Origin: Desulfonatronovibrio hydrogenovorans DSM 9292
Lineage (GTDB): Bacteria; Desulfobacterota; Desulfovibrionia; Desulfovibrionales; Desulfonatronovibrionaceae
Direction of reading: 5' to 3'
DNA length: 64,000 nt
NCBI RefSeq assembly: GCF_000686525.1
Contig: NZ_JMKT01000008.1
Coordinates: forward strand, 620,001-684,000
Positions within the stretch are counted from its first letter, which is position 1. Each line of letters begins with the position of its first letter. Below are positions 1 through 64,000 of the stretch, one piece after another. The position numbers and the translations under genes were made by a program. The notes beneath the pieces were generated by a model. It did not search any database, was not told the origin of the DNA, and saw only the letters and a program-made list of their open reading frames with translations.

Positions 1-71
1 TGGTCTCCCTTTGTATGATGGAGAACCCAGCCGTCACTTTTGAGCCTTTGTATTACCTCCCCACTTTTCAT
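1..71 (-). CDS. hicA: HicA-type mRNA interferase toxin, N-terminal part (cut by window edge)
   Basis: The first 23 codons on the minus strand start at ATG 71-69 and read MKSGEVIQRLKSDGWVLHHT followed by KGD. This is the typical start of HicA, a small double-stranded-RNA-binding-fold toxin that cleaves mRNA and is neutralised by HicB; HicA usually has about 60-85 residues and the conserved catalytic His follows shortly after the K-G-(S/D) segment. The rest, and presumably hicB, lie beyond position 1. The start has no Shine-Dalgarno sequence in front of it; a near-perfect promoter ends 7 bases upstream, so the mRNA is probably leaderless. It is the fourth cassette of the array. Confidence 0.75.
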   Translation of the reverse strand, partial: MKSGEVIQRLKSDGWVLHHTKGD

Positions 72-73
72 GA

Positions 74-88
74 TGTGTATTATACACA
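74..88. promoter_or_regulatory. Inverted repeat over the hicA -10 box, probable operator
   Basis: TGTGTA and TACACA (74-79 and 83-88) form a perfect 6-base inverted repeat with a 3-base centre. It covers the hicA -10 hexamer. HicB antitoxins are DNA-binding autorepressors, so this is the natural candidate operator; that assignment is inference. Confidence 0.5.
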
Positions 89-108
89 CCAAATTGGCTG
101 CTTGTCAA
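79..108 (-). promoter_or_regulatory. Sigma-70 promoter of hicA
   Basis: On the minus strand TTGACA (108-103) is followed after 18 bases by TATAAT (84-79), both perfect consensus hexamers. The expected transcription start, about 7 bases after the -10 box, falls at position 72-71, which is the A of the hicA start codon. The transcript would therefore have no 5' leader. Confidence 0.7.
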
Positions 109-134
109 TAATTTAATAGGACATATCGTATTAT

Positions 135-182
135 GGCGAACGTAAAAATCACCGGTTTATCCGGTATATTTTCTGGTTAGAA
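135..182 (-). other. attC-like recombination site after rhuM
   Basis: Read on the minus strand, the site opens with TTCTAAC (182-176) and closes with GTTCGCC (141-135). Between them ACCGG pairs with CCGGT (165-161 with 155-151) around a 5-base loop, and AAAAT pairs with ATTTT, with two bases unpaired on one side and one on the other. It sits between the rhuM stop (205) and the hicA promoter. At 48 bases it is shorter than most attC sites, and the outer arms match only in AAC/GTT, so it is the weakest of the three sites. Confidence 0.45.
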
Positions 183-204
183 TTAAGTATCATGACCCCG
201 GAAT

Positions 205-1251
205 TCAATCTGTTTCCTTGTCTTTGCCTTCAAACTCCAATTGCTTTATCACCCGGTCGAAGTCACTCTCAAATAGGCGGTCCTGAACGATGCGGTATTT
301 TTCGAATTCACTCTCGGCATGCGCCCTGGCCAGCTTGGCTGTTGCGTTACCGGAATCCTGCAGAATCTCACGGTCGTCGAATTCCAGAAACATATCCAGC
401 CGCTTGGCCCAATCTTCCATGGTCATCGGGATTTTCCGTTTGGCTCGTTCTTCTGCCAAATCCAGATAGGCGTTGACAATTCGTCCCAGCGATTCCAACT
501 CATCCCTGGCCAGATAGTTTTTAGCCACCGACACATCGGATTTCACAATCTTACCCTGCGGAGCCTTTTCCCATGTAGTCAGCCCCATATTGGTTTTAGT
601 GCTATCGGCTCGCTGCATAATCAGCTCGGCGGCGGTGTTGCCGTGGACAGCAAAATGCAGTTTGTTCTGTACCTTGGCAAAGAACGCTTTGGTTGTCGGA
701 GCGTCCTTGTTGTAGTCGAGGCTGGTGGCATAAATGTCGGTGATTTTCTGGTAAAAGCGGCGCTCACTGAGCCGTATTTCCCGAATCTCTTCAAGCAGGT
801 GCTCAAAATAGTCCTCACCCAGAAAGGACCCGTTTTCCATGCGCTTTTTGTCCAGCACATAACCCTTTATGGCAAATTCACGCAGAACCTGGGTGGCCCA
901 CTGGCGGAACTGCGTCGCCCGAACGGAGTTTACCCGGTAACCGACTGAAATAATGGCGTCGAGATTATAATGCTTTGTAGTGTAGGATTTGCTGTCTGCC
1001 GCAGTTATTCGGAATTTCCTAATAACTGAATCCGGGTCAAGTTCACCTGAATCAAAGATATTTTTTAAATGTTCGTTTATTGTTGGAATGGATACACTGA
1101 ACAGTTCTGCGATGAGTTTCTGGGTCAGCCAAATCGTTTCGTCCTCATACCGGGCCTCAATGCTCTGTTCACCCGCTTGCCCGGTAAAGATCAGGAACTC
1201 GGCCGTACTATTGCGTATCAGCTGTTTTCCTTTGTCTTTATCCTGTTTCAT
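205..1251 (-). CDS. rhuM: RhuM family protein
   Basis: A 348-residue protein of the RhuM family, named after a gene of a Salmonella pathogenicity island; the molecular function of the family is not established. The N-terminal half has the family hallmarks: an IWLTQ motif near residue 40, a helix-turn-helix-like stretch (LFSVSIPTINEHLKNIF), then YNLDAIISVGYRVNS and a conserved RATQFRQWAT segment at about residues 90-115. This part resembles DNA-binding domains of phage antirepressors. The start at ATG 1251 has a good TGAGGA ribosome site 7 bases upstream. It lies between two attC-like sites, in the same direction as its neighbours, so it is best seen as an integron cassette gene. Family assignment is firm; role in defence or stress is only suggested by the neighbours. 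Confidence 0.85.
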   Translation of the reverse strand: MKQDKDKGKQLIRNSTAEFLIFTGQAGEQSIEARYEDETIWLTQKLIAELFSVSIPTINEHLKNIFDSGELDPDSVIRKFRITAADSKSYTTKHYNLDAIISVGYRVNSVRATQFRQWATQVLREFAIKGYVLDKKRMENGSFLGEDYFEHLLEEIREIRLSERRFYQKITDIYATSLDYNKDAPTTKAFFAKVQNKLHFAVHGNTAAELIMQRADSTKTNMGLTTWEKAPQGKIVKSDVSVAKNYLARDELESLGRIVNAYLDLAEERAKRKIPMTMEDWAKRLDMFLEFDDREILQDSGNATAKLARAHAESEFEKYRIVQDRLFESDFDRVIKQLEFEGKDKETD

Positions 1252-1365
1252 GATGAATCCTCAGATATCAAATTCCGTGCGGGACATGCTCTCACTGCCC
1301 GGATTCGGGACACCTTGCTTACTATCCTCTGCCCCAACAATCCGAATGCGAAGCCACCGTTCGTC

Positions 1366-1424
1366 GCTAACGTTGCCATAAGCCGCGCGAGGTACGAGCG
1401 TCGAATTTGATGGCTTTGTTATAC
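1366..1424 (-). other. attC recombination site between the 323-residue gene and rhuM
   Basis: On the minus strand the site starts with GTATAAC (1424-1418) and ends with GTTAGC (1371-1366). GCCAT near the first arm pairs with ATGGC near the second; the inner part carries CGACGC on the left and GCGCGGCTT on the right, the arrangement seen in many attC sites of mobile integrons, including an unpaired A before CGC. The TAA stop of the preceding gene (1421-1419) lies inside the first arm. The fold and the stop position make this a convincing attC. Confidence 0.7.
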
Positions 1425-2390
1425 CTTTTCTTGGTAATCGTCATCTATTTCTTTTGCTATCTGTTCAAAATGATTATGCTGTTCACGAACATAAAAGTGA
1501 TAAATCCTAGCGTCAGCATCAGACATACTTGAATCATCGCCTTTTAAATAGCTTTCTAATTTGTTCAATGCATGATTGTATTCATCAAGGTCATACTTGA
1601 TGTACTCATTGAGATCTCCTCTTTCTGATAAGGAAGATTCAAATCTCTGATATGTTTCCTGAATAGAATTTAGCATTGATAAAGCAAAGACAGCATTGCT
1701 GCCGTGAAGTGAATGAATTCCCTCTGCCACTTTGCTGATGGTATAACTTATTGATGAGTGAAATATGTCTACCAGCAAATTGTCTTTGTATTTTTCTCTA
1801 TGCACACGATCGGCCTCTTTTAGCTTTTCATCCAATAGCTTGTAGCTTGCTTCAATGTCTTTGAGTTGATCATGAATTAGTGAGTAAAGATCAACATCAA
1901 CAAACTCATTGCTTCCCTGATCGTAGCTTCGCATTAATGTAAAGCCTGCCTTGGATAGCGTGATCCTTGAAATGTAGTTGTAGTACGTTGAACCTTTGGT
2001 TTTGTTTTTTGTTGGATGGCCAATTGAAGCATTTCGTAAAGATCGAATTTCCTTCAGGCGATCAGTTAATTCAAACTTTATTCCAAATGCCTCAGACAAG
2101 TGATTCATTGCGTCTTGTTGAATAAAGAGCGATTGCAAAAGACCATAAGTAAAAATGTATTTCAGGCCAACGCTGGCGGGGTATTCTTCATCTAAATAAT
2201 CCTGCTGTGAATACAGTGTATCCCCTATGGTATCTAACGAGCTACATATTTGATTCCAATTATCCGAGTCACTTAGGAGGTCATTCTGATAGCGCGTGGT
2301 ATTAATATATTTCCGGACAGATTCCTCAAGATCACCTATCCGTTTCATCATTTCATTAATGCTATCAGTCCTTCCATTGCTTTCTGGCAA
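1419..2390 (-). CDS. Unrecognised helical protein with HEPN-like motif, cassette gene
   Basis: I do not recognise this 323-residue protein. It is predicted from composition to be almost all helical and acidic, with no signal peptide or membrane segment. Residues 112-126 (LKEIRSLRNASIGHP) contain R119-N120-x4-H125, which fits the R-x(4-6)-H motif of HEPN ribonucleases, where a polar residue often follows the Arg; HEPN proteins are common effectors in toxin-antitoxin and anti-phage systems. Start is TTG 2390 with AAGGAG 9 bases upstream. The gene is clearly richer in A+T than the housekeeping genes nearby, and it is flanked by attC sites (2409-2481 and 1366-1424), its TAA stop being part of the latter. 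Transfer by an integron is therefore likely. A nuclease function is inference from one short motif and the setting. Confidence 0.75.
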   Translation of the reverse strand: MPESNGRTDSINEMMKRIGDLEESVRKYINTTRYQNDLLSDSDNWNQICSSLDTIGDTLYSQQDYLDEEYPASVGLKYIFTYGLLQSLFIQQDAMNHLSEAFGIKFELTDRLKEIRSLRNASIGHPTKNKTKGSTYYNYISRITLSKAGFTLMRSYDQGSNEFVDVDLYSLIHDQLKDIEASYKLLDEKLKEADRVHREKYKDNLLVDIFHSSISYTISKVAEGIHSLHGSNAVFALSMLNSIQETYQRFESSLSERGDLNEYIKYDLDEYNHALNKLESYLKGDDSSMSDADARIYHFYVREQHNHFEQIAKEIDDDYQEKV

Positions 2391-2408
2391 CTCTCTTCAC
2401 TCCTTAGC

Positions 2409-2481
2409 GGTATAACGTATTTCTCACTTGCAGGTGTGGAGCGGCAGCGGACTACCTGTCAAGTGCAGAAAATGGTTATGC
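2409..2481 (-). other. attC recombination site between higA and the 323-residue gene
   Basis: Read on the minus strand, GCATAACC (2481-2474) opens and GTTATACC (2416-2409) closes the site; ATAAC pairs with GTTAT. Inside, TTTCT pairs with AGAAA, CACTTG with CAAGTG and CAGGT with ACCTG, with single bases left unpaired on one strand between the blocks, and a variable tip of about 17 bases. Imperfect pairing with extrahelical bases is what integron integrase recognises in folded attC. The higA TAA stop (2478-2476) is inside the opening arm. Confidence 0.75.
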
Positions 2482-2838
2482 AAAAGAATGTTGATCTCTA
2501 GAAATTGGTTTCAGCCGATTGATCTGATTTGCTTCAGGACTGTTCATCGCATGCCAAAGATCCCAGTCCTGTTGCAAGCCCAGCCAGAAATCCGCGGACA
2601 TACCCAAAACACGGGAAAGCCGCAAGGCCGTATTCGGAGTGACCGAACGCCTGCCTTTAACAATTTCGTTCAGACGAGGGTAAGAAACACCCAGGCAACG
2701 AGCGAGTTCTGCTTGTGTAAGGTCAAGCGGCTTGACGAATTCCTCGAAAAGCATCTCCCCAGGATGCGTCGGGGGGCGATTTCGAGGCAGTCGCCTCCCA
2801 ACATCAGTGGTAATCTGTGATTTCGATCTCGTAGGCAT
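2476..2838 (-). CDS. higA: HigA-type antitoxin, helix-turn-helix
   Basis: Antitoxin of 120 residues. The signature HPGEMLFEEF is at residues 25-34, and a Cro/XRE helix-turn-helix runs from about 41 to 80 (LTQAELARCLGVS, then RLNEIVKGRRSVTPNTALRL). The family binds the HigB toxin and represses its own promoter. The gene overlaps the 3' end of higB by 35 bases and starts at ATG 2838 behind GGGAGGAAGG, a very strong ribosome site inside higB. The order toxin before antitoxin is normal for HigBA. About 20 residues precede the usual family start. Its TAA stop is built into the following attC site. Confidence 0.9.
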   Translation of the reverse strand: MPTRSKSQITTDVGRRLPRNRPPTHPGEMLFEEFVKPLDLTQAELARCLGVSYPRLNEIVKGRRSVTPNTALRLSRVLGMSADFWLGLQQDWDLWHAMNSPEANQINRLKPISRDQHSFA

Positions 2839-3097
2839 GGCCTTCCTCCCATGTAAAACAAATTCTATATTGTTGATTAATGCGGATACTGTATTGATTC
2901 TCCCGGTCGCCTTTCAAGCGTTCCAATCGATTTCCAGGAGGCACTTTAAGTTCATTGATCTCCCGAACTCTGTTGATTTGATCCAATTTCCGCCTAGCAG
3001 CCGGCCAAATAGATTGAGGGCAGCATCTTCGAGCTGCTTGTGATGCCACACCATCAAAAATATCCTCTGTGCCAGCAGATTTAAAGGTTCTTATCAT
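2804..3097 (-). CDS. higB: HigB/RelE-type toxin, mRNA interferase
   Basis: A 97-residue toxin of the RelE/HigB superfamily, which cleaves mRNA on the ribosome. It starts with the family-typical MIRTFKS and has LERLKGDR, QYSIRINQQYRICF and a C-terminal EIEITDYH, matching the usual HigB pattern of LKGDxxGxxSIRVNxxWRI(C/T)F and a terminal DYH. Length is as expected. The start ATG at 3097-3095 has no Shine-Dalgarno sequence; a promoter ends 7 bases upstream, so translation is probably from a leaderless mRNA. Followed by and overlapping higA. First recognisable cassette of the array from the right. Confidence 0.92.
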   Translation of the reverse strand: MIRTFKSAGTEDIFDGVASQAARRCCPQSIWPAARRKLDQINRVREINELKVPPGNRLERLKGDRENQYSIRINQQYRICFTWEEGHAYEIEITDYH

Positions 3098-3104
3098 GGG
3101 TCAT

Positions 3105-3133
3105 GTTATAATGGGGTCCATTGTAGGTGTCAA
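3105..3133 (-). promoter_or_regulatory. Sigma-70 promoter of higBA
   Basis: On the minus strand TTGACA (3133-3128), 17 bases, TATAAC (3110-3105). The -10 box ends 7 bases before the higB start codon, so the predicted transcription start coincides with the ATG. The promoter lies inside the cassette, between the core-like GTTATGC (3156-3150) and the gene. Confidence 0.65.
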
Positions 3134-3149
3134 CCAATTTTAAAAGTGT

Positions 3150-3156
3150 GCATAAC
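3150..3156 (-). other. Lone integron core-like site GTTATGC
   Basis: On the minus strand GTTATGC fits the GTTRRRY cassette junction closely and lies exactly where the higBA cassette should begin. It is preceded by the palindrome GGCGGCCGCC (3157-3166). I could not find a partner arm that would make it a full attC, so it may be a damaged attC or the junction of an attI. Confidence 0.35.
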
Positions 3157-3231
3157 GGCGGCCGCCAATGAGAGCTAGTGCTTCCAAAGACTTGCCTTAA
3201 AGGTGGTTTTTGTTCGTTTTCTACCGACAGT

Positions 3232-3548
3232 TCAAAACCCGGGTGCCCTGACCCCATGTGTCAGGATAGATGTCGTCTTGGATGAAATTTGAGGGAGGGC
3301 CAAGAGGAGCCCCTCAAATTGCTTTTTGTTGATGGCACCAAATACCGTTCCCTCTGCCTCGAAGCGGGCAAATCTATTGCTCAAAGTATGCATTGCATAG
3401 TAGGTGTAAGAACGGCTACCTGACTTGTGGCGAACTGCGGCAACGTCTCTGCCGACGCAGCATCGTTCGATAGCCATGTTGATATCCCCGACTGGTGCAC
3501 GGATACTGACCAAAGTGTCGCCATGATCAGCGAGTCGCTGTGGCGCCG
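3232..3548 (-). pseudogene. hsdS: HsdS fragment, type I restriction specificity subunit
   Basis: The open frame begins just after a TAA near 3551 and reads through DHGDTLVSIRAPVGDINMA, AIERCCVGRDVAAV and a closing NKKQFEGLLLALP. This is the conserved half of a target recognition domain of HsdS (GDTLVSIRAPVGxxN, CVGRGVAAI, xLxxLPIPLPP). About 100 residues remain of the usual 400; there is no start codon in a sensible place, and the C-terminal end after ALP does not look like HsdS. It lies just right of the cassette array. A remnant, not a functional gene. Confidence 0.75.
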
Positions 3549-3554
3549 TTATTA

Positions 3555-3746
3555 TTATTTACTGCCATTTATGCCTTCTTTTGTGGGTAATAGTGAATCT
3601 TGCTGAGGATGCTCGTTAACCTGACACAACCTCTCCAGAGCCGGGGTGATGTACCTGGTAGAGATGTCACGTTCGGAAAGGGATTGTTTGCTCATGATGA
3701 ATTGTTCAAGCTGTTGGGATTTCCGGCCAGGTCCTTTTATATCCAA
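3555..3746 (-). pseudogene. hsdR: HsdR N-terminal fragment, type I restriction endonuclease
   Basis: From M18 (codon at 3695-3693) the frame reads MSKQSLSERDISTRYITPAL, closely like the start of type I restriction HsdR subunits (SERDxxTxxITPALxxAGW). Similarity ends after about 25 residues and the frame closes at 3555, whereas HsdR has about 800-1100 residues. Directly downstream is the HsdS fragment in the same direction, so a deletion has fused the start of hsdR to the vicinity of an hsdS piece. Assignment rests on one short conserved stretch. Confidence 0.5.
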
Positions 3747-3816
3747 CCAATGGGGATGTAAGCATTTATCAGTGTGGATGACAAGGAAAAACAGCCTGAA
3801 GAACCGGCGGGGTAAG

Positions 3817-3832
3817 ATGATTTAATTATCAT
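3817..3832. promoter_or_regulatory. Inverted repeat upstream of ferredoxin gene
   Basis: ATGAT and ATCAT (3817-3821, 3828-3832) flank TTAATT in an A+T-rich patch about 70 bases before the start at 3903. A dyad of this size could be a site for a regulator such as a CRP/FNR-family protein, but the match to known consensus sites is poor. Confidence 0.25.
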
Positions 3833-3902
3833 ATATTGACTCAGGTCAAGGCATGACTGGCCGACCATGGGTACACCCTGAAAAAAACAATGGAGGTAGA
3901 TC

Positions 3903-4676
3903 ATGGTCAGAAGAAAAATTATCCATATTGACGAGGACCTGTGTAACGGCTGCGGGGAGTGCATTGTCAACTGCGCTGAAGCAGCCCTGGAGATCATCAA
4001 CGGCAAGGCTAAGGTGGTGGCGGACAAGTTCTGCGACGGCCTGGGCGCATGCATGGGCCACTGCCCAACTGGAGCCTTGAGCATGATCGAGCGCGAAGCT
4101 GATCCCTTTGATGAAGATGCTGTGCATGAGCGGGTCAAGATGCTGGAAAAACAGGAGGCAGCTCTTCAAACTCCTGTGTCAGCAGCAGGTTGTCCCTCTG
4201 CTGGACCCATGAGTTTTGGAGGATGCCCGGGCAAGCAGGCCATGGTCCAGAACGAAGCAGGGGCAGTGTTGCCCAACTGGCCGGTCAAACTGAGGCTGAT
4301 CCCGGAGAACGCAGATTTTTTAAAAGACTCCCATCTCCTGCTGGGAGCGGACTGCGTACCTGCAGCCATAAGCGGTCTGGCCCCGCATCTGAAAACCAAG
4401 CCCAGCGTGGCCCTGGCCTGCCCCAAGTTTGAGGATTATTTTCAGCTGACTGCCAAACTTTCCAGGATGATAGGCAGCAATAACATAAAAGAGATCAGTG
4501 TTATGGAAATGGAAGTACCGTGCTGCTCGCCCCTGCACCAGATGGCTCTGCAGGCTGTGGAAATGTCCGGCCAAGACCTTGCGGTGAACAGGGTGGTGGT
4601 CAGCCGCCAGGGCAGGATTATCAGCAGGGAGACCTTTACAGGAGCCCGGGCAGAAAAGGCTGTCCAACCAGCTTAA
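3903..4676 (+). CDS. 4Fe-4S dicluster ferredoxin-like protein with Cys-rich C-terminal domain
   Basis: A 257-residue cytoplasmic iron-sulfur protein. The N-terminal 65 residues form a bacterial ferredoxin domain with CNGCGECIVNC (about 14-24) for one cluster and CDGLGACMGHCPTGA (about 44-58) for the second; the second motif has the longer first gap. The remaining 190 residues hold several conserved-looking cysteines (LLGADCVPAA, ALACPKFED, VPCCSPLH), a layout seen in a family of anaerobe ferredoxin-like proteins of unknown partner. Start ATG 3903 has GGAGG 7 bases upstream. The gene ends inside the opposite-strand pgpA, overlapping it by 41 bases. It probably transfers electrons; the substrate or redox partner cannot be told. 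Confidence 0.85.
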   Translation: MVRRKIIHIDEDLCNGCGECIVNCAEAALEIINGKAKVVADKFCDGLGACMGHCPTGALSMIEREADPFDEDAVHERVKMLEKQEAALQTPVSAAGCPSAGPMSFGGCPGKQAMVQNEAGAVLPNWPVKLRLIPENADFLKDSHLLLGADCVPAAISGLAPHLKTKPSVALACPKFEDYFQLTAKLSRMIGSNNIKEISVMEMEVPCCSPLHQMALQAVEMSGQDLAVNRVVVSRQGRIISRETFTGARAEKAVQPA

Positions 4677-5139
4677 GAAGCAGCATCAGGGTAATCAGGG
4701 CATAGATTCCGGCCAAAAGGTCGTCCAGCATGACTGAATAGCCGTCCGGCAGCCAGGTTTCTGAGTGCCTGATGGGAAATGGCTTGAGGATGTCAAAGAT
4801 CCGGAACAGGATAAACCCCAGGGCCAGGGTAAAGACTGAGGCTGAAGTTATGAACAGAAACACGGTCCACTGGCCCAGGACTTCGTCGATGACGGCCTGG
4901 GACGGGTCTTTGCGCTGAAAGGTCTGTTCCGCAGCCTTGCAGGCCCAGGCTCCGGCAAAAAACAGCAGGGCCAGTATGACCAGCTTGATCCCCAGGGAAA
5001 AGGGGATAAATACAAAGGGGGCCAGTCCGGCAGCCACCAGGGACCCCCAGGTCCCGGGCATCTTTGGTAAATGGCCAACAGGGCCCAGGGTGGCCAGGCT
5101 GGTCATGAGAGAGTCAAAAGAGTTATTCTGGTTCATCAC
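4636..5139 (-). CDS. pgpA: Phosphatidylglycerophosphatase A
   Basis: Integral membrane enzyme of 167 residues that dephosphorylates phosphatidylglycerol phosphate in phospholipid synthesis. Family motifs seen: GHLPKMPGTWGSL at about residues 21-33, VIDEVLGQW at about 83-91 with the metal-binding acidic residues, and FRIFDILKPFPI at about 111-122. Several hydrophobic segments are present as expected, and the length is normal. Its ATG overlaps the TGA of maf (4-base overlap), so the two are translationally coupled, and its 3' end overlaps the convergent ferredoxin-like gene. Confidence 0.93.
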   Translation of the reverse strand: MMNQNNSFDSLMTSLATLGPVGHLPKMPGTWGSLVAAGLAPFVFIPFSLGIKLVILALLFFAGAWACKAAEQTFQRKDPSQAVIDEVLGQWTVFLFITSASVFTLALGFILFRIFDILKPFPIRHSETWLPDGYSVMLDDLLAGIYALITLMLLLKLVGQPFLPGLL

Positions 5140-5792
5140 TGATGATCTCCTGGCAGCTTGATGCCCCCTAATCGGAAAAGGGCAGTCCAGACTTCAGCCA
5201 GGGGCAGGCCCACCACATTTGTATATGATCCTGAAATTGATTTGACCAGAAATCCACCCACACCCTGGATGGCATAGGCACCAGCCTTGTCTTCTGGTTC
5301 ACCGGTCCTGATATATTCCATGAGCAGGTCATCTGGTGCCGGGACCATCTCCACCAGGGTCTTGACTGCAAAGGACTCATTGATTTTCCGGTCCAGGCTG
5401 ATCATGCTGACTGCGGTGATGACCTGGTGAGTGTTTCCCTGGAGTTGCCTGAGCATTTCCAGGGCATGGTCCTGGTTCCCAGGCTTGCCCATGATGTTGT
5501 CCTCCATGACAACTATGGTGTCGGCCCCCAGAACCAGGCTGGATGGAAATCCTTTGGCCACTTCGCCAGCCTTTTTCCTGGCCAGGAAAAGGGCGTAGTC
5601 TGCAGGCAGCTGGCCTGTTTCAGGCAGAGGTTCCTTGAACCGGGCAGGCAGCACATCGAAAAAAAGGCCCAGGGAGGCCAGCAGGGCCTGGCGCCTGGGC
5701 GAGGCAGAGGCCAGGACGATGTTTGAATTTGGTCTGAAGGGTCCCTGGACCTCAGGCAACTGGGGCCAGTTAAGATAAAAGCTGTGATCCAT
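5136..5792 (-). CDS. maf: Maf family nucleoside triphosphate pyrophosphatase
   Basis: Protein of 218 residues, about 20 longer than usual at the N-terminus. Maf proteins hydrolyse non-canonical or modified nucleotides (dTTP/UTP or m7GTP type). The signature LASASPRRQALL is at about residues 27-38, KKAGEVAKGF at about 72-81, GADTIVVMED at about 89-98 and KPGNQDHALEML at about 102-113, then the conserved GEPEDKAGAYAIQGVGG near 165-181. The gene precedes pgpA with a 4-base overlap and follows the methyltransferase gene after 17 bases, consistent with one operon. Confidence 0.95.
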   Translation of the reverse strand: MDHSFYLNWPQLPEVQGPFRPNSNIVLASASPRRQALLASLGLFFDVLPARFKEPLPETGQLPADYALFLARKKAGEVAKGFPSSLVLGADTIVVMEDNIMGKPGNQDHALEMLRQLQGNTHQVITAVSMISLDRKINESFAVKTLVEMVPAPDDLLMEYIRTGEPEDKAGAYAIQGVGGFLVKSISGSYTNVVGLPLAEVWTALFRLGGIKLPGDHQ

Positions 5793-5809
5793 GACTCAGT
5801 TGATTCTCC

Positions 5810-6463
5810 TTAATAGCCTTTTGGGCTGGGTGTTGTCTTGATCCTGGCCAGGCAGAGCCACAGGCCTCCAAAAAAGTATTTTTGTTCCCTGATCATGTCC
5901 AGTTCCATCCTGGAAGAGACAAGCCCCTGCAGTCCTCCGTTGTTCATGAAGGAAAGGTAGTTTCTGAAGTGGCGTCTCCCGGCCAGGCGTTCAGGTATGC
6001 AGGACAGGTAATGGGCTATCCTGGTGGAAAGCCCTTCAATCCGTCCGTGATCAAGCAGAGCTATAACACCGGCAGGCTTGATAATGCGAAGGGCCTCGTC
6101 CAGGATTTTCTCCTGGAGTGCTGTCTGGTGTTCATGCAGGGCAAGACTGATAAGGGCGCAGTCAAAAACATGGTCAGCAAAGCCGGTATTGGTGATGTCT
6201 TTCAGGTGGTACTCAATATCTTCAGGGGTCTGCTTTCCGGCTATCTGGAGCATGGATGGGGATCTGTCCACTCCATGCGCCTTGATTCCATATTTATGCA
6301 AAAAAGCGCACTGGCGGCCGGTTCCACAGCCCAGGTCCACGACATTGCGGATGCCGCTGGAAAAAAGCAGCCTGCAGATGTCCCTGCGAACAGAATCCAG
6401 CAGGGGGTTCAGGACCAGGTCATAGACCCGGGATATGGTCTGATAGTCATCAGCAGGGTTCAT
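5810..6463 (-). CDS. Class I SAM-dependent methyltransferase
   Basis: A 217-residue methyltransferase. The SAM-binding motif I, VVDLGCGTGRQ, is at about residues 40-50, followed by HGVDRSPSML (end of strand 2) and FDCALISLALHE (motif IV region). This is the UbiE/COQ5-like or methyltransferase-11 fold. Substrate unknown. It overlaps the upstream HAD hydrolase gene by 4 bases (6460-6463), so the pair is coupled, and maf-pgpA follow. The C-terminal part (RRHFRNYLSFMNNGGLQGL) resembles class I enzymes acting on small hydrophobic molecules, but I would not name one. Confidence 0.85.
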   Translation of the reverse strand: MNPADDYQTISRVYDLVLNPLLDSVRRDICRLLFSSGIRNVVDLGCGTGRQCAFLHKYGIKAHGVDRSPSMLQIAGKQTPEDIEYHLKDITNTGFADHVFDCALISLALHEHQTALQEKILDEALRIIKPAGVIALLDHGRIEGLSTRIAHYLSCIPERLAGRRHFRNYLSFMNNGGLQGLVSSRMELDMIREQKYFFGGLWLCLARIKTTPSPKGY

Positions 6464-7077
6464 GGATGGTCCTGGTAAAAGCTGGAGAATTCCTGAAAAA
6501 AAGATTCTTTGTCAGTGTAATGGATGGCGTGGATTCCCCTGGACCTGGCCCGGAGCACGTGGGGGAGGTGGTCGTCAATAAAGACGATATCCTCTGGCCG
6601 GGCCTTGATCCATTTGGTCAGCTTTTCAAAGATTACCGGATCATTTTTGCTGAGGCCAAGATGAAAGCTGTTAAAGACATGGTCGAAGTGTCCGAAAAAA
6701 TTATCCCGCTCATTCAGTTCATCCAGCCAGTTGACCTGATCGCTCAAGATGGCGGTTTTGACTTTCTGGTTCCGGAGTCTGACAACAAGCTCCAGCATCC
6801 AGGGCCGGAGGACAAAACCTGACAGAATCATGTTTTTCAGCTGAATATTGTTACCCTTGATTCTGGTCTGCCATTTGAATTCCTTCCAGAAATCATCTTC
6901 TGATGCCTTGCCTACAAGATAGCCGGAGGAAAGGATGATTTCCCTGGCAGTTTCAAACACTTGATCCCGGCTAAGGGAGGCTTGCTCAGCCATGGCGTGG
7001 AGACCGGCCACAAAGCCCTCTTCAGCCAGAACTCCGCCATAATCAAATACAGCCCATTTTATTATCCAGTGGTTCAT
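6460..7077 (-). CDS. HAD-family hydrolase, subfamily IA type
   Basis: A 205-residue HAD-superfamily phosphatase-like protein. Motif I is FDYGGVLAEEG at residues 9-19; the nucleophile Asp is present but the second Asp of the usual DxD is a Gly, as in the YihX-like branch with FDLGGV. Motif II is AILSDQ, motif III a Lys in LGLSKNDPVIFEKL, and motif IV is IVFIDDHLPHV near 163-173. Likely dephosphorylates a small sugar phosphate or nucleotide. First gene of the leftward operon HAD-methyltransferase-maf-pgpA. The 215 bases upstream (7078-7292) contain no gene. Confidence 0.85.
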   Translation of the reverse strand: MNHWIIKWAVFDYGGVLAEEGFVAGLHAMAEQASLSRDQVFETAREIILSSGYLVGKASEDDFWKEFKWQTRIKGNNIQLKNMILSGFVLRPWMLELVVRLRNQKVKTAILSDQVNWLDELNERDNFFGHFDHVFNSFHLGLSKNDPVIFEKLTKWIKARPEDIVFIDDHLPHVLRARSRGIHAIHYTDKESFFQEFSSFYQDHP

Positions 7078-7292
7078 TTTGACCTTCCCTGAAAATCTTT
7101 TTTTTAGCTAAGGGTTGCGTGGGAAAACTGAGCTTTCAGCACCGGGTTAGCCGACTGCTGAAGATCTGTCAGCTGGCTGCCTTGGGGCCAAGTGTTCCAG
7201 CCTGCACCTGCTCACAGCCCGCGCTCCTGAACTGCTCATTCCTCTGTACAACAGCCATAACAATGGCCAGTAGTTTGCCTGGCTGATGATTT

Positions 7293-8465
7293 CTATGGGT
7301 CAGAAAGTGGATTCTGGGCCAGAGAAGCAAAAGCCTGCCTGGTCAGATTAAGATCCTGGTCACTCATGTCCGCCCTTAAGGACAACCTGAGCCTGGCCGA
7401 TCCGGCAGGAACCGTAGGGGGTCTGACCGCACCTGCAAATAAACCCATGGTAACCAGCTTTTGCTGCGCTTTGATGACAATGGGGCTGTCTTTTAAAATT
7501 ACCGGAATGATCTGAGTGGAGCTCTGGCCGGTGTCAAAGCCTGCTTCATCCAGAAAGCCTTTCATATTCCCGGCCATATTGATGAGGCTGTTTCCTGGTG
7601 GCCGGCTGATTATTTCATCCAGAGCAGCCAGGCTGGCTCCGACAGCGGCCGGGGGAAGGGCAGTGGAATAGATGAAGGCCCGTCCTCTGTTGATTATCAG
7701 GTCAATAATTGTCCGGCTGGAAGCAATGTATCCGCCGTATGAGCCAAGGGCCTTGCTAAAGGTCCCCATGTGCACATCTATTTCCTTTTCCAGGCCCAGC
7801 TCATGGGCCAGCCCCCGGCCCTGTCCGAGAATTCCTGTGGCATGAGACTCGTCCACAACCACCAATACTTTGTTCTTCTTGCATAATCCGACTATTTCCT
7901 CTAAAGGAGCCCTATCTCCGTCCATGCTGAAAACCGAGTCTGTGACCAGGATTTTGGCTGGATGCTCCCTGTGTTTTGTCAGCAGGTAGCCAAGGTGATC
8001 CATATCAGTGTGGCGATAGCGGACCTGCCTGGACCTGGACAGCACTGTGGCGTCAATAATGGAAGCATGATTAAGGCGATCAGAAAAGACCAGGGTGTCC
8101 CGACCGGCCAGAGCACCAAGAATGCACAGGTTGGCTGCATAGCCTGAGCCCGCCACCAGGGCCTTTTCCTGTTTTTTGAACCGGGCCAGAGTGGTTTCCA
8201 GTTCATTGTATATATGGTAGTTTCCGGTTATCAGCCTGGAGGCAGAACCGGACGTGCCATATTTTTCAACGGCCCTGATGGAAGCCTGCTTCAATGTTTC
8301 TGTGCCAGAGAGTCCCAGGTAATTGTTGGAGGCCAGGTTGAGCAGTTTTTGACCGTTTAGCTCAAGGTAAAGGTCTGCACCGTAGTCTATGCCGGGTATG
8401 GCCCTCAGGTCCTGTCCGGCAGCCAGCCTGTTCAGGTCCCGGGAGAATCTGTCGGTTTTCTGCAT
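7293..8465 (-). CDS. bioF: 8-amino-7-oxononanoate synthase (BioF) or related alpha-oxoamine synthase
   Basis: PLP-dependent enzyme of 390 residues from the start chosen at ATG 8465 (MQKTDRF); the frame stays open upstream to 8657 but that part covers the divergent rfbC start and lacks family similarity. Conserved features: YLGLSG and GTSGSASRLITGNYHIYNELE in the N-terminal third, VDESHATGILG, and the PLP lysine in GTFSKALGSYGGY. The family condenses an acyl-CoA or acyl-ACP with an amino acid; BioF makes the biotin precursor from pimeloyl thioester and alanine. The close relative glycine C-acetyltransferase cannot be excluded, since no other bio gene is adjacent. Confidence 0.85.
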   Translation of the reverse strand: MQKTDRFSRDLNRLAAGQDLRAIPGIDYGADLYLELNGQKLLNLASNNYLGLSGTETLKQASIRAVEKYGTSGSASRLITGNYHIYNELETTLARFKKQEKALVAGSGYAANLCILGALAGRDTLVFSDRLNHASIIDATVLSRSRQVRYRHTDMDHLGYLLTKHREHPAKILVTDSVFSMDGDRAPLEEIVGLCKKNKVLVVVDESHATGILGQGRGLAHELGLEKEIDVHMGTFSKALGSYGGYIASSRTIIDLIINRGRAFIYSTALPPAAVGASLAALDEIISRPPGNSLINMAGNMKGFLDEAGFDTGQSSTQIIPVILKDSPIVIKAQQKLVTMGLFAGAVRPPTVPAGSARLRLSLRADMSDQDLNLTRQAFASLAQNPLSDP

Positions 8466-8510
8466 CAGGCTGATCTCTGTTGAATAATGTTTTGCCAGGG
8501 GTGAATTTTC

Positions 8511-9062
8511 ATGAAGTTGAGTCCCACATCCTTTCCCGGTCTTTTTGTTGTTTTGCCCAAAGTGTTCCAGGACCACCGGGGTTTTTTCATGGAGTTCTAC
8601 AGTAAAAAAACTTATGCGGACCAGGGCCTTGACCTGGATTTTGTTCAGGACAATCATGCCCTGTCAAGTTCCAAAGGAGTCCTGAGAGGGCTTCACTTCC
8701 AGGTCCCTCCCATGGATCAGGCCAAACTGGTCCGGGTAACCAGGGGGGCGGTCCAGGATGTGGTGGTTGATCTGAGGTCTGATTCTCCCACCTATGGCAA
8801 ATGGTTTTCCATAGAGCTTTCAGCCTCAAATTTCAAGCAGCTTCTCATCCCCAGGGGGTTTGCGCATGGATATCTGACCCTGGAGGAAAATACTGAGTTC
8901 CAGTACAAGGTTGATGCCTTTTATGATCCGGAGTGCGAAAGAGGGATTCGCTATGACGATCCCGGCCTGAAAATAAACTGGCTTGAGAAAACACCGATTT
9001 TGTCGGACAAGGACAGGAATCTGCCCGGCTTAAATGAGTTTGAAAGTCCGTTCAGACTTTAG
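8511..9062 (+). CDS. rfbC: dTDP-4-dehydrorhamnose 3,5-epimerase
   Basis: A 183-residue cupin-fold epimerase of the dTDP-L-rhamnose pathway for cell-surface polysaccharide. Motifs: VFQDHRGFFMEFY (substrate binding) at about residues 18-30, FVQDNHALSS, GVLRGLHFQ with the catalytic His at about 56-64, GYLTLEENTEFQYKVDAFYDP with the catalytic Tyr, and ERGIRYDDP. Length is normal. Start ATG 8511 is divergent from bioF with 45 bases between the starts. No other rhamnose gene is next to it. A hairpin terminator follows at 9083-9131. Confidence 0.95.
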   Translation: MKLSPTSFPGLFVVLPKVFQDHRGFFMEFYSKKTYADQGLDLDFVQDNHALSSSKGVLRGLHFQVPPMDQAKLVRVTRGAVQDVVVDLRSDSPTYGKWFSIELSASNFKQLLIPRGFAHGYLTLEENTEFQYKVDAFYDPECERGIRYDDPGLKINWLEKTPILSDKDRNLPGLNEFESPFRL

Positions 9063-9082
9063 GGTCAAAGACAATGCAGAGA

Positions 9083-9131
9083 AACCAGTCAAAAATCCTA
9101 CGGTTTTTTGGGAAACTGGTTCTGTTTTTTT
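9083..9131 (+). terminator. Rho-independent terminator after rfbC
   Basis: AACCAGT (9083-9089) pairs with ACTGGTT (9115-9121), and inside it CAAAAA pairs with TTTTTG; a run of seven T follows at 9125. It separates rfbC from the qrc operon. Confidence 0.6.
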
Positions 9132-9185
9132 GCTCCCAGGGTCCTGGAACAGCCAGAATTGTTTTGTGAATTTTTTCTTTTGCTC

Positions 9186-9215
9186 TTGACACCCAAGGCC
9201 TGTCTTGCATAGTGT
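9186..9215 (+). promoter_or_regulatory. Possible promoter of the qrc operon
   Basis: TTGACA (9186-9191), 18 bases, TAGTGT (9210-9215). The -35 box is perfect, the -10 box weak. It lies 110 bases before qrcA and after the rfbC terminator, in the only gap where the operon promoter can be. Confidence 0.35.
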
Positions 9216-9324
9216 GGCTGAAATATTTCGTCGAAAAAATGGCTCAATATCTGCGCAGAGTCCTTGAGATTGTTTCAAAGGGCTTTAATGATATTTTGAT
9301 ATAAATTTCTAATACAGGGACGGA

Positions 9325-9879
9325 ATGGAGGAAAAAGTGGCGGAAAAAAAGAAAAGCTATTTGTTGCTCCCCTTTGTAGTGGGCTTTATCGGCGCGCTCG
9401 TAATTGGATGGGGCATTTTTCCCAAGCTGCTGTTCAGTGAAAAACAGCAGCCTTTCTGGTTCAGTCACGTCTCTCATGTAGAAGTGGTGGGCATGGACTG
9501 TTATGACTGTCACTACTACTATGAAGACGGTTCATTTTCCGGAATCCCGACTACTGAAGAGTGTTCAGTCTGTCACATGGACGTGATGTTCGACGATCCT
9601 GATGAGATTGTATTTGTGGAAGAGTACGTCTGGGAGGAGAAAGAGGTCCCCTGGCTGATTTATCAGAAGCAGCCGGACAATGTTTATTTTTCTCATATTG
9701 CCCATGAAATGTACGACTGCACAACTTGTCATCCTGATGTGGCGACCGCTGAAAGCTGGCCCAAGTACTATGAGAACAGGCTGACCAAGTACAGCAGAGA
9801 CACCATGAAGATGTGGGAGTGTGAGCGCTGCCATGCTGAAACGGGTACCAGCAACGCTTGCTATGTATGTCACAAATAA
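9325..9879 (+). CDS. qrcA: QrcA, membrane-anchored multiheme cytochrome c of the menaquinone reductase complex
   Basis: First subunit of Qrc, which takes electrons from periplasmic type I cytochrome c3 and reduces menaquinone in sulfate reducers. An uncleaved membrane anchor spans about residues 11-35 (YLLLPFVVGFIGALVIGWGIF), followed by a periplasmic domain with five CXXCH heme sites: CYDCH, CSVCH, CTTCH, CERCH and CYVCH, plus FSHVSH and FSHIAH segments with likely axial His. The Desulfovibrio protein has been described as hexaheme; I see five canonical motifs. Either ATG 9325 or GTG 9337 could be the start: GGAGG at 9327-9331 is well spaced for the GTG, not for the ATG. qrcB follows after 13 bases. 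Confidence 0.92.
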   Translation: MEEKVAEKKKSYLLLPFVVGFIGALVIGWGIFPKLLFSEKQQPFWFSHVSHVEVVGMDCYDCHYYYEDGSFSGIPTTEECSVCHMDVMFDDPDEIVFVEEYVWEEKEVPWLIYQKQPDNVYFSHIAHEMYDCTTCHPDVATAESWPKYYENRLTKYSRDTMKMWECERCHAETGTSNACYVCHK

Positions 9880-9892
9880 AAAGGGGTAAAAG

Positions 9893-11944
9893 ATGGCACT
9901 TGATAGAAGAAGTTTTATTACCTTTGTAGTCGGCGGAGCTGCCGGGACACTATTTACCCCGGTGCCCTGGAAACTGACGGATGATGTATCCATTTGGACC
10001 CAGAACTGGCCCTGGATTCCCCAGCTGGAGTATGGTGAACTCTACACCCTGAAGTCCACCTGTAAACTTTGTCCGGCCGGATGCGGACTGGATATCCAGA
10101 CCGTGGCCGGAAGACCGGTTACAGCCAAGGGCGATCCTGAGCATCCGTTAAGCCAGGGCGGTGTCTGTCCTTTGGGCGGGTGTTCAGTACAACTCCTTTA
10201 CAGTCCTGCCAGGGTCAAAGGACCCATGAAAAAGACCGGTCCGGGAAGGTTTGAGTCCATAAGCTGGGAAGAAGCCAGGCAGATGGTGGTTGAAAAACTT
10301 TCCAACATTAAAGGGACCAATGGTCTGGCATTGATCAGCGGGGATGAAAACGGCACGATCAACCAAGTCCTGTCCGGGTTTGTCGCTTCCATGGGCGGCA
10401 CCGGGTTTTATCAGATGCCCGGAGATGCTGCAGATGCAGACAGGGCCTGGAAGCTGATGAACGGTCAGGGTCGGATCGGCTATGACCTGGAAAACTCCGA
10501 TTACGTCCTGATGCTGGGAGCAGATGTTCTGTCCAGCTGGGGAACTGTTGTCCGCAATCAAAAGGCCTTTGGTGCAAAAACAGGCAAATATGTTTATGCT
10601 GGTCCCATCCAGACTGGATCGGCAGCGGTTTCGGACCAATGGGTCCCGGTCAGACCCGGTCAGGAACAGTCCCTTGCCCTGGGCATCTGCTATCATCTCC
10701 TTGCCGAAGGAAGAGGGCTTGAAGCTTATCCTGGTTTTGGCGCAGTCCGCAGAAACATTATGGCCAATTATGATCCGGCCAAGGTCAGTGCGGCCACTGG
10801 TCTGCCTGCAGAAGAGATCAGGAATATCGCCATGGAACTGCTGAGGGCGAACAAACCTTTGGTAATATCCGGTTCGGATTTTGGTCAGGGATCAGGAGCC
10901 ATGGGTGTAGCTTCAGGCGTCCTGGTGAACATGCTTCTGGGCAATTTCAACCAGGAAGGCGGTCTGGTCGCTCTTCCTGAATCCCCCAAGGTCATTGAGT
11001 CAGCCCTTGCCCCGGAGCAGGTGGCGGCCAACAGCCTGGTCAAGCTGATGAGCGATATCAATGCCGGACAAAACGTTCCAGAAGCTGTCCTGGTTTACGA
11101 GGCCAACCCTGTTTACGCACTGCCTCAGGCTGAACAGGCTGCCAAGGCCTATGAGGCGATTCCCTTCAAGGTCAGCTTCAGTACCTTTATGGATGAAACT
11201 GCCAAGCTGTCTGATCTGGTGCTTCCCAATTCTCATTACCTGGAAAGGCTGGACGATGCATATACTCCTTATGGATCAGGCCGGATGGTTTACAGTGCTG
11301 CCAGACCGGTCATTGACCCCATATTCGACACCAAGGAGACAGCTGAGTTCATCTTTGAGCTGGCCTCTCAGCTGGATATCAGCCTGGGCTTCAATTCCCT
11401 GGAAAGAGTGATGCAGGCCAAGGCTTCAGCCCTTGGCGGCAACTGGAGAAACATATCCAGAGGCGAAGTCCTTTCCCAGCCAGCCAGGGTGGACCAGGAC
11501 CAGCTTTCTCTGCCTCAGACCCTGGGAGCAGCAGCTGAAAACGGAAACGGGGAGTATCCTCTTTATCTGGCTCCCCAGGCCAAGATGCGGATTGGAAACG
11601 AAAGAATAGCCATTCCTCCCTTTGCAACAGTCACCATTAAGGAAAGTGAGCTTTCTGCCAAGGGATTTTATGTCCAGATGAACAGTGCCACTGCCTTTAA
11701 ACACAACCTCAGGCAGGGGCAGGCCGTAACTCTGGCCTCGGAAGCTGGAACCTGCAGGGCCCTGGTCAATATTACGGAAGCTGTCATGGATGACGTTGTA
11801 GCGGTGCTTATGGGCTTTGGCCACACGGCCTGGGACGAGTTCAGCCAGGGTAAGGGCGACAATGTCTTTAAGCTGCTGACCGTAACTTCCGAGCGTGGCA
11901 CAGATATACCGGTCTGGAACAGAACCAGAGTAAGGATCGCTTAA
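9893..11944 (+). CDS. qrcB: QrcB, molybdopterin-oxidoreductase-like subunit of Qrc
   Basis: Protein of 683 residues of the complex iron-sulfur molybdoenzyme superfamily. A twin-arginine signal with DRRSFITFVVGGAAG (about residues 4-18) points to folded export to the periplasm. A 4Fe-4S site follows: CKLCPAGCGLDI at about 57-68 and GVCPLGGC near 90-97. The rest has the molybdoenzyme fold (DYVLMLGADVLSSW, SDLVLPNSHYLERLDDAY). The Desulfovibrio subunit is known to contain no molybdenum and acts as structural or electron-transfer part. The C-terminal third is the formate-dehydrogenase-type beta-barrel domain. Located between qrcA and qrcC (30 bases) in the usual order. Confidence 0.95.
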   Translation: MALDRRSFITFVVGGAAGTLFTPVPWKLTDDVSIWTQNWPWIPQLEYGELYTLKSTCKLCPAGCGLDIQTVAGRPVTAKGDPEHPLSQGGVCPLGGCSVQLLYSPARVKGPMKKTGPGRFESISWEEARQMVVEKLSNIKGTNGLALISGDENGTINQVLSGFVASMGGTGFYQMPGDAADADRAWKLMNGQGRIGYDLENSDYVLMLGADVLSSWGTVVRNQKAFGAKTGKYVYAGPIQTGSAAVSDQWVPVRPGQEQSLALGICYHLLAEGRGLEAYPGFGAVRRNIMANYDPAKVSAATGLPAEEIRNIAMELLRANKPLVISGSDFGQGSGAMGVASGVLVNMLLGNFNQEGGLVALPESPKVIESALAPEQVAANSLVKLMSDINAGQNVPEAVLVYEANPVYALPQAEQAAKAYEAIPFKVSFSTFMDETAKLSDLVLPNSHYLERLDDAYTPYGSGRMVYSAARPVIDPIFDTKETAEFIFELASQLDISLGFNSLERVMQAKASALGGNWRNISRGEVLSQPARVDQDQLSLPQTLGAAAENGNGEYPLYLAPQAKMRIGNERIAIPPFATVTIKESELSAKGFYVQMNSATAFKHNLRQGQAVTLASEAGTCRALVNITEAVMDDVVAVLMGFGHTAWDEFSQGKGDNVFKLLTVTSERGTDIPVWNRTRVRIA

Positions 11945-11974
11945 ATTCGTCTCTAAAGATACAAGAGGTAAAAA

Positions 11975-12751
11975 ATGGCAATATATAAGTTGAAAGAGTT
12001 TAAAATCAAATGGGGGATGGTCATTGATCTGGACAAGTGCACCGGATGCGGGGCATGCATGATCTCCTGCCAGGCCGAAAACAATATGGCCCCCATGCCT
12101 GATGCCACGGACAAGATGTATTCTCTGACCTGGATGCTGGTGTACAGGCTGACCAATGGCAAGTCCTTCCCGGACCATGACGTGGCCTATCTTCCTAGGC
12201 CCTGTGTCCAGTGCGGCAATCCCAATTGTGTCCCGGTCTGTCCGGTCATTGCCACCACCAAGGATGAAGAGGGCGGGATTGTAAGCCAGATTTCTCCCCG
12301 GTGTATCGGCTGCAGATACTGCATGGCTGCCTGTCCTTACCATTCAAGGTATTTCAACTGGCATGATCCGGTCTGGCCCCAAGGCATGGAAAAGACCCTG
12401 ACTCCTTTTACTTCAACCAGGCCCAGAGGTGTGGTGGAAAAATGTCATTACTGCCATCACCGGTTCAAGGCTGCCAAGGAAAAAGCCAGATACGACGGTC
12501 GCGACCCCATGAAACTTGGTGAGGACGACTACATTCCAGCCTGCGCTGAGAATTGTCCGACAGGCGCGATAACCTTCGGCGATCTGAAAAATCCTGAACA
12601 CAAAGTTGCCCAGCTGGCCAAAAGCCCTTACGCCTTCAGGCTTCTGGAAAGGCTTGGAACCGATCCCCAGCTTTATTACATGAGCAAGCGGGAATGGGTG
12701 CGCAGGCAGGGCGATAACTACCTTGAACATGAACCGACCAAAGGAGTGTAA
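11975..12751 (+). CDS. qrcC: QrcC, iron-sulfur subunit of Qrc
   Basis: A 258-residue periplasmic electron-transfer subunit with four cysteine groups typical of the DmsB/NrfC/PsrB family: CTGCGACMISC (about 23-33), CVQCGNPNCVPVCP (about 79-92), CIGCRYCMAACPY (about 112-124), and CHYCHHRF with CAENCPTGAI. In the Desulfovibrio complex this subunit carries three 4Fe-4S and one 3Fe-4S cluster. There is no signal peptide; it is presumably carried across with QrcB by the Tat pathway. A run GAGG lies before the start ATG. qrcD begins 3 bases after its stop. Confidence 0.95.
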   Translation: MAIYKLKEFKIKWGMVIDLDKCTGCGACMISCQAENNMAPMPDATDKMYSLTWMLVYRLTNGKSFPDHDVAYLPRPCVQCGNPNCVPVCPVIATTKDEEGGIVSQISPRCIGCRYCMAACPYHSRYFNWHDPVWPQGMEKTLTPFTSTRPRGVVEKCHYCHHRFKAAKEKARYDGRDPMKLGEDDYIPACAENCPTGAITFGDLKNPEHKVAQLAKSPYAFRLLERLGTDPQLYYMSKREWVRRQGDNYLEHEPTKGV

Positions 12752-12754
12752 GCA

Positions 12755-13984
12755 ATGTTTGATAAAGAATGGCTTCCCGAAGGCGTCGAAAGATGCTCTT
12801 TTGGCAAATTTGTGGTCTGGATCGGCTTCCTGGTTGTATTCGTGCTTATGGGTGTATACGCTTCCTACGTAGTCTGGAGCCAGGGCCTGATTACAACCGG
12901 TCTGAATAATTATTTCGCCTTTGGCCTGTGGATCGTCTTTGACCTGGCAGTAATCGCCCTGGGAGCCGGAGCCTTTTTCTCAGGCTTTTTGACCTACATC
13001 CTGAGGATAGATCAGCTCAAGAACATCATCAACCTGGCTGTGATAGTGGGGTTTGTGTGTTATTCAGGAGCCATGATCATCCTGACTCTGGAAGTTGGTC
13101 AGCCCCTGAGGGCCTGGTTCGGCTACTGGCACCCCAACGTCCACTCCATGCTGACCGAAGTAATATTCTGCATCACCTGTTACCTGATTGTTCTGATTAT
13201 TGAATTCATTCCATTAATCCTGGAGAACAGAAAATTGAACAAGGTCAGATTCCTGCACCATCTGGCCCATAATTTCCATGTATACATGCCTTTATTTGCA
13301 GGCATCGGAACCTTTCTTTCCTTTTTCCATCAGGGTTCCCTGGGCGGCATGTACGGTGTCCTGTTCAGCCAGCCTTTTGCCTATCGAGAAGGCTTCTTCA
13401 TCTGGCCCTGGACATTTTTCCTGTTTGTTGCCTCAGCCATAGCATCAGGCCCGGCATTCACCATGCTGGTGGCTACTTCCATGGAAAAGATCACCGGCCG
13501 CAAGCTGGTGGACTTTAAGACCAAGGCCCTCCTTGGAAAAATTGCCGGATCCCTTCTGGTTTTCTATCTGTTCTTCAAGATTCTGGATACCTGGCACTGG
13601 GCCATGCAGACCCTGCCCAGAATGGGGCTGACCTTCAGTCAGGTATACAATGAAGTTTACGGAACATGGCTCCTTTGGCTTGAGCTGGGCATCTGCGGCG
13701 TCATTCCAGCTGTTCTGCTGGTGGTGCCCAAGTTTCGCAACCAGCCTGGGCTCCTTTACCTGGGAGCCATCCTGGCCTGCATCGGCGTAGTGGTCAACAG
13801 ATTCGTATTCACGGTTCAGACCCTGGCCCATCCGGTCATGCCCTTTGATACCTGGCAGGTTTATGTGCCTGCCTGGACCGAATGGATGACCTGCATAGAG
13901 GTTACAGCCTATTGCATCCTGATTATCAGCCTGTCTTACCGGTATCTGCCGGTCTTTCCCCAGGAAAGAAGGCTTAATGGCTGA
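12755..13984 (+). CDS. qrcD: QrcD, NrfD/PsrC-type membrane subunit of Qrc
   Basis: Integral membrane protein of 409 residues with about ten hydrophobic helices, of the NrfD/PsrC family that holds the menaquinone site of the complex. Recognisable parts are the first helix FVVWIGFLVVFVLMGVYASYVV, FGLWIVFDLAVIALGAGAFFSG, the charged loop with ILRIDQLKNI, and LGQP-like EVGQPLRAWFGYWHPNVHSML, a conserved stretch of the family. It closes the operon qrcABCD and is followed 28 bases later by a strong terminator. Confidence 0.95.
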   Translation: MFDKEWLPEGVERCSFGKFVVWIGFLVVFVLMGVYASYVVWSQGLITTGLNNYFAFGLWIVFDLAVIALGAGAFFSGFLTYILRIDQLKNIINLAVIVGFVCYSGAMIILTLEVGQPLRAWFGYWHPNVHSMLTEVIFCITCYLIVLIIEFIPLILENRKLNKVRFLHHLAHNFHVYMPLFAGIGTFLSFFHQGSLGGMYGVLFSQPFAYREGFFIWPWTFFLFVASAIASGPAFTMLVATSMEKITGRKLVDFKTKALLGKIAGSLLVFYLFFKILDTWHWAMQTLPRMGLTFSQVYNEVYGTWLLWLELGICGVIPAVLLVVPKFRNQPGLLYLGAILACIGVVVNRFVFTVQTLAHPVMPFDTWQVYVPAWTEWMTCIEVTAYCILIISLSYRYLPVFPQERRLNG

Positions 13985-14012
13985 TAGTTTCTGAAATACA
14001 TACTCCAAAACT

Positions 14013-14043
14013 GGGGCATCCTTTAGGGTGCCCCTTTTTTTTG
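14013..14043 (+). terminator. Rho-independent terminator of the qrc operon
   Basis: GGGGCATCC (14013-14021) pairs with GGGTGCCCC (14026-14034) over a 4-base loop with one G-T pair, followed by an uninterrupted run of T from 14035. Confidence 0.9.
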
Positions 14044-14159
14044 GCCCAGGCTCATGGAGTGGTTTGGAAAAAAGCTTGTTGAAAGTATTGGTAAAATAAA
14101 ATATATATTATGAATATTTTAAAAAATATACTTTGCCCGGAATAAAGCGAGGAAGATTG

Positions 14160-15551
14160 ATGGACGTGTGCATAGTTGGGACAGGATATGTCGGCCTTGT
14201 TTCGGCTGCCTGTTTTGCTGAAATGGGAAACAGGGTCTTTTGCGTGGATGTCAACCCCAAGGTGGTTGAAAGCCTGAACAGCGGCAAAATCCATATTTTT
14301 GAACCAGGACTTGAAGAGCTGGTCCAGCGTAATCACAAGCAGGGCAGGCTTTTTTTTACCACAGACTTGAAGGAAGGCCTCTCAGGAAGCCTCTTTGTGT
14401 TCATTTGCGTAGGCACACCTCCGGGTGATGGCGGGCGGGCTGATATGTCCTATGTTTATCAGGTGGCCAGGGAGGTGGGCAAAACCATGGAAGATTACAA
14501 AATCATTGTGGACAAATCCACGGTTCCTGTTGGTACTGCAGACAGGGTCAGGTCGCTGGTTCAGGAGGAACTGGACCGAAGAGGAGAGAATTTTGAATTC
14601 GACGTGGTGTCCAATCCGGAGTTTCTCAAGGAAGGTGACGCTGTTTCTGATTTTATGAAGCCGGACAGAGTCATTGTAGGAACGGATAACATCCGGACCG
14701 CAGAACTGCTCAAGGCTCTATACTCTCCCTTTGCCAGGAGCAGGGATAAACTCATTGTAATGTCTGTCCGCAGTGCAGAGATGACCAAATACGCTGCCAA
14801 CTGCATGCTGGCCACTAAAATCTCTTTTATTAATGAAATGGCCAACATCTGTGAAAAGGTTGGCGCAGATATCGGCGACGTCCGGGCAGGCATCGGATCT
14901 GACCACCGCATTGGCTACCATTTTATCTATCCTGGAGTTGGATACGGGGGCTCGTGCTTTCCCAAGGATGTCAAGGCACTCATTGGTACGGCCCATGACT
15001 ATGGCTATAAACCCAGGGTGCTGGAAGCGGTGGACAGTCTGAACCAGGACCAGAAGAGGCTCCTGGCTGAAAAGATCATTGACTACTTCGAGTCCCAGGG
15101 AGGAGTGTCTGGCAGGCGTCTGGCTCTTTGGGGGCTTGCATTCAAGGCCAACACCGATGACATCAGAGAAGCTCCGTCCATGGAACTGATCCGGGAGCTG
15201 ACCGGAAAAGGGATGAAAATCAGAGCCTACGACCCGGAGGCAGGTCAAAAGGCCGCTGAAGAACTGGCCGGCAATAATCTGGTTGAGATATGTAATGATC
15301 AGTACGAGGCTCTGGCAGGGGCTCATGCCTTGGCTGTGGCTACTGAATGGAATCAGTTCAGAAATCCTGATTTCGCCAGAATCAGAGGTGACCTTGTCCA
15401 GCCAGTGATTTTTGATGGCCGAAATCTTTATTCCCCCAGGCTGGTCAGTGACCTGGGTTTTGCCTATTTTTGCGTAGGCAGATGCCCGGTATTACCGGGG
15501 CAGGAAATGGATGCAGGTGAAAAGCTGGCAGTGGGAAGCGGGAGAAGTTGA
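14160..15551 (+). CDS. ugd: UDP-glucose 6-dehydrogenase
   Basis: A 463-residue enzyme that oxidises UDP-glucose to UDP-glucuronate for polysaccharide synthesis. From the start chosen at ATG 14160 (MDVCIVGTGYVGL) the Rossmann NAD site comes first; GAGGAAG ends 5 bases before it, whereas an in-frame TTG at 14133 would add nine residues before the NAD fold. Further motifs: CVGTPPGDGGRADMSY, DKSTVPVGT, SNPEFLKEGDAV, and the catalytic Cys in GYGGSCFPKDVKAL. The C-terminal domain has AFKANTDDIREAPS. No other sugar gene is adjacent. The gene ends two bases before the 3' end of the opposite-strand tRNA. Confidence 0.95.
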   Translation: MDVCIVGTGYVGLVSAACFAEMGNRVFCVDVNPKVVESLNSGKIHIFEPGLEELVQRNHKQGRLFFTTDLKEGLSGSLFVFICVGTPPGDGGRADMSYVYQVAREVGKTMEDYKIIVDKSTVPVGTADRVRSLVQEELDRRGENFEFDVVSNPEFLKEGDAVSDFMKPDRVIVGTDNIRTAELLKALYSPFARSRDKLIVMSVRSAEMTKYAANCMLATKISFINEMANICEKVGADIGDVRAGIGSDHRIGYHFIYPGVGYGGSCFPKDVKALIGTAHDYGYKPRVLEAVDSLNQDQKRLLAEKIIDYFESQGGVSGRRLALWGLAFKANTDDIREAPSMELIRELTGKGMKIRAYDPEAGQKAAEELAGNNLVEICNDQYEALAGAHALAVATEWNQFRNPDFARIRGDLVQPVIFDGRNLYSPRLVSDLGFAYFCVGRCPVLPGQEMDAGEKLAVGSGRS

Positions 15552-15552
15552 A

Positions 15553-15629
15553 TGGTCGGGATGCGGGGATTCGAACCCCGGGCCTCAGCGTCCCGAACGC
15601 TGCGCTCTACCAAGCTGAGCCACATCCCG
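15553..15629 (-). tRNA. tRNA-Pro (anticodon CGG)
   Basis: A full cloverleaf of 77 bases on the minus strand. Acceptor CGGGATG pairs with CATCCCG, followed by discriminator A and an encoded CCA (15555-15553). D arm GCTC/GAGC with the AGCTTGGTA loop, anticodon stem CAGCG/CGCTG with loop TTCGGGA, hence anticodon CGG followed by G37 as in proline tRNAs, and T arm CGGGG-TTCGAAT-CCCCG. The C at position 1 is also typical of bacterial tRNA-Pro. It reads codon CCG. Confidence 0.96.
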
Positions 15630-15871
15630 ACAAGATTTTTGACCTTTAGTCCAGAGCGGCCCAAAAATCAATATAAAAAGAACTGGATCATGTTGACCGA
15701 TTTCAGTTTTACTGGATCCGGTGATGGGCGGCTACTGGAGATCCTTGCAGAAATTTTGGCACTCAGTTCTGCCTGGATTGCCAGAGGTACAGCCCTGCTG
15801 TATGGCGTCGAGGCCTGAGGATGGCCCATGAAGCAGACTCATTTTGATTATATTTTGTCCCACAAGGAACT

Positions 15872-17386
15872 GTGCTGATGGAAGTTAAGAATGACGCGGT
15901 GAAAATTCTGGTTGTTGATGACGAAGAAAGTCTCAGGGAGATCTGCAAGGACGCCCTTGTAGATGAGGGCTATCAGGTCCTCCAGGCTGAAGATGGTCGA
16001 GAGGCGTTGAGTATTCTGGCCGCCAATGATGACATCGACCTGATAGTCTCGGATCTGAGAATGCCGGTTATGAACGGGCTGGAGCTGCTGGAAAAGATCA
16101 AGGAAGTGAACCTGGATATAGATTTCCTGGTCATGACCGGTTTCGCCACCATTGAAACTGCGGTGGAATGCATGAAAATGGGGGCTGCTGACTATCTTCC
16201 CAAGCCTTTTAACATTAATCACCTGCTGGTCAAAGTCAGCAAGGTGGTCAAGGCCAGGAGGGCGAAGCAGGAACGGAAAAGGCTGAGCAATATTGTCCGC
16301 ATGCTCAACTTAAGCAACGCCCTCAATGCCCAGCTGGACCTGAAGTCCATATGTTATGAGTTTGTGCTCCAGGTTCAGAGAAATTTTTCACCAGAAAGTG
16401 CGGTTTTGTTTATCCAGAAAGATCAGGGAAACAGCCTGGGCAAGGCCGTTGTCCGGGGAAGGCTTTTCAGAGAAGACCCTGACTTTTTTGCCAGGGTTCA
16501 AAAGCTGGCCCAGGACTCATTGGAGAATGGATCGTCCTATCTGCTGGACAAGACCAGGGCTCAGGAACTGGCTATGTTTTCCGGACAGGAGTTCCCCTAT
16601 TCAATGCTTGTGGTCCCTCTTTTTTCCAGGATGAAAAAAGTCGGGGTGATAGTCCTGATTCGCAGAGACACTCAGCTGTTCACCAATGACGACCTCCAGC
16701 TTTTGAGTGTTTTTGCCGCTCATGTGGCCACAGCCATTCAGAACGCCAAAATGTACACCCGAATGCGGGATCAGAATATTGACATCATCAGATCCTACGC
16801 CAAAGCGGTTGAAGCCAAGGATTACTATACCAAGGGACATTCAGAGAGGGTCGCAGTCTACGCCATCAAACTGGGGAGTTATTTAAAGCTCGATACCAAG
16901 GAACTGGAAGCCCTTTATACCTCAGGTGTGCTTCACGACATCGGAAAGATAGGTATCCCGGATCATATTTTAAACAAGCCGTCCAGACTGGACGAGGAAG
17001 AATTCGAAGTCATGAAGTCCCACCCCAGCATTGCAAGGGACATTCTTTCACAGGTATGGTCCTTGAAGCATACCCTGCCGGTAGTTTATCACCACCATGA
17101 AAGGATCGACGGCAAGGGGTATCCGGATGGGATAATGAATGGCCAGATACCTTTCCTGGCCAAGGTGATCAGCGTGGTGGACGCATTTGAGGCCATGACC
17201 TCTGACCGGGCTTACCGCAGGGCTCTGGACTGGGAAAAGGCCCGGGATATTCTGCTCCAGGGCAGCGGGACCCAGTGGGAAAGCGATTTGGTGGACAGGT
17301 GGGTCAAACTGGTTTCTGAAATCGGATTTGACAATATTCAGAACGATACCCAGGACAATACCCTGCATTTTCACAGGAGTCATTAG
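15872..17386 (+). CDS. Response regulator with GAF and HD-GYP domains, likely c-di-GMP phosphodiesterase
   Basis: A 504-residue cytoplasmic protein with three domains. Receiver domain at about 10-125 with phosphoacceptor D61 (LIVSDLRMP) and the acidic pair in VVDDEE; a GAF-like domain at about 150-290 (FSPESAVLFIQKD to FAAHVATAIQNAKMY); and an HD-GYP domain at about 300-490 with HSERV, LHDIGKIGIPD and HHERIDGKGYPDG, the full set for c-di-GMP hydrolysis. Start GTG 15872 with AGGA upstream, or ATG 15878. First gene of the chemosensory cluster; cheB follows after 72 bases. It probably takes phosphate from the CheA of this cluster and lowers c-di-GMP, which would be sensed by the PilZ protein encoded at 21395. 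Confidence 0.93.
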   Translation: MLMEVKNDAVKILVVDDEESLREICKDALVDEGYQVLQAEDGREALSILAANDDIDLIVSDLRMPVMNGLELLEKIKEVNLDIDFLVMTGFATIETAVECMKMGAADYLPKPFNINHLLVKVSKVVKARRAKQERKRLSNIVRMLNLSNALNAQLDLKSICYEFVLQVQRNFSPESAVLFIQKDQGNSLGKAVVRGRLFREDPDFFARVQKLAQDSLENGSSYLLDKTRAQELAMFSGQEFPYSMLVVPLFSRMKKVGVIVLIRRDTQLFTNDDLQLLSVFAAHVATAIQNAKMYTRMRDQNIDIIRSYAKAVEAKDYYTKGHSERVAVYAIKLGSYLKLDTKELEALYTSGVLHDIGKIGIPDHILNKPSRLDEEEFEVMKSHPSIARDILSQVWSLKHTLPVVYHHHERIDGKGYPDGIMNGQIPFLAKVISVVDAFEAMTSDRAYRRALDWEKARDILLQGSGTQWESDLVDRWVKLVSEIGFDNIQNDTQDNTLHFHRSH

Positions 17387-17458
17387 CAGGATTTTTGGGG
17401 GCGGTCTTTTGATCGAGGTATGTTTTAATGGATACAGGCAACTAATTTTGGAAAAATT

Positions 17459-18541
17459 ATGAATATTATCAAGGTGGTTGTGGTTGATGATTCGGCCTTT
17501 ATGCGCAAGGCCATAAGCACCATGCTCAAAAAAGATCCGGGCATCGAAGTGGTGGGAATAGCCAGGAACGGCCAGGAAGGCCTGGACATGGTTCGAAAGC
17601 TGGATCCGGATGTGGTGACTATGGACATTGAGATGCCGGTTATGGACGGACTGACTGCTCTCCGGCATATCATGATGGAAATGCCCAGGCCAGTGATCAT
17701 GGTCAGCTCCCTGACTACTGAAGGGGCTGAGGCAACTCTTAAGGCCATGGATTACGGGGCAGTGGATTTTATCTCCAAGCAGCTTTCCAAGGTCAGCCTG
17801 GATATCGTTAAAATTGAAAAGGATTTACAGTCCAAAGTCAGGGCGGTGGCCAGGAAGCGGACCCAGATGACCCGTCTGGCTGCACTGCAGCGCCCCAGAA
17901 AGTTCAAAAAGCCGGTCAAGGAGATCACGCCAGCATCTGGAAGACTGATCCGGGATATTGTCGCCATAGGGGTGTCCACAGGCGGTCCTCCTGCCGTGCA
18001 AAAGGTATTGTCTGACCTGCCCGAGAACTTTCCAGGTTCAATACTTGTTGCCCAGCATATGCCAGGGGCGTTTACTGGACCCTTTGCCAAGCGCCTCAAC
18101 GACTCCACAGGGCTAAATGTCAAGGAAGCTGAAAACGGGGATCAGATTAGACCTGGCTGGGTTTACATCGCTCCTGGAGGAAGCCATCTGAAGATAAATC
18201 AGAAGGTCTCCAGGATTGATGTTTTGGTTTCATCCGAGCCGGCCGATGCTCTGTACAAGCCTTCGGTCAATGTCTTGTTCTCATCCGTGGCTGATGGAGT
18301 GGGTAAACGTGCCCTTGGAGTAGTGCTCACCGGCATGGGAAGCGACGGTCTCCTGGGAGCCAGGGACTTGAAGGCCAGGGGCGGTTTGCTTTTGGCTCAG
18401 AGCGAGGATTCCTGTGTTGTATATGGAATGCCCAAGGCTGTTGTTGAGGACGGGCTGGTGGACCAGGTGGTGGACCTGGAGGATATGTCCGTAATGATCA
18501 ATGCCTGCTTGTATGAAAGCAATATTCAGCAGGCCGGGTAA
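17459..18541 (+). CDS. cheB: Chemotaxis protein-glutamate methylesterase CheB
   Basis: A 360-residue CheB. The receiver domain (1-120) has D56 in TMDIEMPVMDG. After a linker the methylesterase domain (about 160-350) shows the catalytic triad: Ser in IGVSTGGPPAVQ, His in VAQHMPGAFTGPFAKRL and Asp in VLTGMGSDGLLGA. It removes methyl groups from receptor glutamates and works against CheR, encoded downstream. No receptor is encoded in the window, so the target receptor is elsewhere. Placed between the HD-GYP gene and the HEAT-repeat gene. Confidence 0.96.
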   Translation: MNIIKVVVVDDSAFMRKAISTMLKKDPGIEVVGIARNGQEGLDMVRKLDPDVVTMDIEMPVMDGLTALRHIMMEMPRPVIMVSSLTTEGAEATLKAMDYGAVDFISKQLSKVSLDIVKIEKDLQSKVRAVARKRTQMTRLAALQRPRKFKKPVKEITPASGRLIRDIVAIGVSTGGPPAVQKVLSDLPENFPGSILVAQHMPGAFTGPFAKRLNDSTGLNVKEAENGDQIRPGWVYIAPGGSHLKINQKVSRIDVLVSSEPADALYKPSVNVLFSSVADGVGKRALGVVLTGMGSDGLLGARDLKARGGLLLAQSEDSCVVYGMPKAVVEDGLVDQVVDLEDMSVMINACLYESNIQQAG

Positions 18542-18576
18542 GGGTGCCTGAAACCAGGTAAACAAGGCGGTTGCTT

Positions 18577-20505
18577 ATGTATGAAATGACCTCGACTCAG
18601 GTACTTGCGGCTTTGGAGAGCAGTGATCCTGAAAAACAAAGGGAGGGCGCCTTTGCAGCCAGGGATCTTAATCTGGTGGAGGCGGTTCCCCTTCTGGTCG
18701 GTCTTCTGGAAAGCACGAGCCTGGGAGCCCAGGAAGCAGCTGACATGGCTCTGAGGAAGATCGGGGGCCAGGAGAGCGTTCAGGCCCTGATACCCCTTTT
18801 GCGAAGCGATTCGGCCCAGATCCGGAACCTGGCCATGGACATCCTCAGACATGTTGGCAGTCAGGACATTGATTCCCTGATTGAGCTTTTGAACGATGAT
18901 GATCCGGACATGCGGATCTTTGCATCTGATATCCTGGGCGCAACAAAGTCATATCTTGGAGTAAACCCCCTCTGCCAAGTCCTGCTCCATGACCCGGAGG
19001 TCAATGTCCGGTATCAGGCTGCAGTCAGTCTTGGTGAGCTGGGCCGGCCTGAGGCATCCCAATGCCTGAACAGGGCTTTTCAGGATGAGGAATGGGTCCA
19101 GTATTCAGTAGTGGAAGCCCTTTCCAAGTTGAGGGACGAGTCCTCCACTAATGCTTTGATTAAAGCCTTGAAGGATTGTTCAGAGCTGGTCTGCTCCATG
19201 ATTGTGGACGCCCTTGGAGAAATGGGCAATGTCAAAGCTGTGCCCATGCTCCTGAAGAGGATGGAGTCTTCACCAACAGCCCTGACAAACAAGATCGCCA
19301 AGGCTGTGATCAAGATCCTGGGGGCCAAAGTTGCAGTATTTATGAGTGATGCGGAAAAGGATAGATTAAAGGACTATCTGTTGGCTGCTCTGGAAGACGA
19401 TGATGTGGATACCCAGGATGTGGCTGTTGTGGGGCTGGGCTATGTGGGGAATGAAAAGGCTTCGGCCAGGATTCTGAAGTTAGCTTCCAGCTTTGATCCA
19501 GATATGGATACAGATCGGCTGAACAGGGCTGAGGCAGCTCTGGTGTCCATCGGCTATACCGATTCTCTGGCTCTGGGGCTCATGTCGGATAATGAAGCCA
19601 AGGCCATGGTGGCTGTCAGGGCCCTTGGGAAGATCAGCAGTCCTCAGGCAGTTGAACGCCTGATGGAAGCCTTTGACAAGAAAAACCGGGATGTGCAGCG
19701 GGAAATCACCCGGGAGCTGTACAGATCAGCCGGATCTGAAGCAGCTGATTTTTTTGCCCGGATCCTCAGGACCCATGATGACGGGGATGTCCTGAAAAAC
19801 AGTTTAAGGTTCATAGGCAACAAGCTCAGGGATGAAAACCGGGTTCAGGATATTATGAATTTTCTGGAGCACCCCTGGGATGATGTTAAAGAGGTGGCCC
19901 TTGATTCGGTACTGACTATTGGCGGAGAAAAAGTACTGCAGGAATTTTTACCCATGTTCGAAAGCAGGGACCCTTTGAAAAGGCTTATGGCGGTGTACGC
20001 CTTTGGACGACTTGGAGCGACGGAGAATATAGCTTTGCTCAAGAAGGCTCTGGGTGATGAGCACCCTGATGTCAGGAAGATGGCCATTGAATCCATGACC
20101 AATGTCTGCCCCGAAGACCGGGAGGTTATTTCCCTGGTCCAAAGACTCCTTCAGGACCAGAACAGGGAAGTCCGCCTTGCACTGGTGGAGTTTTTCAGCA
20201 AGTGCCCCCATCCGGAAACCACTGATCACCTTATCCAAATCCTTGACGACCCTGATGAGTGGGTCAGGATAAGAGCCATTGAGGCCCTGGGTGAAAGAAA
20301 GGCCTCCCAAGTGGTACCCAGGATCATATCCCTTTGGGACGAGAGTTCCAAGCTGCAAAAAATCAAGATTGTCGAATCACTGGGCGGGATCGGAGGAGCC
20401 AGCTCATTCAGGGCACTGCTGGACATCCTTGATGATCCGGATCCGGAGATCCAGGATGCAGCTGAAAGGACCCTGGACAGGCTGCAGGAACAGGATATGG
20501 AGTAA
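18577..20505 (+). CDS. HEAT-repeat protein of the chemosensory cluster
   Basis: A 642-residue protein made almost wholly of HEAT/PBS-lyase-like repeats of about 31 residues, for example QALIPLLRSDSAQIRNLAMD, IELLNDDDPDMRIFASDILG and QILDDPDEWVRIRAIEALGE, repeated about 18-20 times. Such solenoids are protein-binding scaffolds. The start is taken at ATG 18577 (MYEMTSTQ) with AGGCGG upstream; a TTG two codons earlier is possible. It is co-directional with cheB (30 bases) and cheR (6 bases), and HEAT-repeat genes are found in similar che clusters of Desulfovibrio, so it may organise or tune the signalling array. No catalytic motif is seen. Confidence 0.88.
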   Translation: MYEMTSTQVLAALESSDPEKQREGAFAARDLNLVEAVPLLVGLLESTSLGAQEAADMALRKIGGQESVQALIPLLRSDSAQIRNLAMDILRHVGSQDIDSLIELLNDDDPDMRIFASDILGATKSYLGVNPLCQVLLHDPEVNVRYQAAVSLGELGRPEASQCLNRAFQDEEWVQYSVVEALSKLRDESSTNALIKALKDCSELVCSMIVDALGEMGNVKAVPMLLKRMESSPTALTNKIAKAVIKILGAKVAVFMSDAEKDRLKDYLLAALEDDDVDTQDVAVVGLGYVGNEKASARILKLASSFDPDMDTDRLNRAEAALVSIGYTDSLALGLMSDNEAKAMVAVRALGKISSPQAVERLMEAFDKKNRDVQREITRELYRSAGSEAADFFARILRTHDDGDVLKNSLRFIGNKLRDENRVQDIMNFLEHPWDDVKEVALDSVLTIGGEKVLQEFLPMFESRDPLKRLMAVYAFGRLGATENIALLKKALGDEHPDVRKMAIESMTNVCPEDREVISLVQRLLQDQNREVRLALVEFFSKCPHPETTDHLIQILDDPDEWVRIRAIEALGERKASQVVPRIISLWDESSKLQKIKIVESLGGIGGASSFRALLDILDDPDPEIQDAAERTLDRLQEQDME

Positions 20506-20511
20506 CCCTTG

Positions 20512-21390
20512 ATGAACTTGTTTTCTAAGAGCATAACCCTTCGAAAAGACTTGAAGATCGGGGATGAAGAGTTTGTCCAGTTGCGGGATTTCATCTACGG
20601 GCAAAGCGGAATATTCATTGGCGACAACCGCAAGTACCTGTTGGAAAACCGTCTGGCCAACAGGCTCAAGGAAAATAACCTTAAAAGCTTTGGCGAGTAT
20701 TATTATTTTCTGCGTTATGATCCCGGCCGTAAAGCTGAGTTGAACAAGCTGTTTGAAGTCATAACCACCAATGAAACCAGTTTTTTCCGTAATCCGCCTC
20801 AGATCAAGGTATTTCAGGATGTGGTACTGAAAAAGATCCTGCAGGAAAAAAGGACAAAATCACAGAGAAATCTGCATATCTGGTCAGCAGGATGCTCAAC
20901 CGGGGAAGAGCCTTATACCCTGTCCATAGTCCTGCACGAAGTGCTCAAGAATGAACTGGAACAGTGGAGGATCAGGATAACGGCCAACGACCTGTCTGCT
21001 GGGGTGCTGGCTGCGGCAAAAAGGGCTGTATATTCCCAGTACAGCCTCAGGACCACTCCGCCGGAGATCACCAAAAGATACTTTGCTGAAGAAAGTCCGG
21101 GCAGATTCATACTGCAGGACCGGGTCAAGAGACTTGTGGAGTTCGGACAGATAAATCTGAGTGACCGGTTTCAGCTGAAAAGGGTACCCAGATCCGACGT
21201 AGTTTTTTGTCGAAATGTGATCATCTATTTTGATGATGAAATGAAGAAAAACGTGATCAGTTCATTTTACGACAACCTCTTGCCAGGGGGTTACCTTTTA
21301 ATCGGTCATTCCGAATCTCTGCATAATATTTCCAGGGCGTTTCGGCCGATTCACCATCCGGGAGCCATTGTGTATCTAAAGGAGGGATAG
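20512..21390 (+). CDS. cheR: Chemotaxis receptor methyltransferase CheR
   Basis: A 292-residue CheR that methylates receptor glutamates with SAM. The N-terminal helical domain (about 20-85) is followed by the catalytic domain: TTNETSFFRNPPQ, the SAM site IWSAGCSTGEEPYTLS, ITANDLSAGVLAAAKRAVYS and DVVFCRNVIIYFD, all typical. Start ATG 20512 lies 6 bases after the HEAT gene stop, with GGAG overlapping that gene end. The stop TAG (21388-21390) is directly preceded by AAGGAGG, which serves as ribosome site for the next gene. Confidence 0.96.
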   Translation: MNLFSKSITLRKDLKIGDEEFVQLRDFIYGQSGIFIGDNRKYLLENRLANRLKENNLKSFGEYYYFLRYDPGRKAELNKLFEVITTNETSFFRNPPQIKVFQDVVLKKILQEKRTKSQRNLHIWSAGCSTGEEPYTLSIVLHEVLKNELEQWRIRITANDLSAGVLAAAKRAVYSQYSLRTTPPEITKRYFAEESPGRFILQDRVKRLVEFGQINLSDRFQLKRVPRSDVVFCRNVIIYFDDEMKKNVISSFYDNLLPGGYLLIGHSESLHNISRAFRPIHHPGAIVYLKEG

Positions 21391-21394
21391 GCTT

Positions 21395-21793
21395 ATCAAA
21401 GAGGATCAAGACAGACGGGAATATACCAGGATCCCCAAGAAGTTCAGGGTGGAAATCCAGGAACTGCTTTTTCCCTTAAGCAGTCAAAAAAAGACCCGGG
21501 TTGAATCGGCTGACATAAGCGAAGGCGGGCTCAGGGTCAGTTGTAACAGACGATTCAGCAACAACCAGAAGGTTCAGGTCAAGGTTTTCATTCCAAGTCT
21601 GAACAAATACCATCCCGGCTTTTTCAAGGTTTTTGAAAGTGATACTGGACAGTTTCTCCAGGCTGTGGCTGAAGTGGCCTGGGCCAGGGAAGTGGTTCCT
21701 CTGGTCAAATATGAACTGGGGCTGAGGTTTGTCGATGTATATGAAGACGACTGGCAGGCGTTGCGAAAACTTATTCTGAAGTTCAAGCCGTAA
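21395..21793 (+). CDS. PilZ-domain protein, probable c-di-GMP sensor, with non-ATG start
   Basis: A PilZ-domain protein of about 132 residues. The c-di-GMP binding signature RREYTRIPKKFRVEI requires translation from well upstream of the first ordinary start codon in frame (GTG 21449), which would cut off both arginines. The frame is closed by a TAA near 21378, and between that and the signature there is no ATG, GTG or TTG. ATC at 21395 lies 9 bases after AGGAGG and gives a sensible start; this is a rare start codon. The second PilZ element is seen as DISEGGLRVSC (D/NxSxxG). It lies between cheR and parA, so c-di-GMP changes made by the HD-GYP protein may be read here. A sequencing error that removed an ATG is the alternative. 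Confidence 0.75.
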   Translation: MKEDQDRREYTRIPKKFRVEIQELLFPLSSQKKTRVESADISEGGLRVSCNRRFSNNQKVQVKVFIPSLNKYHPGFFKVFESDTGQFLQAVAEVAWAREVVPLVKYELGLRFVDVYEDDWQALRKLILKFKP

Positions 21794-21813
21794 GTCATAC
21801 AAAGGGGTTTGGT

Positions 21814-22590
21814 TTGCCGGGTTACACAATCGCAGTGGCCAATCAAAAAGGTGGAGTTGGAAAGACCACCACCGCCCTGAGTCTTGGATCGTCTTTTGCC
21901 CTGATGGGGAAAAAGACCCTGGTCCTGGATCTTGACCCCCATGCCTGTGCTTCCATTCATCTTGCCTTTTTCCCGGAAAAGACCCAGCGTACGGCCCTGG
22001 ATATATTCAAAGCCCATTCTGATATTTCTGCAGTGGGCAAGGGCCCGGTTTATCAGGACCGCACAAGATCCAGCTTTGACTTTGTGCCCAGCAGCATCCA
22101 CCTGGCCGAACTGGACGCGGATCTCAAGGATGTGCCCGGCAAGGGGCTTATTTTAAAAAAATGGCTGGGCCAGGTAAAAAAAGACTATGATGTTGTTATT
22201 ATCGACTGTCCTCCCCAGATGGGAGTTATCCTGGTCAATGCCCTGGTGGCCTCGGATCTGGTGATTATTCCTACTCAGACCGATTTTCTGGCCCTGCACG
22301 GATTCAAATTGATTTTCGATACCATGCGTCTGCTAAACAAAGCTCTGGAAAAACCGATAAAATATAAAGTGCTGGCCACCATGTATGATCGACGGGCAGG
22401 GGCCTGCAGGCGAATATTGAATATTCTCAGAAAAAAGATGGGTCCGAGGTTTTTTGAAACGGTCATCAATACTGATACCAAGTTCAGGGAGTCCAGCGCC
22501 AAGGGAAAGGTAATCCATGAATATGCTCCCAAATCCAGGGGTGCTCTGGAATACCTGCTGCTGGCCAAGGAAATAGCAAAAGGCTTGTAA
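21814..22590 (+). CDS. parA: ParA-family ATPase of the chemosensory cluster
   Basis: A 258-residue MinD/ParA-like ATPase starting at TTG 21814 behind AAGGGG. Walker A KGGVGKTT is at residues 12-19 with the deviant signature lysine, Walker A' is in VLDLDPHACAS, Walker B in VVIIDCPPQMG. Family members form ATP-dependent dimers on DNA and position cargo. Within che clusters such proteins (ParC-like, PpfA-like) distribute chemotaxis arrays to poles or to daughter cells. Its position directly before a CheW with a long N-terminal extension fits that role; plasmid partition is unlikely, since no parB is present. Confidence 0.9.
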   Translation: MPGYTIAVANQKGGVGKTTTALSLGSSFALMGKKTLVLDLDPHACASIHLAFFPEKTQRTALDIFKAHSDISAVGKGPVYQDRTRSSFDFVPSSIHLAELDADLKDVPGKGLILKKWLGQVKKDYDVVIIDCPPQMGVILVNALVASDLVIIPTQTDFLALHGFKLIFDTMRLLNKALEKPIKYKVLATMYDRRAGACRRILNILRKKMGPRFFETVINTDTKFRESSAKGKVIHEYAPKSRGALEYLLLAKEIAKGL

Positions 22591-22592
22591 GA

Positions 22593-23306
22593 ATGAAGAC
22601 ACCGGAACAGTACTTTGAAGAACAGGAATTTGACCTGGAAGCTTCCCCAGTTGAAAGTGAGCCATCCCCCAAAGAGAAGTTATTCATTCAGAAATACCTT
22701 GGGGGAGAGTCTGAGCAGACTAGGGCATCGCTGGCCCAAGCCGACGATTCCGAGTCATTGCAGGTTCCACAGGCCCCGGTTTTATCCCGGGAATCCGGCT
22801 TCAAAGAAAGACAGGCTGTCCCTAAGGCAAAGACCGGTACTGACAGGAGCGATCTGGCCAGACTCAGGGGGCTGGACGAAGTTCAGCTGGTCAGTTTTTT
22901 CCTGGATGAACAGGAATACGCATTGCCCATCGAAACGGTAAAGGAAGTCATCAAGTTTATCCAGCCCACCAGGCTGCCTGCCGCGCCCAGTTATCTTGAA
23001 GGTGTTGTCAATCTTCGGCAGAAGGTGACGCCCATAGTCAGGCTGGCTTATCTTCTCAATCCGAGCAGGGAGCATCATCCTCAAAGCAAATTTATTGTGG
23101 TCTGCCATCAGGAAGGCTTCCAGGTCGGCCTTTTGGTTGAGAGCATCGCCACCATGTACAGGATGCCGGGTAAGGATATTGAATGGAATGTCGAGTCAGT
23201 CCTTGGGATGAGCTCCAGCTACGTATCAGCATTGATTAAAAACCGGGAAAAGATTATTTCAATTCTGTCCATTGACAGGATCGTTGATCATCTCCTGTCA
23301 GAGTAG
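22593..23306 (+). CDS. cheW: CheW-domain coupling protein with N-terminal extension
   Basis: A 237-residue protein whose C-terminal part (about 95-235) is a CheW domain: VSFFLDEQEYALPIETVKEV, ILPxxxLP-like PTRLPAAPSYLEGVVNLR, and KFIVVCHQEGFQVGLLVESI. CheW links receptors to CheA. The first 90 residues are acidic and low in complexity, as in ParP-type proteins that have a ParA-interacting N-terminus before a CheW-like domain. It starts 2 bases after parA ends, so the two are very probably co-translated and may act together in placing the signalling array. Confidence 0.92.
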   Translation: MKTPEQYFEEQEFDLEASPVESEPSPKEKLFIQKYLGGESEQTRASLAQADDSESLQVPQAPVLSRESGFKERQAVPKAKTGTDRSDLARLRGLDEVQLVSFFLDEQEYALPIETVKEVIKFIQPTRLPAAPSYLEGVVNLRQKVTPIVRLAYLLNPSREHHPQSKFIVVCHQEGFQVGLLVESIATMYRMPGKDIEWNVESVLGMSSSYVSALIKNREKIISILSIDRIVDHLLSE

Positions 23307-23359
23307 TTTTGAACAGCAAAAGACGGCTGCCGATTTAAGACATTTAGTTGGGAGGAGCT

Positions 23360-23728
23360 ATGCCCAAGCATATAATGGTCGTGGATGATTCCAAGACAGT
23401 GGTCAATCTGATCGCCTTCATTGTTAAAAAAGAAGGGTTCCAGGTAACCACGGCCGAGGACGGCCTGGACGCCCTGGAAAAACTTTATTCCACGCCTGGA
23501 ATTGATCTGATTATTTCTGATGTTAACATGCCAAGGATGGATGGGTTTACTTTTGTCAAGAATCTCAGAGAACAGGAAGCCTTCAGAGATACACCAATAA
23601 TCATTCTTTCCACTGAAGGACAGGAAAAAGATATTCAGCAAGGCCTGGGATTGGGTGCCAATCTTTACATGGTCAAACCGGCCCAGCCCGACATGCTGGT
23701 TAAAAATGTTAAAATGCTTTTGGGATGA
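23360..23728 (+). CDS. cheY: CheY-like single-domain response regulator
   Basis: A stand-alone receiver domain of 122 residues. Acidic pair in VVDDSKTV, phosphoacceptor Asp in LIISDVNMPRMDG, conserved Thr/Ser switch in IILSTEGQ and Lys in YMVKPAQPD. The start at ATG 23360 has GGGAGGAG directly upstream; an in-frame TTG at 23348 lies before that ribosome site. The gene precedes cheA by 43 bases. It is the likely direct output of the CheA of this cluster; whether it acts at a flagellar motor, pili or elsewhere cannot be told. Confidence 0.95.
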   Translation: MPKHIMVVDDSKTVVNLIAFIVKKEGFQVTTAEDGLDALEKLYSTPGIDLIISDVNMPRMDGFTFVKNLREQEAFRDTPIIILSTEGQEKDIQQGLGLGANLYMVKPAQPDMLVKNVKMLLG

Positions 23729-23771
23729 TCATCAGATTTCCTCCAAATAACTTTCAATTATCAGGACTAAC

Positions 23772-26459
23772 ATGAGTCAAGATTTTTTCGACCCTGAAGT
23801 ATACTCAGATTTTGTCATAGAAGCCAGGGAGCATCTTGAAACCATTGAGCCCAAGCTTCTGGAACTGGAAAAGAATCCTGATAACCTGTCTCTGCTTGAC
23901 GATATTTTTAGGCCCATGCACTCTTTGAAGGGGGCCTCTGGTTTCCTGGGTCTCCTGGAAATGAATTCCCTGGCCCATAAGGGTGAGAATATCCTGGACG
24001 AGCTTCGCAAGGGAAGGATCAAGGTCACCGCAGGGATTATGGACCTGATCCTTGAGGCTACTGACGCCCTCAGGGAGATGGTGGAGAATCTGGAGGCCCT
24101 GGGAAATGAAGGGAACGTTGATACTCAGCATATCATAAAGCATATTGATGATTTTCTGGAAAAAGGCGAGGAGGCAACATCTCCATCCAAGACCGGGAGC
24201 GGTCAGTCAGGCAAGCCTTCTTCAGTCCCTCCGGGTGGAGTTTATGCCCTGACCATGGTCAGTCAGGACCATTTGAGTGATTTTCTGGAAGAAGTCAGGG
24301 AGATTCTGGCTGAAGTCGGCTCCATTCTGCTTTCCCTGGAAAAAGACCCCAAGGGCAGTCAGGAATCAATAAATGATCTGTTCAGGCATTTCCATAACAT
24401 CAAAGGCAACAGTGCCATAATCGGTTTTAAGGAGATCAACGAACTGACCCATGAAGTTGAAACTCTGCTCAACAGAGTCAGAAACGGGGAGGTGGAGATC
24501 CACAACCAACTCGTGGACATGCTCCTGGCTGTAACAGATACTGTTGAATCAGCCCTGAATAATGTGGACAGGGAAAAGGCCGAGGTCAGATCCATTGATA
24601 TTTCTGAAATTCTCAGTCAGGTCCGCAGCGTTCTGGATTCCGGCGGCGGGTCAGGAGGCGAGGCTCAGGATTCATCGGCTCAGCCCGTGGTCCTGAATGA
24701 TCCGGAAACAGGCCAAAAGGATGCTCCTGTTCTGAGTGGTGAACAGGAACTGGATATTGATCCCGAAGATCTGCAGATCTTTGAGCAGGCAGTGGCCCAG
24801 CAATTCGAGAATATCAAATATGCCCTGGAAAAAATAACTGCTGGAGATTTTGACAAAGAACTTGTGGACGGATTGTACAGATCCCTGGTTACAGTCCAGA
24901 ACTCCACAGGGTATATGGGCTTTGATGAGTTGAAAACCTATGCCCAGCGTACAGCCGATCTGGTGGATCAGGGTCGGAAATCCGACCTGGACTTTGCTCT
25001 CATGGCTGACATCCTGAAGCAGGAAGTCGGGATACTGGAATCCATGGTCAAGTCCAAGCTCCAAAGTATCTATCATCCACAGGAAAAATCCGTGGATGCC
25101 CAGGTCCAGGAGGCCGGGCCCCAGGCCCAGGAGCAGGGAACAGAAGATTGCGATCCACCAAGAGATGAGCCTGCCCTGGACGGCTCCCAAGATGCTCAGA
25201 CAGGCCAGGACCAAGAATCTCAGATGATCATGGATCAGTCCGATGCCAAGGACAAGTCAAAGCCTGCGATCGCCTCAACAATCAGAGTGGATCACTCCAA
25301 ACTTGATGATCTTATGAATCTTATTGGTGAGCTGATCATCAACCGCAACAGGTTTGCCATGCTTTCCAAGTCCCTGGAAGAAGGCCATGATGTTGTTGAG
25401 ATAGCACAACAGCTGACTGAGACCACTAATTCCATGGCCCGAATTTCCGACGACCTGCAGGTCACCATCATGAATGTGCGCATGGTACCTGTTAAGTCTG
25501 TTTTTACCAAGTTTCCCAGGCTGGTCCGGGATTTGAGCAGAAAGAGCAATAAAAAGGTTCAGTTGATTACCGAGGGTGAGGAGACTGAACTGGATAAAAG
25601 TGTTGTTGAACTCATTGGAGATCCTCTGGTCCATTTGATCAGGAATTCCGTAGATCACGGTCTGGAGCCAGAAAAAGAACGCATGGACGCAGGCAAAGAA
25701 CCTACAGGTACAGTCTGGCTCAGGGCAGCCCATAGAGGGAATTCCGTGGTTATCGAGGTGGAAGACGACGGCCGGGGAATCAACCCGGAAAAAATGAAGA
25801 ATAAAGCCGTAGAAAAGGGGATCATCACCCAGGAAGAGGCCCAGAACATGGAGGATCAGGAAGCTATTGACCTGATCTTTGCCCCTGGCTTTTCCACGGC
25901 AGAAAAAGTCACAGACATTTCCGGCCGCGGGGTGGGCATGGATGTTGTCAAGAACAATATCAAGAATCTCAAGGGAAATGTCGTGGTCAATTCAAACCTT
26001 GGCAAGGGCACAAGGTTCTTCATTACCCTGCCCTTGACCCTGGCCATTATTGACGCCCTTATGGTCCGGTCCGGCGGGCAGACTTATGCCATTCCCCTGG
26101 ATGCTGTTTCTGAAACAACCAAGATCGAAGCGGCCAGGTTAAGCGAAATCAACAACCGCAAGGCAGTGACTTTGCGGGGAGAAGTACTGGGACTGGCTGA
26201 TCTTGATGCTTTGCTGGACTTACCTTCAACCGGTGCAGGCCGGGAAGTCCTTCCTGTTGTCATAATCACTGTGGGAGACCGAAGGCTTGGACTGGTGGTG
26301 GATACCTTGCTGGAAAGACAGGAAGTGGTTATCAAATCCCTTGGCGAATATATGGGTGACCAGCCGGGCATTTCCGGAGCCACCATCATGGGAGACGGCA
26401 GCGTGGTCCTCATCCTGGACCCCCATGAGGTTTACAAAATGGCTACCAGCAAGATATAG
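23772..26459 (+). CDS. cheA: Chemotaxis histidine kinase CheA with multiple Hpt domains
   Basis: An 895-residue CheA, longer than the usual 650-700. Hpt1 at 1-105 has H50 in MHSLKGASGF; Hpt2 at about 165-270 has H208 in FHNIKGNSAI; a third Hpt-like helical bundle at about 325-430 has LYRSLVTVQNSTGYMG in the matching place with no His, so it cannot be phosphorylated. A Gln/Asp-rich linker leads to the dimerisation helices (about 495-560, KLDDLMNLIGELIINRN), the ATPase domain (NSVDHGLE, DDGRGIN, GFSTAEKVTDISGRGVGMDVV) and a CheW-like regulatory domain (about 755-890). It phosphorylates CheY, CheB and probably the HD-GYP regulator. The clearest P2-like domain is missing; its place is taken by the extra Hpt modules. 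Confidence 0.96.
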   Translation: MSQDFFDPEVYSDFVIEAREHLETIEPKLLELEKNPDNLSLLDDIFRPMHSLKGASGFLGLLEMNSLAHKGENILDELRKGRIKVTAGIMDLILEATDALREMVENLEALGNEGNVDTQHIIKHIDDFLEKGEEATSPSKTGSGQSGKPSSVPPGGVYALTMVSQDHLSDFLEEVREILAEVGSILLSLEKDPKGSQESINDLFRHFHNIKGNSAIIGFKEINELTHEVETLLNRVRNGEVEIHNQLVDMLLAVTDTVESALNNVDREKAEVRSIDISEILSQVRSVLDSGGGSGGEAQDSSAQPVVLNDPETGQKDAPVLSGEQELDIDPEDLQIFEQAVAQQFENIKYALEKITAGDFDKELVDGLYRSLVTVQNSTGYMGFDELKTYAQRTADLVDQGRKSDLDFALMADILKQEVGILESMVKSKLQSIYHPQEKSVDAQVQEAGPQAQEQGTEDCDPPRDEPALDGSQDAQTGQDQESQMIMDQSDAKDKSKPAIASTIRVDHSKLDDLMNLIGELIINRNRFAMLSKSLEEGHDVVEIAQQLTETTNSMARISDDLQVTIMNVRMVPVKSVFTKFPRLVRDLSRKSNKKVQLITEGEETELDKSVVELIGDPLVHLIRNSVDHGLEPEKERMDAGKEPTGTVWLRAAHRGNSVVIEVEDDGRGINPEKMKNKAVEKGIITQEEAQNMEDQEAIDLIFAPGFSTAEKVTDISGRGVGMDVVKNNIKNLKGNVVVNSNLGKGTRFFITLPLTLAIIDALMVRSGGQTYAIPLDAVSETTKIEAARLSEINNRKAVTLRGEVLGLADLDALLDLPSTGAGREVLPVVIITVGDRRLGLVVDTLLERQEVVIKSLGEYMGDQPGISGATIMGDGSVVLILDPHEVYKMATSKI

Positions 26460-26537
26460 CAGGTCTACGGATATTGGATGTCCGGTTTGGCAGGGTGCTG
26501 AGACCACAATTTTTTTGCTGGTGCAGACAAGTTTTTA

Positions 26538-27056
26538 ATGGAACAAAGAAGATCAAAAATAATTTCCCGCCGGGACCTGTTTATGGGGTTTATGAGCCGG
26601 GTCCGGGGGCAGGCAATGGAAGATCAGGCTTCTGGAATTGATCCGGAGGTGTTTGAGGCGGACAGGCTTTTACGGGAAAAAAGATATGCAGAAGCAGCAG
26701 AGAGCTTCGCAGCCTGCCTGAAAAAAGAACCAGCCCATGAAGAGGCCCTGCGTAAGCTGGGCTACTGCAAATTAAAGCTTAAAGAGACCCGGGAGGCCAG
26801 AGAAGTCTGGGAAAGACTGATGCAGTTGAGGCCTAGGGATCACTTTGCAGTTCTCTATACCGGACTGAGCCATGCCATGGACAGGGATGTCCACCAGGCA
26901 GTGCAGATCTGGAAATCCTATTTTAATATCAAACAGCCGCACATTCAGAGGGAGATCAACCTGATTCTTGCTCTGCACGAGAAGGGGGATGAGCTGGACC
27001 CGGTCGAACTGGTCGATTCAGTGGAACAGGCCATAGCCAGACAGAAGCAGGGCTAA
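26538..27056 (+). CDS. TPR-repeat protein at the end of the chemosensory cluster
   Basis: A 172-residue soluble protein with two to three tetratricopeptide repeats at about 38-140 (LLREKRYAEAAESFAACLKK, EEALRKLGYCKLKLKETREA, AVLYTGLSHAMDRDVHQAVQ). No signal peptide. The N-terminus is basic (RRSKIISRRDLFMGFMSRVRG). TPR proteins mediate protein contacts; a role as an adaptor of the signalling system is inferred only from position, 78 bases after cheA and in the same direction. It is the last gene of the cluster and converges on the next gene with 45 bases between. Confidence 0.8.
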   Translation: MEQRRSKIISRRDLFMGFMSRVRGQAMEDQASGIDPEVFEADRLLREKRYAEAAESFAACLKKEPAHEEALRKLGYCKLKLKETREAREVWERLMQLRPRDHFAVLYTGLSHAMDRDVHQAVQIWKSYFNIKQPHIQREINLILALHEKGDELDPVELVDSVEQAIARQKQG

Positions 27057-27101
27057 TGGGGACTGGCCTGGAGTTGGTCAGCTTCAGGATGTCCTCCCGG
27101 T

Positions 27102-27593
27102 CTAATTGGTCTTGTCAGATCCTGGCTGCTGCATCTCGCTGGTGCTGAAAGACAAAGCTATTTTCTGGGCGTTTTCCGTTTTTTTCCATTCGTCATAGAG
27201 TTCCTTCCACTTTTCAAAGTCCAGAACATTTTTTTCCAATTGATCCTCATGCAGATGAGCCCAGGTGTTGAATAGCTGGATTTCCGCCTTGAACACGGCC
27301 ATGTCCAGAAGCTTGGGGATAAATCCGATTTCATATTTTTTTCCGTCAAACTCATCCAGAATGTGTTCGACGATGGCCTTTTGACAAGTCAGGGGGTTGA
27401 GTTCGGTTTTGTTTATCTCTGCAGCCAGCCTGGACAGGTGGCCATATTCCTGCTCAAACTTGCTGATCACCTGATCATCAAGATTGATCTGTAGCTTGTC
27501 GTCCTTTTCTTCAACAAAATAGAACCTGAGCCAAAGATCAAACTTGAAAACTTCAGCAATGTCCTTCAGGGCCTCAAGAGTCTTTTCCTGCAT
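27102..27593 (-). CDS. Hypothetical protein, helical, acidic
   Basis: I do not recognise this 163-residue protein. It is soluble and rich in charged residues, with no signal peptide and no known motif; aromatic and Trp residues are frequent (FKFDLWLRFYFVEEKDD, LFNTWAHLHEDQL, KWKELYDEWKK). The coding bias matches neighbouring genes, and the frame is the only long one in the stretch, so it is likely real. Convergent with the TPR gene. The A+T-rich gap behind its start also holds the regulator gene at 27973 in the opposite direction. Confidence 0.65.
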   Translation of the reverse strand: MQEKTLEALKDIAEVFKFDLWLRFYFVEEKDDKLQINLDDQVISKFEQEYGHLSRLAAEINKTELNPLTCQKAIVEHILDEFDGKKYEIGFIPKLLDMAVFKAEIQLFNTWAHLHEDQLEKNVLDFEKWKELYDEWKKTENAQKIALSFSTSEMQQPGSDKTN

Positions 27594-27972
27594 CTTTCAC
27601 TCCAGATTTGGATTTAATATAAAGGTTTATTTCATAGGTTGATTCGGTTAGGATTGCAACCTCAAATCTTTTCAGCTGGAATTGACATTCATGGTTGTTT
27701 TGCTTAACTATAAATTATAATTTGAATATGCAGGATTGAATTGATTACATTCATGATTTCGCGTAATGCAAAATGAATTGAATTGAAAACTGTTGTTAAG
27801 CAGTTAGAAAGGTTGTTTTTAGATCAGGCCTCTGCGTTTCTTGGTTTAATTTATATTTTAAATGGTCTTTTATGATTCGCAGGCTGATGAAATTGTATTG
27901 AGTGATTGCAGGTACTTTGTCACTGCTGACACTTAAGAACTGCAATCGCCAAATTGTCAACTGGAGGAAAGT
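27594..27972. other. A+T-rich intergenic region between divergent genes
   Basis: No gene is visible in this stretch. It is strikingly richer in A+T than the coding DNA on either side, with repeated TGAATTGA- and AATTATAA-like runs. One candidate promoter for the mucR-type gene is TTGACA (27682-27687) with TAACTA (27705-27710) 17 bases on. MucR/Ros proteins prefer A+T-rich targets and often repress themselves, so this could be its own control region; a small RNA cannot be excluded. Confidence 0.4.
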
Positions 27973-28368
27973 ATGGACGATTACTTGAAGCAGGCTTTGG
28001 AGATAGTTAAGGCTCAGGCTAGTGTTCGCAATATGACAGAGGAAGAGATCAATTCCATGATCATGACCCTGAGCCAGGGGATCAAATCGGCCATGGAAGG
28101 AACTGCTCCTGGTCAGGATCAGGATGTCCCTGCAGTGGATCCCAGGAAATCCATCCGGGAAAAAACAGTGGTATGTCTTGAATGCAGTAAGTCATTCAAG
28201 GTGTTGACCAAAAGACATCTGGCCTCCCATGGACTCACTCCTGAGGAATACAAGGAAAAATGGGGTTTTAAAAAGAACACTTCTCTGGTGGCTAAAGGTC
28301 TGGCCAGGGAAAGGCGTAAAAAAATGCAGGACATGCGCCTGTGGGAAAAGAGATCGCCCAAAAAATAG
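27973..28368 (+). CDS. mucR: MucR/Ros-family transcriptional regulator
   Basis: A 131-residue zinc-finger DNA-binding regulator. The Ros/MucR core runs from about residue 58 to 110: CLECSKSFKVLTKRHLASHG supplies the C-x2-C and H-x(4)-H metal ligands, followed by LTPEEYKEKWGF, a family hallmark. The C-terminal tail is basic (RERRKKMQDMRLWEKRSPKK). In alphaproteobacteria such proteins control exopolysaccharide, motility and cell-cycle genes; sulfate reducers also carry them. Ribosome site TGGAGGAAA sits before ATG 27973. The long A+T-rich leader may be autoregulated. A bidirectional terminator follows. Confidence 0.92.
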   Translation: MDDYLKQALEIVKAQASVRNMTEEEINSMIMTLSQGIKSAMEGTAPGQDQDVPAVDPRKSIREKTVVCLECSKSFKVLTKRHLASHGLTPEEYKEKWGFKKNTSLVAKGLARERRKKMQDMRLWEKRSPKK

Positions 28369-28378
28369 CACAAAAATC

Positions 28379-28422
28379 AGGCCCGGACCTGTTGCTGAGG
28401 CCGGGCCTTGATTTATTTTTTA
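28379..28422. terminator. Bidirectional rho-independent terminator
   Basis: AGGCCCGG (28379-28386) pairs with CCGGGCCT (28401-28408) over a 14-base loop. T-rich tails follow on both strands (TGATTTATTTTTT on plus, TGATTTTTG on minus), serving the mucR gene and the opposite HMA gene. Confidence 0.85.
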
Positions 28423-28426
28423 GCTT

Positions 28427-28624
28427 TTAGACTACCTTGAATCCTTCCTTTTCAACGGCCTTTTTCACCTTTTCCATATCAAAACCCTGAGGGGCCTCAA
28501 ATGAGGCTTGTTTTTCTTCCAGGCTCACCTGTACGTTGGAAACCCCATCCAGTCGGGACAGGGCCTCTGTTACGGCCCGGACACAATGCTGGCAGGACAT
28601 GCCGTGGATATTAACCTTGATCAT
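28427..28624 (-). CDS. Heavy-metal-associated (HMA) domain protein, copper-chaperone-like
   Basis: A 65-residue single HMA domain of CopZ/Atx1 type with the metal site GMSCQHC at residues 8-14 and a ferredoxin-like fold pattern (VKKAVEKEGFKVV at the end). Such proteins carry Cu(I) to P-type ATPases or regulators. No ATPase is encoded next to it; it is the last gene of an operon after the hybrid kinase, which it overlaps by 4 bases. The metal is inferred from the family. Confidence 0.92.
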   Translation of the reverse strand: MIKVNIHGMSCQHCVRAVTEALSRLDGVSNVQVSLEEKQASFEAPQGFDMEKVKKAVEKEGFKVV

Positions 28625-30630
28625 TCTACCTCCTCATCTTTATCTGGTTTCTGGCTTAGGCACTTCTGAATCAGCTGATCCAGTTCCTCGATCCGGTAAG
28701 GTTTGACTATCCCTGCTGAAAAACCATGTGCCTTATAATCTGACATGACCGGATCATTGGCATAGCCACTGGAGACAATAGCTCTGAGCCTGGGATCGAT
28801 CTGTTTCAGTTTTTGCACGGTCTGTTTGCCGCCCATGCCTCCGGGTATGGTCAGGTCGGCCACTATAACGTCAAAGGGATGATTTTTTTTCACTGATTCG
28901 AGGTGGGCATCAATGGCTTCCTGGCCGTTCTGCACACTGGTCACGGAGTATCCCATGCTGGCCAGGTATTCAGAGGTTACTTCCAGGATGTCAGTCTCGT
29001 CATCCATGAGCAGGACCCGGGCTCCTGCCCTGGCCTGACCGAGTTCCACCTTGTTTGTGCAAGGCTTTTCAGTTGAAGCCTGGAGGATGATGGTGAATTC
29101 GGAACCTTCTCCTATGGCTGAGTCAACCTGAATATAGCCGCCATGTTTTTTGATGATGGAATAAACAACAGCCAGTCCCAGGCCGTGTCCTTTTTGTTTA
29201 GTGGTAAAATAAGGATCAAATATTTTGGTCAGGTCCTGTTTTCTGATGCCTATGCCATTGTCCTTGAACCTCAGTCGGACGTAGTTCCCCGGGGGCAGGG
29301 AAAAGGGGTTGCCCGGTCCGAGATGGATGTTTTTTGCATCAACCTTGAATACTCCTCCATCAGGCATGGCCTGGTCTGCGTTCATGGCCAGGTTCTGGAT
29401 GACTTGGGATATCTGTCCCTGGTCCGCAAAAATCGGGTTCAGGCCAGGGGCAATGGAGAATGACACCTTGGAGGCTGATCCGCTCAGGGCGAAATTAACT
29501 GTTTCCTTGAGCAGCTGACCAAGATTCAGGGTTTTTTTGATGGGTTCGCCACCCTTGGCAAAGGTCAGAAGCTGCTGAGTTAGGTCTTTGGCCCTGATGG
29601 AGGCATTTTCAATGCGTTGCAGGCTTTCCTGGACGGAGTCATTCTTGGCGATCTGGATTCTGCTCAAGGAGATATTGCCTAGAATTGCCGAGAGGATGTT
29701 GTTGAAGTCATGGGCTATCCCCCCGGCTAAAAGAGATATGGACTCCAGTTTTTGCTGCCTTGCCATGTCCTGCTCTGCCCTGATTTTTTCGGTCTGATCC
29801 GAAAAAGTGGTGAAAAGTCCCTGGAACTGTCCTCCAAAAGAAACCGGAAAGCAGATTATCTCAACGTCTAGAATTTGGCCCGTACTGGTATGTCTTCTGG
29901 TCTCAAGACTGATGGTTTCTCCCCTTGAAACAGAATCGCTGATTAACTGTTTTTCATAGTTGAGATCAGGAGGTAAAATAAAGTCATCAAGGTCCTGTCC
30001 AGCCAGATCACTGATGGTGTAACCGAAAAGATGGGTGAAACTTTTGTTGATGTCCACAGCAGAGAAATGTTCATCGCAAAGAGCTATGGCTTTAGGGGAG
30101 TTGTCAAAAAGCTGCCTGAAAAGGGTTCGCTGCAACTCGATTTCTTGCCTGGCCTTTTCCTGATCGGTTATGTTTCTGGCGATCAAGACTCCATATCCAT
30201 TGGGCTTGATCCGGACGATCTTGCAATTGATCTCCACAGGAATGGTTTTATGCTTTCTGGTGATGAGGTGGGTACGGATCAGTTGGGAACAGATCTTTTT
30301 CTGTTTGAAAAAGTTGGATATTTTTTCGGCTTCATGGTGATCCATGAATCTGGACAGGGGTTCTCCCAATATTTGTGCTGACTCAAAGTCAAGCAGAGAT
30401 GCAGTGGCCTTGTTGACATCGATGATCAGGCCGGTGGGCACGTCAATAAGAATTATCAGGTCGTTGATGTTGTCCAGGAGGGTTCTGAACCTGGTCAGTT
30501 CGTCCAGCTTTGCTTTCAGTTCAGGATAGTAGCTTTTCTGCATGGACTTGGGACCAAGCCCGATAAGCTTTTCCAAGGGGCTGCCATGTCTTTCAGGATC
30601 AGATGGAGCTGAGGAGGATTTTCTGGACAT
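28621..30630 (-). CDS. PAS-containing hybrid sensor histidine kinase
   Basis: A 669-residue soluble sensor kinase with no transmembrane segments. Two PAS domains at about 45-165 (DNINDLIILIDVPTGLIIDVN) and 170-285 (LFDNSPKAIALCDEHFSAVD), kinase core with phosphoaccepting His in LLAGGIAHDFNNILSAIL at about 300-318, ATPase boxes NLAMNADQAM, FKDNGIGIRKQD and HGLGLAVVYSIIKKHGG, and a C-terminal receiver (about 540-660) with Asp in VIVADLTIPGGMGG. This is the NtrY/hybrid type common in Desulfobacterota. Its start lies inside the 3' end of the alcohol dehydrogenase gene (32-base overlap), and the HMA gene overlaps its end. The signal and the target are unknown. Confidence 0.93.
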   Translation of the reverse strand: MSRKSSSAPSDPERHGSPLEKLIGLGPKSMQKSYYPELKAKLDELTRFRTLLDNINDLIILIDVPTGLIIDVNKATASLLDFESAQILGEPLSRFMDHHEAEKISNFFKQKKICSQLIRTHLITRKHKTIPVEINCKIVRIKPNGYGVLIARNITDQEKARQEIELQRTLFRQLFDNSPKAIALCDEHFSAVDINKSFTHLFGYTISDLAGQDLDDFILPPDLNYEKQLISDSVSRGETISLETRRHTSTGQILDVEIICFPVSFGGQFQGLFTTFSDQTEKIRAEQDMARQQKLESISLLAGGIAHDFNNILSAILGNISLSRIQIAKNDSVQESLQRIENASIRAKDLTQQLLTFAKGGEPIKKTLNLGQLLKETVNFALSGSASKVSFSIAPGLNPIFADQGQISQVIQNLAMNADQAMPDGGVFKVDAKNIHLGPGNPFSLPPGNYVRLRFKDNGIGIRKQDLTKIFDPYFTTKQKGHGLGLAVVYSIIKKHGGYIQVDSAIGEGSEFTIILQASTEKPCTNKVELGQARAGARVLLMDDETDILEVTSEYLASMGYSVTSVQNGQEAIDAHLESVKKNHPFDVIVADLTIPGGMGGKQTVQKLKQIDPRLRAIVSSGYANDPVMSDYKAHGFSAGIVKPYRIEELDQLIQKCLSQKPDKDEEVE

Positions 30631-31762
30631 CTGACTCGCTCATGGTTTTGGGATTTGTCAGCATGCAGGGGTCATTCAGCGCATTTCTGGCCAGTTCTGG
30701 AATGAATTCTTTTTTCAGTCCCATCTCACCAAGGGGTCTGGTCAGCCCGGCCTGGAAGTGGAGATCCACGATCTCATCACAAAGGCTGTCCCGGATGTGC
30801 TCCTTTTTCAGGCCAGAGGTTTGAATGCCCATGGCCCTGGCGATGTCAACGTACCGGTCAGCCGAGCTGTCAAAATTGAACCTGACCACATGTGATAATA
30901 ATAAAGCATTGCACATTCCATGGGGAAAGTCCATAAGCCCGCCCAAGCTGTGAGCCAGGGCATGGACAGCTCCAAGAATGGCATTGGAAAAAGCCAGTCC
31001 GGCATGCAGGCTTCCCAGCATGAGTTTGTCCCTGTATTCAGGATTTCCAGGGGCTTTGACCGATTTCAGGATATTCTTCCTGACCAGGCTGATGGCCTGC
31101 AGGGCATGGGTGTCGGTAATGGAAAAGGCGGCCCTGGAGACATAGGCCTCGACAGCATGCGTCAGGGCGTCCATGGCAGTGGCTGCAGTCAGCTCAGGGT
31201 CCATACTTAAGGTTGTCTCCGGATCGATGAGGGCCATATCAGGAACAACAGCCTTGCTGACAATGGCTATCTTGATCTTTCTTTTGGAGTCATTGATGAT
31301 GGCGAATTGCGATACATCAGCAGAGCTGCCTGCAGTGGTGGGAATACAGACCAGAGGAGGAGAAGGGATTTCCACCTGATCGATGCCCTCAAAGTCCAGG
31401 ACATGCCGGTTGTTGGAAACAACAATGCCTACGCCCTTGGCCAGATCCATGGGGCTTCCTCCGCCCACGGCAACTATGGCCTCACAGTGTTCCCGGCGGT
31501 AAATTTCAGCTCCAAGCATGACCTGGTAATCTCTGGGATTGGGAGATACTTCATCAAAATAGATGTAGCTTACCTGCGCTTTACTTAGACTGGCCAGGAT
31601 GCCATCCACCCATCCTGCTTTCTGCACTCCCGGGTCAGATACCACCATGACTTTGTTCACGCCCAGCCTGGCAATGAAGTTTCCGGCCAATGACCTGGCC
31701 CCGGGACCGTAGATGAATTCAGGAGCAACAAACTTTCGCAGGTTCATCAAGTCCTCAGCCAT
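30599..31762 (-). CDS. Iron-containing alcohol dehydrogenase
   Basis: A 387-residue group III alcohol dehydrogenase. The start is taken at ATG 31762 (MAEDLMNLRKFVAPEFIYG) with GGGAGGG 5 bases upstream; the frame is open 43 codons further but that part is not family-like. NAD-binding GGGSPMDLAKG and CIPTTAGSSADVSQF are present, and the iron ligands lie in ALTHAVEAYVS, HALAHSLGG and FPHGMCNALL. Such enzymes oxidise ethanol or other short alcohols in sulfate reducers. It heads an operon with the hybrid kinase and the HMA protein, an unusual combination. Confidence 0.93.
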   Translation of the reverse strand: MAEDLMNLRKFVAPEFIYGPGARSLAGNFIARLGVNKVMVVSDPGVQKAGWVDGILASLSKAQVSYIYFDEVSPNPRDYQVMLGAEIYRREHCEAIVAVGGGSPMDLAKGVGIVVSNNRHVLDFEGIDQVEIPSPPLVCIPTTAGSSADVSQFAIINDSKRKIKIAIVSKAVVPDMALIDPETTLSMDPELTAATAMDALTHAVEAYVSRAAFSITDTHALQAISLVRKNILKSVKAPGNPEYRDKLMLGSLHAGLAFSNAILGAVHALAHSLGGLMDFPHGMCNALLLSHVVRFNFDSSADRYVDIARAMGIQTSGLKKEHIRDSLCDEIVDLHFQAGLTRPLGEMGLKKEFIPELARNALNDPCMLTNPKTMSESDVQKILLSSI

Positions 31763-31921
31763 GGTCCCTCCCTGGTTGATAAGCATAGGCCGGTTTTGGA
31801 TTATTGGTTTTAGAAAACCATAATTTAAAGGGCATATCAAGGGGAAAAACTGTTTAGACAGGCTGATATGACTACCTGGGAAATTCCACAACGTCTTCCA
31901 AATCAGAAATGGGGCATGGTT

Positions 31922-31943
31922 AGCCCAGGCTGCAGCCCGGGCT
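31922..31943. repeat. Near-perfect 22-base palindrome between alcohol dehydrogenase and pilY1
   Basis: AGCCC-A-GGCTGCAGCC-C-GGGCT reads the same on both strands apart from one base pair. It lies in the 226-base gap between the start of the dehydrogenase and the end of pilY1. No T-run follows on the minus strand, so it is not a typical terminator; it may be an operator or a stabilising 3' hairpin of the pilus operon. Confidence 0.4.
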
Positions 31944-31988
31944 GGGCAAGCGGATCAAAAAGGCCGAGAAAACCTGATAAAATGGAAA

Positions 31989-34900
31989 CTAGTTTTCCTG
32001 CATGTGCCACGAACTGCGACCACTTCGAATGTTTTTAATGGGCAGTTCGGGCTGGTCGATTTCAATTATTTCTCCGGTGCTGGTCTGAACAAACACCTTA
32101 GCTCCTTCTTGTTTGCCTAGATGCAGGCTCGGGGTGATAGTCATTCCTGGACCCAATGATCTTGTGAATACAACATATCCATCGGGGTTTTGCTGGCCAA
32201 ATACGTTTCTGATCCAAGAGGTTCCTGTAAGATAGTAGAGGCTATAAAGCATGCTTTCTCCTTCACTGTCGCAAACATCATCAACTCCACCCGGACTGTA
32301 TGTGGTAAAGTTAAGCAGTCCGCCCAGAAGAGTAGGCTGTCCAAGCACCCTTTCACCTGGAGAGAGATCTCTGTACCAACCATCCTTGTATTGGGTGATA
32401 TGCCGTCTTAGGTCGAAAAAGTTATTGACTTCAAAGTGCGGGTTATTCGGTATGCATCCGGTTCCACCGCCAGCACAAAGAAGGGCGTAGCTGGACTCAT
32501 CAATGAGGATGTCAGTAACGTCCACTAAGCCGGACTTTGCTACCTGACTGAAATTGTAGGCATTGGAATTTGTCTGTTTGGGTTCGTTAAGTCCGTAGAT
32601 TGTTTGAACATCATCATTTAGTTTGTCACTAACTGTCCAGAATTTTCCAGATCCGAAATAAACCCACACGTCATTTCCGTGCCAGCCAATATTGGGGGCA
32701 CCACTGACCGGTTCTCTGGCATCAAACATGGATTTGAATTCCCAGTTTTTTGGGTCCACATCATTTTCAACCTTCAGCCTCTGCATGCCTCCACCCAGCC
32801 GGTTTCCCTGTCTTTCTGTGGTGCCAAAGTAGAGAATGTCTGAGAAAAAATCAAAGTCATAGTCAACGCTTACGAATCCTGAAGAGATAAATGACTGGTT
32901 GCTGGGAAGCTCTTTTACGCCGGCCTGGTCAGCTGAAGGGGCCTTATTGGGGATGCGCAAAGCCTTTCTGGGAGAGGTTGTCAGATAATTTTTTGCGGGT
33001 ATGACCACAACCTTACCTTTTTGAGAGCTCTGGATGATGATTTCATCACTGTCCGGGCCAGTCCCGACTACCAGATACCAGGCCACCTCCATAGTGTTAT
33101 TGTCCCGAATAGGAACAAGGGTTGGAGTGGAGACAGTGTAGCCGAAATTAACGCAACTGCTGTTTCCTGCGCAGGCATGGTGACCAGTGTCAATGGTTGT
33201 TTCGCCTAAAAGTGTAGGTGGCTGTTCCGGGTCAGTGATATCCAGGATGAAATATGATGAACTGAATTCACGGCCAGTGCCTGAATCCTGCATATAACCT
33301 CCGCCCAGGCGCATTCCACCGACAAGAATGGTTCCCCATCCTCCTGGATGGGTGCTTGAAGGCTCAAAGATCTTAGCGTCAAATATTCTTGGCTGAAGAT
33401 CAACATAGTACTGGTGGGCATAATTGGGACTGGTCAAACATTCCAGATGGGGGAGGATGTTATATGGAACATATGCCCACATTTCAGCCCCGAGTTTGGG
33501 GCCGGATTCCACGCAAGATGGAGTTCTGCAGAACGACTTGTTCAGGTGGTTGTAAAATCCTGCATTGACAGCATGGAGCATGCCGTCATTGGCCCCGAAA
33601 TAGACCATGAGTCTGCGGTTTCTGTATTGTTTGTAAAATTGACTGTAAGTTATGTCACCCCAGAAAAGATCATAGTTTTCAGATGGTGGACCTACCACCA
33701 TGGGTGATGAATGGACCACGTCCCCCAAGCGCCAAGTCACAGTAGTGTCCAGGTTTCCGTCTTTACTGGTGTCCACCCGTATTTGTCTGCTGCGCATTCC
33801 TTCTTGATCCAGCCCCCTGATCCAGTCAATGATCTCTGCATCAACAAAAGGGATATCCGGGGCATTGCCTGTAATGAAAGGCACAACTTCATCATCATGA
33901 ACAGCCCCGTCACCTGCCTTGTCATTCCAGGTGAAGATATATCTGAAATCAGAGTCTGAATTATAAAATGAGCGGTTGGTGGGAATAAAGGAGTCAGAAA
34001 TATTATTCAACCATTCCGCAGCTGACCAGAGATACTTTATTTCATCAAGCTCTCTCAATTGTCCGGTACAATGGCCGTTGACAATCTCTCCATCTACACA
34101 AGCACGGGTTTTCTTCTCGGACTGATCAAAGAAGTAGATGAGTCTTTTATCAAAAATATCCAGCTTATTGTTGGAGTTGGTGTCTTCATAGAGCCTCCCA
34201 TAATCATCAACCAGGATGGCATGGACATCCCCGGTCCAGGTGACATGGTTGTTCTGATCATCCACCCGGTCAGGCCAGAACACTGCCTGGTAAAGAGCTC
34301 CAGCACCGCTTCTGGAAGTGGAAATCACTGAAGCCGCAGAACCGGAAGCCTGCCGGGTGAGCATCAGCCTGAAGGCCCGGTTGAGCTGCTGTTCAAGACG
34401 TAACGGGTTGGCAACGTAAAAATAGTGATCAGGGACACCGTCACCGGATTGATCCCAATCCCGTCCATGTTCGTAGCCACCCCACTTGGCTGCGTACCAG
34501 AGGGGATCCTTGAGCAAAGTTGCGGCAGGTGTGGTGCTGGGAGTGAATGTCCTTGTGGCTGACAAGGGCAATCTTGTACCGCCTGGATCTTCCCATCTCC
34601 GGTTGCTGGTAACATCTCCATAAAAAAAACTATCCGGTGGATTTTCCGGATCCAGAAAATATATTACATCTGTTTGAGCAGTATTATGAGGATTGTTGTA
34701 GATATTTGATACATCCAGATAGGTTCCATCAGTAGTTGTTCCTGATATTATGTACCCTAAATGCTGAACAATGCTGCCTGCAGCATATTCTGAAGTCAGG
34801 GTTATGCTAACGGTATTGTCTGGGTTTACCTGATATTCATAAATCACTATGGCATCCATGTCGTGATCAGCAGCCTGCTCCACATCTTCAAAGTTGATCC

Positions 34901-36854
34901 TGAATCTGCCGGAAGTGGGAGTGATCTCCTCAACAAAAAAGTCCACTATGGCGTTGGTCGGCTGAAAGGCTCCATAGGAAGGGTCAATATTGGAGAGTTC
35001 ATTGGACAGAGAAGCGTCTACGGATTTTCCAAATGGAACAATGGTCACAACCTGGTCCTGAACAGGTATTTCAATTCTTGGTAATGGAGACGACAGGGCA
35101 ACCGTAAAAGTGGACACTTTTTGAGTATCAGGCAGGTCTGGCTGCAAATCAATATTTCGGCCATAGTGAGCAATTGCGCCTGCGTAATATCCTCCCTGCT
35201 TGGTTGGCTCATCCGGGCACAGTCCCCGGACCTTTCCCAACCCTTGAATTTCCTTAGGCGTACAGGAACTGTCGAAGTCTCCATTACTCTGGCCTATGAA
35301 ATACTGTCCGGTAATACTGGATGAAAGGGAGGCAAGCCTGTTTTGAACATCGAGATTTCCGCCGCCAAGGGGCCTTCCTTCGGACCATCCTGATGCAGCA
35401 AAGGCGCTGCCAGGCAACTGATCGGAATCAAAGGAAGGGTGTATATCGCTGATGACCAGTATGATGGGTTTTGCACAATAAGGGTAATTTTCAAAAGGGT
35501 CCTCCCAGGCCGGGGCAGGTAAGCCCAGATCCGAATCCGGAGATGTCCCGCTGTAAACATATTCAGGAGTTGGCTCTTTGGCTCCGGAAAAATAGCGCAG
35601 TCCTTCATACATCATTTCTGCAACTGGATTGCCCCAGTCAGGAAACTCCCCCTCATTCATAGGGCGGTTGGTTACCCAGGAACCTGGCCAGCCTGGCTGA
35701 TAACTGTGGTCGCTGTATCTGAATCCATAGATGCGGAGTTTGTTAATGGTCTGGATGATGCCCTTGACACTTGTGAACTGACCTGTGATGGGATTTATTT
35801 CATCAGTAATACTGGAGATGTTTTTTCTCAGCACTCCCCCGGACATGTTTTTGGCATACGATCCGGTAATCAATCCAAAGTACATGTCGTCGCCTTCACC
35901 GTATTTCTGAAGAAGCCCGGTGGGCTTGAACACTTCATCAGAACCATCCCCAACCTGACCCGGGTAAAGGCGGCAATTAGCCTCTGGCATATCGGGATGA
36001 CAGACCTGGACTCGGACATGGTAATCTACATGAAGTAAATAGCCCTGATTGCCTGCTTCTTGTCTTAATTCTGCAATAGTTCGTCTCGTATCTCCAATGC
36101 CATCCTTTGTTCCAGACAGCTGATTTCCAGCCACAGGTCTTTCAATGGCCACCCAATTCCAGATTCGCATTTCATGGTCACCGCTCCATGGGCCGACATC
36201 TTCCAGTACCCTTAACAGTGGAGGATGGTTGACAGATCCTAGGGTTGTTGAAGCAAAAAGGTGACGCCTTCCGCTCATGGGCTGACTGAGCGGAGTGTAG
36301 TCGGTTATGTTGTAGTCATCGTCAGCTGAATATTCCTTGCCCCAGGAATGCGCGTCCTGAGGGATAAAAACTCTTTCCAGCACCGTATCACTAGCGGTAT
36401 CAACTTTTCTGTAGCCTCCATAAAGTACCTTGCGAATGGTATCCATGCGGGACATGGTCAGGTAGTTGAGGAAGTCGCCGCTCCAGCCTCCGCTTACGCT
36501 GGAACATTTCTTGTTTTCAGTAACAGCCCGGGGCTCAAAACGATTGTTGACTGCACTGTAATCATAGCATTTGAAAGAATCAAAGTAACCGTAATAATCG
36601 ATTTTGTTCGGTTGGTATCCGACATCGAGCTGGCCGTCGCCGTTAAGGTCGGAAGCATCGTTGTAGGCTTCATAATAAAGTTTGTGATCCCGTCCCATGA
36701 CCAGCATGACCAGGGGAGGGACAGAGCCCTGAAGAAAGGGTGGATCCATGGCATACAGCCCGCAGACTCCTGCCCCGGATCTGGCTGGAAGCATGAACGA
36801 AGTCAAAAATAAGACCAGACAACAAGTCAGGGCAAAAATATATTGTTTTTTCAT
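31989..36854 (-). CDS. pilY1: PilY1-like type IV pilus tip protein
   Basis: A very large secreted protein of 1621 residues. A signal peptide covers about residues 1-30 (FALTCCLVLFLTSFMLPARSGA). The first part includes an EF-hand-like calcium loop (DLNGDGQLDVGY near 65-76) and a von-Willebrand-like region (SDIHPSFDSDQLPGS); a second Asp/Asn-rich loop DTNSNNKLDIFD lies in the middle. The last 600 residues are the PilC/PilY1 beta-propeller (VVHSSPMVVGPPS, YFGANDGMLHAVNAG, GWGTILVGGMRLGGG, VGTGPDSDE). PilY1 sits at the pilus tip with the minor pilins, primes pilus assembly and mediates adhesion. It is the last gene of the operon fimT-pilW-pilV-pilX-pilY1, starting 17 bases after pilX. Confidence 0.93.
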   Translation of the reverse strand: MKKQYIFALTCCLVLFLTSFMLPARSGAGVCGLYAMDPPFLQGSVPPLVMLVMGRDHKLYYEAYNDASDLNGDGQLDVGYQPNKIDYYGYFDSFKCYDYSAVNNRFEPRAVTENKKCSSVSGGWSGDFLNYLTMSRMDTIRKVLYGGYRKVDTASDTVLERVFIPQDAHSWGKEYSADDDYNITDYTPLSQPMSGRRHLFASTTLGSVNHPPLLRVLEDVGPWSGDHEMRIWNWVAIERPVAGNQLSGTKDGIGDTRRTIAELRQEAGNQGYLLHVDYHVRVQVCHPDMPEANCRLYPGQVGDGSDEVFKPTGLLQKYGEGDDMYFGLITGSYAKNMSGGVLRKNISSITDEINPITGQFTSVKGIIQTINKLRIYGFRYSDHSYQPGWPGSWVTNRPMNEGEFPDWGNPVAEMMYEGLRYFSGAKEPTPEYVYSGTSPDSDLGLPAPAWEDPFENYPYCAKPIILVISDIHPSFDSDQLPGSAFAASGWSEGRPLGGGNLDVQNRLASLSSSITGQYFIGQSNGDFDSSCTPKEIQGLGKVRGLCPDEPTKQGGYYAGAIAHYGRNIDLQPDLPDTQKVSTFTVALSSPLPRIEIPVQDQVVTIVPFGKSVDASLSNELSNIDPSYGAFQPTNAIVDFFVEEITPTSGRFRINFEDVEQAADHDMDAIVIYEYQVNPDNTVSITLTSEYAAGSIVQHLGYIISGTTTDGTYLDVSNIYNNPHNTAQTDVIYFLDPENPPDSFFYGDVTSNRRWEDPGGTRLPLSATRTFTPSTTPAATLLKDPLWYAAKWGGYEHGRDWDQSGDGVPDHYFYVANPLRLEQQLNRAFRLMLTRQASGSAASVISTSRSGAGALYQAVFWPDRVDDQNNHVTWTGDVHAILVDDYGRLYEDTNSNNKLDIFDKRLIYFFDQSEKKTRACVDGEIVNGHCTGQLRELDEIKYLWSAAEWLNNISDSFIPTNRSFYNSDSDFRYIFTWNDKAGDGAVHDDEVVPFITGNAPDIPFVDAEIIDWIRGLDQEGMRSRQIRVDTSKDGNLDTTVTWRLGDVVHSSPMVVGPPSENYDLFWGDITYSQFYKQYRNRRLMVYFGANDGMLHAVNAGFYNHLNKSFCRTPSCVESGPKLGAEMWAYVPYNILPHLECLTSPNYAHQYYVDLQPRIFDAKIFEPSSTHPGGWGTILVGGMRLGGGYMQDSGTGREFSSSYFILDITDPEQPPTLLGETTIDTGHHACAGNSSCVNFGYTVSTPTLVPIRDNNTMEVAWYLVVGTGPDSDEIIIQSSQKGKVVVIPAKNYLTTSPRKALRIPNKAPSADQAGVKELPSNQSFISSGFVSVDYDFDFFSDILYFGTTERQGNRLGGGMQRLKVENDVDPKNWEFKSMFDAREPVSGAPNIGWHGNDVWVYFGSGKFWTVSDKLNDDVQTIYGLNEPKQTNSNAYNFSQVAKSGLVDVTDILIDESSYALLCAGGGTGCIPNNPHFEVNNFFDLRRHITQYKDGWYRDLSPGERVLGQPTLLGGLLNFTTYSPGGVDDVCDSEGESMLYSLYYLTGTSWIRNVFGQQNPDGYVVFTRSLGPGMTITPSLHLGKQEGAKVFVQTSTGEIIEIDQPELPIKNIRSGRSSWHMQEN

Positions 36855-36871
36855 CAGTTTTACACCTCTAA

Positions 36872-37423
36872 CTACCTGAGCACATGGCGGTACATGGTAT
36901 TGATATCCTGGCGGCTGTTATGTCTCTCAAATCCCCTGCCTCCAAGCTGAAAATAGCTGTGCAGGCCGCCGGAGGAACCTGCTCCCTTGCCTATTCCTTC
37001 ATAGCCGGCCGCAATAATGATTGATCCCCCTTCTCCAGGTCGAGATCCCATGTATTGGACATCCACCTCTGCAAGCAGGTCCTGTCCTGATGCTATTGTG
37101 ATTTTAGCTTTATTGGTCAAAAAGAGAGGACCGTCAGTTACCTGGCCAAGATAGCTGTTGTGGATAAGGAAGTCTTGAGGCTCTTCTCCTCTGGTGTCCA
37201 TGGAGTAGGCAACAAGTTCTTCAGAAACTTCAAGTCCGGTCTCGGCCCAATTAAAGGCCTGGTTTTTAAGCTGCAGGTTGCGGGAAATTTTGAGGTCCAG
37301 GTCAACGTCTGTGGAAAAGCCAATGATAATTATGCTTAAGACAAGCATGATCAGCAGTGCCATCACCAGAGCGGCACCGTGCTGTCCATCTCCCTGGATG
37401 GGTATGAAATCTGTCTTGTACAT
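36872..37423 (-). CDS. pilX: PilX-like minor pilin-type protein
   Basis: A 183-residue protein. The start is taken at ATG 37423 (MYKTDFIPIQG) with GGAG 9 bases upstream, 2 bases after the pilV stop; a longer frame would overlap pilV. The N-terminus has the PilX pattern: a polar stretch then GAALVMALLIMLVLSIIIIG, a hydrophobic helix like that of a pilin, without the FTLxE box of ordinary prepilins. Next come RNLQLKNQAFNWAETGLE (family-typical xAxxAAExGL). Together with PilV, PilW, FimT and PilY1 it forms the pilus priming complex. Identification is by position and N-terminal pattern. Confidence 0.8.
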   Translation of the reverse strand: MYKTDFIPIQGDGQHGAALVMALLIMLVLSIIIIGFSTDVDLDLKISRNLQLKNQAFNWAETGLEVSEELVAYSMDTRGEEPQDFLIHNSYLGQVTDGPLFLTNKAKITIASGQDLLAEVDVQYMGSRPGEGGSIIIAAGYEGIGKGAGSSGGLHSYFQLGGRGFERHNSRQDINTMYRHVLR

Positions 37424-37425
37424 TT

Positions 37426-37842
37426 CTATTTCTCCAGTACAATCCTTTCTGCAAGGAGGCTTTTTGGTCCCTTGTAATCCCATTCTGCTGCGACTTGAAT
37501 TTTCCAGAATGGTCTGCTGTCAGGAACTGGCTCATCGTTTTCGTCTTGAAGCGACTGTCTTAACAGATTCCATTCCAGGATATATTCAAAACCGCCAATG
37601 GAGTAAGCAGTTTGTCCTGAACAGGAATCATCAGGATCACAGACGTCATCTGTCTTTATGGACAGTTCTTCGATTTTACCCTGGGCAAGCTCAGTTGCTA
37701 CGGTCATGCTTCTGCTTAGCCCCCGGTTAAGAACCGCAGATTGCTGTGTGCTGACCCAGGCCAGTATTCCTACTGCCAGGATGACTACAGCTATCAGCAC
37801 CTCAACAAGGGTGAAGCCGGAATTACTTTGCCTACATTGCAT
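37426..37842 (-). CDS. pilV: PilV-like prepilin, minor pilin
   Basis: A 138-residue type IV minor prepilin. A short basic leader MQCRQSNSG ends at the prepilin peptidase site G9/F10, followed by FTLVEVLIAVVILAVGILAW, with the conserved Glu at position 5 of the mature protein. Then QQSAVLNRGLSRSMTVATELAQGKIEEL, typical of PilV. The C-terminal half is a small globular domain with two Cys (CDPDDSCSG). It overlaps pilW by 11 bases and precedes pilX by 2, so the genes are coupled. Confidence 0.88.
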   Translation of the reverse strand: MQCRQSNSGFTLVEVLIAVVILAVGILAWVSTQQSAVLNRGLSRSMTVATELAQGKIEELSIKTDDVCDPDDSCSGQTAYSIGGFEYILEWNLLRQSLQDENDEPVPDSRPFWKIQVAAEWDYKGPKSLLAERIVLEK

Positions 37843-38830
37843 TGCGCAGCACCACCTCTCCTCGGCTCAACATTCGCAAGTGCCCATCGTTAAAGGGACC
37901 GACTCTGTAGAAAATGCACTGCTCGCCCTCTTCCTTGGATACCAGCTCCACGCACTTTGAAGGATCACCCATGTTTTCTTTAAGATCTGCCAGTTCGTAC
38001 TGCCGGGAGGAGGCGTCTCTGACTGGCTTTGAGCTTCTTCCCAAAAGCCAGAAGCGAATTTTCTGGATCTGATGCAGATTTGAGAGGTCAACCTGATCCC
38101 ACCAGGTCTTGCCATCAAGTGAATATTGAAAATGCATGTCCTCGATGTTTTGGGCAATTTCCCAATGTAATGACGAAGTATAGGCATAATTCCTGAATCT
38201 GAGTTTGTATTCCACCAGCTGGATCTCAACCGGGACCACCAGAAAAACACTTGCTCCTTCAACAGTAATGCCTTCAACGTCAACATCAAGACCGACCTCA
38301 CTGTTTCCATCGTAACCTTCAATGGTAAAAAAGGAATTTCCTTCAAAGTTTGGAAAGAAAGTCAGGTGATTTCTAAATGCTGCAGTGCCGATAGCAAGAG
38401 ATGGTTTGTCTGACAGGCTGACAGTGCTTCCTGCAATGGATTCGATGGTGACCGGACCAGGTGGTGATTTTGAGTCTCTCAGGGGAAAGGCAGATATTAT
38501 GATAACTGAATCGGGATTTGTGTCATCGGAAGCCGAGTTATTGTTTGCTATGTCGGATACCGGCCTGGAGAAACCTTCGAGATTTTTCCCCTGGAGAAAG
38601 GAGTCATTGCTGCCGAATCCGGCATGGCTGAGCAGAGTGGAAAGCCTATCTGTGGCCACCCTGAGGTTCATCTGGAGATCTACAAGCTCTTCTTCTGACA
38701 CAGACATTCTGCTTTGAGACATGAATACCATGGTCAGTCCACCAATGATCACCACCATGCCAACCATGGTGATAAGCATTTCAACGAGGGTCAGGCCCAT
38801 CTGAGCGGGCTTTAGTTTCTTTCCAGCCAT
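37832..38830 (-). CDS. pilW: PilW-like minor prepilin
   Basis: A 332-residue minor prepilin with leader MAGKKLKPAQMG cut before LTLVEMLITMVGMVVIIGGL; Glu at mature position 5 is present. Next comes MSVSEEELVDLQMNLRVATDRLSTLLSHAGFG, which is characteristic of PilW. The remainder has a beta-rich fold with two Cys near the C-terminus (CVELVSKEEGEQC). It overlaps fimT by 19 bases and pilV by 11. Confidence 0.88.
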   Translation of the reverse strand: MAGKKLKPAQMGLTLVEMLITMVGMVVIIGGLTMVFMSQSRMSVSEEELVDLQMNLRVATDRLSTLLSHAGFGSNDSFLQGKNLEGFSRPVSDIANNNSASDDTNPDSVIIISAFPLRDSKSPPGPVTIESIAGSTVSLSDKPSLAIGTAAFRNHLTFFPNFEGNSFFTIEGYDGNSEVGLDVDVEGITVEGASVFLVVPVEIQLVEYKLRFRNYAYTSSLHWEIAQNIEDMHFQYSLDGKTWWDQVDLSNLHQIQKIRFWLLGRSSKPVRDASSRQYELADLKENMGDPSKCVELVSKEEGEQCIFYRVGPFNDGHLRMLSRGEVVLRNAM

Positions 38831-39255
38831 ATCCTGCCTACTGAATTCATTCTGATGCTGATTGTCTCTCCGGACTGGTTTGATAAATGGTAATGACTGT
38901 TCGGAGTAGTGCCTGATGGAGAAAACCTTAAAGTGTATCCTCCATCAGGCAGGCTTCCTCCACCGGAAAAGGCCAGTGTTAATCCCTGGGCTTGCAGATC
39001 CACTACTACTCCTGAGCTGTCTTCGTATTTTCCGGTCCAGATTTTGACTGTAGCAGATTGATTCGTTTTTACAGCCAGCATCCGGGCCTGAGAAAGTGCA
39101 GATCTTAAGTTCCTGGCTTCAGAGTTTAAACGGAAGCTGTCAGAATTGATATATACCAGGGCGATACCCGATAATATTGAAATAATGGCCAAGGTCAGCA
39201 GGGCTTCGATTATGGTCAGTCCATGGCAGGAAGCAGATTTTTTTTTGTTGAGCAT
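38812..39255 (-). CDS. fimT: FimT/GspH-like minor prepilin
   Basis: A 147-residue prepilin with basic leader MLNKKKSASCHG, cleavage before LTIIEALLTLAIISILSGIAL and Glu at mature position 5. The following RNLRSALSQARMLAVKTNQSATVKIW is typical of FimT/GspH pseudopilins. First gene of the minor pilin operon, with a sigma-54-like promoter 43 bases upstream. Together with pilV, pilW, pilX and pilY1 it probably primes type IV pilus assembly. Confidence 0.88.
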   Translation of the reverse strand: MLNKKKSASCHGLTIIEALLTLAIISILSGIALVYINSDSFRLNSEARNLRSALSQARMLAVKTNQSATVKIWTGKYEDSSGVVVDLQAQGLTLAFSGGGSLPDGGYTLRFSPSGTTPNSHYHLSNQSGETISIRMNSVGRIWLERN

Positions 39256-39637
39256 AGCTTGTAGGGCCGGTTGTTTTATGAGGTTTAATAAATGATAAGC
39301 AAATTAAACGCCAAGGTTGATGAGAAATCATCTTGATTTCTAGTCAGGTTCCGGCTGAATCCATCTGGACACAGGTAGTTGTCTGTTCGTCTGGAGTAAC
39401 CTGCTGCTGGTTCAGGTTAATCAGCCACTGTCTGTCCAGGATAAATTTCAATTTGGTAACCAATGTTACCATCTGGTTAGAAAGAGGGCAAGGAGATTGA
39501 GTTTTTTGTGCCGGCCTGATTTGACTGATAATCAAAGCCAGGCCGGATCTGCCAGAGGAGACAGCATCCCCGGCCCTTGACTTTTTATTTTCCATGAGAG
39601 AAAAGTTTTAAATTTATCACAAGTTGAGGAGAAGGCA
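39256..39637. other. Intergenic region between divergent fimT and pdxJ
   Basis: The gap holds a sigma-54-type promoter for the pilus operon (39298-39314) and the pdxJ ribosome site. A minus-strand frame of 83 codons (39595-39344) has neither a ribosome site nor a recognisable protein, and I do not accept it as a gene. No other structure is seen. Confidence 0.4.
39298..39314 (-). promoter_or_regulatory. Sigma-54-like promoter of the minor pilin operon
   Basis: On the minus strand TTGGCG-TTTAA-TTTGCT has the GG-N10-GC spacing required for -24/-12 promoters (consensus TGGCAC-N5-TTGCW). The predicted start lies about 12 bases further on, roughly 30 bases before fimT. Pilus genes are under sigma-54 control in several proteobacteria. 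Confidence 0.4.
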
Positions 39638-40363
39638 ATGCCGGTACTGGTTGTAAACGTCGATCATATAGCCACCATCAGACAGGCCAGAATGGGGGTC
39701 GAGCCGGATCCGGTTACAGGAGCCCATCTGGCAGAAATGGCCGGAGCCAGAGGAATAATTGTTCATTTGCGTGAGGACCGCAGGCACATCCAGGACAGGG
39801 ATGTGCAACTGTTACGGGAAACTCTCAAGACCAACCTGCATTTCGAAATGGCTGCCACAGGAGAAATGCAGAGAATTGCTTTGAAGACCAAGCCTTATAT
39901 GGTCTGCCTTGTCCCGGAGAAACGCGAAGAGTTGACCACAGAAGGCGGTCTGGACTGCGTGGGCAGGGAAAAAATACTGTCTGATTTTCTGACACCTTTC
40001 CATGAATCGGGGGTAAGGAGCAGTCTGTTCATTGATGCCGACCCCAGGCAAATAGATGCTGCGGCCAGGGCGGGTGCCGAGTATGTGGAGATCCATACCG
40101 GGCATTATGCTGATGCAGCCGGGCACAAAGAGAGGCAGCAGGAACTGGAAAAGATAGTCTCAGGAATCCGCCATGCCCAGGGGCTCGGTTTGAAGGTCAA
40201 CCTTGGTCACGGTCTTAATTACCATAATATTTTCGGATTTTCCAAAGTCAGCGGTATCCATGAGTTTTCAATTGGCCACAGTATTATTTCCAGGGCCGTG
40301 TTTACCGGGATGGCCGAGGCAGTGAAGGCCATGTCTGACATTATTCAGAATTTTGTGGAGTAA
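39638..40363 (+). CDS. pdxJ: Pyridoxine 5'-phosphate synthase
   Basis: A 241-residue TIM-barrel enzyme of the DXP-dependent vitamin B6 pathway that joins 1-deoxyxylulose 5-phosphate and 3-amino-2-oxopropyl phosphate. Family motifs: [17 protein letters not shown] at the start, [50 protein letters not shown] and [11 protein letters not shown]. Length is typical. GAGGAGAAGG lies directly before ATG 39638. First gene of a rightward series with acpS and nnr, an arrangement common in Desulfobacterota. Confidence 0.97.
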
Positions 40364-40374
40364 CAGAGTTATCA

Positions 40375-40399
40375 GATATCCTGTCCTGGACAGGATATC
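40375..40399. repeat. Perfect 25-base palindrome before acpS
   Basis: GATATCCTGTCC (40375-40386) and GGACAGGATATC (40388-40399) are exact reverse complements around one central T. It lies 11 bases after the pdxJ stop and ends 11 bases before the acpS ATG. No T-run follows, so it is not an ordinary terminator; an operator, or an RNA hairpin that controls acpS translation, are the options. Confidence 0.6.
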
Positions 40400-40410
40400 C
40401 ACAGGTTGAA

Positions 40411-40791
40411 ATGATAGTAGGATTAGGCCTGGATGTGGTGGAAATCAGCAGAGTGGATTCTGTGTTCAAGAAATTCAGAGGCCGTTTTGTTTCCAGGATC
40501 CTTACACCCAATGAGTCGGAAAAACTTCCTCCTGTTGACCCTGTTTTCTATCTCGCCTCAAGATTCGCTGCCAAAGAGGCCGGAGTAAAGGCTCTGGGCA
40601 CCGGGTTTTCCAGAGGAATCACCCTGCAGCACCTGGAAATTTCGAACAACAGCTTGGGAGCACCAGAGCTTATGTTTGCCGGTCCCGCTCTTGAGCGGGC
40701 CAGAGAACTCGGGGCTGACAGGATTCACTTGTCCATGAGTCATGGCCGGAACACTGCGGCTGCTGTGGTCATTCTTGAAAGATTAACATAA
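40411..40791 (+). CDS. acpS: Holo-[acyl-carrier-protein] synthase
   Basis: A 126-residue phosphopantetheinyl transferase that moves 4'-phosphopantetheine from CoA to apo-ACP in fatty acid synthesis. Motifs: IVGLGLDVVEISRV at the N-terminus with the Mg-binding Asp, LTPNE, and FAAKEAGVKALGTGF with the catalytic Glu-Lys; HLSMSHGRNTAAAVVIL closes the protein. Length is normal. It lies 47 bases after pdxJ with a perfect palindrome in the gap, and nnr follows after 27 bases. Confidence 0.97.
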   Translation: MIVGLGLDVVEISRVDSVFKKFRGRFVSRILTPNESEKLPPVDPVFYLASRFAAKEAGVKALGTGFSRGITLQHLEISNNSLGAPELMFAGPALERARELGADRIHLSMSHGRNTAAAVVILERLT

Positions 40792-40818
40792 TATCCAAAC
40801 GACCTGGGGGTGGTCATA

Positions 40819-42396
40819 ATGTATTTACCTTTACCGATTCCTGAAGAAATGGCTGAGTGGGACAGGCTGACCATGGATGAGCTGGGGATTTTGCCTGAAA
40901 TACTCATGGAAAACGCCAGTCGGGAGGCATTGAACACCATCAAGTTCAGGTTTGAAAATTTCCGGGGAGGATCAGCCCTGGTCTTTGCCGGATCAGGAAA
41001 CAACGGTGGTGATGCCTTTGCCTTGGCCCGGCATTTGTGGAATCATGACGTAAAGGTGATGATCCTTCATTCCAAAAGGCTCAAGGAATATGCCGGGGCT
41101 GCTGCCTATCATCTTTCCCTGGTCCGAAGCCTTGATATTCCTTTGATGTACCTGCATGAGTACAATCTTGATTTTCTAAAAGGAGTGGACATTATAGTTG
41201 ACGGTCTTTTGGGAACCGGATTTTCCGGTCAGCTGCGGGACAGCTACATTGAATGGATCAAGGCTATAAACAAACTGGCCAAAAAGAGCTACGTAATATC
41301 CCTGGACATACCCTCGGGTATTGATGGTATTACGGGTAAGCCCAGTCCGGTTGCGGTCAGGGCCGACGACACCATAACCTTTGAAGAGGCCAAGCTGGGT
41401 CTTCTCCAGCCTGATGCAAGGGAGTACGTGGGCTGCCTTTCGGTGGGGAAGATTGGAATCCCCAAAAAAATTAAACGGGACAACCCTCCTCAGCATTTTG
41501 CCCTGAATATCCAGGTTCTGGACCAGGTGGCTTTTCCCAAGAAAACCATGCACAAGGGCGAAGGCGGTCATGTCCTTGTGGTGGGTGGCTCAAGCGGTCT
41601 TTCCGGGGCTGCAGTGCTCTCGGCCCTGGGAGCTTTGCGGGCCGGTGCAGGACTGGTGACCATTGCCTGTCCCGGTGCCCTGGCCCGGGAGATAAGGGCT
41701 GGATGGCCGGAGATTATGGTCCTTCCCCTGGGTGATTCCCAGGACTGGCATAAAGGGCTGATGCAGGACCTGGTTCCCTGGTTGCCTAAGTTCAGCTCGG
41801 TCATAGTAGGTCCTGGCATGGGACGTTCTTCAGACACTGCCGGTTTTATCAAGGCCTACCTTGATAATATACATCCCAGGTCACTCTTTGATGCCGATGC
41901 TCTCTACTTTTTTGCCAGGGATAAGAATCTGTTCAAGAAGATGGCCAAGGCCGAGGATGTAATTTTTACCCCGCATCCCGGGGAAATGGCCAGGTTTTTT
42001 GATACCACAGCCACTGAAGTAAACAGAGACAGGACGCACTTTGCCAGGGAATTCATCCGTCAGTTCGGAGGGAATCTGGTCCTGAAGGGGGCGTGTACCA
42101 TTATTGCCGGAAAGGAGTCCCCATTCTACGTGTCACCTTTTGCCGTGCCCAACCTGGCTGTGGGCGGAGCCGGGGACGTTCTGGCCGGGGTTATTGGAAG
42201 CCTTATGGGCCAGAATCTTGAACCTGTGGATGCCGCTAATATCGGGGTCTACTGGCATGGTCTGGCCGGCAAAGAGCTGGCTAAGGCCTATCCCTTCAGG
42301 GGCAACCTGGCCAGGGAAATTGCTGATGCTCTTCCAGGAATTCTGGCCAAGGTCAGAAGCAAGGAAACCGAATGCTGTCCTGATTCGTTATTCTGA
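40819..42396 (+). CDS. nnr: Bifunctional NAD(P)H-hydrate epimerase and ADP-dependent dehydratase
   Basis: A 525-residue metabolite repair enzyme that restores damaged NADH and NADPH. The N-terminal YjeF_N domain (about 1-215) has the epimerase loop AGSGNNGGDAFALARHL and LLGTGFSGQ, DIPSGIDGITG. The C-terminal ribokinase-like domain (about 225-520) has GGSSGLSGAAVLSALGALRAGAGL, GPGMGRSSDT, TPHPGEMARF and NLAVGGAGDVLAGVIGSLMGQ, the ADP-dependent dehydratase site. Start ATG 40819 behind GGGGGTGG; a GTG three codons earlier is possible. Follows acpS closely. Confidence 0.96.
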   Translation: MYLPLPIPEEMAEWDRLTMDELGILPEILMENASREALNTIKFRFENFRGGSALVFAGSGNNGGDAFALARHLWNHDVKVMILHSKRLKEYAGAAAYHLSLVRSLDIPLMYLHEYNLDFLKGVDIIVDGLLGTGFSGQLRDSYIEWIKAINKLAKKSYVISLDIPSGIDGITGKPSPVAVRADDTITFEEAKLGLLQPDAREYVGCLSVGKIGIPKKIKRDNPPQHFALNIQVLDQVAFPKKTMHKGEGGHVLVVGGSSGLSGAAVLSALGALRAGAGLVTIACPGALAREIRAGWPEIMVLPLGDSQDWHKGLMQDLVPWLPKFSSVIVGPGMGRSSDTAGFIKAYLDNIHPRSLFDADALYFFARDKNLFKKMAKAEDVIFTPHPGEMARFFDTTATEVNRDRTHFAREFIRQFGGNLVLKGACTIIAGKESPFYVSPFAVPNLAVGGAGDVLAGVIGSLMGQNLEPVDAANIGVYWHGLAGKELAKAYPFRGNLAREIADALPGILAKVRSKETECCPDSLF

Positions 42397-42475
42397 TCTA
42401 TAATGAATTCATTACTCCTGGCTGGGTGTTTCCAGCCCCTCTGATGAAATAATAATTACAAAGGAATTGAAAATA

Positions 42476-42931
42476 ATGATTACTGCCAAGGATATAATGA
42501 CCAAAAACCCCATCGTGGTCCGGCCGGAAACCGAGATCCCCGAGGCAGCAAAGCTGCTTCTGGAGAAAAATATAAACGGGATTCCGGTTGTCAACGATCA
42601 GAATGAACTAGTGGGAATCATCTGTCAGAGTGATCTGGTGGCCATGCAGAGAAAGATTCCTGTTCCTTCCTTATTTACTCTTTTTGACAGTCTCCTCCCT
42701 CTTGGCTCTACTTCGAAAATGGACAGGGAGATCAAAAAAATCGCTGCGGCCAGGGTGGAGGATGCCATGACCCCGTCTCCTGTACATGTAGGCGAAGACA
42801 CAGGCCTTGAGGATCTGGCTGAAATAATGGTCAATAAAAAGTTTCACACCCTGCCTGTGGTGGAAAATGGCAGGCTGGTGGGAGTTGTGGGCAAGGCTGA
42901 TGTGCTCAAGACCCTGATGAAGGAAAAATAG
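42476..42931 (+). CDS. CBS-domain pair protein
   Basis: A 151-residue stand-alone pair of CBS domains. CBS1 at about 1-60 (AKDIMTKNPIVVRPETEIPEAAKLLLEKNINGIPVVND), CBS2 at about 95-150 (VEDAMTPSPVHVGEDTGLEDLAEIMVNKKFHTLPVVENGRLVGVVGKADVL). Such modules bind adenine nucleotides and sense energy state; the partner is unknown. ATG 42476 with AAAGGA upstream. In the same direction as nnr and tsaE, between which it lies with 79- and 28-base gaps, a neighbourhood often seen in Desulfovibrio relatives. Confidence 0.92.
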   Translation: MITAKDIMTKNPIVVRPETEIPEAAKLLLEKNINGIPVVNDQNELVGIICQSDLVAMQRKIPVPSLFTLFDSLLPLGSTSKMDREIKKIAAARVEDAMTPSPVHVGEDTGLEDLAEIMVNKKFHTLPVVENGRLVGVVGKADVLKTLMKEK

Positions 42932-42959
42932 ATTGTCTGGCGGCAGTTGAACTGTTGAT

Positions 42960-43451
42960 GTGAGATGCTGTTCAGTGGGCAGAATTGAAAAAATCTGTTT
43001 TGATCTGAAAGACCAGGAAGCCACCCTTGATTTTGGTCAAAAGCTGGCCCGGCTCTTGATGAGGAGTGCAGAATATCCAACCGTGATGTTCAGGGGACCT
43101 CTGGGTGCGGGCAAAACGACCATGATCAGGGGGATCGTGTCTGGTCTGCCTGGAGGTGCTGAAGCTGAGGTGAGCAGCCCCAGCTTTAATATCCTGAATA
43201 TTTATCCCACTACACCTGAGACGGCCCATTTTGATTTATACAGGCTGGAAGGTGCTGGTCTTGATCCGGAAAGTGAAGATATCCTGTTTGAAGGAAACAG
43301 GCTGGTCCTGGTGGAGTGGAGCGAGCTGCTTCCTGCTCGGCTGATGCCGGAGCAGGCCCTAGTTCTTGAAATACAGATTAAAAAGGATCATAGGGTGGTT
43401 CAGTTAAGTTCAGTTGGGCAAGTCCAGCTGGACCTGGAATCAATTGGATAG
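42960..43451 (+). CDS. tsaE: tRNA threonylcarbamoyladenosine biosynthesis ATPase TsaE
   Basis: A 163-residue ATPase required for the t6A37 modification of ANN-decoding tRNAs together with TsaB, TsaC and TsaD. Walker A is FRGPLGAGKTTMIRGI at about residues 45-60, then SSPSFNILNIYPT and AHFDLYRLEGAGL, and the Walker B-like LVLVEWSELLP. The start is uncertain: GTG 42960 or GTG 42975. It lies between the CBS gene and the aspartate kinase gene. Confidence 0.93.
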   Translation: MRCCSVGRIEKICFDLKDQEATLDFGQKLARLLMRSAEYPTVMFRGPLGAGKTTMIRGIVSGLPGGAEAEVSSPSFNILNIYPTTPETAHFDLYRLEGAGLDPESEDILFEGNRLVLVEWSELLPARLMPEQALVLEIQIKKDHRVVQLSSVGQVQLDLESIG

Positions 43452-43510
43452 CGCAACTTTCTCAACCCAGTCTTTATGGTTGGGATTGATTTAATAAGGA
43501 GATGATCCGG

Positions 43511-44746
43511 ATGCGGATTCTGGTGCAAAAGTTTGGCGGGACCTCGGTGGCTGACCTTGAGTGTATGCACAAGGTCAGGGAGAAGGTTTTAAAGGCCCTG
43601 GACAACGGTTATAAGGTCGTGGTTGTTCTCTCGGCCATGTCCGGAGTAACTAATCGACTTTTAGACATGGCTCATTCCTGGTCCAAAAGTCCTGATCCCT
43701 GTGAGATGGATGTCCTTCTGGCTACAGGGGAGCAGACTTCGGTCGCCCTGTTCAGCATGATTCTCAAGGATTGCGGGATTAAGGCCAGGTCTTTTCTTGG
43801 TTTCCAGATACCCATCAGGACTGACAAGAGTTTTGGCAGGGCCAGGATACTGGATATCGACAAAGAAATCGTCCAGGATGTGTTGACCAGATACGACGTG
43901 CTGGTGGTGGCTGGATTTCAGGGGTGCGACTGTGAGCAGCGCATAACCACCCTGGGACGGGGAGGGTCTGATACCTCGGCGGTGGCCATGGCAGCCGCCC
44001 TGGGCGCTGAAGTTTGTGAGATCTACACTGATGTTGACGGGGTATACACCACTGATCCGAATATCTGCCCCCAGGCCAGGAAGATCAAGAAGATAGCCTA
44101 TGATGAGATGCTGGAAATGGCCAGCATGGGGGCCAAAGTCCTGCAGATCAGGTCGGTGGAATTCGCCAAAAAATTCAATGTTCCGGTCCATGTGCGATCC
44201 ACCTTCAGCCATGAGCCCGGAACTTTAGTCGTTCAGGAGGATAAGAGCATGGAATCGGCAATGGTTTCAGGGGTAGCCTATGATAAGGATCAGGCCAGGA
44301 TCACCTTGGCTGGGGTATATGATGAACCCGGAGTAGCGGCCAAGATATTCGAGCCCATTTCCGGAGCCAATATTGTTGTGGATATGATTGTTCAGAATCC
44401 CAGCAGGGAAGGCAAAACCGATATGACTTTCACCGTACCCAAAGGTAATATCAAGGAAACCATCAAGATCCTGGAGAGGATCAAGGGTGAAATCGGGGCA
44501 AAAGACGTCCTGTACGATGCTGATGTGGCCAAAGTTTCGGTTATTGGAGTAGGTATGCGCAACCATGCCGGAGTGGCGGCCATTGCTTTTTCTGCTCTGA
44601 AAAATGAGAATATCAATATTATGATAATCAGCACTTCGGAGATCAAGATTTCCTGCCTCATTGAAGAGAAATACACTGAACTGGCTGTGCGTACTCTGCA
44701 CGAGGCCTTTGGCCTGGATCATGAGGCAGTCAGGACCACCTGTTAA
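43511..44746 (+). CDS. lysC: Aspartate kinase
   Basis: A 411-residue aspartokinase, first step from aspartate to lysine, threonine and methionine. Kinase domain 1-245: VQKFGGTSVADLECM, LSAMSGVTNRLL, TLGRGGSDTSAVAMAAAL and EIYTDVDGVYTTDPN. Two ACT domains follow (about 265-330 and 345-405) for feedback inhibition. Start ATG 43511 lies 9 bases after AAGGAG; ATG 43502 is too close to that site. cimA follows 60 bases after the stop, so two branches of aspartate-family and isoleucine synthesis are placed together. Confidence 0.96.
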   Translation: MRILVQKFGGTSVADLECMHKVREKVLKALDNGYKVVVVLSAMSGVTNRLLDMAHSWSKSPDPCEMDVLLATGEQTSVALFSMILKDCGIKARSFLGFQIPIRTDKSFGRARILDIDKEIVQDVLTRYDVLVVAGFQGCDCEQRITTLGRGGSDTSAVAMAAALGAEVCEIYTDVDGVYTTDPNICPQARKIKKIAYDEMLEMASMGAKVLQIRSVEFAKKFNVPVHVRSTFSHEPGTLVVQEDKSMESAMVSGVAYDKDQARITLAGVYDEPGVAAKIFEPISGANIVVDMIVQNPSREGKTDMTFTVPKGNIKETIKILERIKGEIGAKDVLYDADVAKVSVIGVGMRNHAGVAAIAFSALKNENINIMIISTSEIKISCLIEEKYTELAVRTLHEAFGLDHEAVRTTC

Positions 44747-44806
44747 TTTTTTTAAAGAAAATCTGAGCGGATCAGGATCCATCCTTTTAGATTTGACCAG
44801 GACATC

Positions 44807-46432
44807 ATGAGTACAATAAAAATATATGACACTACTCTGCGCGACGGTTCCCAGGCCGAGGACGTTCACTTTTCAACCGAAGACAAGGTAAGAATAGCCT
44901 GCAAACTAGATGAACTGGGAATCCACTACATCGAAGGCGGCTGGCCAGCATCCAATCCCACTGATCAGAAGTTTTTCAGGGAGATCAAGAATTACGCCCT
45001 TAAGAACTCCAGGATCGCTGCCTTTGGCAGCACCCATCCTGCTAAAAAAACTCCGGAAACAGATTCCAACCTGGCAGCCCTGATTGCTGCTGAGACTGAT
45101 GTGGTTACGATATTCGGCAAGACCTGGGACGTACATGTCCATGATGCCTTAAGAACCACTCTGGAAAGAAACCTTGAGCTGATTTACAATTCTCTGGCCT
45201 ATTTAAGGCCCAGGGTCAGAGAGCTTTTTTTTGATGCAGAACACTTTTTCGACGGGTTCAAGGCCAACAGGGACTACGCTGTTTCCTGCCTGGAAAAAGC
45301 CCTTGAGGGGGGGGCTGATGTTGTGATCCTGTGTGACACCAACGGGGGGTCCACACCCACTGAAATCAGCGAAATAGTCAGGGAAGTGAAAAGCAGGATT
45401 CCGGATATGCCCTTTGGCATCCACACCCACAATGACTCTGAACTGGCTGTGGCCAATTCCCTCATGGCTGCGGAGCTTGGAGCTGTCCAGGTCCAGGGGA
45501 CCATTAATGGCTACGGCGAGCGGTGCGGTAATGCAAATCTCTGTTCCATCATCCCCTGCCTGCAGCTCAAGATGGGGGTAAAATGCCTGCCTGAGAAAAA
45601 GCTGAGTCTGTTGTCTTCTACTGCCCATTATGTGGCCGAAATAGCCAACCTGGGCGCTTTTCATCGTCAGCCATTTGTGGGAAGGTCGGCATTCGCCCAT
45701 AAAGGGGGGATTCATGTGAGCGCTGTACGTCGTAATGCCAGGACTTATGAGCATATTGTGCCGGAGCTGGTGGGCAACAAACAGCGCATCCTTCTGTCAG
45801 ACCTGGCCGGCCAGAGCAACATCCTGTTTAAAGCCAAAAGATACGGGTTTCACCTGGACAAGGATGATCCTTTTGTCCTGGATCTTTTATCCAAACTCAA
45901 GAACCTGGAGAGTCAGGGTTACGAATACTCAGCTGCAGAGGCTTCTTTTGAGCTTTTGCTTAACAGGACCCTGGGGCGGGCCAGGAAATATTTCACCCTG
46001 GACTCATACAGGGTCCTGGAATCCAAGCGGGATAAAGATGAAGAGCCCTTTTCCGAGGCTACGGTCATGGTCCGGGTGGGGGGAATGCTTGAGCACACGG
46101 CAGCCACCGGTAAAGGGCCGGTCAATGCTCTGGATAACTCCCTGCGCAAGGCCCTGGAAAAGTTCTATCCGTCCCTGTCTGAAATGCACTTGGCTGACTT
46201 CAAGGTCAGGGTGTTTTCGGTGAACAATACCAACAACTATTCAGGAACCGCTTCCAGGGTCAGGGTGCTTATTGAGTCTGCAGACCATACTTCCCAATGG
46301 GTGACTGTGGGAGTTTCATTCAATATAATTGAGGCGAGCCGCCAGGCATTGGTGGATTCCTTGAACTACAAGCTGTTCAAGGATGACCAGCAGAAACTGA
46401 CCAAGGCCATCAAGGAGGCCGAAAAAGACTAG
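44807..46432 (+). CDS. cimA: Citramalate synthase
   Basis: A 541-residue enzyme of the isopropylmalate synthase superfamily, condensing pyruvate and acetyl-CoA to citramalate for isoleucine. The barrel has IYDTTLRDGSQAEDVHFS (metal-binding Asp), HYIEGGWPASNPTD, the metal-binding GIHTHNDSELAVANSL and QGTINGYGERCGNANL. The pattern IEGGWPxSNP is typical of CimA rather than LeuA, which has IEAGFP. A C-terminal regulatory (LeuA dimer) domain occupies about 425-520. Its TAG stop opens a 10-base inverted repeat. Confidence 0.93.
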   Translation: MSTIKIYDTTLRDGSQAEDVHFSTEDKVRIACKLDELGIHYIEGGWPASNPTDQKFFREIKNYALKNSRIAAFGSTHPAKKTPETDSNLAALIAAETDVVTIFGKTWDVHVHDALRTTLERNLELIYNSLAYLRPRVRELFFDAEHFFDGFKANRDYAVSCLEKALEGGADVVILCDTNGGSTPTEISEIVREVKSRIPDMPFGIHTHNDSELAVANSLMAAELGAVQVQGTINGYGERCGNANLCSIIPCLQLKMGVKCLPEKKLSLLSSTAHYVAEIANLGAFHRQPFVGRSAFAHKGGIHVSAVRRNARTYEHIVPELVGNKQRILLSDLAGQSNILFKAKRYGFHLDKDDPFVLDLLSKLKNLESQGYEYSAAEASFELLLNRTLGRARKYFTLDSYRVLESKRDKDEEPFSEATVMVRVGGMLEHTAATGKGPVNALDNSLRKALEKFYPSLSEMHLADFKVRVFSVNNTNNYSGTASRVRVLIESADHTSQWVTVGVSFNIIEASRQALVDSLNYKLFKDDQQKLTKAIKEAEKD

Positions 46433-46479
46433 CTGTTTCAGAGACAGGAAAAATAACTGGTATCAGTTTTGAAACAGCT
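46431..46479 (+). terminator. Inverted repeat at the 3' end of cimA, possible terminator
   Basis: AGCTGTTTCA (46431-46440) and TGAAACAGCT (46470-46479) are exact reverse complements with a 29-base loop; a short T-run (GGTTTTTC) follows at about 46485. The first arm begins within the cimA stop codon. The large loop makes termination uncertain. Confidence 0.4.
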
Positions 46480-46526
46480 GTGCTGGTTTTTCATGACCTG
46501 CTTCAGCCAGGAGTTCAGCACCCTAG

Positions 46527-47729
46527 ATGCAAAAGCCACTTGCCGAACAGATCCGGCCCGGATCCCTAGAAGAATTTGTCGGGCAAAGTCATTTAAAAAC
46601 CAGAATCAAGGCCATGATCCAGGGAACTCGATTACAGAGCACCCTTTTTTTTGGCCCTCCTGGATGTGGGAAATCCACTTTGGCCCTGATCATCGCCGCA
46701 GGTCAGGGAAAAAAACATATCCGGCTGAGCGCCCCTGAAGTGGGTCTGGCAGAGCTGCGGAAAAGGATTTCCGGCATCGAGATTCTCATCCTGGATGAGC
46801 TCCACCGTTTTTCCAAGGCCCAGCAGGATTTTTTTCTTCCTCTGCTGGAAACCGGAGAGATAATCCTCCTGGCCACAACCACTGAAAATCCATCATTCAG
46901 CGTGACCCGTCAGCTTTTGTCCAGGATGAACATATTAAGGCTCAGGAGCCTCAGCCGGGTTGAGCTGCTGGAGATTGCAGCCAGAGCGCAAAAGGTCATT
47001 GATCACCCGATTCCGGATAGCAGCCAGGAGCTGCTGGCTGCCCTGGCCGGCGGTGATGCCAGGATTTTTCTGAACCTTCTGGAATATGTCCGGGATCTTG
47101 ATCCAAAAGACCTTGAGCCTGACCGGCTCAAAACAGCCTTGCCTGATGCGGTCATCAGGGGGGACCGAGACGGAGACAGTCACTACGAACTGGCCTCGGC
47201 CCTGATCAAGTCCATCAGGGGAAGCGATCCAGATGCAGCCCTTTATTATCTGGCCTGCTTGCTGGAGTCAGGGGAGGATCCAAGATTTGTCTGCCGCAGA
47301 CTGGTCCTGTCTGCTTCTGAAGATGTCGGACTGGCCGAGCCCATGGCCTTGCCAGTGGCTGTGTCCTGCCAGCATGCGGTGGAATTTGTGGGAATGCCCG
47401 AGGGATTCATTCCGCTGGCTGAAACTGTTGTCTACCTCGCTCTGGCTCCCAAGTCCAATTCATCCTATGCCGGCTATCTGGCCGCTCAGAAAGAGGTCCG
47501 TTTAAACGGACCCAGGCCTGTGCCCCTGCATTTGAGAAATCCTTCCACCAGCCTGCACAAGGAGTGGGGATATGGCCAGGGCTACAGGTACCCTCACGCC
47601 TACCCTGAAGCCTGGATAAGTCAGGAATATCTCCCGGCTGATCTGGCTGGCAGAAAATTCTATACCCCCAAGGCCCAGGGTCACGAGCCAAGGCTTCTGG
47701 CCTGGCTGAAAAAAAGAAAAAAGCTATAG
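46527..47729 (+). CDS. rarA: Replication-associated recombination ATPase RarA (MgsA)
   Basis: A 400-residue AAA+ ATPase related to clamp loaders and to RuvB, which acts at stalled forks. It starts MQKPLAEQIRPGSLEEFVGQ, then Walker A GPPGCGKSTLAL (about 43-54), Walker B LILDELHRF (about 87-95), sensor 1 ATTENPSFSV and the C-terminal MgsA domain with SIRGSDPDAALYYLACLL, SEDVGLAEPMAL and KSNSSYAGYLAA. The start ATG 46527 has AGGAG 13 bases upstream. Length is slightly short of the usual 430. Convergent with radA, 81 bases between. Confidence 0.95.
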   Translation: MQKPLAEQIRPGSLEEFVGQSHLKTRIKAMIQGTRLQSTLFFGPPGCGKSTLALIIAAGQGKKHIRLSAPEVGLAELRKRISGIEILILDELHRFSKAQQDFFLPLLETGEIILLATTTENPSFSVTRQLLSRMNILRLRSLSRVELLEIAARAQKVIDHPIPDSSQELLAALAGGDARIFLNLLEYVRDLDPKDLEPDRLKTALPDAVIRGDRDGDSHYELASALIKSIRGSDPDAALYYLACLLESGEDPRFVCRRLVLSASEDVGLAEPMALPVAVSCQHAVEFVGMPEGFIPLAETVVYLALAPKSNSSYAGYLAAQKEVRLNGPRPVPLHLRNPSTSLHKEWGYGQGYRYPHAYPEAWISQEYLPADLAGRKFYTPKAQGHEPRLLAWLKKRKKL

Positions 47730-47810
47730 ACAGCGCTGTCCCAGGGATTACAGACAGATCCTGGAAATCAGGCTGTTTCTGGCGGCAGTCAAACCCAGGG
47801 CAGGGTTGTA

Positions 47811-49139
47811 TCAGTTAAAAAGAAGATCCTGCAGTTCCATGATGGTGGCCAGCCCTGTCCTGCAATTGGGGGACTTGGGGCAGAATACGGGTTTGTAGCC
47901 CAGCTTTAGAGCCTGCTTCATCCTCAGATCCTGGGCCAGGACCGGCCTGACCTGACCATTGAGGTCGATTTCCCCCCAGAAAACAGAGCGTTCAGGCAGA
48001 CTCTGGTTGTGAAAGGAAGACAAAACAGCTGCCACCAGCCCCAGATCCATGCCAGGGTCTCCGAGCCTCAGACCTCCGCCAATTTTTCCATAGATGTCTG
48101 ACTGGGCCAGATTAAGATTAAGTTTTTTTTCCATCACCGCCAGGAGGAGATGCAGTCTATTCAGGTCGAATCCCAGGGCGGTCCTTCGAGGGATGGCCAG
48201 AAAACTCGAGCTGGCCAGGGCCTGGACTTCCACGGCAAAGGGTTTTTGTCCGTCCACGGCCATGACCACGGCCGAACCGCTCAAAGCAGGGTCCCTGGCC
48301 TGAAGGAAAAAAGTTGATGGATCATTGACTATATTCAGTCCTGTACCGGTCATTTCAAACATGACCAGTTCATTGGCCGGTCCGAATCTGTTCTTGACCA
48401 CCCGCAGTATCCTGAACAGATGCTCTTTGTCTCCTTCAAGGTAAAGGACGGTGTCAACCATATGTTCCAGCATTTTGGGACCGGCTATCTGCCCTTCTTT
48501 GGTCACGTGGCCCACAAGGATTATACAGGTATCCGTCTCCTTGGCTTTCTGGATGAGCATTGATGATACAGCCCTGATCTGGGAAGGGGTGCCTGGAATG
48601 GAATCAAGGTCTGGACTGACCAGGGTTTGAACCGAGTCAATGACCATGAGCCTGAAGTTCAGATCAGAGGTAAAGGTGTTCAGGACGTCTTCCAGAGAAT
48701 TTGTGGAAACAGCCTGGATCTTATTTTCCAGAAGGCCCAGCCGTTGAGCTCTGGACCTGATCTGGGGCAGAGATTCCTCACCGCTGACATAAAGGGAAGG
48801 GCTGTCTTTTCCTGCCATGGCGGCGCAAAGCTGGAGCAGGAGGGTTGATTTTCCTATCCCGGGTTCTCCCCCAAGAAGGATAACCGAACCTGGAACTATG
48901 CCCCCGCCCAGGAGGTCATCCAGTTCGGACATTGAGGTGCTGATGGAGTCAGCAAAAGCAGTATCCACTGACTTGATGTCTACCGGCTGAGCTCCTGAAG
49001 ACGGGTCTTGACCAGGTCTGTCCTGCCGGGATCGACCCGGCTCCAGAGTGTTCCATTCACCACATCTTGGGCACTGGCCCTGCCAGCGGGGAGAAGGGGC
49101 CTTGCATATTGTGCAGAAGTAAGTGATTTTGCCTTTCAT
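47811..49139 (-). CDS. radA: DNA repair protein RadA (Sms)
   Basis: A 442-residue branch-migration helicase used in recombination. N-terminal C4 zinc finger CTICKAPSPRWQGQCPRCGEW split as C-x2-C and C-x2-C (residues 9-27), RecA-like core with Walker A GGEPGIGKSTLLLQL at about 89-103, Walker B LMVIDSVQTL, the RadA-specific KNRFG in VVKNRFGPANE, and a C-terminal Lon-like domain (GGGLRLGDPGMDLGLVAAVLSSF). Complete. Located 6 bases downstream of the zinc-ribbon membrane protein gene, in the same direction. Confidence 0.96.
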   Translation of the reverse strand: MKGKITYFCTICKAPSPRWQGQCPRCGEWNTLEPGRSRQDRPGQDPSSGAQPVDIKSVDTAFADSISTSMSELDDLLGGGIVPGSVILLGGEPGIGKSTLLLQLCAAMAGKDSPSLYVSGEESLPQIRSRAQRLGLLENKIQAVSTNSLEDVLNTFTSDLNFRLMVIDSVQTLVSPDLDSIPGTPSQIRAVSSMLIQKAKETDTCIILVGHVTKEGQIAGPKMLEHMVDTVLYLEGDKEHLFRILRVVKNRFGPANELVMFEMTGTGLNIVNDPSTFFLQARDPALSGSAVVMAVDGQKPFAVEVQALASSSFLAIPRRTALGFDLNRLHLLLAVMEKKLNLNLAQSDIYGKIGGGLRLGDPGMDLGLVAAVLSSFHNQSLPERSVFWGEIDLNGQVRPVLAQDLRMKQALKLGYKPVFCPKSPNCRTGLATIMELQDLLFN

Positions 49140-49145
49140 TAAAGA

Positions 49146-49976
49146 TCAGGGAGCAGGGTCATGGGCCTCAATTACTTCCAGGCCGAACTCCTGGACTTCT
49201 TCGGGCGGGTTATAGAATACCACCATAAAGGGAGTGTAGCCCCCGGGCTCGATGAATTTATTGGTGGTAAGAATGCCAAGCCTGGCTTGGAGGGTTGATT
49301 CAAGCTCTTCCTGGGAAGAGACCTGGAGCTGAAACAGGGAAGCCACATTGCCGCACAGGAAGTCTTTGCTGACCTCCTGGTTCCCTTGGGCATTGTAAAG
49401 GGTGGCCCGCAGTTTTATCATGGATTTGGGCACATCAAAATTGTTCACAGCCTGTCCCTCGATGACAAAGAGCTGCCCGATCTTGTCATTGCTGACAAAG
49501 TACTGGCGAATGTTGTCCAGGGAGATGTCCTTGACGTCTTCTTCTGTAAACTCCTTATCAGTCTCTTCCTCCTTGGGGGGCTGACTGTCCAGAAAAGATA
49601 TGCTCAGGCTGTTGTCCATCCTGGGCAAGACATAATACAGCCCAAGTCCGATGAGGGCAATGACAGCCAGAGAAATCAGCCCTGACCTGATGGCTTTGCG
49701 CCGTTCCAGTTTTTTGTTGACCGGGGGGACAAGATCCACGTTCAGGTCATTGGGGTCCCATTGGGGGGTTTCTTCAGCCTCTTTCTTTTTCCTGCTTTTT
49801 TTGGTCCCCAGAGAAAAATCAGCATCAGTGTCCTGGAACTGGGAATCATCTTTATCATCAAGGGGTGACACCTTGAACACATGTTTACATCTTGTGCAGC
49901 GAACCTTGACTGAGTCACTGAGACTGGAATCGTCGAAATTGTACTTGGTATTGCAGTTGGGACACTGGACTATCAT
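49146..49976 (-). CDS. Zinc-ribbon membrane protein with DUF3426-type C-terminal domain
   Basis: A 276-residue protein. An MJ0042-type zinc ribbon is at residues 3-36 (CPNCNTKYNF and VRCTRCKHVFKV), followed by a charged linker, a single transmembrane helix at about 95-115 (GLISLAVIALIGLGLYYVLP), and an outside domain of about 140 residues (FVIEGQAVNNF, RATLYNAQG, FCGNVASLFQLQ, GGYTPFMVVFYNP) of the DUF3426 type. The function of the family is not known; the ribbon faces the cytoplasm. Between hpt and radA. Confidence 0.85.
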   Translation of the reverse strand: MIVQCPNCNTKYNFDDSSLSDSVKVRCTRCKHVFKVSPLDDKDDSQFQDTDADFSLGTKKSRKKKEAEETPQWDPNDLNVDLVPPVNKKLERRKAIRSGLISLAVIALIGLGLYYVLPRMDNSLSISFLDSQPPKEEETDKEFTEEDVKDISLDNIRQYFVSNDKIGQLFVIEGQAVNNFDVPKSMIKLRATLYNAQGNQEVSKDFLCGNVASLFQLQVSSQEELESTLQARLGILTTNKFIEPGGYTPFMVVFYNPPEEVQEFGLEVIEAHDPAP

Positions 49977-50097
49977 AGCTGATCTCCGGTTGGAATGAGC
50001 AGTATGTTTAATGCTTTTTTACCGGGCTATCCTGACAAGCCATGGACAGGGTTTTTCCGGAATTTTCATTAAGAAAATCAGGAAAGCCTGCTGTCAA

Positions 50098-50616
50098 CTA
50101 GTCAGGAACTATTTCAAAAACACCAGGTAGATTCCTGTATTTTTCTGCATAGTCTAGCCCGTAACCCACAATAAATCCCCTTTGCAAGGCAAAACCCGCA
50201 TAGTCGACTTTCACGTCCACTTCCCGTCGTTCGTGTTTGTCGATAAGGGCGCAGACACTGATGGACTGGGGACCACGGGCTTCAAGGACCCTTCTGAGAT
50301 ACGACACCGAACGTCCCGTATCCACAATATCCTCAACGATCAGGACATGTTTTCCCTTGATGGGGATTTCCATATCCTTGGAAAAAATCACCTTGCCCGA
50401 AGAGGAAGTCTGATCACCATAGCTGGACATCCGGACAAAGTCCATTTCAGGATCAATGGACATGGACCGGACCAGATCGGCATAGAAAATAAAAGCACCC
50501 TTAAGCACGCATACCGTTACCAGAGGTTTGTCCTGGAAGTCAGAAGAAATGTCTTTGGCCATTTCCTCTATTCTCTTCCGGATGACATCTTGTCCGAAAA
50601 CTTCCTTTAGATGCAT
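50098..50616 (-). CDS. hpt: Hypoxanthine phosphoribosyltransferase
   Basis: A 172-residue purine salvage enzyme that makes IMP or GMP from the base and PRPP. Motifs: VTVCVLKGAFIFYADLVR, MSSYGDQTSSSGKV (flexible loop), and the PRPP site VLIVEDIVDTGRSVSYL at about 91-107, then KVDYAGFALQRGFIVGYGLDYAEKYRNLP at the C-terminus. Length is normal. Upstream lie the acetyltransferase and TlpA genes in the same direction; the 121-base gap to the next gene is empty. Confidence 0.96.
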   Translation of the reverse strand: MHLKEVFGQDVIRKRIEEMAKDISSDFQDKPLVTVCVLKGAFIFYADLVRSMSIDPEMDFVRMSSYGDQTSSSGKVIFSKDMEIPIKGKHVLIVEDIVDTGRSVSYLRRVLEARGPQSISVCALIDKHERREVDVKVDYAGFALQRGFIVGYGLDYAEKYRNLPGVFEIVPD

Positions 50617-50669
50617 TGGCTAAATCCTGTTTTTTTTATGGCTGGTGATTCTGCAGAACATGCAGGACA

Positions 50670-51137
50670 TTACATTTCCATGAGCATGGCTGTTTCGTCG
50701 CAATCGGGAAACTTAGGGCAGCGCAGGCAGTCAGCCCAGACCTTCTGAGGCAGAACGTCCTTGGAGATCTCAACAAAACCCAGTCTGGAAAAAAAGGCTG
50801 ACTGGTAAGTCAGGGTGAATACTTTGTATATGCCAAGGGTTATGGCCTCGCTCAGACAGGACTCAACCAGCTTTCGGCCCCAGCCCATTCCTCTTAGTTC
50901 CGAAACAATAGCCAGGGACCTGATTTCTGCCAGACTCTCCCAAACAATGCTCAGGGCGCAGCAGCCCAGGACATCCGGGCCATGATCCCTGGCAATGACA
51001 TAGTAATCCCGTAAATGCCCGTACAAGTCGCTGTAAGATCGGGGCAGGAGCAGCCCTTGTTTTGAGCAGTCCATCAAGATGGTGTGAATGGACTTGACAT
51101 CGCTGATTCGCGCCTTGCGCAGAAAATATTTATCCAA
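50670..51137 (-). CDS. GNAT N-acetyltransferase, N-acetylglutamate synthase-like
   Basis: A 155-residue GNAT-fold acetyltransferase. The acetyl-CoA site is seen in IRSLAIVSELRGMGWGRKLVESCL (R/Q-x2-G-x-G/A pattern) near residues 74-97, and YQSAFFSRLGFVEISKDVLPQKVWADC follows. The end CLRCPKFPDCDETAM occurs in the short stand-alone N-acetylglutamate synthases of anaerobes, which catalyse the first step of arginine synthesis. Starts 2 bases after the TlpA gene stop. The GNAT fold is sure; the substrate is a family-based guess. Confidence 0.85.
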   Translation of the reverse strand: MDKYFLRKARISDVKSIHTILMDCSKQGLLLPRSYSDLYGHLRDYYVIARDHGPDVLGCCALSIVWESLAEIRSLAIVSELRGMGWGRKLVESCLSEAITLGIYKVFTLTYQSAFFSRLGFVEISKDVLPQKVWADCLRCPKFPDCDETAMLMEM

Positions 51138-51139
51138 TT

Positions 51140-51607
51140 TTATTCCCGGGTCAGCTCGTCAATTATTTCCAGCAGAATTTCAGTTTCAACAAGTTCAAAA
51201 AACTCATGAGCCAGATTCCCATCGCGTTTGAATATCTGGGTGTAGGGGATGCTGTCTATCTCCATGCTGCTCATGACCTGATCAGTGGCATGCATAACCG
51301 GATAGTTCATGTCCATTCTTTCCATGAAGGCAGGGATCATCCCGGGGTCAAAATCCAGGGACAGACCAATTATGGACAGGTCATCAGGGGAATATGCCTC
51401 TCTGATTTTGACCAGCTCCCGGATTTCCGCTCTGCACGGCGCACACCATGTAGCCCAGAAGTTCAATAGCAGGACCCGGCCCTGTTCCTGGCGGATGACC
51501 TCTTCAATGTCCTGGGGGTTGACCGTTGGTATGTCCTGGGCCTGAACCGGCTGGACAGGCATGATAAATAAAAGAAAAAGGGTTAAAGTAAAAAAAAGGT
51601 TTTTCAT
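51140..51607 (-). CDS. TlpA/ResA-like thioredoxin-fold protein
   Basis: A 155-residue periplasmic thiol-disulfide protein. Signal peptide at about 1-24 (FFTLTLFLLFIMPVQPVQAQ), thioredoxin domain with the active site NFWATWCAPCRAEI at about 50-63, and SLDFDPGMIPAFMERMDMNYPV, then the cis-Pro region DSIPYTQIFKRDG. Such proteins reduce apocytochrome c or other exported proteins, which fits an organism rich in multiheme cytochromes. The start overlaps the metH stop by 4 bases, and the acetyltransferase gene follows after 2. Confidence 0.93.
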   Translation of the reverse strand: MKNLFFTLTLFLLFIMPVQPVQAQDIPTVNPQDIEEVIRQEQGRVLLLNFWATWCAPCRAEIRELVKIREAYSPDDLSIIGLSLDFDPGMIPAFMERMDMNYPVMHATDQVMSSMEIDSIPYTQIFKRDGNLAHEFFELVETEILLEIIDELTRE

Positions 51608-54015
51608 GATTCTCCCTGTCCAGGACGGCTAAGCTGCTGGGCAAGTTTGACGGCTGCCACAGCATCTTCTGCGTAGCCGTCGGCCCTGATGCGGTCAGCA
51701 AAGGCCTGAGTGACCACTGCTCCTCCGACCATGACTCTGCAATTCAGGCTTTTTTGCCTGACCAGGGCAATGGTTTCCTCCATCTTGACCATAGTTGTGG
51801 TCATGAGGGCGGACAGTCCAATAACCTTTGCCTTAAGTCTTTCTGCTGTGTCAACTATCTCTCCGGCCTGAACATCCTTACCCAGGTCCACCACGTTGAA
51901 GCCGTAATTTCTGAGCATCAGGGAGACGATATTTTTTCCGATATCGTGAATATCGCCTTCAACCGTGGCCATTACTACTGTCGGACCCTGATCTTCCTCG
52001 TTTTTTTTCAGCATGGGCTTCAGGAATTCAAAGCCTGTTTTCATGGTTTCTGCACTAAGAATGAGCTGAGGAAGAAAGTATTCCCTTTTTTCGTATTTTT
52101 CGCCCACAATATTGATGGCTGGAATCATTTCCTGGCTGACAATCTCAAAGGGGCCTCGTCCGTTCTTGATTTCATCCTTTATCAGGCGGACAATGGATTC
52201 TTTTTTTCCTTTTATTACGGCTTCCTGCAGGGATGAGGCAAAAACGGATTTTTCGCGGGCAGAAGCCCTGTTCAAAACTCCGGAAGGTTTCCATGATGAG
52301 TAGTTCTGGATAAAGTCCTGGGCCATGGGATCATGCCCCAGGACTACTCTGGCTGCAGAAAGGGTTTCCATGAGTCTGGCCGATCCAGGATTGGCAATGA
52401 GTGAACTCATGCCTGAACAAAGGCACATGGCCAGAAAGGTTGAGTTGACCAGTTCCCTGGCTGGAAGACCAAAGGAAATATTGGAAAGCCCCATTATGGT
52501 TCCCAGCCCCAATTCATCACGACAGTGTCTGATTACCGTCAGACAGTCCTTGGCTGCACCGCCATGGGAGGACAGGGTCAGGGCCAGTGCATCAACCAGG
52601 ATCAAACGTTTGGGGATGTTCAGGTCCAGGGCCTTTTCAAGGAGTCTGTTGATTATTTTGATCCGCTGGCCAGCAGTGGCAGGAAGTTTATTTCCTTCCA
52701 GAGGCAGCAGGATAAAGGGCGCGCCCATGTCCCGGCATAAAGGTCCCAGTAAATCCATCTTGTCCTGCTCTCCGCTTATGGAATTGACCAGGGGACTTCC
52801 AGGATATTCCAGCAGGGCGTTTTTTATGGCCTGGATACTGCTGGAATCAATACATAAAGGAAAGTCGAACTTTGAGACCAGTTCCCTGGTCAAGGCCGGG
52901 AGAAGCGCAGGCTCATCCACCATGGGAGCACCCACATTCACATCCAGGACCTGAGCGCCCTGCTCCATCTGTTCTTCTGCCAGCTCCAAAGCCCTTGTCA
53001 GTTCAAAACCCTGGAGCTGCTTTATCAAATCATTTTTTCCGGTTGGATTTATCCTTTCGCCCACCAGGACCGGATCATGGCTGAATCCAAAGGGAACACT
53101 CCTGCTTCTGGAAGTTAGAATGATACAGGGATTGTCCTCAGGCTCGGGTTTGTGCCATAGGTAGTCCCGGACCATGGATGACAAAGCCTTGATGTGGTCC
53201 GGGGTGGTGCCGCAGCATCCTCCCAGAAACTTGACCCCCATCTTGAGAAAAGGAAAAAGTCTCTGAGCAAAATCTTCAGGGCCCAGCTTGAACACGGTCT
53301 GCCCGTTTTCCAGGACCGGCAGGCCGGCATTGGGTTGGATCAGCAACGGGGTTTCCAGCCGGGGCAGCATGGATTTGACCAGGGGAATGAAGTCTTCAGG
53401 ACCTGAACTGCAGTTAATGGCTATGATGTCCACGCCAAGATTCTGCATTGTGTCGAGAAATACTGAAGGGGGAGTCCCGGTCAGGCTCTGTCCCTTTTCA
53501 AAAGTCATGGATACAGCTACAGGGAGATCGCATACTTCTCTGGCAGCGATGACCACTGCCCTGGCTTCGGCCAGGTCAAAGTGAGTCTCGGCCAGGATAA
53601 GGTCTGCCCCGCCCAAAGCCAGTCCCTTGATTTGTTCCTTAAAGGCAGTCAGTAGTTCTGGAAAGGAAATATCTCCCAGGGGGGCCAGTATTTTCCCGGT
53701 CGGACCAACACTCCCGGCTACAATAGCCCGGCCTTCAGCAGCCAGGACAGCAATTTCTGCCATTTTTCTGTTGAAGTCCAATGGGTCCACGTCTGGACGC
53801 AATTTGTACCTGGTGCCGCCGAAGGTGTTGGCAGTGATTATTCTGGAGCCTGCCGAGATGTACAGGCTGTGGATCTCCCTGATGATTTCAGGGCGAGCCA
53901 GGCCCAAATCTTCAGGAGACTGGCCGGGTTTGAGTCCTCTGGATTGGAGAAGGGTCCCCATGCCTCCATCAAAGATGATTATCCGGTCATTGTTCAGCAG
54001 TTGTGAAAAGCGCAT
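51604..54015 (-). CDS. metH: MetH-type homocysteine methyltransferase without reactivation domain
   Basis: An 803-residue modular B12 enzyme. The start is taken at ATG 54015 (MRFSQLLNNDRIIIFDGGMG); codons upstream up to 54138 lack family similarity. Domain 1 (about 1-290) is the homocysteine methyltransferase with zinc ligands in INCSSGPED and LGGCCGTTPDH. Domain 2 (about 310-570) is the pterin-binding methyltetrahydrofolate domain (GERINPTGKNDLIKQL, DVNVGAPMVDEP). Then the helical cap (about 600-680) and the cobalamin domain with base-off His in GDIHDIGKNIVSLML. The SAM-binding reactivation domain of classical MetH is absent, so a separate activator or none is used. Heads a leftward operon with the TlpA and GNAT genes. 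Confidence 0.92.
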   Translation of the reverse strand: MRFSQLLNNDRIIIFDGGMGTLLQSRGLKPGQSPEDLGLARPEIIREIHSLYISAGSRIITANTFGGTRYKLRPDVDPLDFNRKMAEIAVLAAEGRAIVAGSVGPTGKILAPLGDISFPELLTAFKEQIKGLALGGADLILAETHFDLAEARAVVIAAREVCDLPVAVSMTFEKGQSLTGTPPSVFLDTMQNLGVDIIAINCSSGPEDFIPLVKSMLPRLETPLLIQPNAGLPVLENGQTVFKLGPEDFAQRLFPFLKMGVKFLGGCCGTTPDHIKALSSMVRDYLWHKPEPEDNPCIILTSRSRSVPFGFSHDPVLVGERINPTGKNDLIKQLQGFELTRALELAEEQMEQGAQVLDVNVGAPMVDEPALLPALTRELVSKFDFPLCIDSSSIQAIKNALLEYPGSPLVNSISGEQDKMDLLGPLCRDMGAPFILLPLEGNKLPATAGQRIKIINRLLEKALDLNIPKRLILVDALALTLSSHGGAAKDCLTVIRHCRDELGLGTIMGLSNISFGLPARELVNSTFLAMCLCSGMSSLIANPGSARLMETLSAARVVLGHDPMAQDFIQNYSSWKPSGVLNRASAREKSVFASSLQEAVIKGKKESIVRLIKDEIKNGRGPFEIVSQEMIPAINIVGEKYEKREYFLPQLILSAETMKTGFEFLKPMLKKNEEDQGPTVVMATVEGDIHDIGKNIVSLMLRNYGFNVVDLGKDVQAGEIVDTAERLKAKVIGLSALMTTTMVKMEETIALVRQKSLNCRVMVGGAVVTQAFADRIRADGYAEDAVAAVKLAQQLSRPGQGES

Positions 54016-54312
54016 GAAAAAGCCTGCAACTCCTGGCGGGTGGTAGTTTGGCGCTTCGGATGTACCGGAGGCCTTCTTGACTATTTGATAAATCGTAAAG
54101 AAAACGGCATACTGAAATTTATTGAAAAGGACAAACAAAAACTATAAGCTCAAAAATCCCTGGTTCAGCCTTGACAGGGCATCCAGACTGCATCCTGCTG
54201 GTTGATTTAGAGCTGACCGGGCCTTTTTTGATTTGGCCCTGACTCTTTTCCGGACCAGGGGGATGGAGCCTTGCTTATTTTGAACTGAGAATAACATCCG
54301 TGGATTGTCTCA
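54016..54312. other. Intergenic region between divergent metH and rpoH-type genes
   Basis: It must hold the promoters of both directions, but none is clear. GGGCC (54219-54223) and GGCCC (54235-54239) form a small inverted repeat around a T-rich loop. No riboswitch of the B12 or SAM kind could be recognised by eye. Confidence 0.3.
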
Positions 54313-55272
54313 ATGACCATAAAAGACAAAAATACTTCTGGAAAGTCCAAGCCGGATCAGCAGAAAAAAAATAAAGATATTAAAGATATCTGTGCGAACA
54401 AGGGTTCAACTCCGTGTGTGACTGATCCGCTGAAAATTTATTTGCGTGAGCTGGGTCGCTTCCCTCCTTTGTCGGCTGAAGAAGAATTTGAACTGGCCAG
54501 GAAGTACAGAGAAGATGGGGATCGTGAATCAGCCCTGAAGCTGGTCACTTCCAACCTGCGCCTGGTGGTGAAGATAGCCATGGAGTTCCAGCGCAAGTGG
54601 ATGAAAAATGTCCTGGATCTGATCCAGGAAGGCAACGTGGGGCTTATGAAAGCCCTGAAAAAGTTTGATCCAGACAAGGGGATCAAATTTTCCTATTACG
54701 CTTCTTTCTGGATCAGGGCCTACATACTCAAGTTTATTATGGACAACTGGAGGATGGTCAAGGTGGGGACCACCCAGGCCCAGCGCAAGCTGTTCTATAA
54801 CCTGGGCAAGGAAAAGCAGCGTCTGGAATCTCTGGGCATTACTCCAGACGCGGACACCATTTCTCAGAATCTGGATGTTTCCCAGGCCGACGTGGTGGAA
54901 ATGGGACAGCGACTTGGTCAGCACGACCTTTCCCTGGACATGCCTTACAGTGATGACTCGGAAATAACTCCTATGAACGTGATCCCGGCCATTGGCGATG
55001 GGGCAGAGGAGATCCTGCTTCAGGAAGAGACAGCCGGAATTTTGAATCAGAATATACAGGAATTGCTGCCCAAACTCAATGAAAAGGAAAGGGACATCAT
55101 TGAGTTGAGGTTGCTGGCAGAATCACCCATTACTTTAAGGGAGATAGGAGAAAAGTACGGCATTACCCGAGAAAGGGTCAGGCAGATTGAAGCCAGGTTG
55201 CTGGAAAAAATCAAGAGCCAGATTACTGAAAATGTAACTGATTTTTCCAGGGAGTGGATTGACGATGCATGA
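54313..55272 (+). CDS. rpoH: RNA polymerase sigma factor, RpoH (sigma-32) type
   Basis: A 319-residue sigma-70 family factor of group 3. A charged, Lys-rich N-terminal 35 residues is followed by region 1.2 (LKIYLRELGRFPPLSAEEEFELA), region 2 (NLRLVVKIAMEFQRKWMKNVLDLIQEGNVGLMKALKKFDPDKGIKFSYYASFWIRAYI), then VGTTQAQRKLFYNL, which is the RpoH box that marks heat-shock sigma factors, and region 4 with ITLREIGEKYGITRERVRQIE. Probably directs heat-shock or stress genes. The HD-domain gene starts inside its 3' end (8-base overlap). Confidence 0.93.
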   Translation: MTIKDKNTSGKSKPDQQKKNKDIKDICANKGSTPCVTDPLKIYLRELGRFPPLSAEEEFELARKYREDGDRESALKLVTSNLRLVVKIAMEFQRKWMKNVLDLIQEGNVGLMKALKKFDPDKGIKFSYYASFWIRAYILKFIMDNWRMVKVGTTQAQRKLFYNLGKEKQRLESLGITPDADTISQNLDVSQADVVEMGQRLGQHDLSLDMPYSDDSEITPMNVIPAIGDGAEEILLQEETAGILNQNIQELLPKLNEKERDIIELRLLAESPITLREIGEKYGITRERVRQIEARLLEKIKSQITENVTDFSREWIDDA

Positions 55273-56038
55273 CAAGCTGGTCCGGGTAAGGAATAAGGCG
55301 GGGATGATAGCCCGGCAGTGCAATCTTGAATTTTATTCTCAGTTTTCTTCAGAATATGCCCTTTCCAGGGATATATTTTTCAGTCACCCCATGATTCTGC
55401 GGCTCAGGGAGGATGTCCTGCCCTTTCTCAATGATGGGTTCGGTCATGGTATTGAACATTCCAAAAAGGTGGCCATTGACGCCGGCATGCTGGCCATCAT
55501 AGAAACCAGGGCCTGGGAAAAGCCTGCTGAAAGCAAGAAGACATGCATTCTGGCCCAGATGTGTGGACTGCTTCATGATGTCTGCCGCCAGGATGAAGAC
55601 CACGCCCGCAAAGGGGCAGAATTTTCTCTGTTGATCCTGAATAATTATCCTCTTTCCAGTAAAGACAAAGAAGACATCGCCTTTGCCGTAAGCAACCATG
55701 AAGCCTTTAAGGATGCTGAACGTGCAGATTCCCAAAGGCAGCAGATTCTAAGCGATGTTCTTTATGACGCTGACAAGTTTCGCTGGGGGCCGGACAATTT
55801 CATCACCACTCTCTGGGAAATATGCTGTTTTGAAGAGTGGTCGCTGGAAGAGATCATTGAGCGTTTTCCCAAGGGGCTTAAGTTTATTGAAAGTGTCGGT
55901 GAAACCTTCAGGACTGAGACCGGCCGCATGTACGGGCCGGAATTCATTAAATGCGGCCTTGAAGTCGGTTCAAAGGTCTACAGACTTCTCAGGGAGGATT
56001 GCGGCCCAGACCTGGAAGCTGGATGCAGGCTGGATTAG
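55265..56038 (+). CDS. HD-domain phosphohydrolase-like protein
   Basis: A 257-residue cytoplasmic protein with an HD domain at about 55-175. The metal ligands are visible in GHGIEHSKKVA (His), CGLLHDVCRQDEDHARKGAEF (His-Asp) and YDADKFRWGPDNF (distal Asp), so it should be active. Substrate unknown; relatives hydrolyse nucleotides or phosphate esters. Its start ATG overlaps the end of the rpoH-type gene, so the two are co-translated, which may mean a stress role. Confidence 0.85.
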   Translation: MHDKLVRVRNKAGMIARQCNLEFYSQFSSEYALSRDIFFSHPMILRLREDVLPFLNDGFGHGIEHSKKVAIDAGMLAIIETRAWEKPAESKKTCILAQMCGLLHDVCRQDEDHARKGAEFSLLILNNYPLSSKDKEDIAFAVSNHEAFKDAERADSQRQQILSDVLYDADKFRWGPDNFITTLWEICCFEEWSLEEIIERFPKGLKFIESVGETFRTETGRMYGPEFIKCGLEVGSKVYRLLREDCGPDLEAGCRLD

Positions 56039-56136
56039 CCGGTCTTCAGGGTTGGAAGTCTGACTGGAACTAGTCAGGTTTCAAGGATGAACCGATAATT
56101 ATTCAGACTTGGGCTGGTTGCTGCGATATTAATGAT

Positions 56137-57843
56137 ATGCTGATCAAAAATACCATATTTATTCTGGGGTTCCTTGTCCTGCTTTGCGGATGCGCTGTCA
56201 AACCAGGTCCTGGGCCTGGAGCTCCGGTTCAGGACCTGGGTGTTGAAGCAAGGCTCATCTATAACTACCTGAGAGCCCAGGACCATCTGGCCAGGGGGAA
56301 TTTTCTGGAAGGGGCCGCTCATCTGGAGGAAATGGTCCGGATCAGACCTTCGGCCGAGCTGCTGATGGAGCTTGCCAGGTCCTACTGGAATGGACGGGAT
56401 CAGGACAGGGCTGTTGAGTCTGCTCAAAAGGCGGCTGACCTGTTTCCTGGTGAGCCTGACCTGCTTTTTTTCCAGGCTGAACTGCTGCTGGCCGCCGGCA
56501 GGCAGGATGAAGCTGTGGAAGTTCTTGAACAGTACAGGGAAAAGGCTCCCCACGACCTGGGGGTGCTGCTGGATCTGGCCTCTTTTTATCTGGAGGCGGG
56601 AGATCATCCCAAGGTTATGGACATCCTGGATCAGGTTCCGGAAGGACAAAGGACGCCAGAGATATACTACTATATGGGCAGGGCTGCAGCTGAACTGGGA
56701 GACCGCAGAAAAGCGGTCATATTCATGAGACGGGCCGTAGATGAAGACCCGATGTTTCTGCAGGCCTGGGCTGAACTGGCTTTTATCTATGAACAGGACC
56801 GGGACTATCTCCAGGCTGAAAAGATTTATGAAAAACTCCTTGGTTTTGGAGAAACCAATCCTGATTTGATCCTGCGGATCATAGAACTGAACCTTAAACT
56901 GAACAATCCGGACAAGGCCCTGGATTTTCTTGAAAGAGGCCCGGTTGATGTCCAGTTCAGGCTGGACGGAGCCAATCAGTTCATAAGGAACAGTTTTTAT
57001 GATCATGCCTATGAGATCCTGGATCAGATAAGGCTCAGGGGGGCTTATCCTCCAACAGTCTACTTTTATCTGGCCCTGATAGCCTATGAGGGTTGGTCTG
57101 ATCCAGATGAAGCTCTGGATCAGCTTCACAATATTCCAGAAGATGATTTTTATTACCTTCAGTCCCTGTCCTTCATGATCCAGATTCATTATGAACAGAA
57201 GAACTATGGGCAGGCCCTGGATCTGGCCAGGTTGGGCAGGGCGGCTCAAACTCCGGAGGTCAGGTTCTTTCTTTTTGAATCGGTGCTGCTTGAGATCCTT
57301 GACGATCACCAGGCCGCCTTGGATGTCATTGAGCTGGGACTGGAAAAATGGCCTCTGAACAGCGATCTTTTGTTCAGAAAAGGGGTTGTTCTGGACAAAA
57401 TGGGCCAAAGGGAAATGTCCTTGACTGTCATGGAAGAAATAATCTCCGTAGACCAGGATCATCATGAGGCCCTGAATTATGTGGGCTATACCCTGGCTGA
57501 TGACAACAAGGACCTGGACAGGGCTTTGGTACTGATAAAAAGAGCTTTGAGCCTGGACCCTTATAATGGCTATTACATTGATTCTCTGGCCTGGGTTTAT
57601 TACCGGCAGAGCAATTATTCCCTGGCCTGGAAGGAAATCCAGCGGGCAGTAGAGCTTGTCGATACTGATCCTGTAATATGGGAACACTATGGAGACATTG
57701 CCAGGGTCATGAGCATGCCCGATCTGGCCCTTTTCGGGTATAAAAATGCTCTTGCCCATGACCCTGAAGATCCTGACAGAATTCTGGACAAGCTCCAGAC
57801 GGTTCAGGACGAACTGCAGGAAAAGGCAACAGGTCCGGAATGA
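56137..57843 (+). CDS. TPR-repeat outer-membrane lipoprotein
   Basis: A 568-residue exported protein. The N-terminus is a lipoprotein signal with lipobox LCGC (Cys19). The mature part is made of about 13-14 tetratricopeptide repeats, e.g. ELLMELARSYWNGRDQDRAVESAQKAADLFP and EVLEQYREKAPHDLGVLLDLASFYLEAGDHP as pieces of adjoining repeats, with EALNYVGYTLADDNKDLDRALVLIKRAL near the end. Such scaffolds help assemble envelope complexes. It overlaps the following lipoprotein gene by 4 bases, so both are translated together and probably work together in the outer membrane. Confidence 0.85.
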   Translation: MLIKNTIFILGFLVLLCGCAVKPGPGPGAPVQDLGVEARLIYNYLRAQDHLARGNFLEGAAHLEEMVRIRPSAELLMELARSYWNGRDQDRAVESAQKAADLFPGEPDLLFFQAELLLAAGRQDEAVEVLEQYREKAPHDLGVLLDLASFYLEAGDHPKVMDILDQVPEGQRTPEIYYYMGRAAAELGDRRKAVIFMRRAVDEDPMFLQAWAELAFIYEQDRDYLQAEKIYEKLLGFGETNPDLILRIIELNLKLNNPDKALDFLERGPVDVQFRLDGANQFIRNSFYDHAYEILDQIRLRGAYPPTVYFYLALIAYEGWSDPDEALDQLHNIPEDDFYYLQSLSFMIQIHYEQKNYGQALDLARLGRAAQTPEVRFFLFESVLLEILDDHQAALDVIELGLEKWPLNSDLLFRKGVVLDKMGQREMSLTVMEEIISVDQDHHEALNYVGYTLADDNKDLDRALVLIKRALSLDPYNGYYIDSLAWVYYRQSNYSLAWKEIQRAVELVDTDPVIWEHYGDIARVMSMPDLALFGYKNALAHDPEDPDRILDKLQTVQDELQEKATGPE

Positions 57844-58610
57844 TAGGAAGCTTTTTTATCCGGTCCCTGGTATGCATGCTGATTTTTCTTGGACTAGCCG
57901 GATGCGCCCCCAAAAAGATTCCTCTGGAAAGGCCCCCTGAAACGGTCTGGGCTGATTTTCTGTCCGGGATTTCTGAAATACCCCCTGGACAGCCTTTTCT
58001 CATCAACGCTTCTGTCAGTTATATTACTCCTGGTCAGAGGAACCGGATCAGGTCGGTTTTGTGGGGAAGGATCAATTATCCTATCCGCATGGATTTAAGT
58101 GCCGGATTCGGCCAGACCATAGCCATGTGGTATGAAGACGACCTGGTGTGGCAGGCGTATTTTCCCGGGGAAAACACAACGTACGTCCATCACGACGGAA
58201 GCCTCGGGGCCAGCATGCTTGGCTATCCCAGTCCTCTGGACCTCAGGGCAACGGTCATGGTCCTTCTTGGAGCTTTCGGTGAGCTGGTCCCGGAAACTTA
58301 TCACCGGGCAATAATTTATAATGGCCGCTGGAAGTATGAAGTCAAAGACCATCTGGTCCAGGAGGTGGTCCTGGCCCAGGATGGAACGGTTCATTCCATG
58401 GCTGGTCAGGGATGGCAGGTGGTGCTGGGGGACAGGACCGAAAACGGTGAGTTCAGTTATTATTCCAGGTTGGACATGGAGCTGTCAGATAGTGACAGGG
58501 CTCTGGTCCGGATCAGGTCGGTCAGTTTTAACGGAGAAGGCTGGGAAGATGATCAGCTTATCCTGGAAACACCTCCCGGGGCTGGCGTGGTTTATCTTCC
58601 CGATTTTTAA
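57840..58610 (+). CDS. Lipoprotein, LolB-like fold possible
   Basis: A 256-residue lipoprotein with signal peptide and lipobox LAGC (Cys22). The mature part is beta-rich (LINASVSYITPGQRNRIRSVLWGR, YPIRMDLSAGFGQTIAMWYEDD, YYSRLDMELSDSDRALVRIRSV), resembling the concave beta-sheet of LolB/LolA or of DUF4292-type lipoproteins; LolB would be the usual outer-membrane lipoprotein receptor. I am not sure of either. The start overlaps the stop of the TPR lipoprotein gene. Pairs of TPR and small lipoprotein genes of this kind are common in Desulfobacterota. Confidence 0.75.
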   Translation: MIGSFFIRSLVCMLIFLGLAGCAPKKIPLERPPETVWADFLSGISEIPPGQPFLINASVSYITPGQRNRIRSVLWGRINYPIRMDLSAGFGQTIAMWYEDDLVWQAYFPGENTTYVHHDGSLGASMLGYPSPLDLRATVMVLLGAFGELVPETYHRAIIYNGRWKYEVKDHLVQEVVLAQDGTVHSMAGQGWQVVLGDRTENGEFSYYSRLDMELSDSDRALVRIRSVSFNGEGWEDDQLILETPPGAGVVYLPDF

Positions 58611-58620
58611 GATTTTCGCA

Positions 58621-58643
58621 GCCTGCCGGGTACTTTGGCAGGC
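58621..58643 (+). terminator. Stem-loop after the lipoprotein pair
   Basis: GCCTGCC (58621-58627) pairs with GGCAGGC (58637-58643) around a 9-base loop, 10 bases after the lipoprotein stop, followed by AATTT. The stem is good, the T-run short. Confidence 0.4.
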
Positions 58644-58739
58644 AATTTAAGGGGGTTGACCAGGGGCTTGACAGGCCCGGGCAAGTCAACCATTCTCTGC
58701 CGGTCTGGATTTTAGACCTGGATTCGCAGGCCGGAAGTC

Positions 58740-59147
58740 ATGTCAAGTTTCAACGAGCAAGAGGCAGAAACCATGAAATCTTCAACTGACCGGTGTTTGC
58801 AGGATCACGCCCTGAAGAGCGGGCTTGGTCCTTTTGAGTTGTTCCGGGCTGGATGGATCGTGATTTTCACCGAGATCGGCTGGTCCTTCAAAAACCTGTG
58901 CGTCAGCTGGGAAATCAGCCAGCTGAAAAAAAGAATTGTCCAGGAAAAGATCAGGCTGGCCGACCTGGTGGTGGAGGAGACGAAAAAGTCCGGATCTGAA
59001 GTAAGTTTCAAGTCACCTGAGCTGGACCTTGTCCTGGGGCAGATGGGACTTTTGAATGAGGAGATCCTGTACCTGGAAAAAGAACTGCTGGCCAGGAGGC
59101 AGATGTTTGTTGAAAAGCGAAGAAAAAGAATTTTTAAAAAAAGATAG
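58740..59147 (+). CDS. Small hypothetical protein with coiled-coil and basic tail
   Basis: A 135-residue protein that I do not recognise. A hydrophobic patch at about 30-50 (FELFRAGWIVIFTEIGWSFKNLCVSW) is too polar for a clear membrane helix; the following 85 residues are charged heptad-like (ISQLKKRIVQEKIRLADLVVEETKK, LLNEEILYLEKELLARRQM) and end in KRRKRIFKKR. Starts may be ATG 58740 or ATG 58773. It lies just before rpiB in the same direction (16 bases), so it may be co-transcribed with it. No function can be given. Confidence 0.6.
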   Translation: MSSFNEQEAETMKSSTDRCLQDHALKSGLGPFELFRAGWIVIFTEIGWSFKNLCVSWEISQLKKRIVQEKIRLADLVVEETKKSGSEVSFKSPELDLVLGQMGLLNEEILYLEKELLARRQMFVEKRRKRIFKKR

Positions 59148-59163
59148 AGAAGTAAGCAGCAAC

Positions 59164-59607
59164 ATGAAGAAAAAAATTGTTTTTGGTTCGGATCACGCCG
59201 GGATGAATCTCAAAGAGACCCTGATGGATCACCTTGGCCATGGGTATGACATCATGGATGTGGGACCTTCAGAAAAGACAAGTTGTGATTATCCGGTTTA
59301 TGCAAAAAAGCTCTGCACCAAGGTCCTGGAACTCGGGTGCCCGGGCATACTCATCTGTGGATCAGGGATTGGAATGTCCATTGCAGCCAATCGCATTCCC
59401 GGGATTAGGGCAGCCCTGTGCTCCAATGAATACATGGCCAGAATGTCCAGGATGCATAACAATGCCAATGTCCTCTGCCTGGGGGAAAGAATTATCGGGG
59501 TTGACCTGGCCAGAAGTATTATGGACGCTTTCCTCTGCTCTTCCTTTGAAGGAGGAAGGCACCTTCAACGGATCGAGCTGATGGAAAATATGGTCCAGTC
59601 CTGCTGA
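59164..59607 (+). CDS. rpiB: Ribose-5-phosphate isomerase B
   Basis: A 147-residue RpiB that interconverts ribose 5-phosphate and ribulose 5-phosphate. Motifs: FGSDHAGMNLKETL, VGPSEKTSCDYP, the catalytic region LICGSGIGMSIAANRIPGIRAALC with Cys and Thr/Ser, and HNNANVLCLGERIIG. The start is ATG 59164; the frame is open to 59056 but reads through the previous gene. Next gene is transketolase, so two non-oxidative pentose-phosphate steps are side by side. Confidence 0.96.
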   Translation: MKKKIVFGSDHAGMNLKETLMDHLGHGYDIMDVGPSEKTSCDYPVYAKKLCTKVLELGCPGILICGSGIGMSIAANRIPGIRAALCSNEYMARMSRMHNNANVLCLGERIIGVDLARSIMDAFLCSSFEGGRHLQRIELMENMVQSC

Positions 59608-59692
59608 TCCTCTCCTAATAATGAGGAGGCACCTGACGCAGGGCTGTTATTACAATCACATGCTAAACCAGAAGTCTGAAACGGGATTTCAA

Positions 59693-61669
59693 ATGACAAA
59701 AGAACTCGATTACAAAGTAGTCAACATTATCAAGGGACTGATCATGGATGGCACCAGAAAGGCTGATTCCGGCCATCCTGGTGGGGCCATGTCTTCAGCC
59801 GATTATTTATATATTCTGTTCAGGGAATTCCTTGATTTCAATCCTGAGGATGACCAGTGGTTTAACCGGGACAGGTTTGTTCTGTCAGCAGGGCATGAAT
59901 CCATGCTTCTTTACAGTGTGCTGTGCATGAGCGGCTTTCTGACCCTGGACGACCTGAAGTCCTTCAGGCAGTGGGGCAGCCGGACTCCGGGGCATCCCGA
60001 ACACCATATGACTCCGGGAGTCGAAGCCACCACCGGGCCCCTGGGACAGGGGGTGGGAATGTCCGTAGGCATGGCTGTTGCCGAGTCTTTTTTACGGGCC
60101 AACCTGGGATCTGAGATCTGCAATCATTTTACGTATGTCCTGGCATCAGATGGAGACCTGCAGGAACCTATTTCTCTGGGCAGTGCTGCTCTGGCTGGAG
60201 GATGGGGGCTTGGCAAGCTCATTGTTTACTACGACAGCAATAAGATTCAGCTGGCTGGACCAACAGACCGGGCTGACTGCTCTGATTATAAAAAAATATT
60301 TGAGGCCTTCTGCTGGCAGGTCATAGAGATAGACGGACATGACCACGACCAGATCCGAAAGGCCATTACAGCTGCAAAGACCGAAGAACAGAGGCCGACC
60401 TTGATCATCGGTCATACTGTTATGGCCAAGGGCAGTGCAAGTTTAGAGGGCAGTGAAAAAACCCACGGGGCTCCCTTTTCTCCAGAGGAAATATCTCAAA
60501 CCAAAGCAAGACTCAGCCTTCCCCAGGACAAGGAATTCTACCTTCCCCAGGACGCCCTGGACCATTTCCAGGACAGGTTTTCATCCCTGATTCAGAAAGC
60601 GGATCACTGGAAACACAGGCTTGATGAGGTGCTGCGCAGCTCTGAAGAAAAGACCAGGTTTTGGAATTTCATCCATGCTGCACCTGAGTCCAGACATCTT
60701 GATTTTCCAGACTTTGAGCCCGGGCAGAACATTGCAACCCGCAAGGCATTTGGTTCCTGTTTGAATGCCTTGATGGATCAGCTGCCTAATTTTCTAGGTG
60801 GATCAGCAGACCTTGACCCTTCTAACCAGACTGTAAAATTCAGGGAAGGGACCGGAATTTTTCATAACGTCACCAACCCGTCCGGAAGGTACCTGCCGTT
60901 TGGAGTAAGGGAGTTCCCCATGGGAGCAATCTTGAACGGCATGGCTCTTCATGGGGGAGTAATCGGCTTTGGAGCAACCTTCCTTGTTTTTTCCGACTAC
61001 GAGAGAAACGCCCTGCGCATGGCTGCGCTGCAGAAGCTTCCGGTGCTCCATATATTCACCCATGATTCGTTCTATGTCGGGGAAGACGGTCCCACCCACC
61101 AGCCCATAGAACACATCAGTTCCTTGCGGCTTATCCCGGATTTTTATGTGTTCAGACCGGCAGATGCCGTGGAGACGAAACTATCCCTGGGAATAGCCTT
61201 GGCCCAGACCAAAACTCCCAGTGCCTTAATGCTGACCAGACAGGGAGTGCCGGTTCTGGATCTTGACAAGTTTCCCCAGGTCGCAACCGGGGTGGAAAAA
61301 GGGGCATACATACTCAAGGACGTTCAGGACCCGGAAATAATCATCATTGCTTCGGGTTCCGAAGTTCACATCGCCATGGAGGCTGCTTCAATTCTTGCCC
61401 CGTCCAGGATCAGGGTGGTCAGCGCCCCGTGTCTGGAGTTGTTTGAAGCCCAGGACGATGAGTATAAGGAAACCATCCTGCCTGGGCATGTCAGGAAGAG
61501 GTTCGCCATTGAAGCTGGTAGAAAAGACATCTGGTACAGGTATGTGGGGCTGGATGGATACGTCTATGGGCTGGACAGATTTGGAGAGTCAGCCCCAGGC
61601 AAGGTCCTGGCTGAGAAATTCGGTTTTACTGCCAAACAGTTTGCTGAATTCGTCAAAAAGAGGATCTAG
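59693..61669 (+). CDS. tkt: Transketolase
   Basis: A 658-residue thiamin-diphosphate enzyme from ATG 59693 (MTKELDYKVVNIIKG); ATG 59660 or 59621 would add N-terminal residues not seen in the family. The PYR/PP parts show DSGHPGGAMSSAD, HPEHHMTPGVEATTGPLGQG, DGDLQEPISLGSAALAG (ThDP motif GDG) and the second half ADLDPSNQTVKF, GVREFPMGAILNGMALHGG, THDSFYVGEDGPTHQPIEHI with catalytic His. It transfers two-carbon units in the pentose phosphate pathway. Two strong terminators follow. Confidence 0.95.
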   Translation: MTKELDYKVVNIIKGLIMDGTRKADSGHPGGAMSSADYLYILFREFLDFNPEDDQWFNRDRFVLSAGHESMLLYSVLCMSGFLTLDDLKSFRQWGSRTPGHPEHHMTPGVEATTGPLGQGVGMSVGMAVAESFLRANLGSEICNHFTYVLASDGDLQEPISLGSAALAGGWGLGKLIVYYDSNKIQLAGPTDRADCSDYKKIFEAFCWQVIEIDGHDHDQIRKAITAAKTEEQRPTLIIGHTVMAKGSASLEGSEKTHGAPFSPEEISQTKARLSLPQDKEFYLPQDALDHFQDRFSSLIQKADHWKHRLDEVLRSSEEKTRFWNFIHAAPESRHLDFPDFEPGQNIATRKAFGSCLNALMDQLPNFLGGSADLDPSNQTVKFREGTGIFHNVTNPSGRYLPFGVREFPMGAILNGMALHGGVIGFGATFLVFSDYERNALRMAALQKLPVLHIFTHDSFYVGEDGPTHQPIEHISSLRLIPDFYVFRPADAVETKLSLGIALAQTKTPSALMLTRQGVPVLDLDKFPQVATGVEKGAYILKDVQDPEIIIIASGSEVHIAMEAASILAPSRIRVVSAPCLELFEAQDDEYKETILPGHVRKRFAIEAGRKDIWYRYVGLDGYVYGLDRFGESAPGKVLAEKFGFTAKQFAEFVKKRI

Positions 61670-61682
61670 AAGCATCTGTTCA

Positions 61683-61729
61683 ACCGGGCCCCATATATTT
61701 CAGGCCTTCCTGTAAGGGGTCCGGTTTTT
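61683..61729 (+). terminator. Rho-independent terminator 1 after transketolase
   Basis: ACCGGGCCCC (61683-61692) pairs with GGGGTCCGGT (61716-61725) with one G-T pair and a 23-base loop, followed by TTTT. Confidence 0.7.
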
Positions 61730-61737
61730 CTTGAGCC

Positions 61738-61762
61738 GTCCGGGATTTGTCCCGGCTTTTTG
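61738..61762 (+). terminator. Rho-independent terminator 2 after transketolase
   Basis: CCGGGA (61740-61745) pairs with TCCCGG (61750-61755) over a TTTG loop, followed by CTTTTT. A second, compact terminator only 10 bases after the first; it also lies just beyond the 3' end of the opposite ahbB gene. Confidence 0.8.
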
Positions 61763-61781
61763 CTGCCTCAGATCAACCAGT

Positions 61782-62255
61782 TCAGCCTCTATCCTCCATT
61801 GGAAAGTCCACTTTTATCTTAAACATGCTTTTGGCAGGCAGGTTCAGGATCTCTATGCCGGTCTTGCGGGTTATTTCCTGAAGGGCATTCCTGACAGCTT
61901 CTTCAGAAGGGCCGATGTAGGTAAACCATATATTCTGCCTGTGTCTGCGCAGATAATTGTGGGTCACCCCGGGATGGCTGTTAACCTCGGCCACAAACTC
62001 CTCAATCTTGTCCTGGGGAACACAGGCCGCACACAAGGTGCTGTGCCATCCCAGCTTTTTGGACTGAAAGTTGGCCCCGATTCTCCTGATGACTCCTTTT
62101 TGCTTGAGCCTTCTGACCCGGCTGAGGGTTTCAGCCTCAGTCAGGCCGATTTTGGCTCCGATAACAGCGTAAGGCCTTGATTCCAGAGGAAAATCAGTCT
62201 GAATGATGTCCAGGATTTTTCTATCTTCCCGGGATAAGTCTGGTTGAGTTGACAT
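61782..62255 (-). CDS. ahbB: Siroheme decarboxylase subunit AhbB, Lrp/AsnC-like
   Basis: A 157-residue protein of the Lrp/AsnC family fold, used not as a regulator but as an enzyme in the alternative heme pathway: AhbA and AhbB together decarboxylate siroheme to 12,18-didecarboxysiroheme. N-terminal winged helix RPYAVIGAKIGLTEAETLSRVRRLKQKGVIRRIGA at about 27-62, then a RAM-type ferredoxin-like domain with THNYLRRHRQNIWFTYIG, in which the His/Arg-rich stretch matches the proposed active site. Adjacent to ahbC (3-base gap) and hemB, which supports this over NirDL or a plain regulator. The AhbA partner is not in view. Confidence 0.88.
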   Translation of the reverse strand: MSTQPDLSREDRKILDIIQTDFPLESRPYAVIGAKIGLTEAETLSRVRRLKQKGVIRRIGANFQSKKLGWHSTLCAACVPQDKIEEFVAEVNSHPGVTHNYLRRHRQNIWFTYIGPSEEAVRNALQEITRKTGIEILNLPAKSMFKIKVDFPMEDRG

Positions 62256-62258
62256 GCC

Positions 62259-63341
62259 TTAATCCTTTTTTGTCCTGGCCGGTTCATAAGTGCAAAGAGG
62301 CTCCGGGGCAAGGTGATCCTTTTCCATGGTAAAGGCCCTGGCCCTGCATCCCCCGCAGACCCGGTGATATTCGCAGATTCCGCATTTTCCTTTATACTGA
62401 TTTATGTCCCTTAATTCCAGGAACCTGGATGAGCCTTTCCAGATCTCGGGAAAAGGCTGCTTTCTGATATTTCCGCAATCAAGTTCGAGGTAGCCGCAGG
62501 GCTGGACCTGCCCGGTATGGGAAATAAAACAAAACCCTATACCGCCCAGGCAGCCCCTGGACATGGCATCCAGGCCAAAGTTCTCCTTGGTTACAGCAAT
62601 ATTGTCCTGTCTGGCCCTCTGACGCATAATCCTGTAATAGTGGGGGGCGCAGGTGGCCTTGAGATGCATATCTGTGGTTTTGCGGAAATCATAAAACCAG
62701 TTCAAGACTTCTTCATATTCCCTGGCAGAAATAGCCTGGTCAGAGATTTCAGATCCTCTCCCAGTGGGAACCAGCATGAAGATATGCCAGGCAACAGCGC
62801 CAAGGTTGTGGGCCAGCTGGAAAATATCCTTGAATTTGTCCAGGTTGTCCCTGGTAACAGTAGTATTGATCTGAAAAGGGATCCCAGCTCTTTTGAGATG
62901 TTCGATCCCGGTCATGGCTTGGTCAAAAGCGCCTGGAACCCCTCTGAAAAGATCATGTTCTGGCGCTGTTGGTCCGTCAATGGAGATGCTGCATCGCTGG
63001 ATTCCGGACTGCTTCATGAGTCCGGCATTTTCCCGGGTGATAAGGGTGCCGTTGGGAGCCATTACGCAGCGAAGTCCAAGGCTGGATGCATAAGCAACCA
63101 GATCAAACACATCGGGCCTGAGCAAGGGTTCGCCTCCGGTAAAGATAACCACCGGGTCCCCGGTTGCCGGGAAAGTATCAATCAGGTCCATGGCTTCTTT
63201 TGTTGTCAGTTCGCCTGCAAATGGTTCAGGATGGGCTTCGGCCCGGCAATGCTTGCAGGCCAGATTACAGGACCGGGTTATTTCCCAGGCCACAAGGCGT
63301 AAAGGGAGTGTCTTGGTCGAATGATTGTGGTTAGGATGCAT
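62259..63341 (-). CDS. ahbC: 12,18-didecarboxysiroheme deacetylase AhbC, radical SAM
   Basis: A 360-residue radical SAM enzyme. The 4Fe-4S site CNLACKHC is at about residues 25-32, GGEPLLRPDVF follows at about 69-79, and a SPASM-type C-terminal cysteine set is present (CLGGIGFCFIS, QPCGYLELDC, CGICEYHRVCGGCRARA). It removes the acetate side chains of didecarboxysiroheme to give Fe-coproporphyrin III in the siroheme-dependent heme route of sulfate reducers and archaea. Its start codon directly follows the hemB stop, so it is coupled to it. The related AhbD and NirJ have the same architecture; the context with hemB and ahbB favours AhbC. Confidence 0.9.
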   Translation of the reverse strand: MHPNHNHSTKTLPLRLVAWEITRSCNLACKHCRAEAHPEPFAGELTTKEAMDLIDTFPATGDPVVIFTGGEPLLRPDVFDLVAYASSLGLRCVMAPNGTLITRENAGLMKQSGIQRCSISIDGPTAPEHDLFRGVPGAFDQAMTGIEHLKRAGIPFQINTTVTRDNLDKFKDIFQLAHNLGAVAWHIFMLVPTGRGSEISDQAISAREYEEVLNWFYDFRKTTDMHLKATCAPHYYRIMRQRARQDNIAVTKENFGLDAMSRGCLGGIGFCFISHTGQVQPCGYLELDCGNIRKQPFPEIWKGSSRFLELRDINQYKGKCGICEYHRVCGGCRARAFTMEKDHLAPEPLCTYEPARTKKD

Positions 63342-64000
63342 CTACTGGTTTTCCTTGAGCCAGGACAGGATCTCCCGGGCATAGTAGGTGATAATGATCT
63401 CAGCGCCTGCTCTTTTGATGGAAGTCATTGATTCCATCACGATTTTTTTCTCATCAATATGCCCCAGACCTGCTCCGGCTTTGATCAGGCTGTACTCTCC
63501 ACTGACATGATAAGCAGCAACAGGCAGGGTGAAATTGTGGCGCAGGTCTCTGATTATGTCCAGATAGGGCAGGGCAGGCTTGACCATGAGGATGTCGGCC
63601 CCTTCGTTGATATCGGCCTGGGCCTCGCGCATGGCTTCCCTGGAGTTGGCCGGATCCATCTGATAGGTTTTCCGGTCACCGAATGCCGGAGCGCTGTGAG
63701 CGGCATCTCTAAAGGGGCCGTAATAGGCTGAGGCATATTTTACTGCATAGGACATGATTGGCAGGTCAAGAAAACCTTCCTGGTCCAGCACCTTCCGGAT
63801 GTGACTTACCCGGCCGTCCATCATGTCTGACGGGGCGACCATGTCTGCCCCTGCCCGGGCGTGGGACAGGGCTGTACTGCCAAGAAGCTCCAGGCTTTGA
63901 TCGTTGAGGACCTTACCCTTCTCTATGATTCCACAATGGCCGTGATCCATGTACTCGCAAAGGCAGACGTCTGTAATCACCACCAGATCAGGAAAGTCGG
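63342..64000 (-). CDS. hemB: Delta-aminolevulinic acid dehydratase, partial (3' part)
   Basis: The last 219 residues of HemB (porphobilinogen synthase), whose 5' end lies beyond the window; the frame is open to the edge. Zinc ligands are in [14 protein letters not shown], the two Schiff-base lysines in [15 protein letters not shown] and [13 protein letters not shown], and [12 protein letters not shown] is present. HemB makes porphobilinogen, the precursor of all tetrapyrroles including siroheme, B12 and heme. First gene seen of the leftward operon hemB-ahbC-ahbB, an arrangement known from Desulfovibrio. ahbD may lie next to it on the unseen side. Confidence 0.96.

Follow-up and report, generated by a model that had tools for sequence, protein, structure and literature searches.

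In the window, as we call the whole 64,000-nucleotide stretch of Desulfonatronovibrio hydrogenovorans DSM 9292 analysed here, ten open frames lie in a row between positions 15872 and 27056, all on the forward strand and with intergenic gaps of 78 bp at most (Table 1). Open frames and Pfam thus bear out the ten co-directional genes claimed in an earlier, sequence-only reading of this DNA, and Pfam also agrees with the absence of receptor and flagellar genes that it reported, since neither was found among the ten. A GGDEF match was not found among them either. Eight of the cluster proteins were scanned against NCBIfam; for the HEAT, PilZ, ParA, CheW and TPR proteins, whose whole match lists were covered, no family exceeded its own cut-off, and for HD-GYP, CheY and CheA none did among the matches listed (25 of 97, 96 and 27, respectively).

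Table 1. Features of the chemosensory gene row and its neighbour (positions in the window).
Feature	Coordinates	Strand	Basis or remark
REC-GAF-HD-GYP response regulator, probable c-di-GMP phosphodiesterase	15872..17386	+	Pfam; sequence motifs
CheB methylesterase (REC + CheB)	17459..18541	+	Pfam
HEAT-repeat protein, 644 aa, adjoins CheR	18571..20505	+	Pfam
CheR methyltransferase	20509..21390	+	Pfam
Single-domain PilZ protein with RxxxR and DxSxxG	21395..21793	+	likely ATC start
ParA-type Walker ATPase (KGGVGKTT)	21814..22590	+	Pfam; Soj/ParA matches
CheW-domain protein, conserved head and variable linker; putative ParP-like adaptor	22593..23306	+	Pfam, alignment
Single-domain receiver, CheY-type	23348..23728	+	Pfam
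CheA: three Hpt, P3, P4, CheW	23772..26459	+	Pfam
TPR protein, family-level addition	26538..27056	+	Pfam
tRNA-Pro (cgg), positional neighbour, outside the system	15553..15629	-	

Most of this gene row is shared across the order. The core order CheB–HEAT–CheR–(PilZ)–ParA–CheW–CheY–CheA is conserved across Desulfovibrionales, which answers the earlier proposal to check gene order there. The loci examined around CheA orthologues were 48, and presence was counted over the 46 that also have CheR. HEAT, CheR, CheY and CheA occur jointly at 46 of the 48, the remaining two being contigs of 3.3 and 4.0 kb, and HEAT and CheY are each present at every CheR-bearing locus. ParA is found at 41 of the 46 and CheB at 38 or more, a lower bound because some contigs end near the locus. 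PilZ was detected at 21, HD-GYP beside the core at nine (all nine also with PilZ), and the TPR gene at five, so that the TPR (5/46) and HD-GYP (9/46) genes are outside the order-wide core. In a wider sample of 99 genomes spread evenly over the phylum, to which the order contributed three, no CheA score in the orthologue range was found outside the order, the best being 485 bits (G119).

A counterpart of this operon, matched to it by layout and locus numbers, is the cheA3 operon of Desulfovibrio vulgaris Hildenborough. In this bacterium, three cheA clusters are present in the genome, and the cheA3 cluster is conserved among Desulfovibrio species according to the legend of Fig. S1; cheA3 is the last gene of its che operon, and parA is discussed by the authors (PMC3944678, here and below from the sections available). 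The cheA3 mutant has lost its halos and its capillary accumulation to sulfate and lactate while keeping the flagellum, and a predicted FliA regulon including cheA3 is cited (PMC3944678). DVU2075 is a ParA three loci away from cheA3, DVU2072 (PMC11784015), and this spacing fits the order ParA–CheW–CheY–CheA. The additions are distributed differently: neither HD-GYP nor PilZ was detected at those of our loci that bear the name Desulfovibrio, apart from PilZ in one Desulfovibrionaceae MAG (L056). The kind of operon is thus already described, and its extra parts are little studied: a literature search for DVU2072, DVU2073 and DVU2075–DVU2078 found the cheA3 study plus DVU2075 in a proteome table, and the main text of the former, in its available sections, gave no match for HEAT, PilZ or HD-GYP (PMC3944678). 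In the window, a strict-pattern search for sigma-28 sites returned a single match, inside parA and at chance level, and a looser consensus scan of 21 upstream regions gave no site clearly above shuffles.

Members of the ParA family place many cargoes, and the best solved-structure matches of the operon ParA are Soj/ParA entries. The CheW-domain protein encoded next to it has an N-terminal extension of about 95 aa (Pfam), in which a head (MKTPEQYF...EKLFIQKYLG) is conserved across families and is followed by a variable linker, proline-rich in many of the aligned rows, not all (alignment of 26 sequences, covering the last CheW block in part). ParA and the head-bearing CheW are both present at 41 of the 46 loci and both missing at five, one alone being found at none. 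Where the two are missing the remaining che genes close up, and this joint absence is confined to two groups of loci; as the genes are adjacent, one deletion in each group could explain it. One genome (G019) has no CheW match reaching the head and seven others have one each, all eight with short CheWs elsewhere. In the tree, which its long branches make uncertain, the operon CheW domain stands apart from canonical CheW (99/99) and from P5 (100/99), and operon CheW domains form one clade in only 40% of bootstraps. A comparable arrangement is that of Vibrio ParC/ParP, in which the gene of a ParA-type ATPase likewise lies immediately upstream of a head–linker–CheW gene in a che operon, the linker of ParP being proline-rich. 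The CheW domain of ParP is reported to form its own clade, nearer to CheA P5 than to CheW (PMC5706961, available part), whereas in our tree that of the operon protein does not come out nearer to P5. The two loci belong to different phyla, and the heads are compared by their position in the protein. From these features we infer that the operon CheW is a ParP-like adaptor. It could instead be an ordinary coupling CheW with a disordered tail, the ParA positioning something else such as the flagellum, and both the full CheW domain (Pfam) and the strongly varying linker would agree with this; we consider it rather doubtful, however, because it is the head that is conserved across families and not the linker, because ParA and CheW are always missing together, because canonical CheWs are encoded outside the operon, one of them directly upstream of a 40H-like receptor gene, and because flhF and flhG-type genes, which serve flagellar placement, are encoded separately.

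Two of the genes probably connect the operon with c-di-GMP. HD-GYP proteins degrade this messenger and do not make it, and in the first protein of the row the HD and GYP motifs are visible (LHDIGKIGIPD, HHERIDGKGYPDG). Because of this activity, and because GGDEF was not found, the cluster can lower and read c-di-GMP; the making of c-di-GMP earlier ascribed to HD-GYP falls away, and the reading by PilZ, claimed with it, fits the conservation data. The motif of c-di-GMP-binding PilZ domains consists of RxxxR and [D/N]xSxxG. The listed start of the PilZ frame, GTG at 21449, excludes RxxxR, which lies upstream, so that the frame must begin earlier; no ATG, GTG or TTG is present further upstream, and ATC at 21395 is the likely start as judged from the sequence. 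Across 13 aligned PilZ proteins the two arginines and the GG pair do not vary; the serine is replaced by glycine in three and the aspartate by asparagine in one. PilZ is the frame after CheR at all 21 loci carrying it. At the other 25 of 46, including the Desulfovibrio-named ones, it was not found, the spacing between CheR and ParA being mostly 7–45 bp there, and any link between PilZ and CheR could hence not be general. A fusion of PilZ into the long CheR of the Desulfovibrio-type loci was considered and rejected, since the extension of that CheR is N-terminal and has no Pfam match in three of three tested. In Pseudomonas aeruginosa, the PilZ protein MapZ, which has the c-di-GMP motif, is tied by binding to CheR1, the CheR of the flagellar pathway, whereas in the present operon the tie is one of gene position (PMC6370697, available part). 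The likeness seen lies in the PilZ domain: a profile search of solved chains gave no sign of homology to MapZ, which was absent among its four matches (three short designed-protein matches and a weak one to YpfA). The other neighbour of CheR is the HEAT gene, and a HEAT homologue beside CheR exists also outside the order (L123). Another HEAT protein of a che region is OE2401F (HEAT_PBS) of Halobacterium, which is needed for taxis; this protein is archaeal and is thought to be motor-directed; CheD and the CheF-family protein OE2402F came down with it in pull-downs, and the study did not succeed in defining a reliable orthologue set (PMC2666748, sections available). The position of PilZ and HEAT beside CheR reads as if the two might gate adaptation.

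Concerning the kinase, three Hpt stretches are matched in CheA (3.6e-15, 1.1e-15 and 3.3e-4), the third below the Pfam gathering score and lacking the histidine motif; three are also seen in the CheA of two other loci (L074 and L084). P2 and receiver domains were not found by Pfam. Since class F4 CheAs have three Hpt domains and no receiver (PMC10782961, available text), the protein may be called F4-like, an assignment by domain architecture.

An orthologue of this CheA occurs in 37 of 61 genomes, and every one of the 37 has a main-type FliM, compared with nine of the 24 other genomes (Fisher p 1.9e-8); within one family (f5) the fit depends on a single genome lacking FliM. PilT, on the other hand, is present in 31 of the 37 carriers and in 21 of the 24 others, that is, without association (p 1.0), and genomes with PilT and without FliM, such as G018, do not have the CheA orthologue. 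Eight of the nine genomes with main-type FliM and without this CheA belong to one genus, and other means of steering flagella therefore exist in the order. With this co-occurrence, its cheA3-like layout and its F4-like CheA, the cluster is very probably the core flagellar chemotaxis operon of Desulfovibrionales, with putative additions. The FliM co-occurrence and the D. vulgaris phenotype favour the flagellar class against which the sequence-only reading had set its own view, although the nearby fli genes it associated with that class are not there: FliM is at 435 kb of the contig and the che genes at 636–647 kb (C8), some 200 kb apart, and in the four single-contig relatives with the orthologue (G024, G025, G026 and G056) FliM is at least 165 kb from the operon.

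Chemosensory systems of the ACF class commonly have a receiver on CheA and a non-motility output, for example a diguanylate cyclase; here CheA has no receiver and the ten genes no GGDEF. A system of this type, with the c-di-GMP level (biofilm) as output instead of motor switching, REC-HD-GYP as the main output and PilZ as its reader, would accommodate both of these genes and the encoding of a motor-type CheY outside the operon, as well as the 5.1-fold higher abundance that the ParA DVU2075 shows in an adhesin mutant's biofilm (PMC11784015). It is nevertheless improbable, as HD-GYP is present at nine and PilZ at 21 of the 46 loci and the CheR–CheY–CheA core at all of them, every carrier has main-type FliM, and the cheA3 mutant phenotype is a loss of taxis (PMC3944678). 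Least probable of all is a Tfp-class system governing twitching by type IV pili: a PilY1-type gene does lie about 5 kb downstream (31989-36854), PilT-family matches above the cut-off exist in the genome itself, and the Tfp and ACF classes together account for about 93% of multi-Hpt CheAs (PMC10782961, available text), yet that gene is on the opposite strand behind several unrelated genes, PilT stays below the cut-off or is absent in six of the 37 carriers, the receiver found on >90% of multi-Hpt CheAs and as a 94% trend in the Tfp class (PMC10782961) is missing, as is the pilus association, and D. vulgaris CheA3 serves flagellum-tied directional motility, deletion of the flp pilin leaving the halo unchanged (PMC3944678). 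The pilus link proposed earlier is not supported, because CheA tracks FliM and not PilT; of the pilus genes said to lie 5 kb on, the PilY1-type gene is there, placed as described.

The system need not be receptor-less, because the genome gives 18 MCP hits; the claim to that effect holds for the ten genes only. Thirteen of the 18 share one hairpin type, and these are more than 70 kb away from any cheA of the same contig. The one receptor tested (L001) is longer than the Tsr entry 1qu7 by two heptads per helix. The receptors of the operon are, in our reading, 12 or 13 scattered 40H-like chemoreceptors. The motor-type CheY is encoded behind fliA, in the row flhB–flhA–flhF–(flhG)–fliA–cheY, and the operon CheY is far from it in sequence; because of this, and because CheZ gave no match in the genome, the operon CheY may be a phosphate sink.

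On the gene content, conservation, FliM co-occurrence, receptor types and joint ParA/adaptor absence established here, a working scheme can be built in which we infer all protein contacts, phosphate paths and control directions. The scattered 40H-like receptors would signal through stand-alone canonical CheWs to the three-Hpt CheA, from which phosphate would pass to CheB, to the operon receiver (possibly as a sink) and to the motor-type CheY, while CheR and CheB would set receptor methylation. ParA and the operon CheW would place or segregate the array, the head contacting ParA and the CheW domain the array, as in ParP. The HEAT protein might scaffold CheR or help to target it; PilZ, together with c-di-GMP, would modulate CheR, as MapZ does in P. 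aeruginosa, and REC-HD-GYP would lower c-di-GMP on kinase output, relieving the PilZ control. That HEAT and PilZ act on CheR as one complex, that a REC-HD-GYP enzyme under the control of this CheA removes c-di-GMP and so feeds kinase output back to receptor methylation, and that ParA and a CheW paralogue with a ParA-binding head position the array as a pair analogous to ParC/ParP, perhaps independently evolved, is proposed only tentatively. From the earlier combination of phosphorelay, c-di-GMP and ParA-based positioning, reading by PilZ and placement are thus kept, in accordance with the conservation data, and making is dropped.

Flagellar steering is the most likely role of this cluster, which provides a testable parts list for the principal chemotaxis operon of these sulfate-reducing bacteria. 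If the proposed links hold, arrays would be placed by a second route as well, and c-di-GMP would be genetically coupled to the adaptation of receptors; no such study was among those listed by a literature search for the phylum. As to the surroundings of the operon, tRNA-Pro(cgg) is met at 22 of the 25 loci scanned.

The operon is of a known type and its function is most likely an ordinary one, flagellar chemotaxis; its accessory parts are unusual and conserved, and what is new in it is the pairing of ParA with a putative CheW adaptor and the neighbourhood of CheR. In the window, ten frames are read in one direction with intergenic gaps of at most 78 bp, and Pfam assigns them to REC-GAF-HD-GYP, CheB, HEAT repeats, CheR, PilZ, a ParA-type ATPase, CheW, a receiver (CheY), CheA and TPR, so that the gene list of the sequence-only reading is correct. 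The same reading took the HD-GYP protein as making c-di-GMP, which is wrong, since HD-GYP enzymes hydrolyse c-di-GMP and Pfam found no GGDEF domain among the ten genes. The genome comprises 2.94 Mb in 16 contigs (completeness 98.87%), and the closest named locus across all ten genes is that of a Desulfonatronovibrio MAG (L052).

A link with type IV pili, also suggested from the sequence, is without support, because FliM and not PilT tracks the CheA orthologue. The orthologue (best match of at least 583 bits, with paralogues at 357 bits or less) was present in 37 of 61 genomes, part of them incomplete drafts; these 37 include G057, a 43%-complete genome counted on the strength of CheA fragments at 64-67% identity. 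Main-type FliM (at least 180 bits, against at most 134 bits for divergent FliM) accompanied it in 37/37 carriers, and the 24 other genomes had main-type FliM (nine), divergent FliM (seven) or no FliM (eight). PilT exceeded its cut-off in 31/37 carriers versus 21/24 others. The p-values from Fisher tests were 1.9e-8 (main-type FliM) and 1.0 (PilT), and they overstate because the genomes are related. Within families, the orthologue was found in 10/11 main-type FliM genomes and 0/7 others in f1, 5/5 and 0/6 in f2, and 10/10 and 0/1 in f5. In f3 it was present in just 4/12 FliM genomes, which speaks against a universal role, and the remaining eight belong to one genus. These eight (G028, G036, G040, G044, G048, G052, G058 and G060, genus g14) have main-type FliM, and their congener G032 has the CheA orthologue. 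In D. hydrogenovorans, about 200 kb separate FliM and the operon.

A similar operon has been studied in Desulfovibrio vulgaris. According to passages of Ray et al. (2014; PMC3944678), a cheA3 mutant loses motility halos, whereas cheA1 and cheA2 mutants do not; the cheA3 mutant keeps its flagellum and shows no accumulation towards sulfate or lactate. The same source places cheA3 last in an operon that it discusses together with parA, and the legend of its Fig. S1 describes this operon as conserved among Desulfovibrio. DVU2075, listed as a ParA protein (table entry in PMC11784015), is three loci from cheA3, in agreement with the gene order predicted from the window operon. Regarding CheA class, N-terminal pieces scanned separately gave three Hpt matches (3.6e-15, 1.1e-15 and 3.3e-4, the last of which falls short of the gathering score), and the CheAs of two relatives have three Hpt stretches each; neither P2 nor receiver was found in the operon CheA by Pfam or in scans of these pieces. 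Statements in PMC10782961 give three Hpt domains to all class F4 CheAs and a receiver to more than 90% of multi-Hpt CheAs; with three Hpt domains and no receiver, the operon CheA is likely of class F4.

Conservation was surveyed in 48 loci around CheA matches (20 named, 28 from further relatives; not included were the Planctomycetaceae match L072, locus L104 of G022 and three loci of the own genome). Because the loci were picked for their CheA, the counts hold given its presence; they are also not all independent, since L052 and L073, judged by length and identities, represent one contig. CheR was absent in two loci, on contigs of 3.3 and 4.0 kb (L055, L067). In the other 46, HEAT and CheY were always present, CheB in at least 38 (some contigs end close by), ParA in 41, operon CheW in 41, PilZ in 21 and TPR in five; HD-GYP was first reported in ten, which without the remote L101 match (66 bits) leaves nine, again a lower bound because of contig ends. 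A tRNA-Pro(cgg) was present in 22/25 scanned loci, which favours an operon inherited in place.

Coordinates of features in the window and in other loci
Feature	Sequence	Position	Strand
tRNA-Pro(cgg), adjoining the operon	window	15553-15629	
Ten-gene operon	window	15872-27056	+
Apparent pilZ start at ATC, behind Shine-Dalgarno-like AGGAGG	window	21395-21448	
Ros/MucR-type regulator, immediately downstream of the operon	window	27973-28365	
1621-aa protein with PilY1 propeller domain	window	31989-36854	-
Another CheA (one Hpt, three matched CheW stretches, receiver), adjoining two MCPs of different hairpin	L094 (own genome, contig C9)	11147-14383	
CheW, REC-SpoIIE phosphatase, 150-aa frame, CheB-like and CheR-like genes; no cheA in the stretch examined around them	L127 (own genome, contig C9)	4983-9041	
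CheW-CheZ fusion	L123 (outside the order)	4736-6049	
Long CheR, N-terminal extension	L096	9660-10223	
Long CheR, N-terminal extension	L059	7816-8643	
Long CheR, N-terminal extension	L057	6469-7050	

ParA and the operon CheW occurred together in 41 of the 46 loci and were both missing in five, neither being found alone. Among the latter, CheY follows CheR by 86-88 bp in L059-L062, and in L079 (family f3) PilZ alone separates CheR and CheY. Among the sequences listed from an alignment of 26, the operon CheW has a conserved head, a variable, often proline-rich linker and a CheW domain. This layout resembles that of ParP, for which PMC5706961 describes an N-terminal ParC-binding domain, a proline-rich linker and a CheW-like domain, with parC directly upstream in a che operon. 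G019, the source of L079, had no CheW match reaching the head; seven other genomes had one each, matching from residue 1-3 (from 25 in G056), and all eight had short CheWs elsewhere. In D. hydrogenovorans, short CheWs are on contigs C13 and C16, the latter directly 5' of a 40H-like receptor. A tree, with a warning of long branches, placed the operon CheW apart from canonical CheW and from CheA P5, and not near P5; no more than 40% of bootstraps united it in a single clade. On balance, we favour regarding it as a putative ParP-like adaptor.

As for receptors, 18 MCP matches were found in the genome, L017 and L018 sharing one 602-aa frame, and 16 could be aligned for typing. One hairpin type is common to 13, termed 40H-like because L001, the single representative compared, exceeds Tsr (1qu7) by two heptads per helix; L011 and L014 were typed by the C-terminal helix only, and L008 and L014 are partial and identical in their overlap, so that these may be 12 receptors. 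Where one of the 13 shares a contig with a cheA, the two are over 70 kb apart. The MCPs beside other cheAs differ: L013, adjoining the C11 cheA, has a hairpin three heptads per helix shorter, and L015 and L016, adjoining the C9 cheA, lack 21 residues in the N-terminal helix (their C-terminal side aligned ambiguously). From all this we infer that the scattered 40H-like MCPs most likely serve the operon.

Two CheYs may take the output. One lies in a row with flhB, flhA, flhF (its match stays below the NCBIfam cut-off), an ATPase assigned to the flhG type from its position, and fliA, and matches solved chemotaxis CheYs (4hns, 2e-49; 2fka, 9e-44). The operon CheY best matches the response regulator 4ja2 (4e-27); it reaches 3e-26 and 2e-23 against further CheY entries (6azr and 4h60, respectively) and no better than 2e-17 against the 2fka group, which comes from enteric bacteria, 4hns being a Vibrio protein. 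CheZ was not found in this genome, and the operon CheY is a plausible candidate for a phosphate sink.

Finally, HEAT and CheR are on the same strand in 46/46 loci, spaced by -4 to 11 bp in 40; in the remaining six, the longest frames overlap in five and L083 has 112 bp. HEAT also precedes CheR in the L123 che cluster (31% identity over 601 aa), which has a one-Hpt CheA, so the pair is wider than the Desulfovibrionales operon. PilZ, not found in 25 of the 46 loci, directly follows CheR among the listed frames in 21/21 loci with PilZ (starts at -187 to 207 bp relative to the CheR end), and operon-type HD-GYP is confined to such loci (9/9). An alignment of 13 PilZ sequences shows no variation at GG or at either arginine of RxxxR; glycine replaces the motif serine in L079, L081 and L102, and L083 has asparagine in place of the aspartate. 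Passages elsewhere describe the PilZ protein MapZ as inhibiting CheR1 when c-di-GMP is present (PMC6370697) and a HEAT_PBS protein as essential for taxis in Halobacterium (PMC2666748). HEAT, PilZ and HD-GYP might take part in a loop that links kinase output to CheR. In many Desulfovibrio-type loci, CheR has 449-558 aa rather than ~292 aa, the extra part being N-terminal (no Pfam match in 3/3 tested). No ATG, GTG or TTG was found upstream of the PilZ RxxxR motif, and the corresponding pilZ start seems to be ATC in L052 and ATT in L088, a rare start codon shared within one genus.
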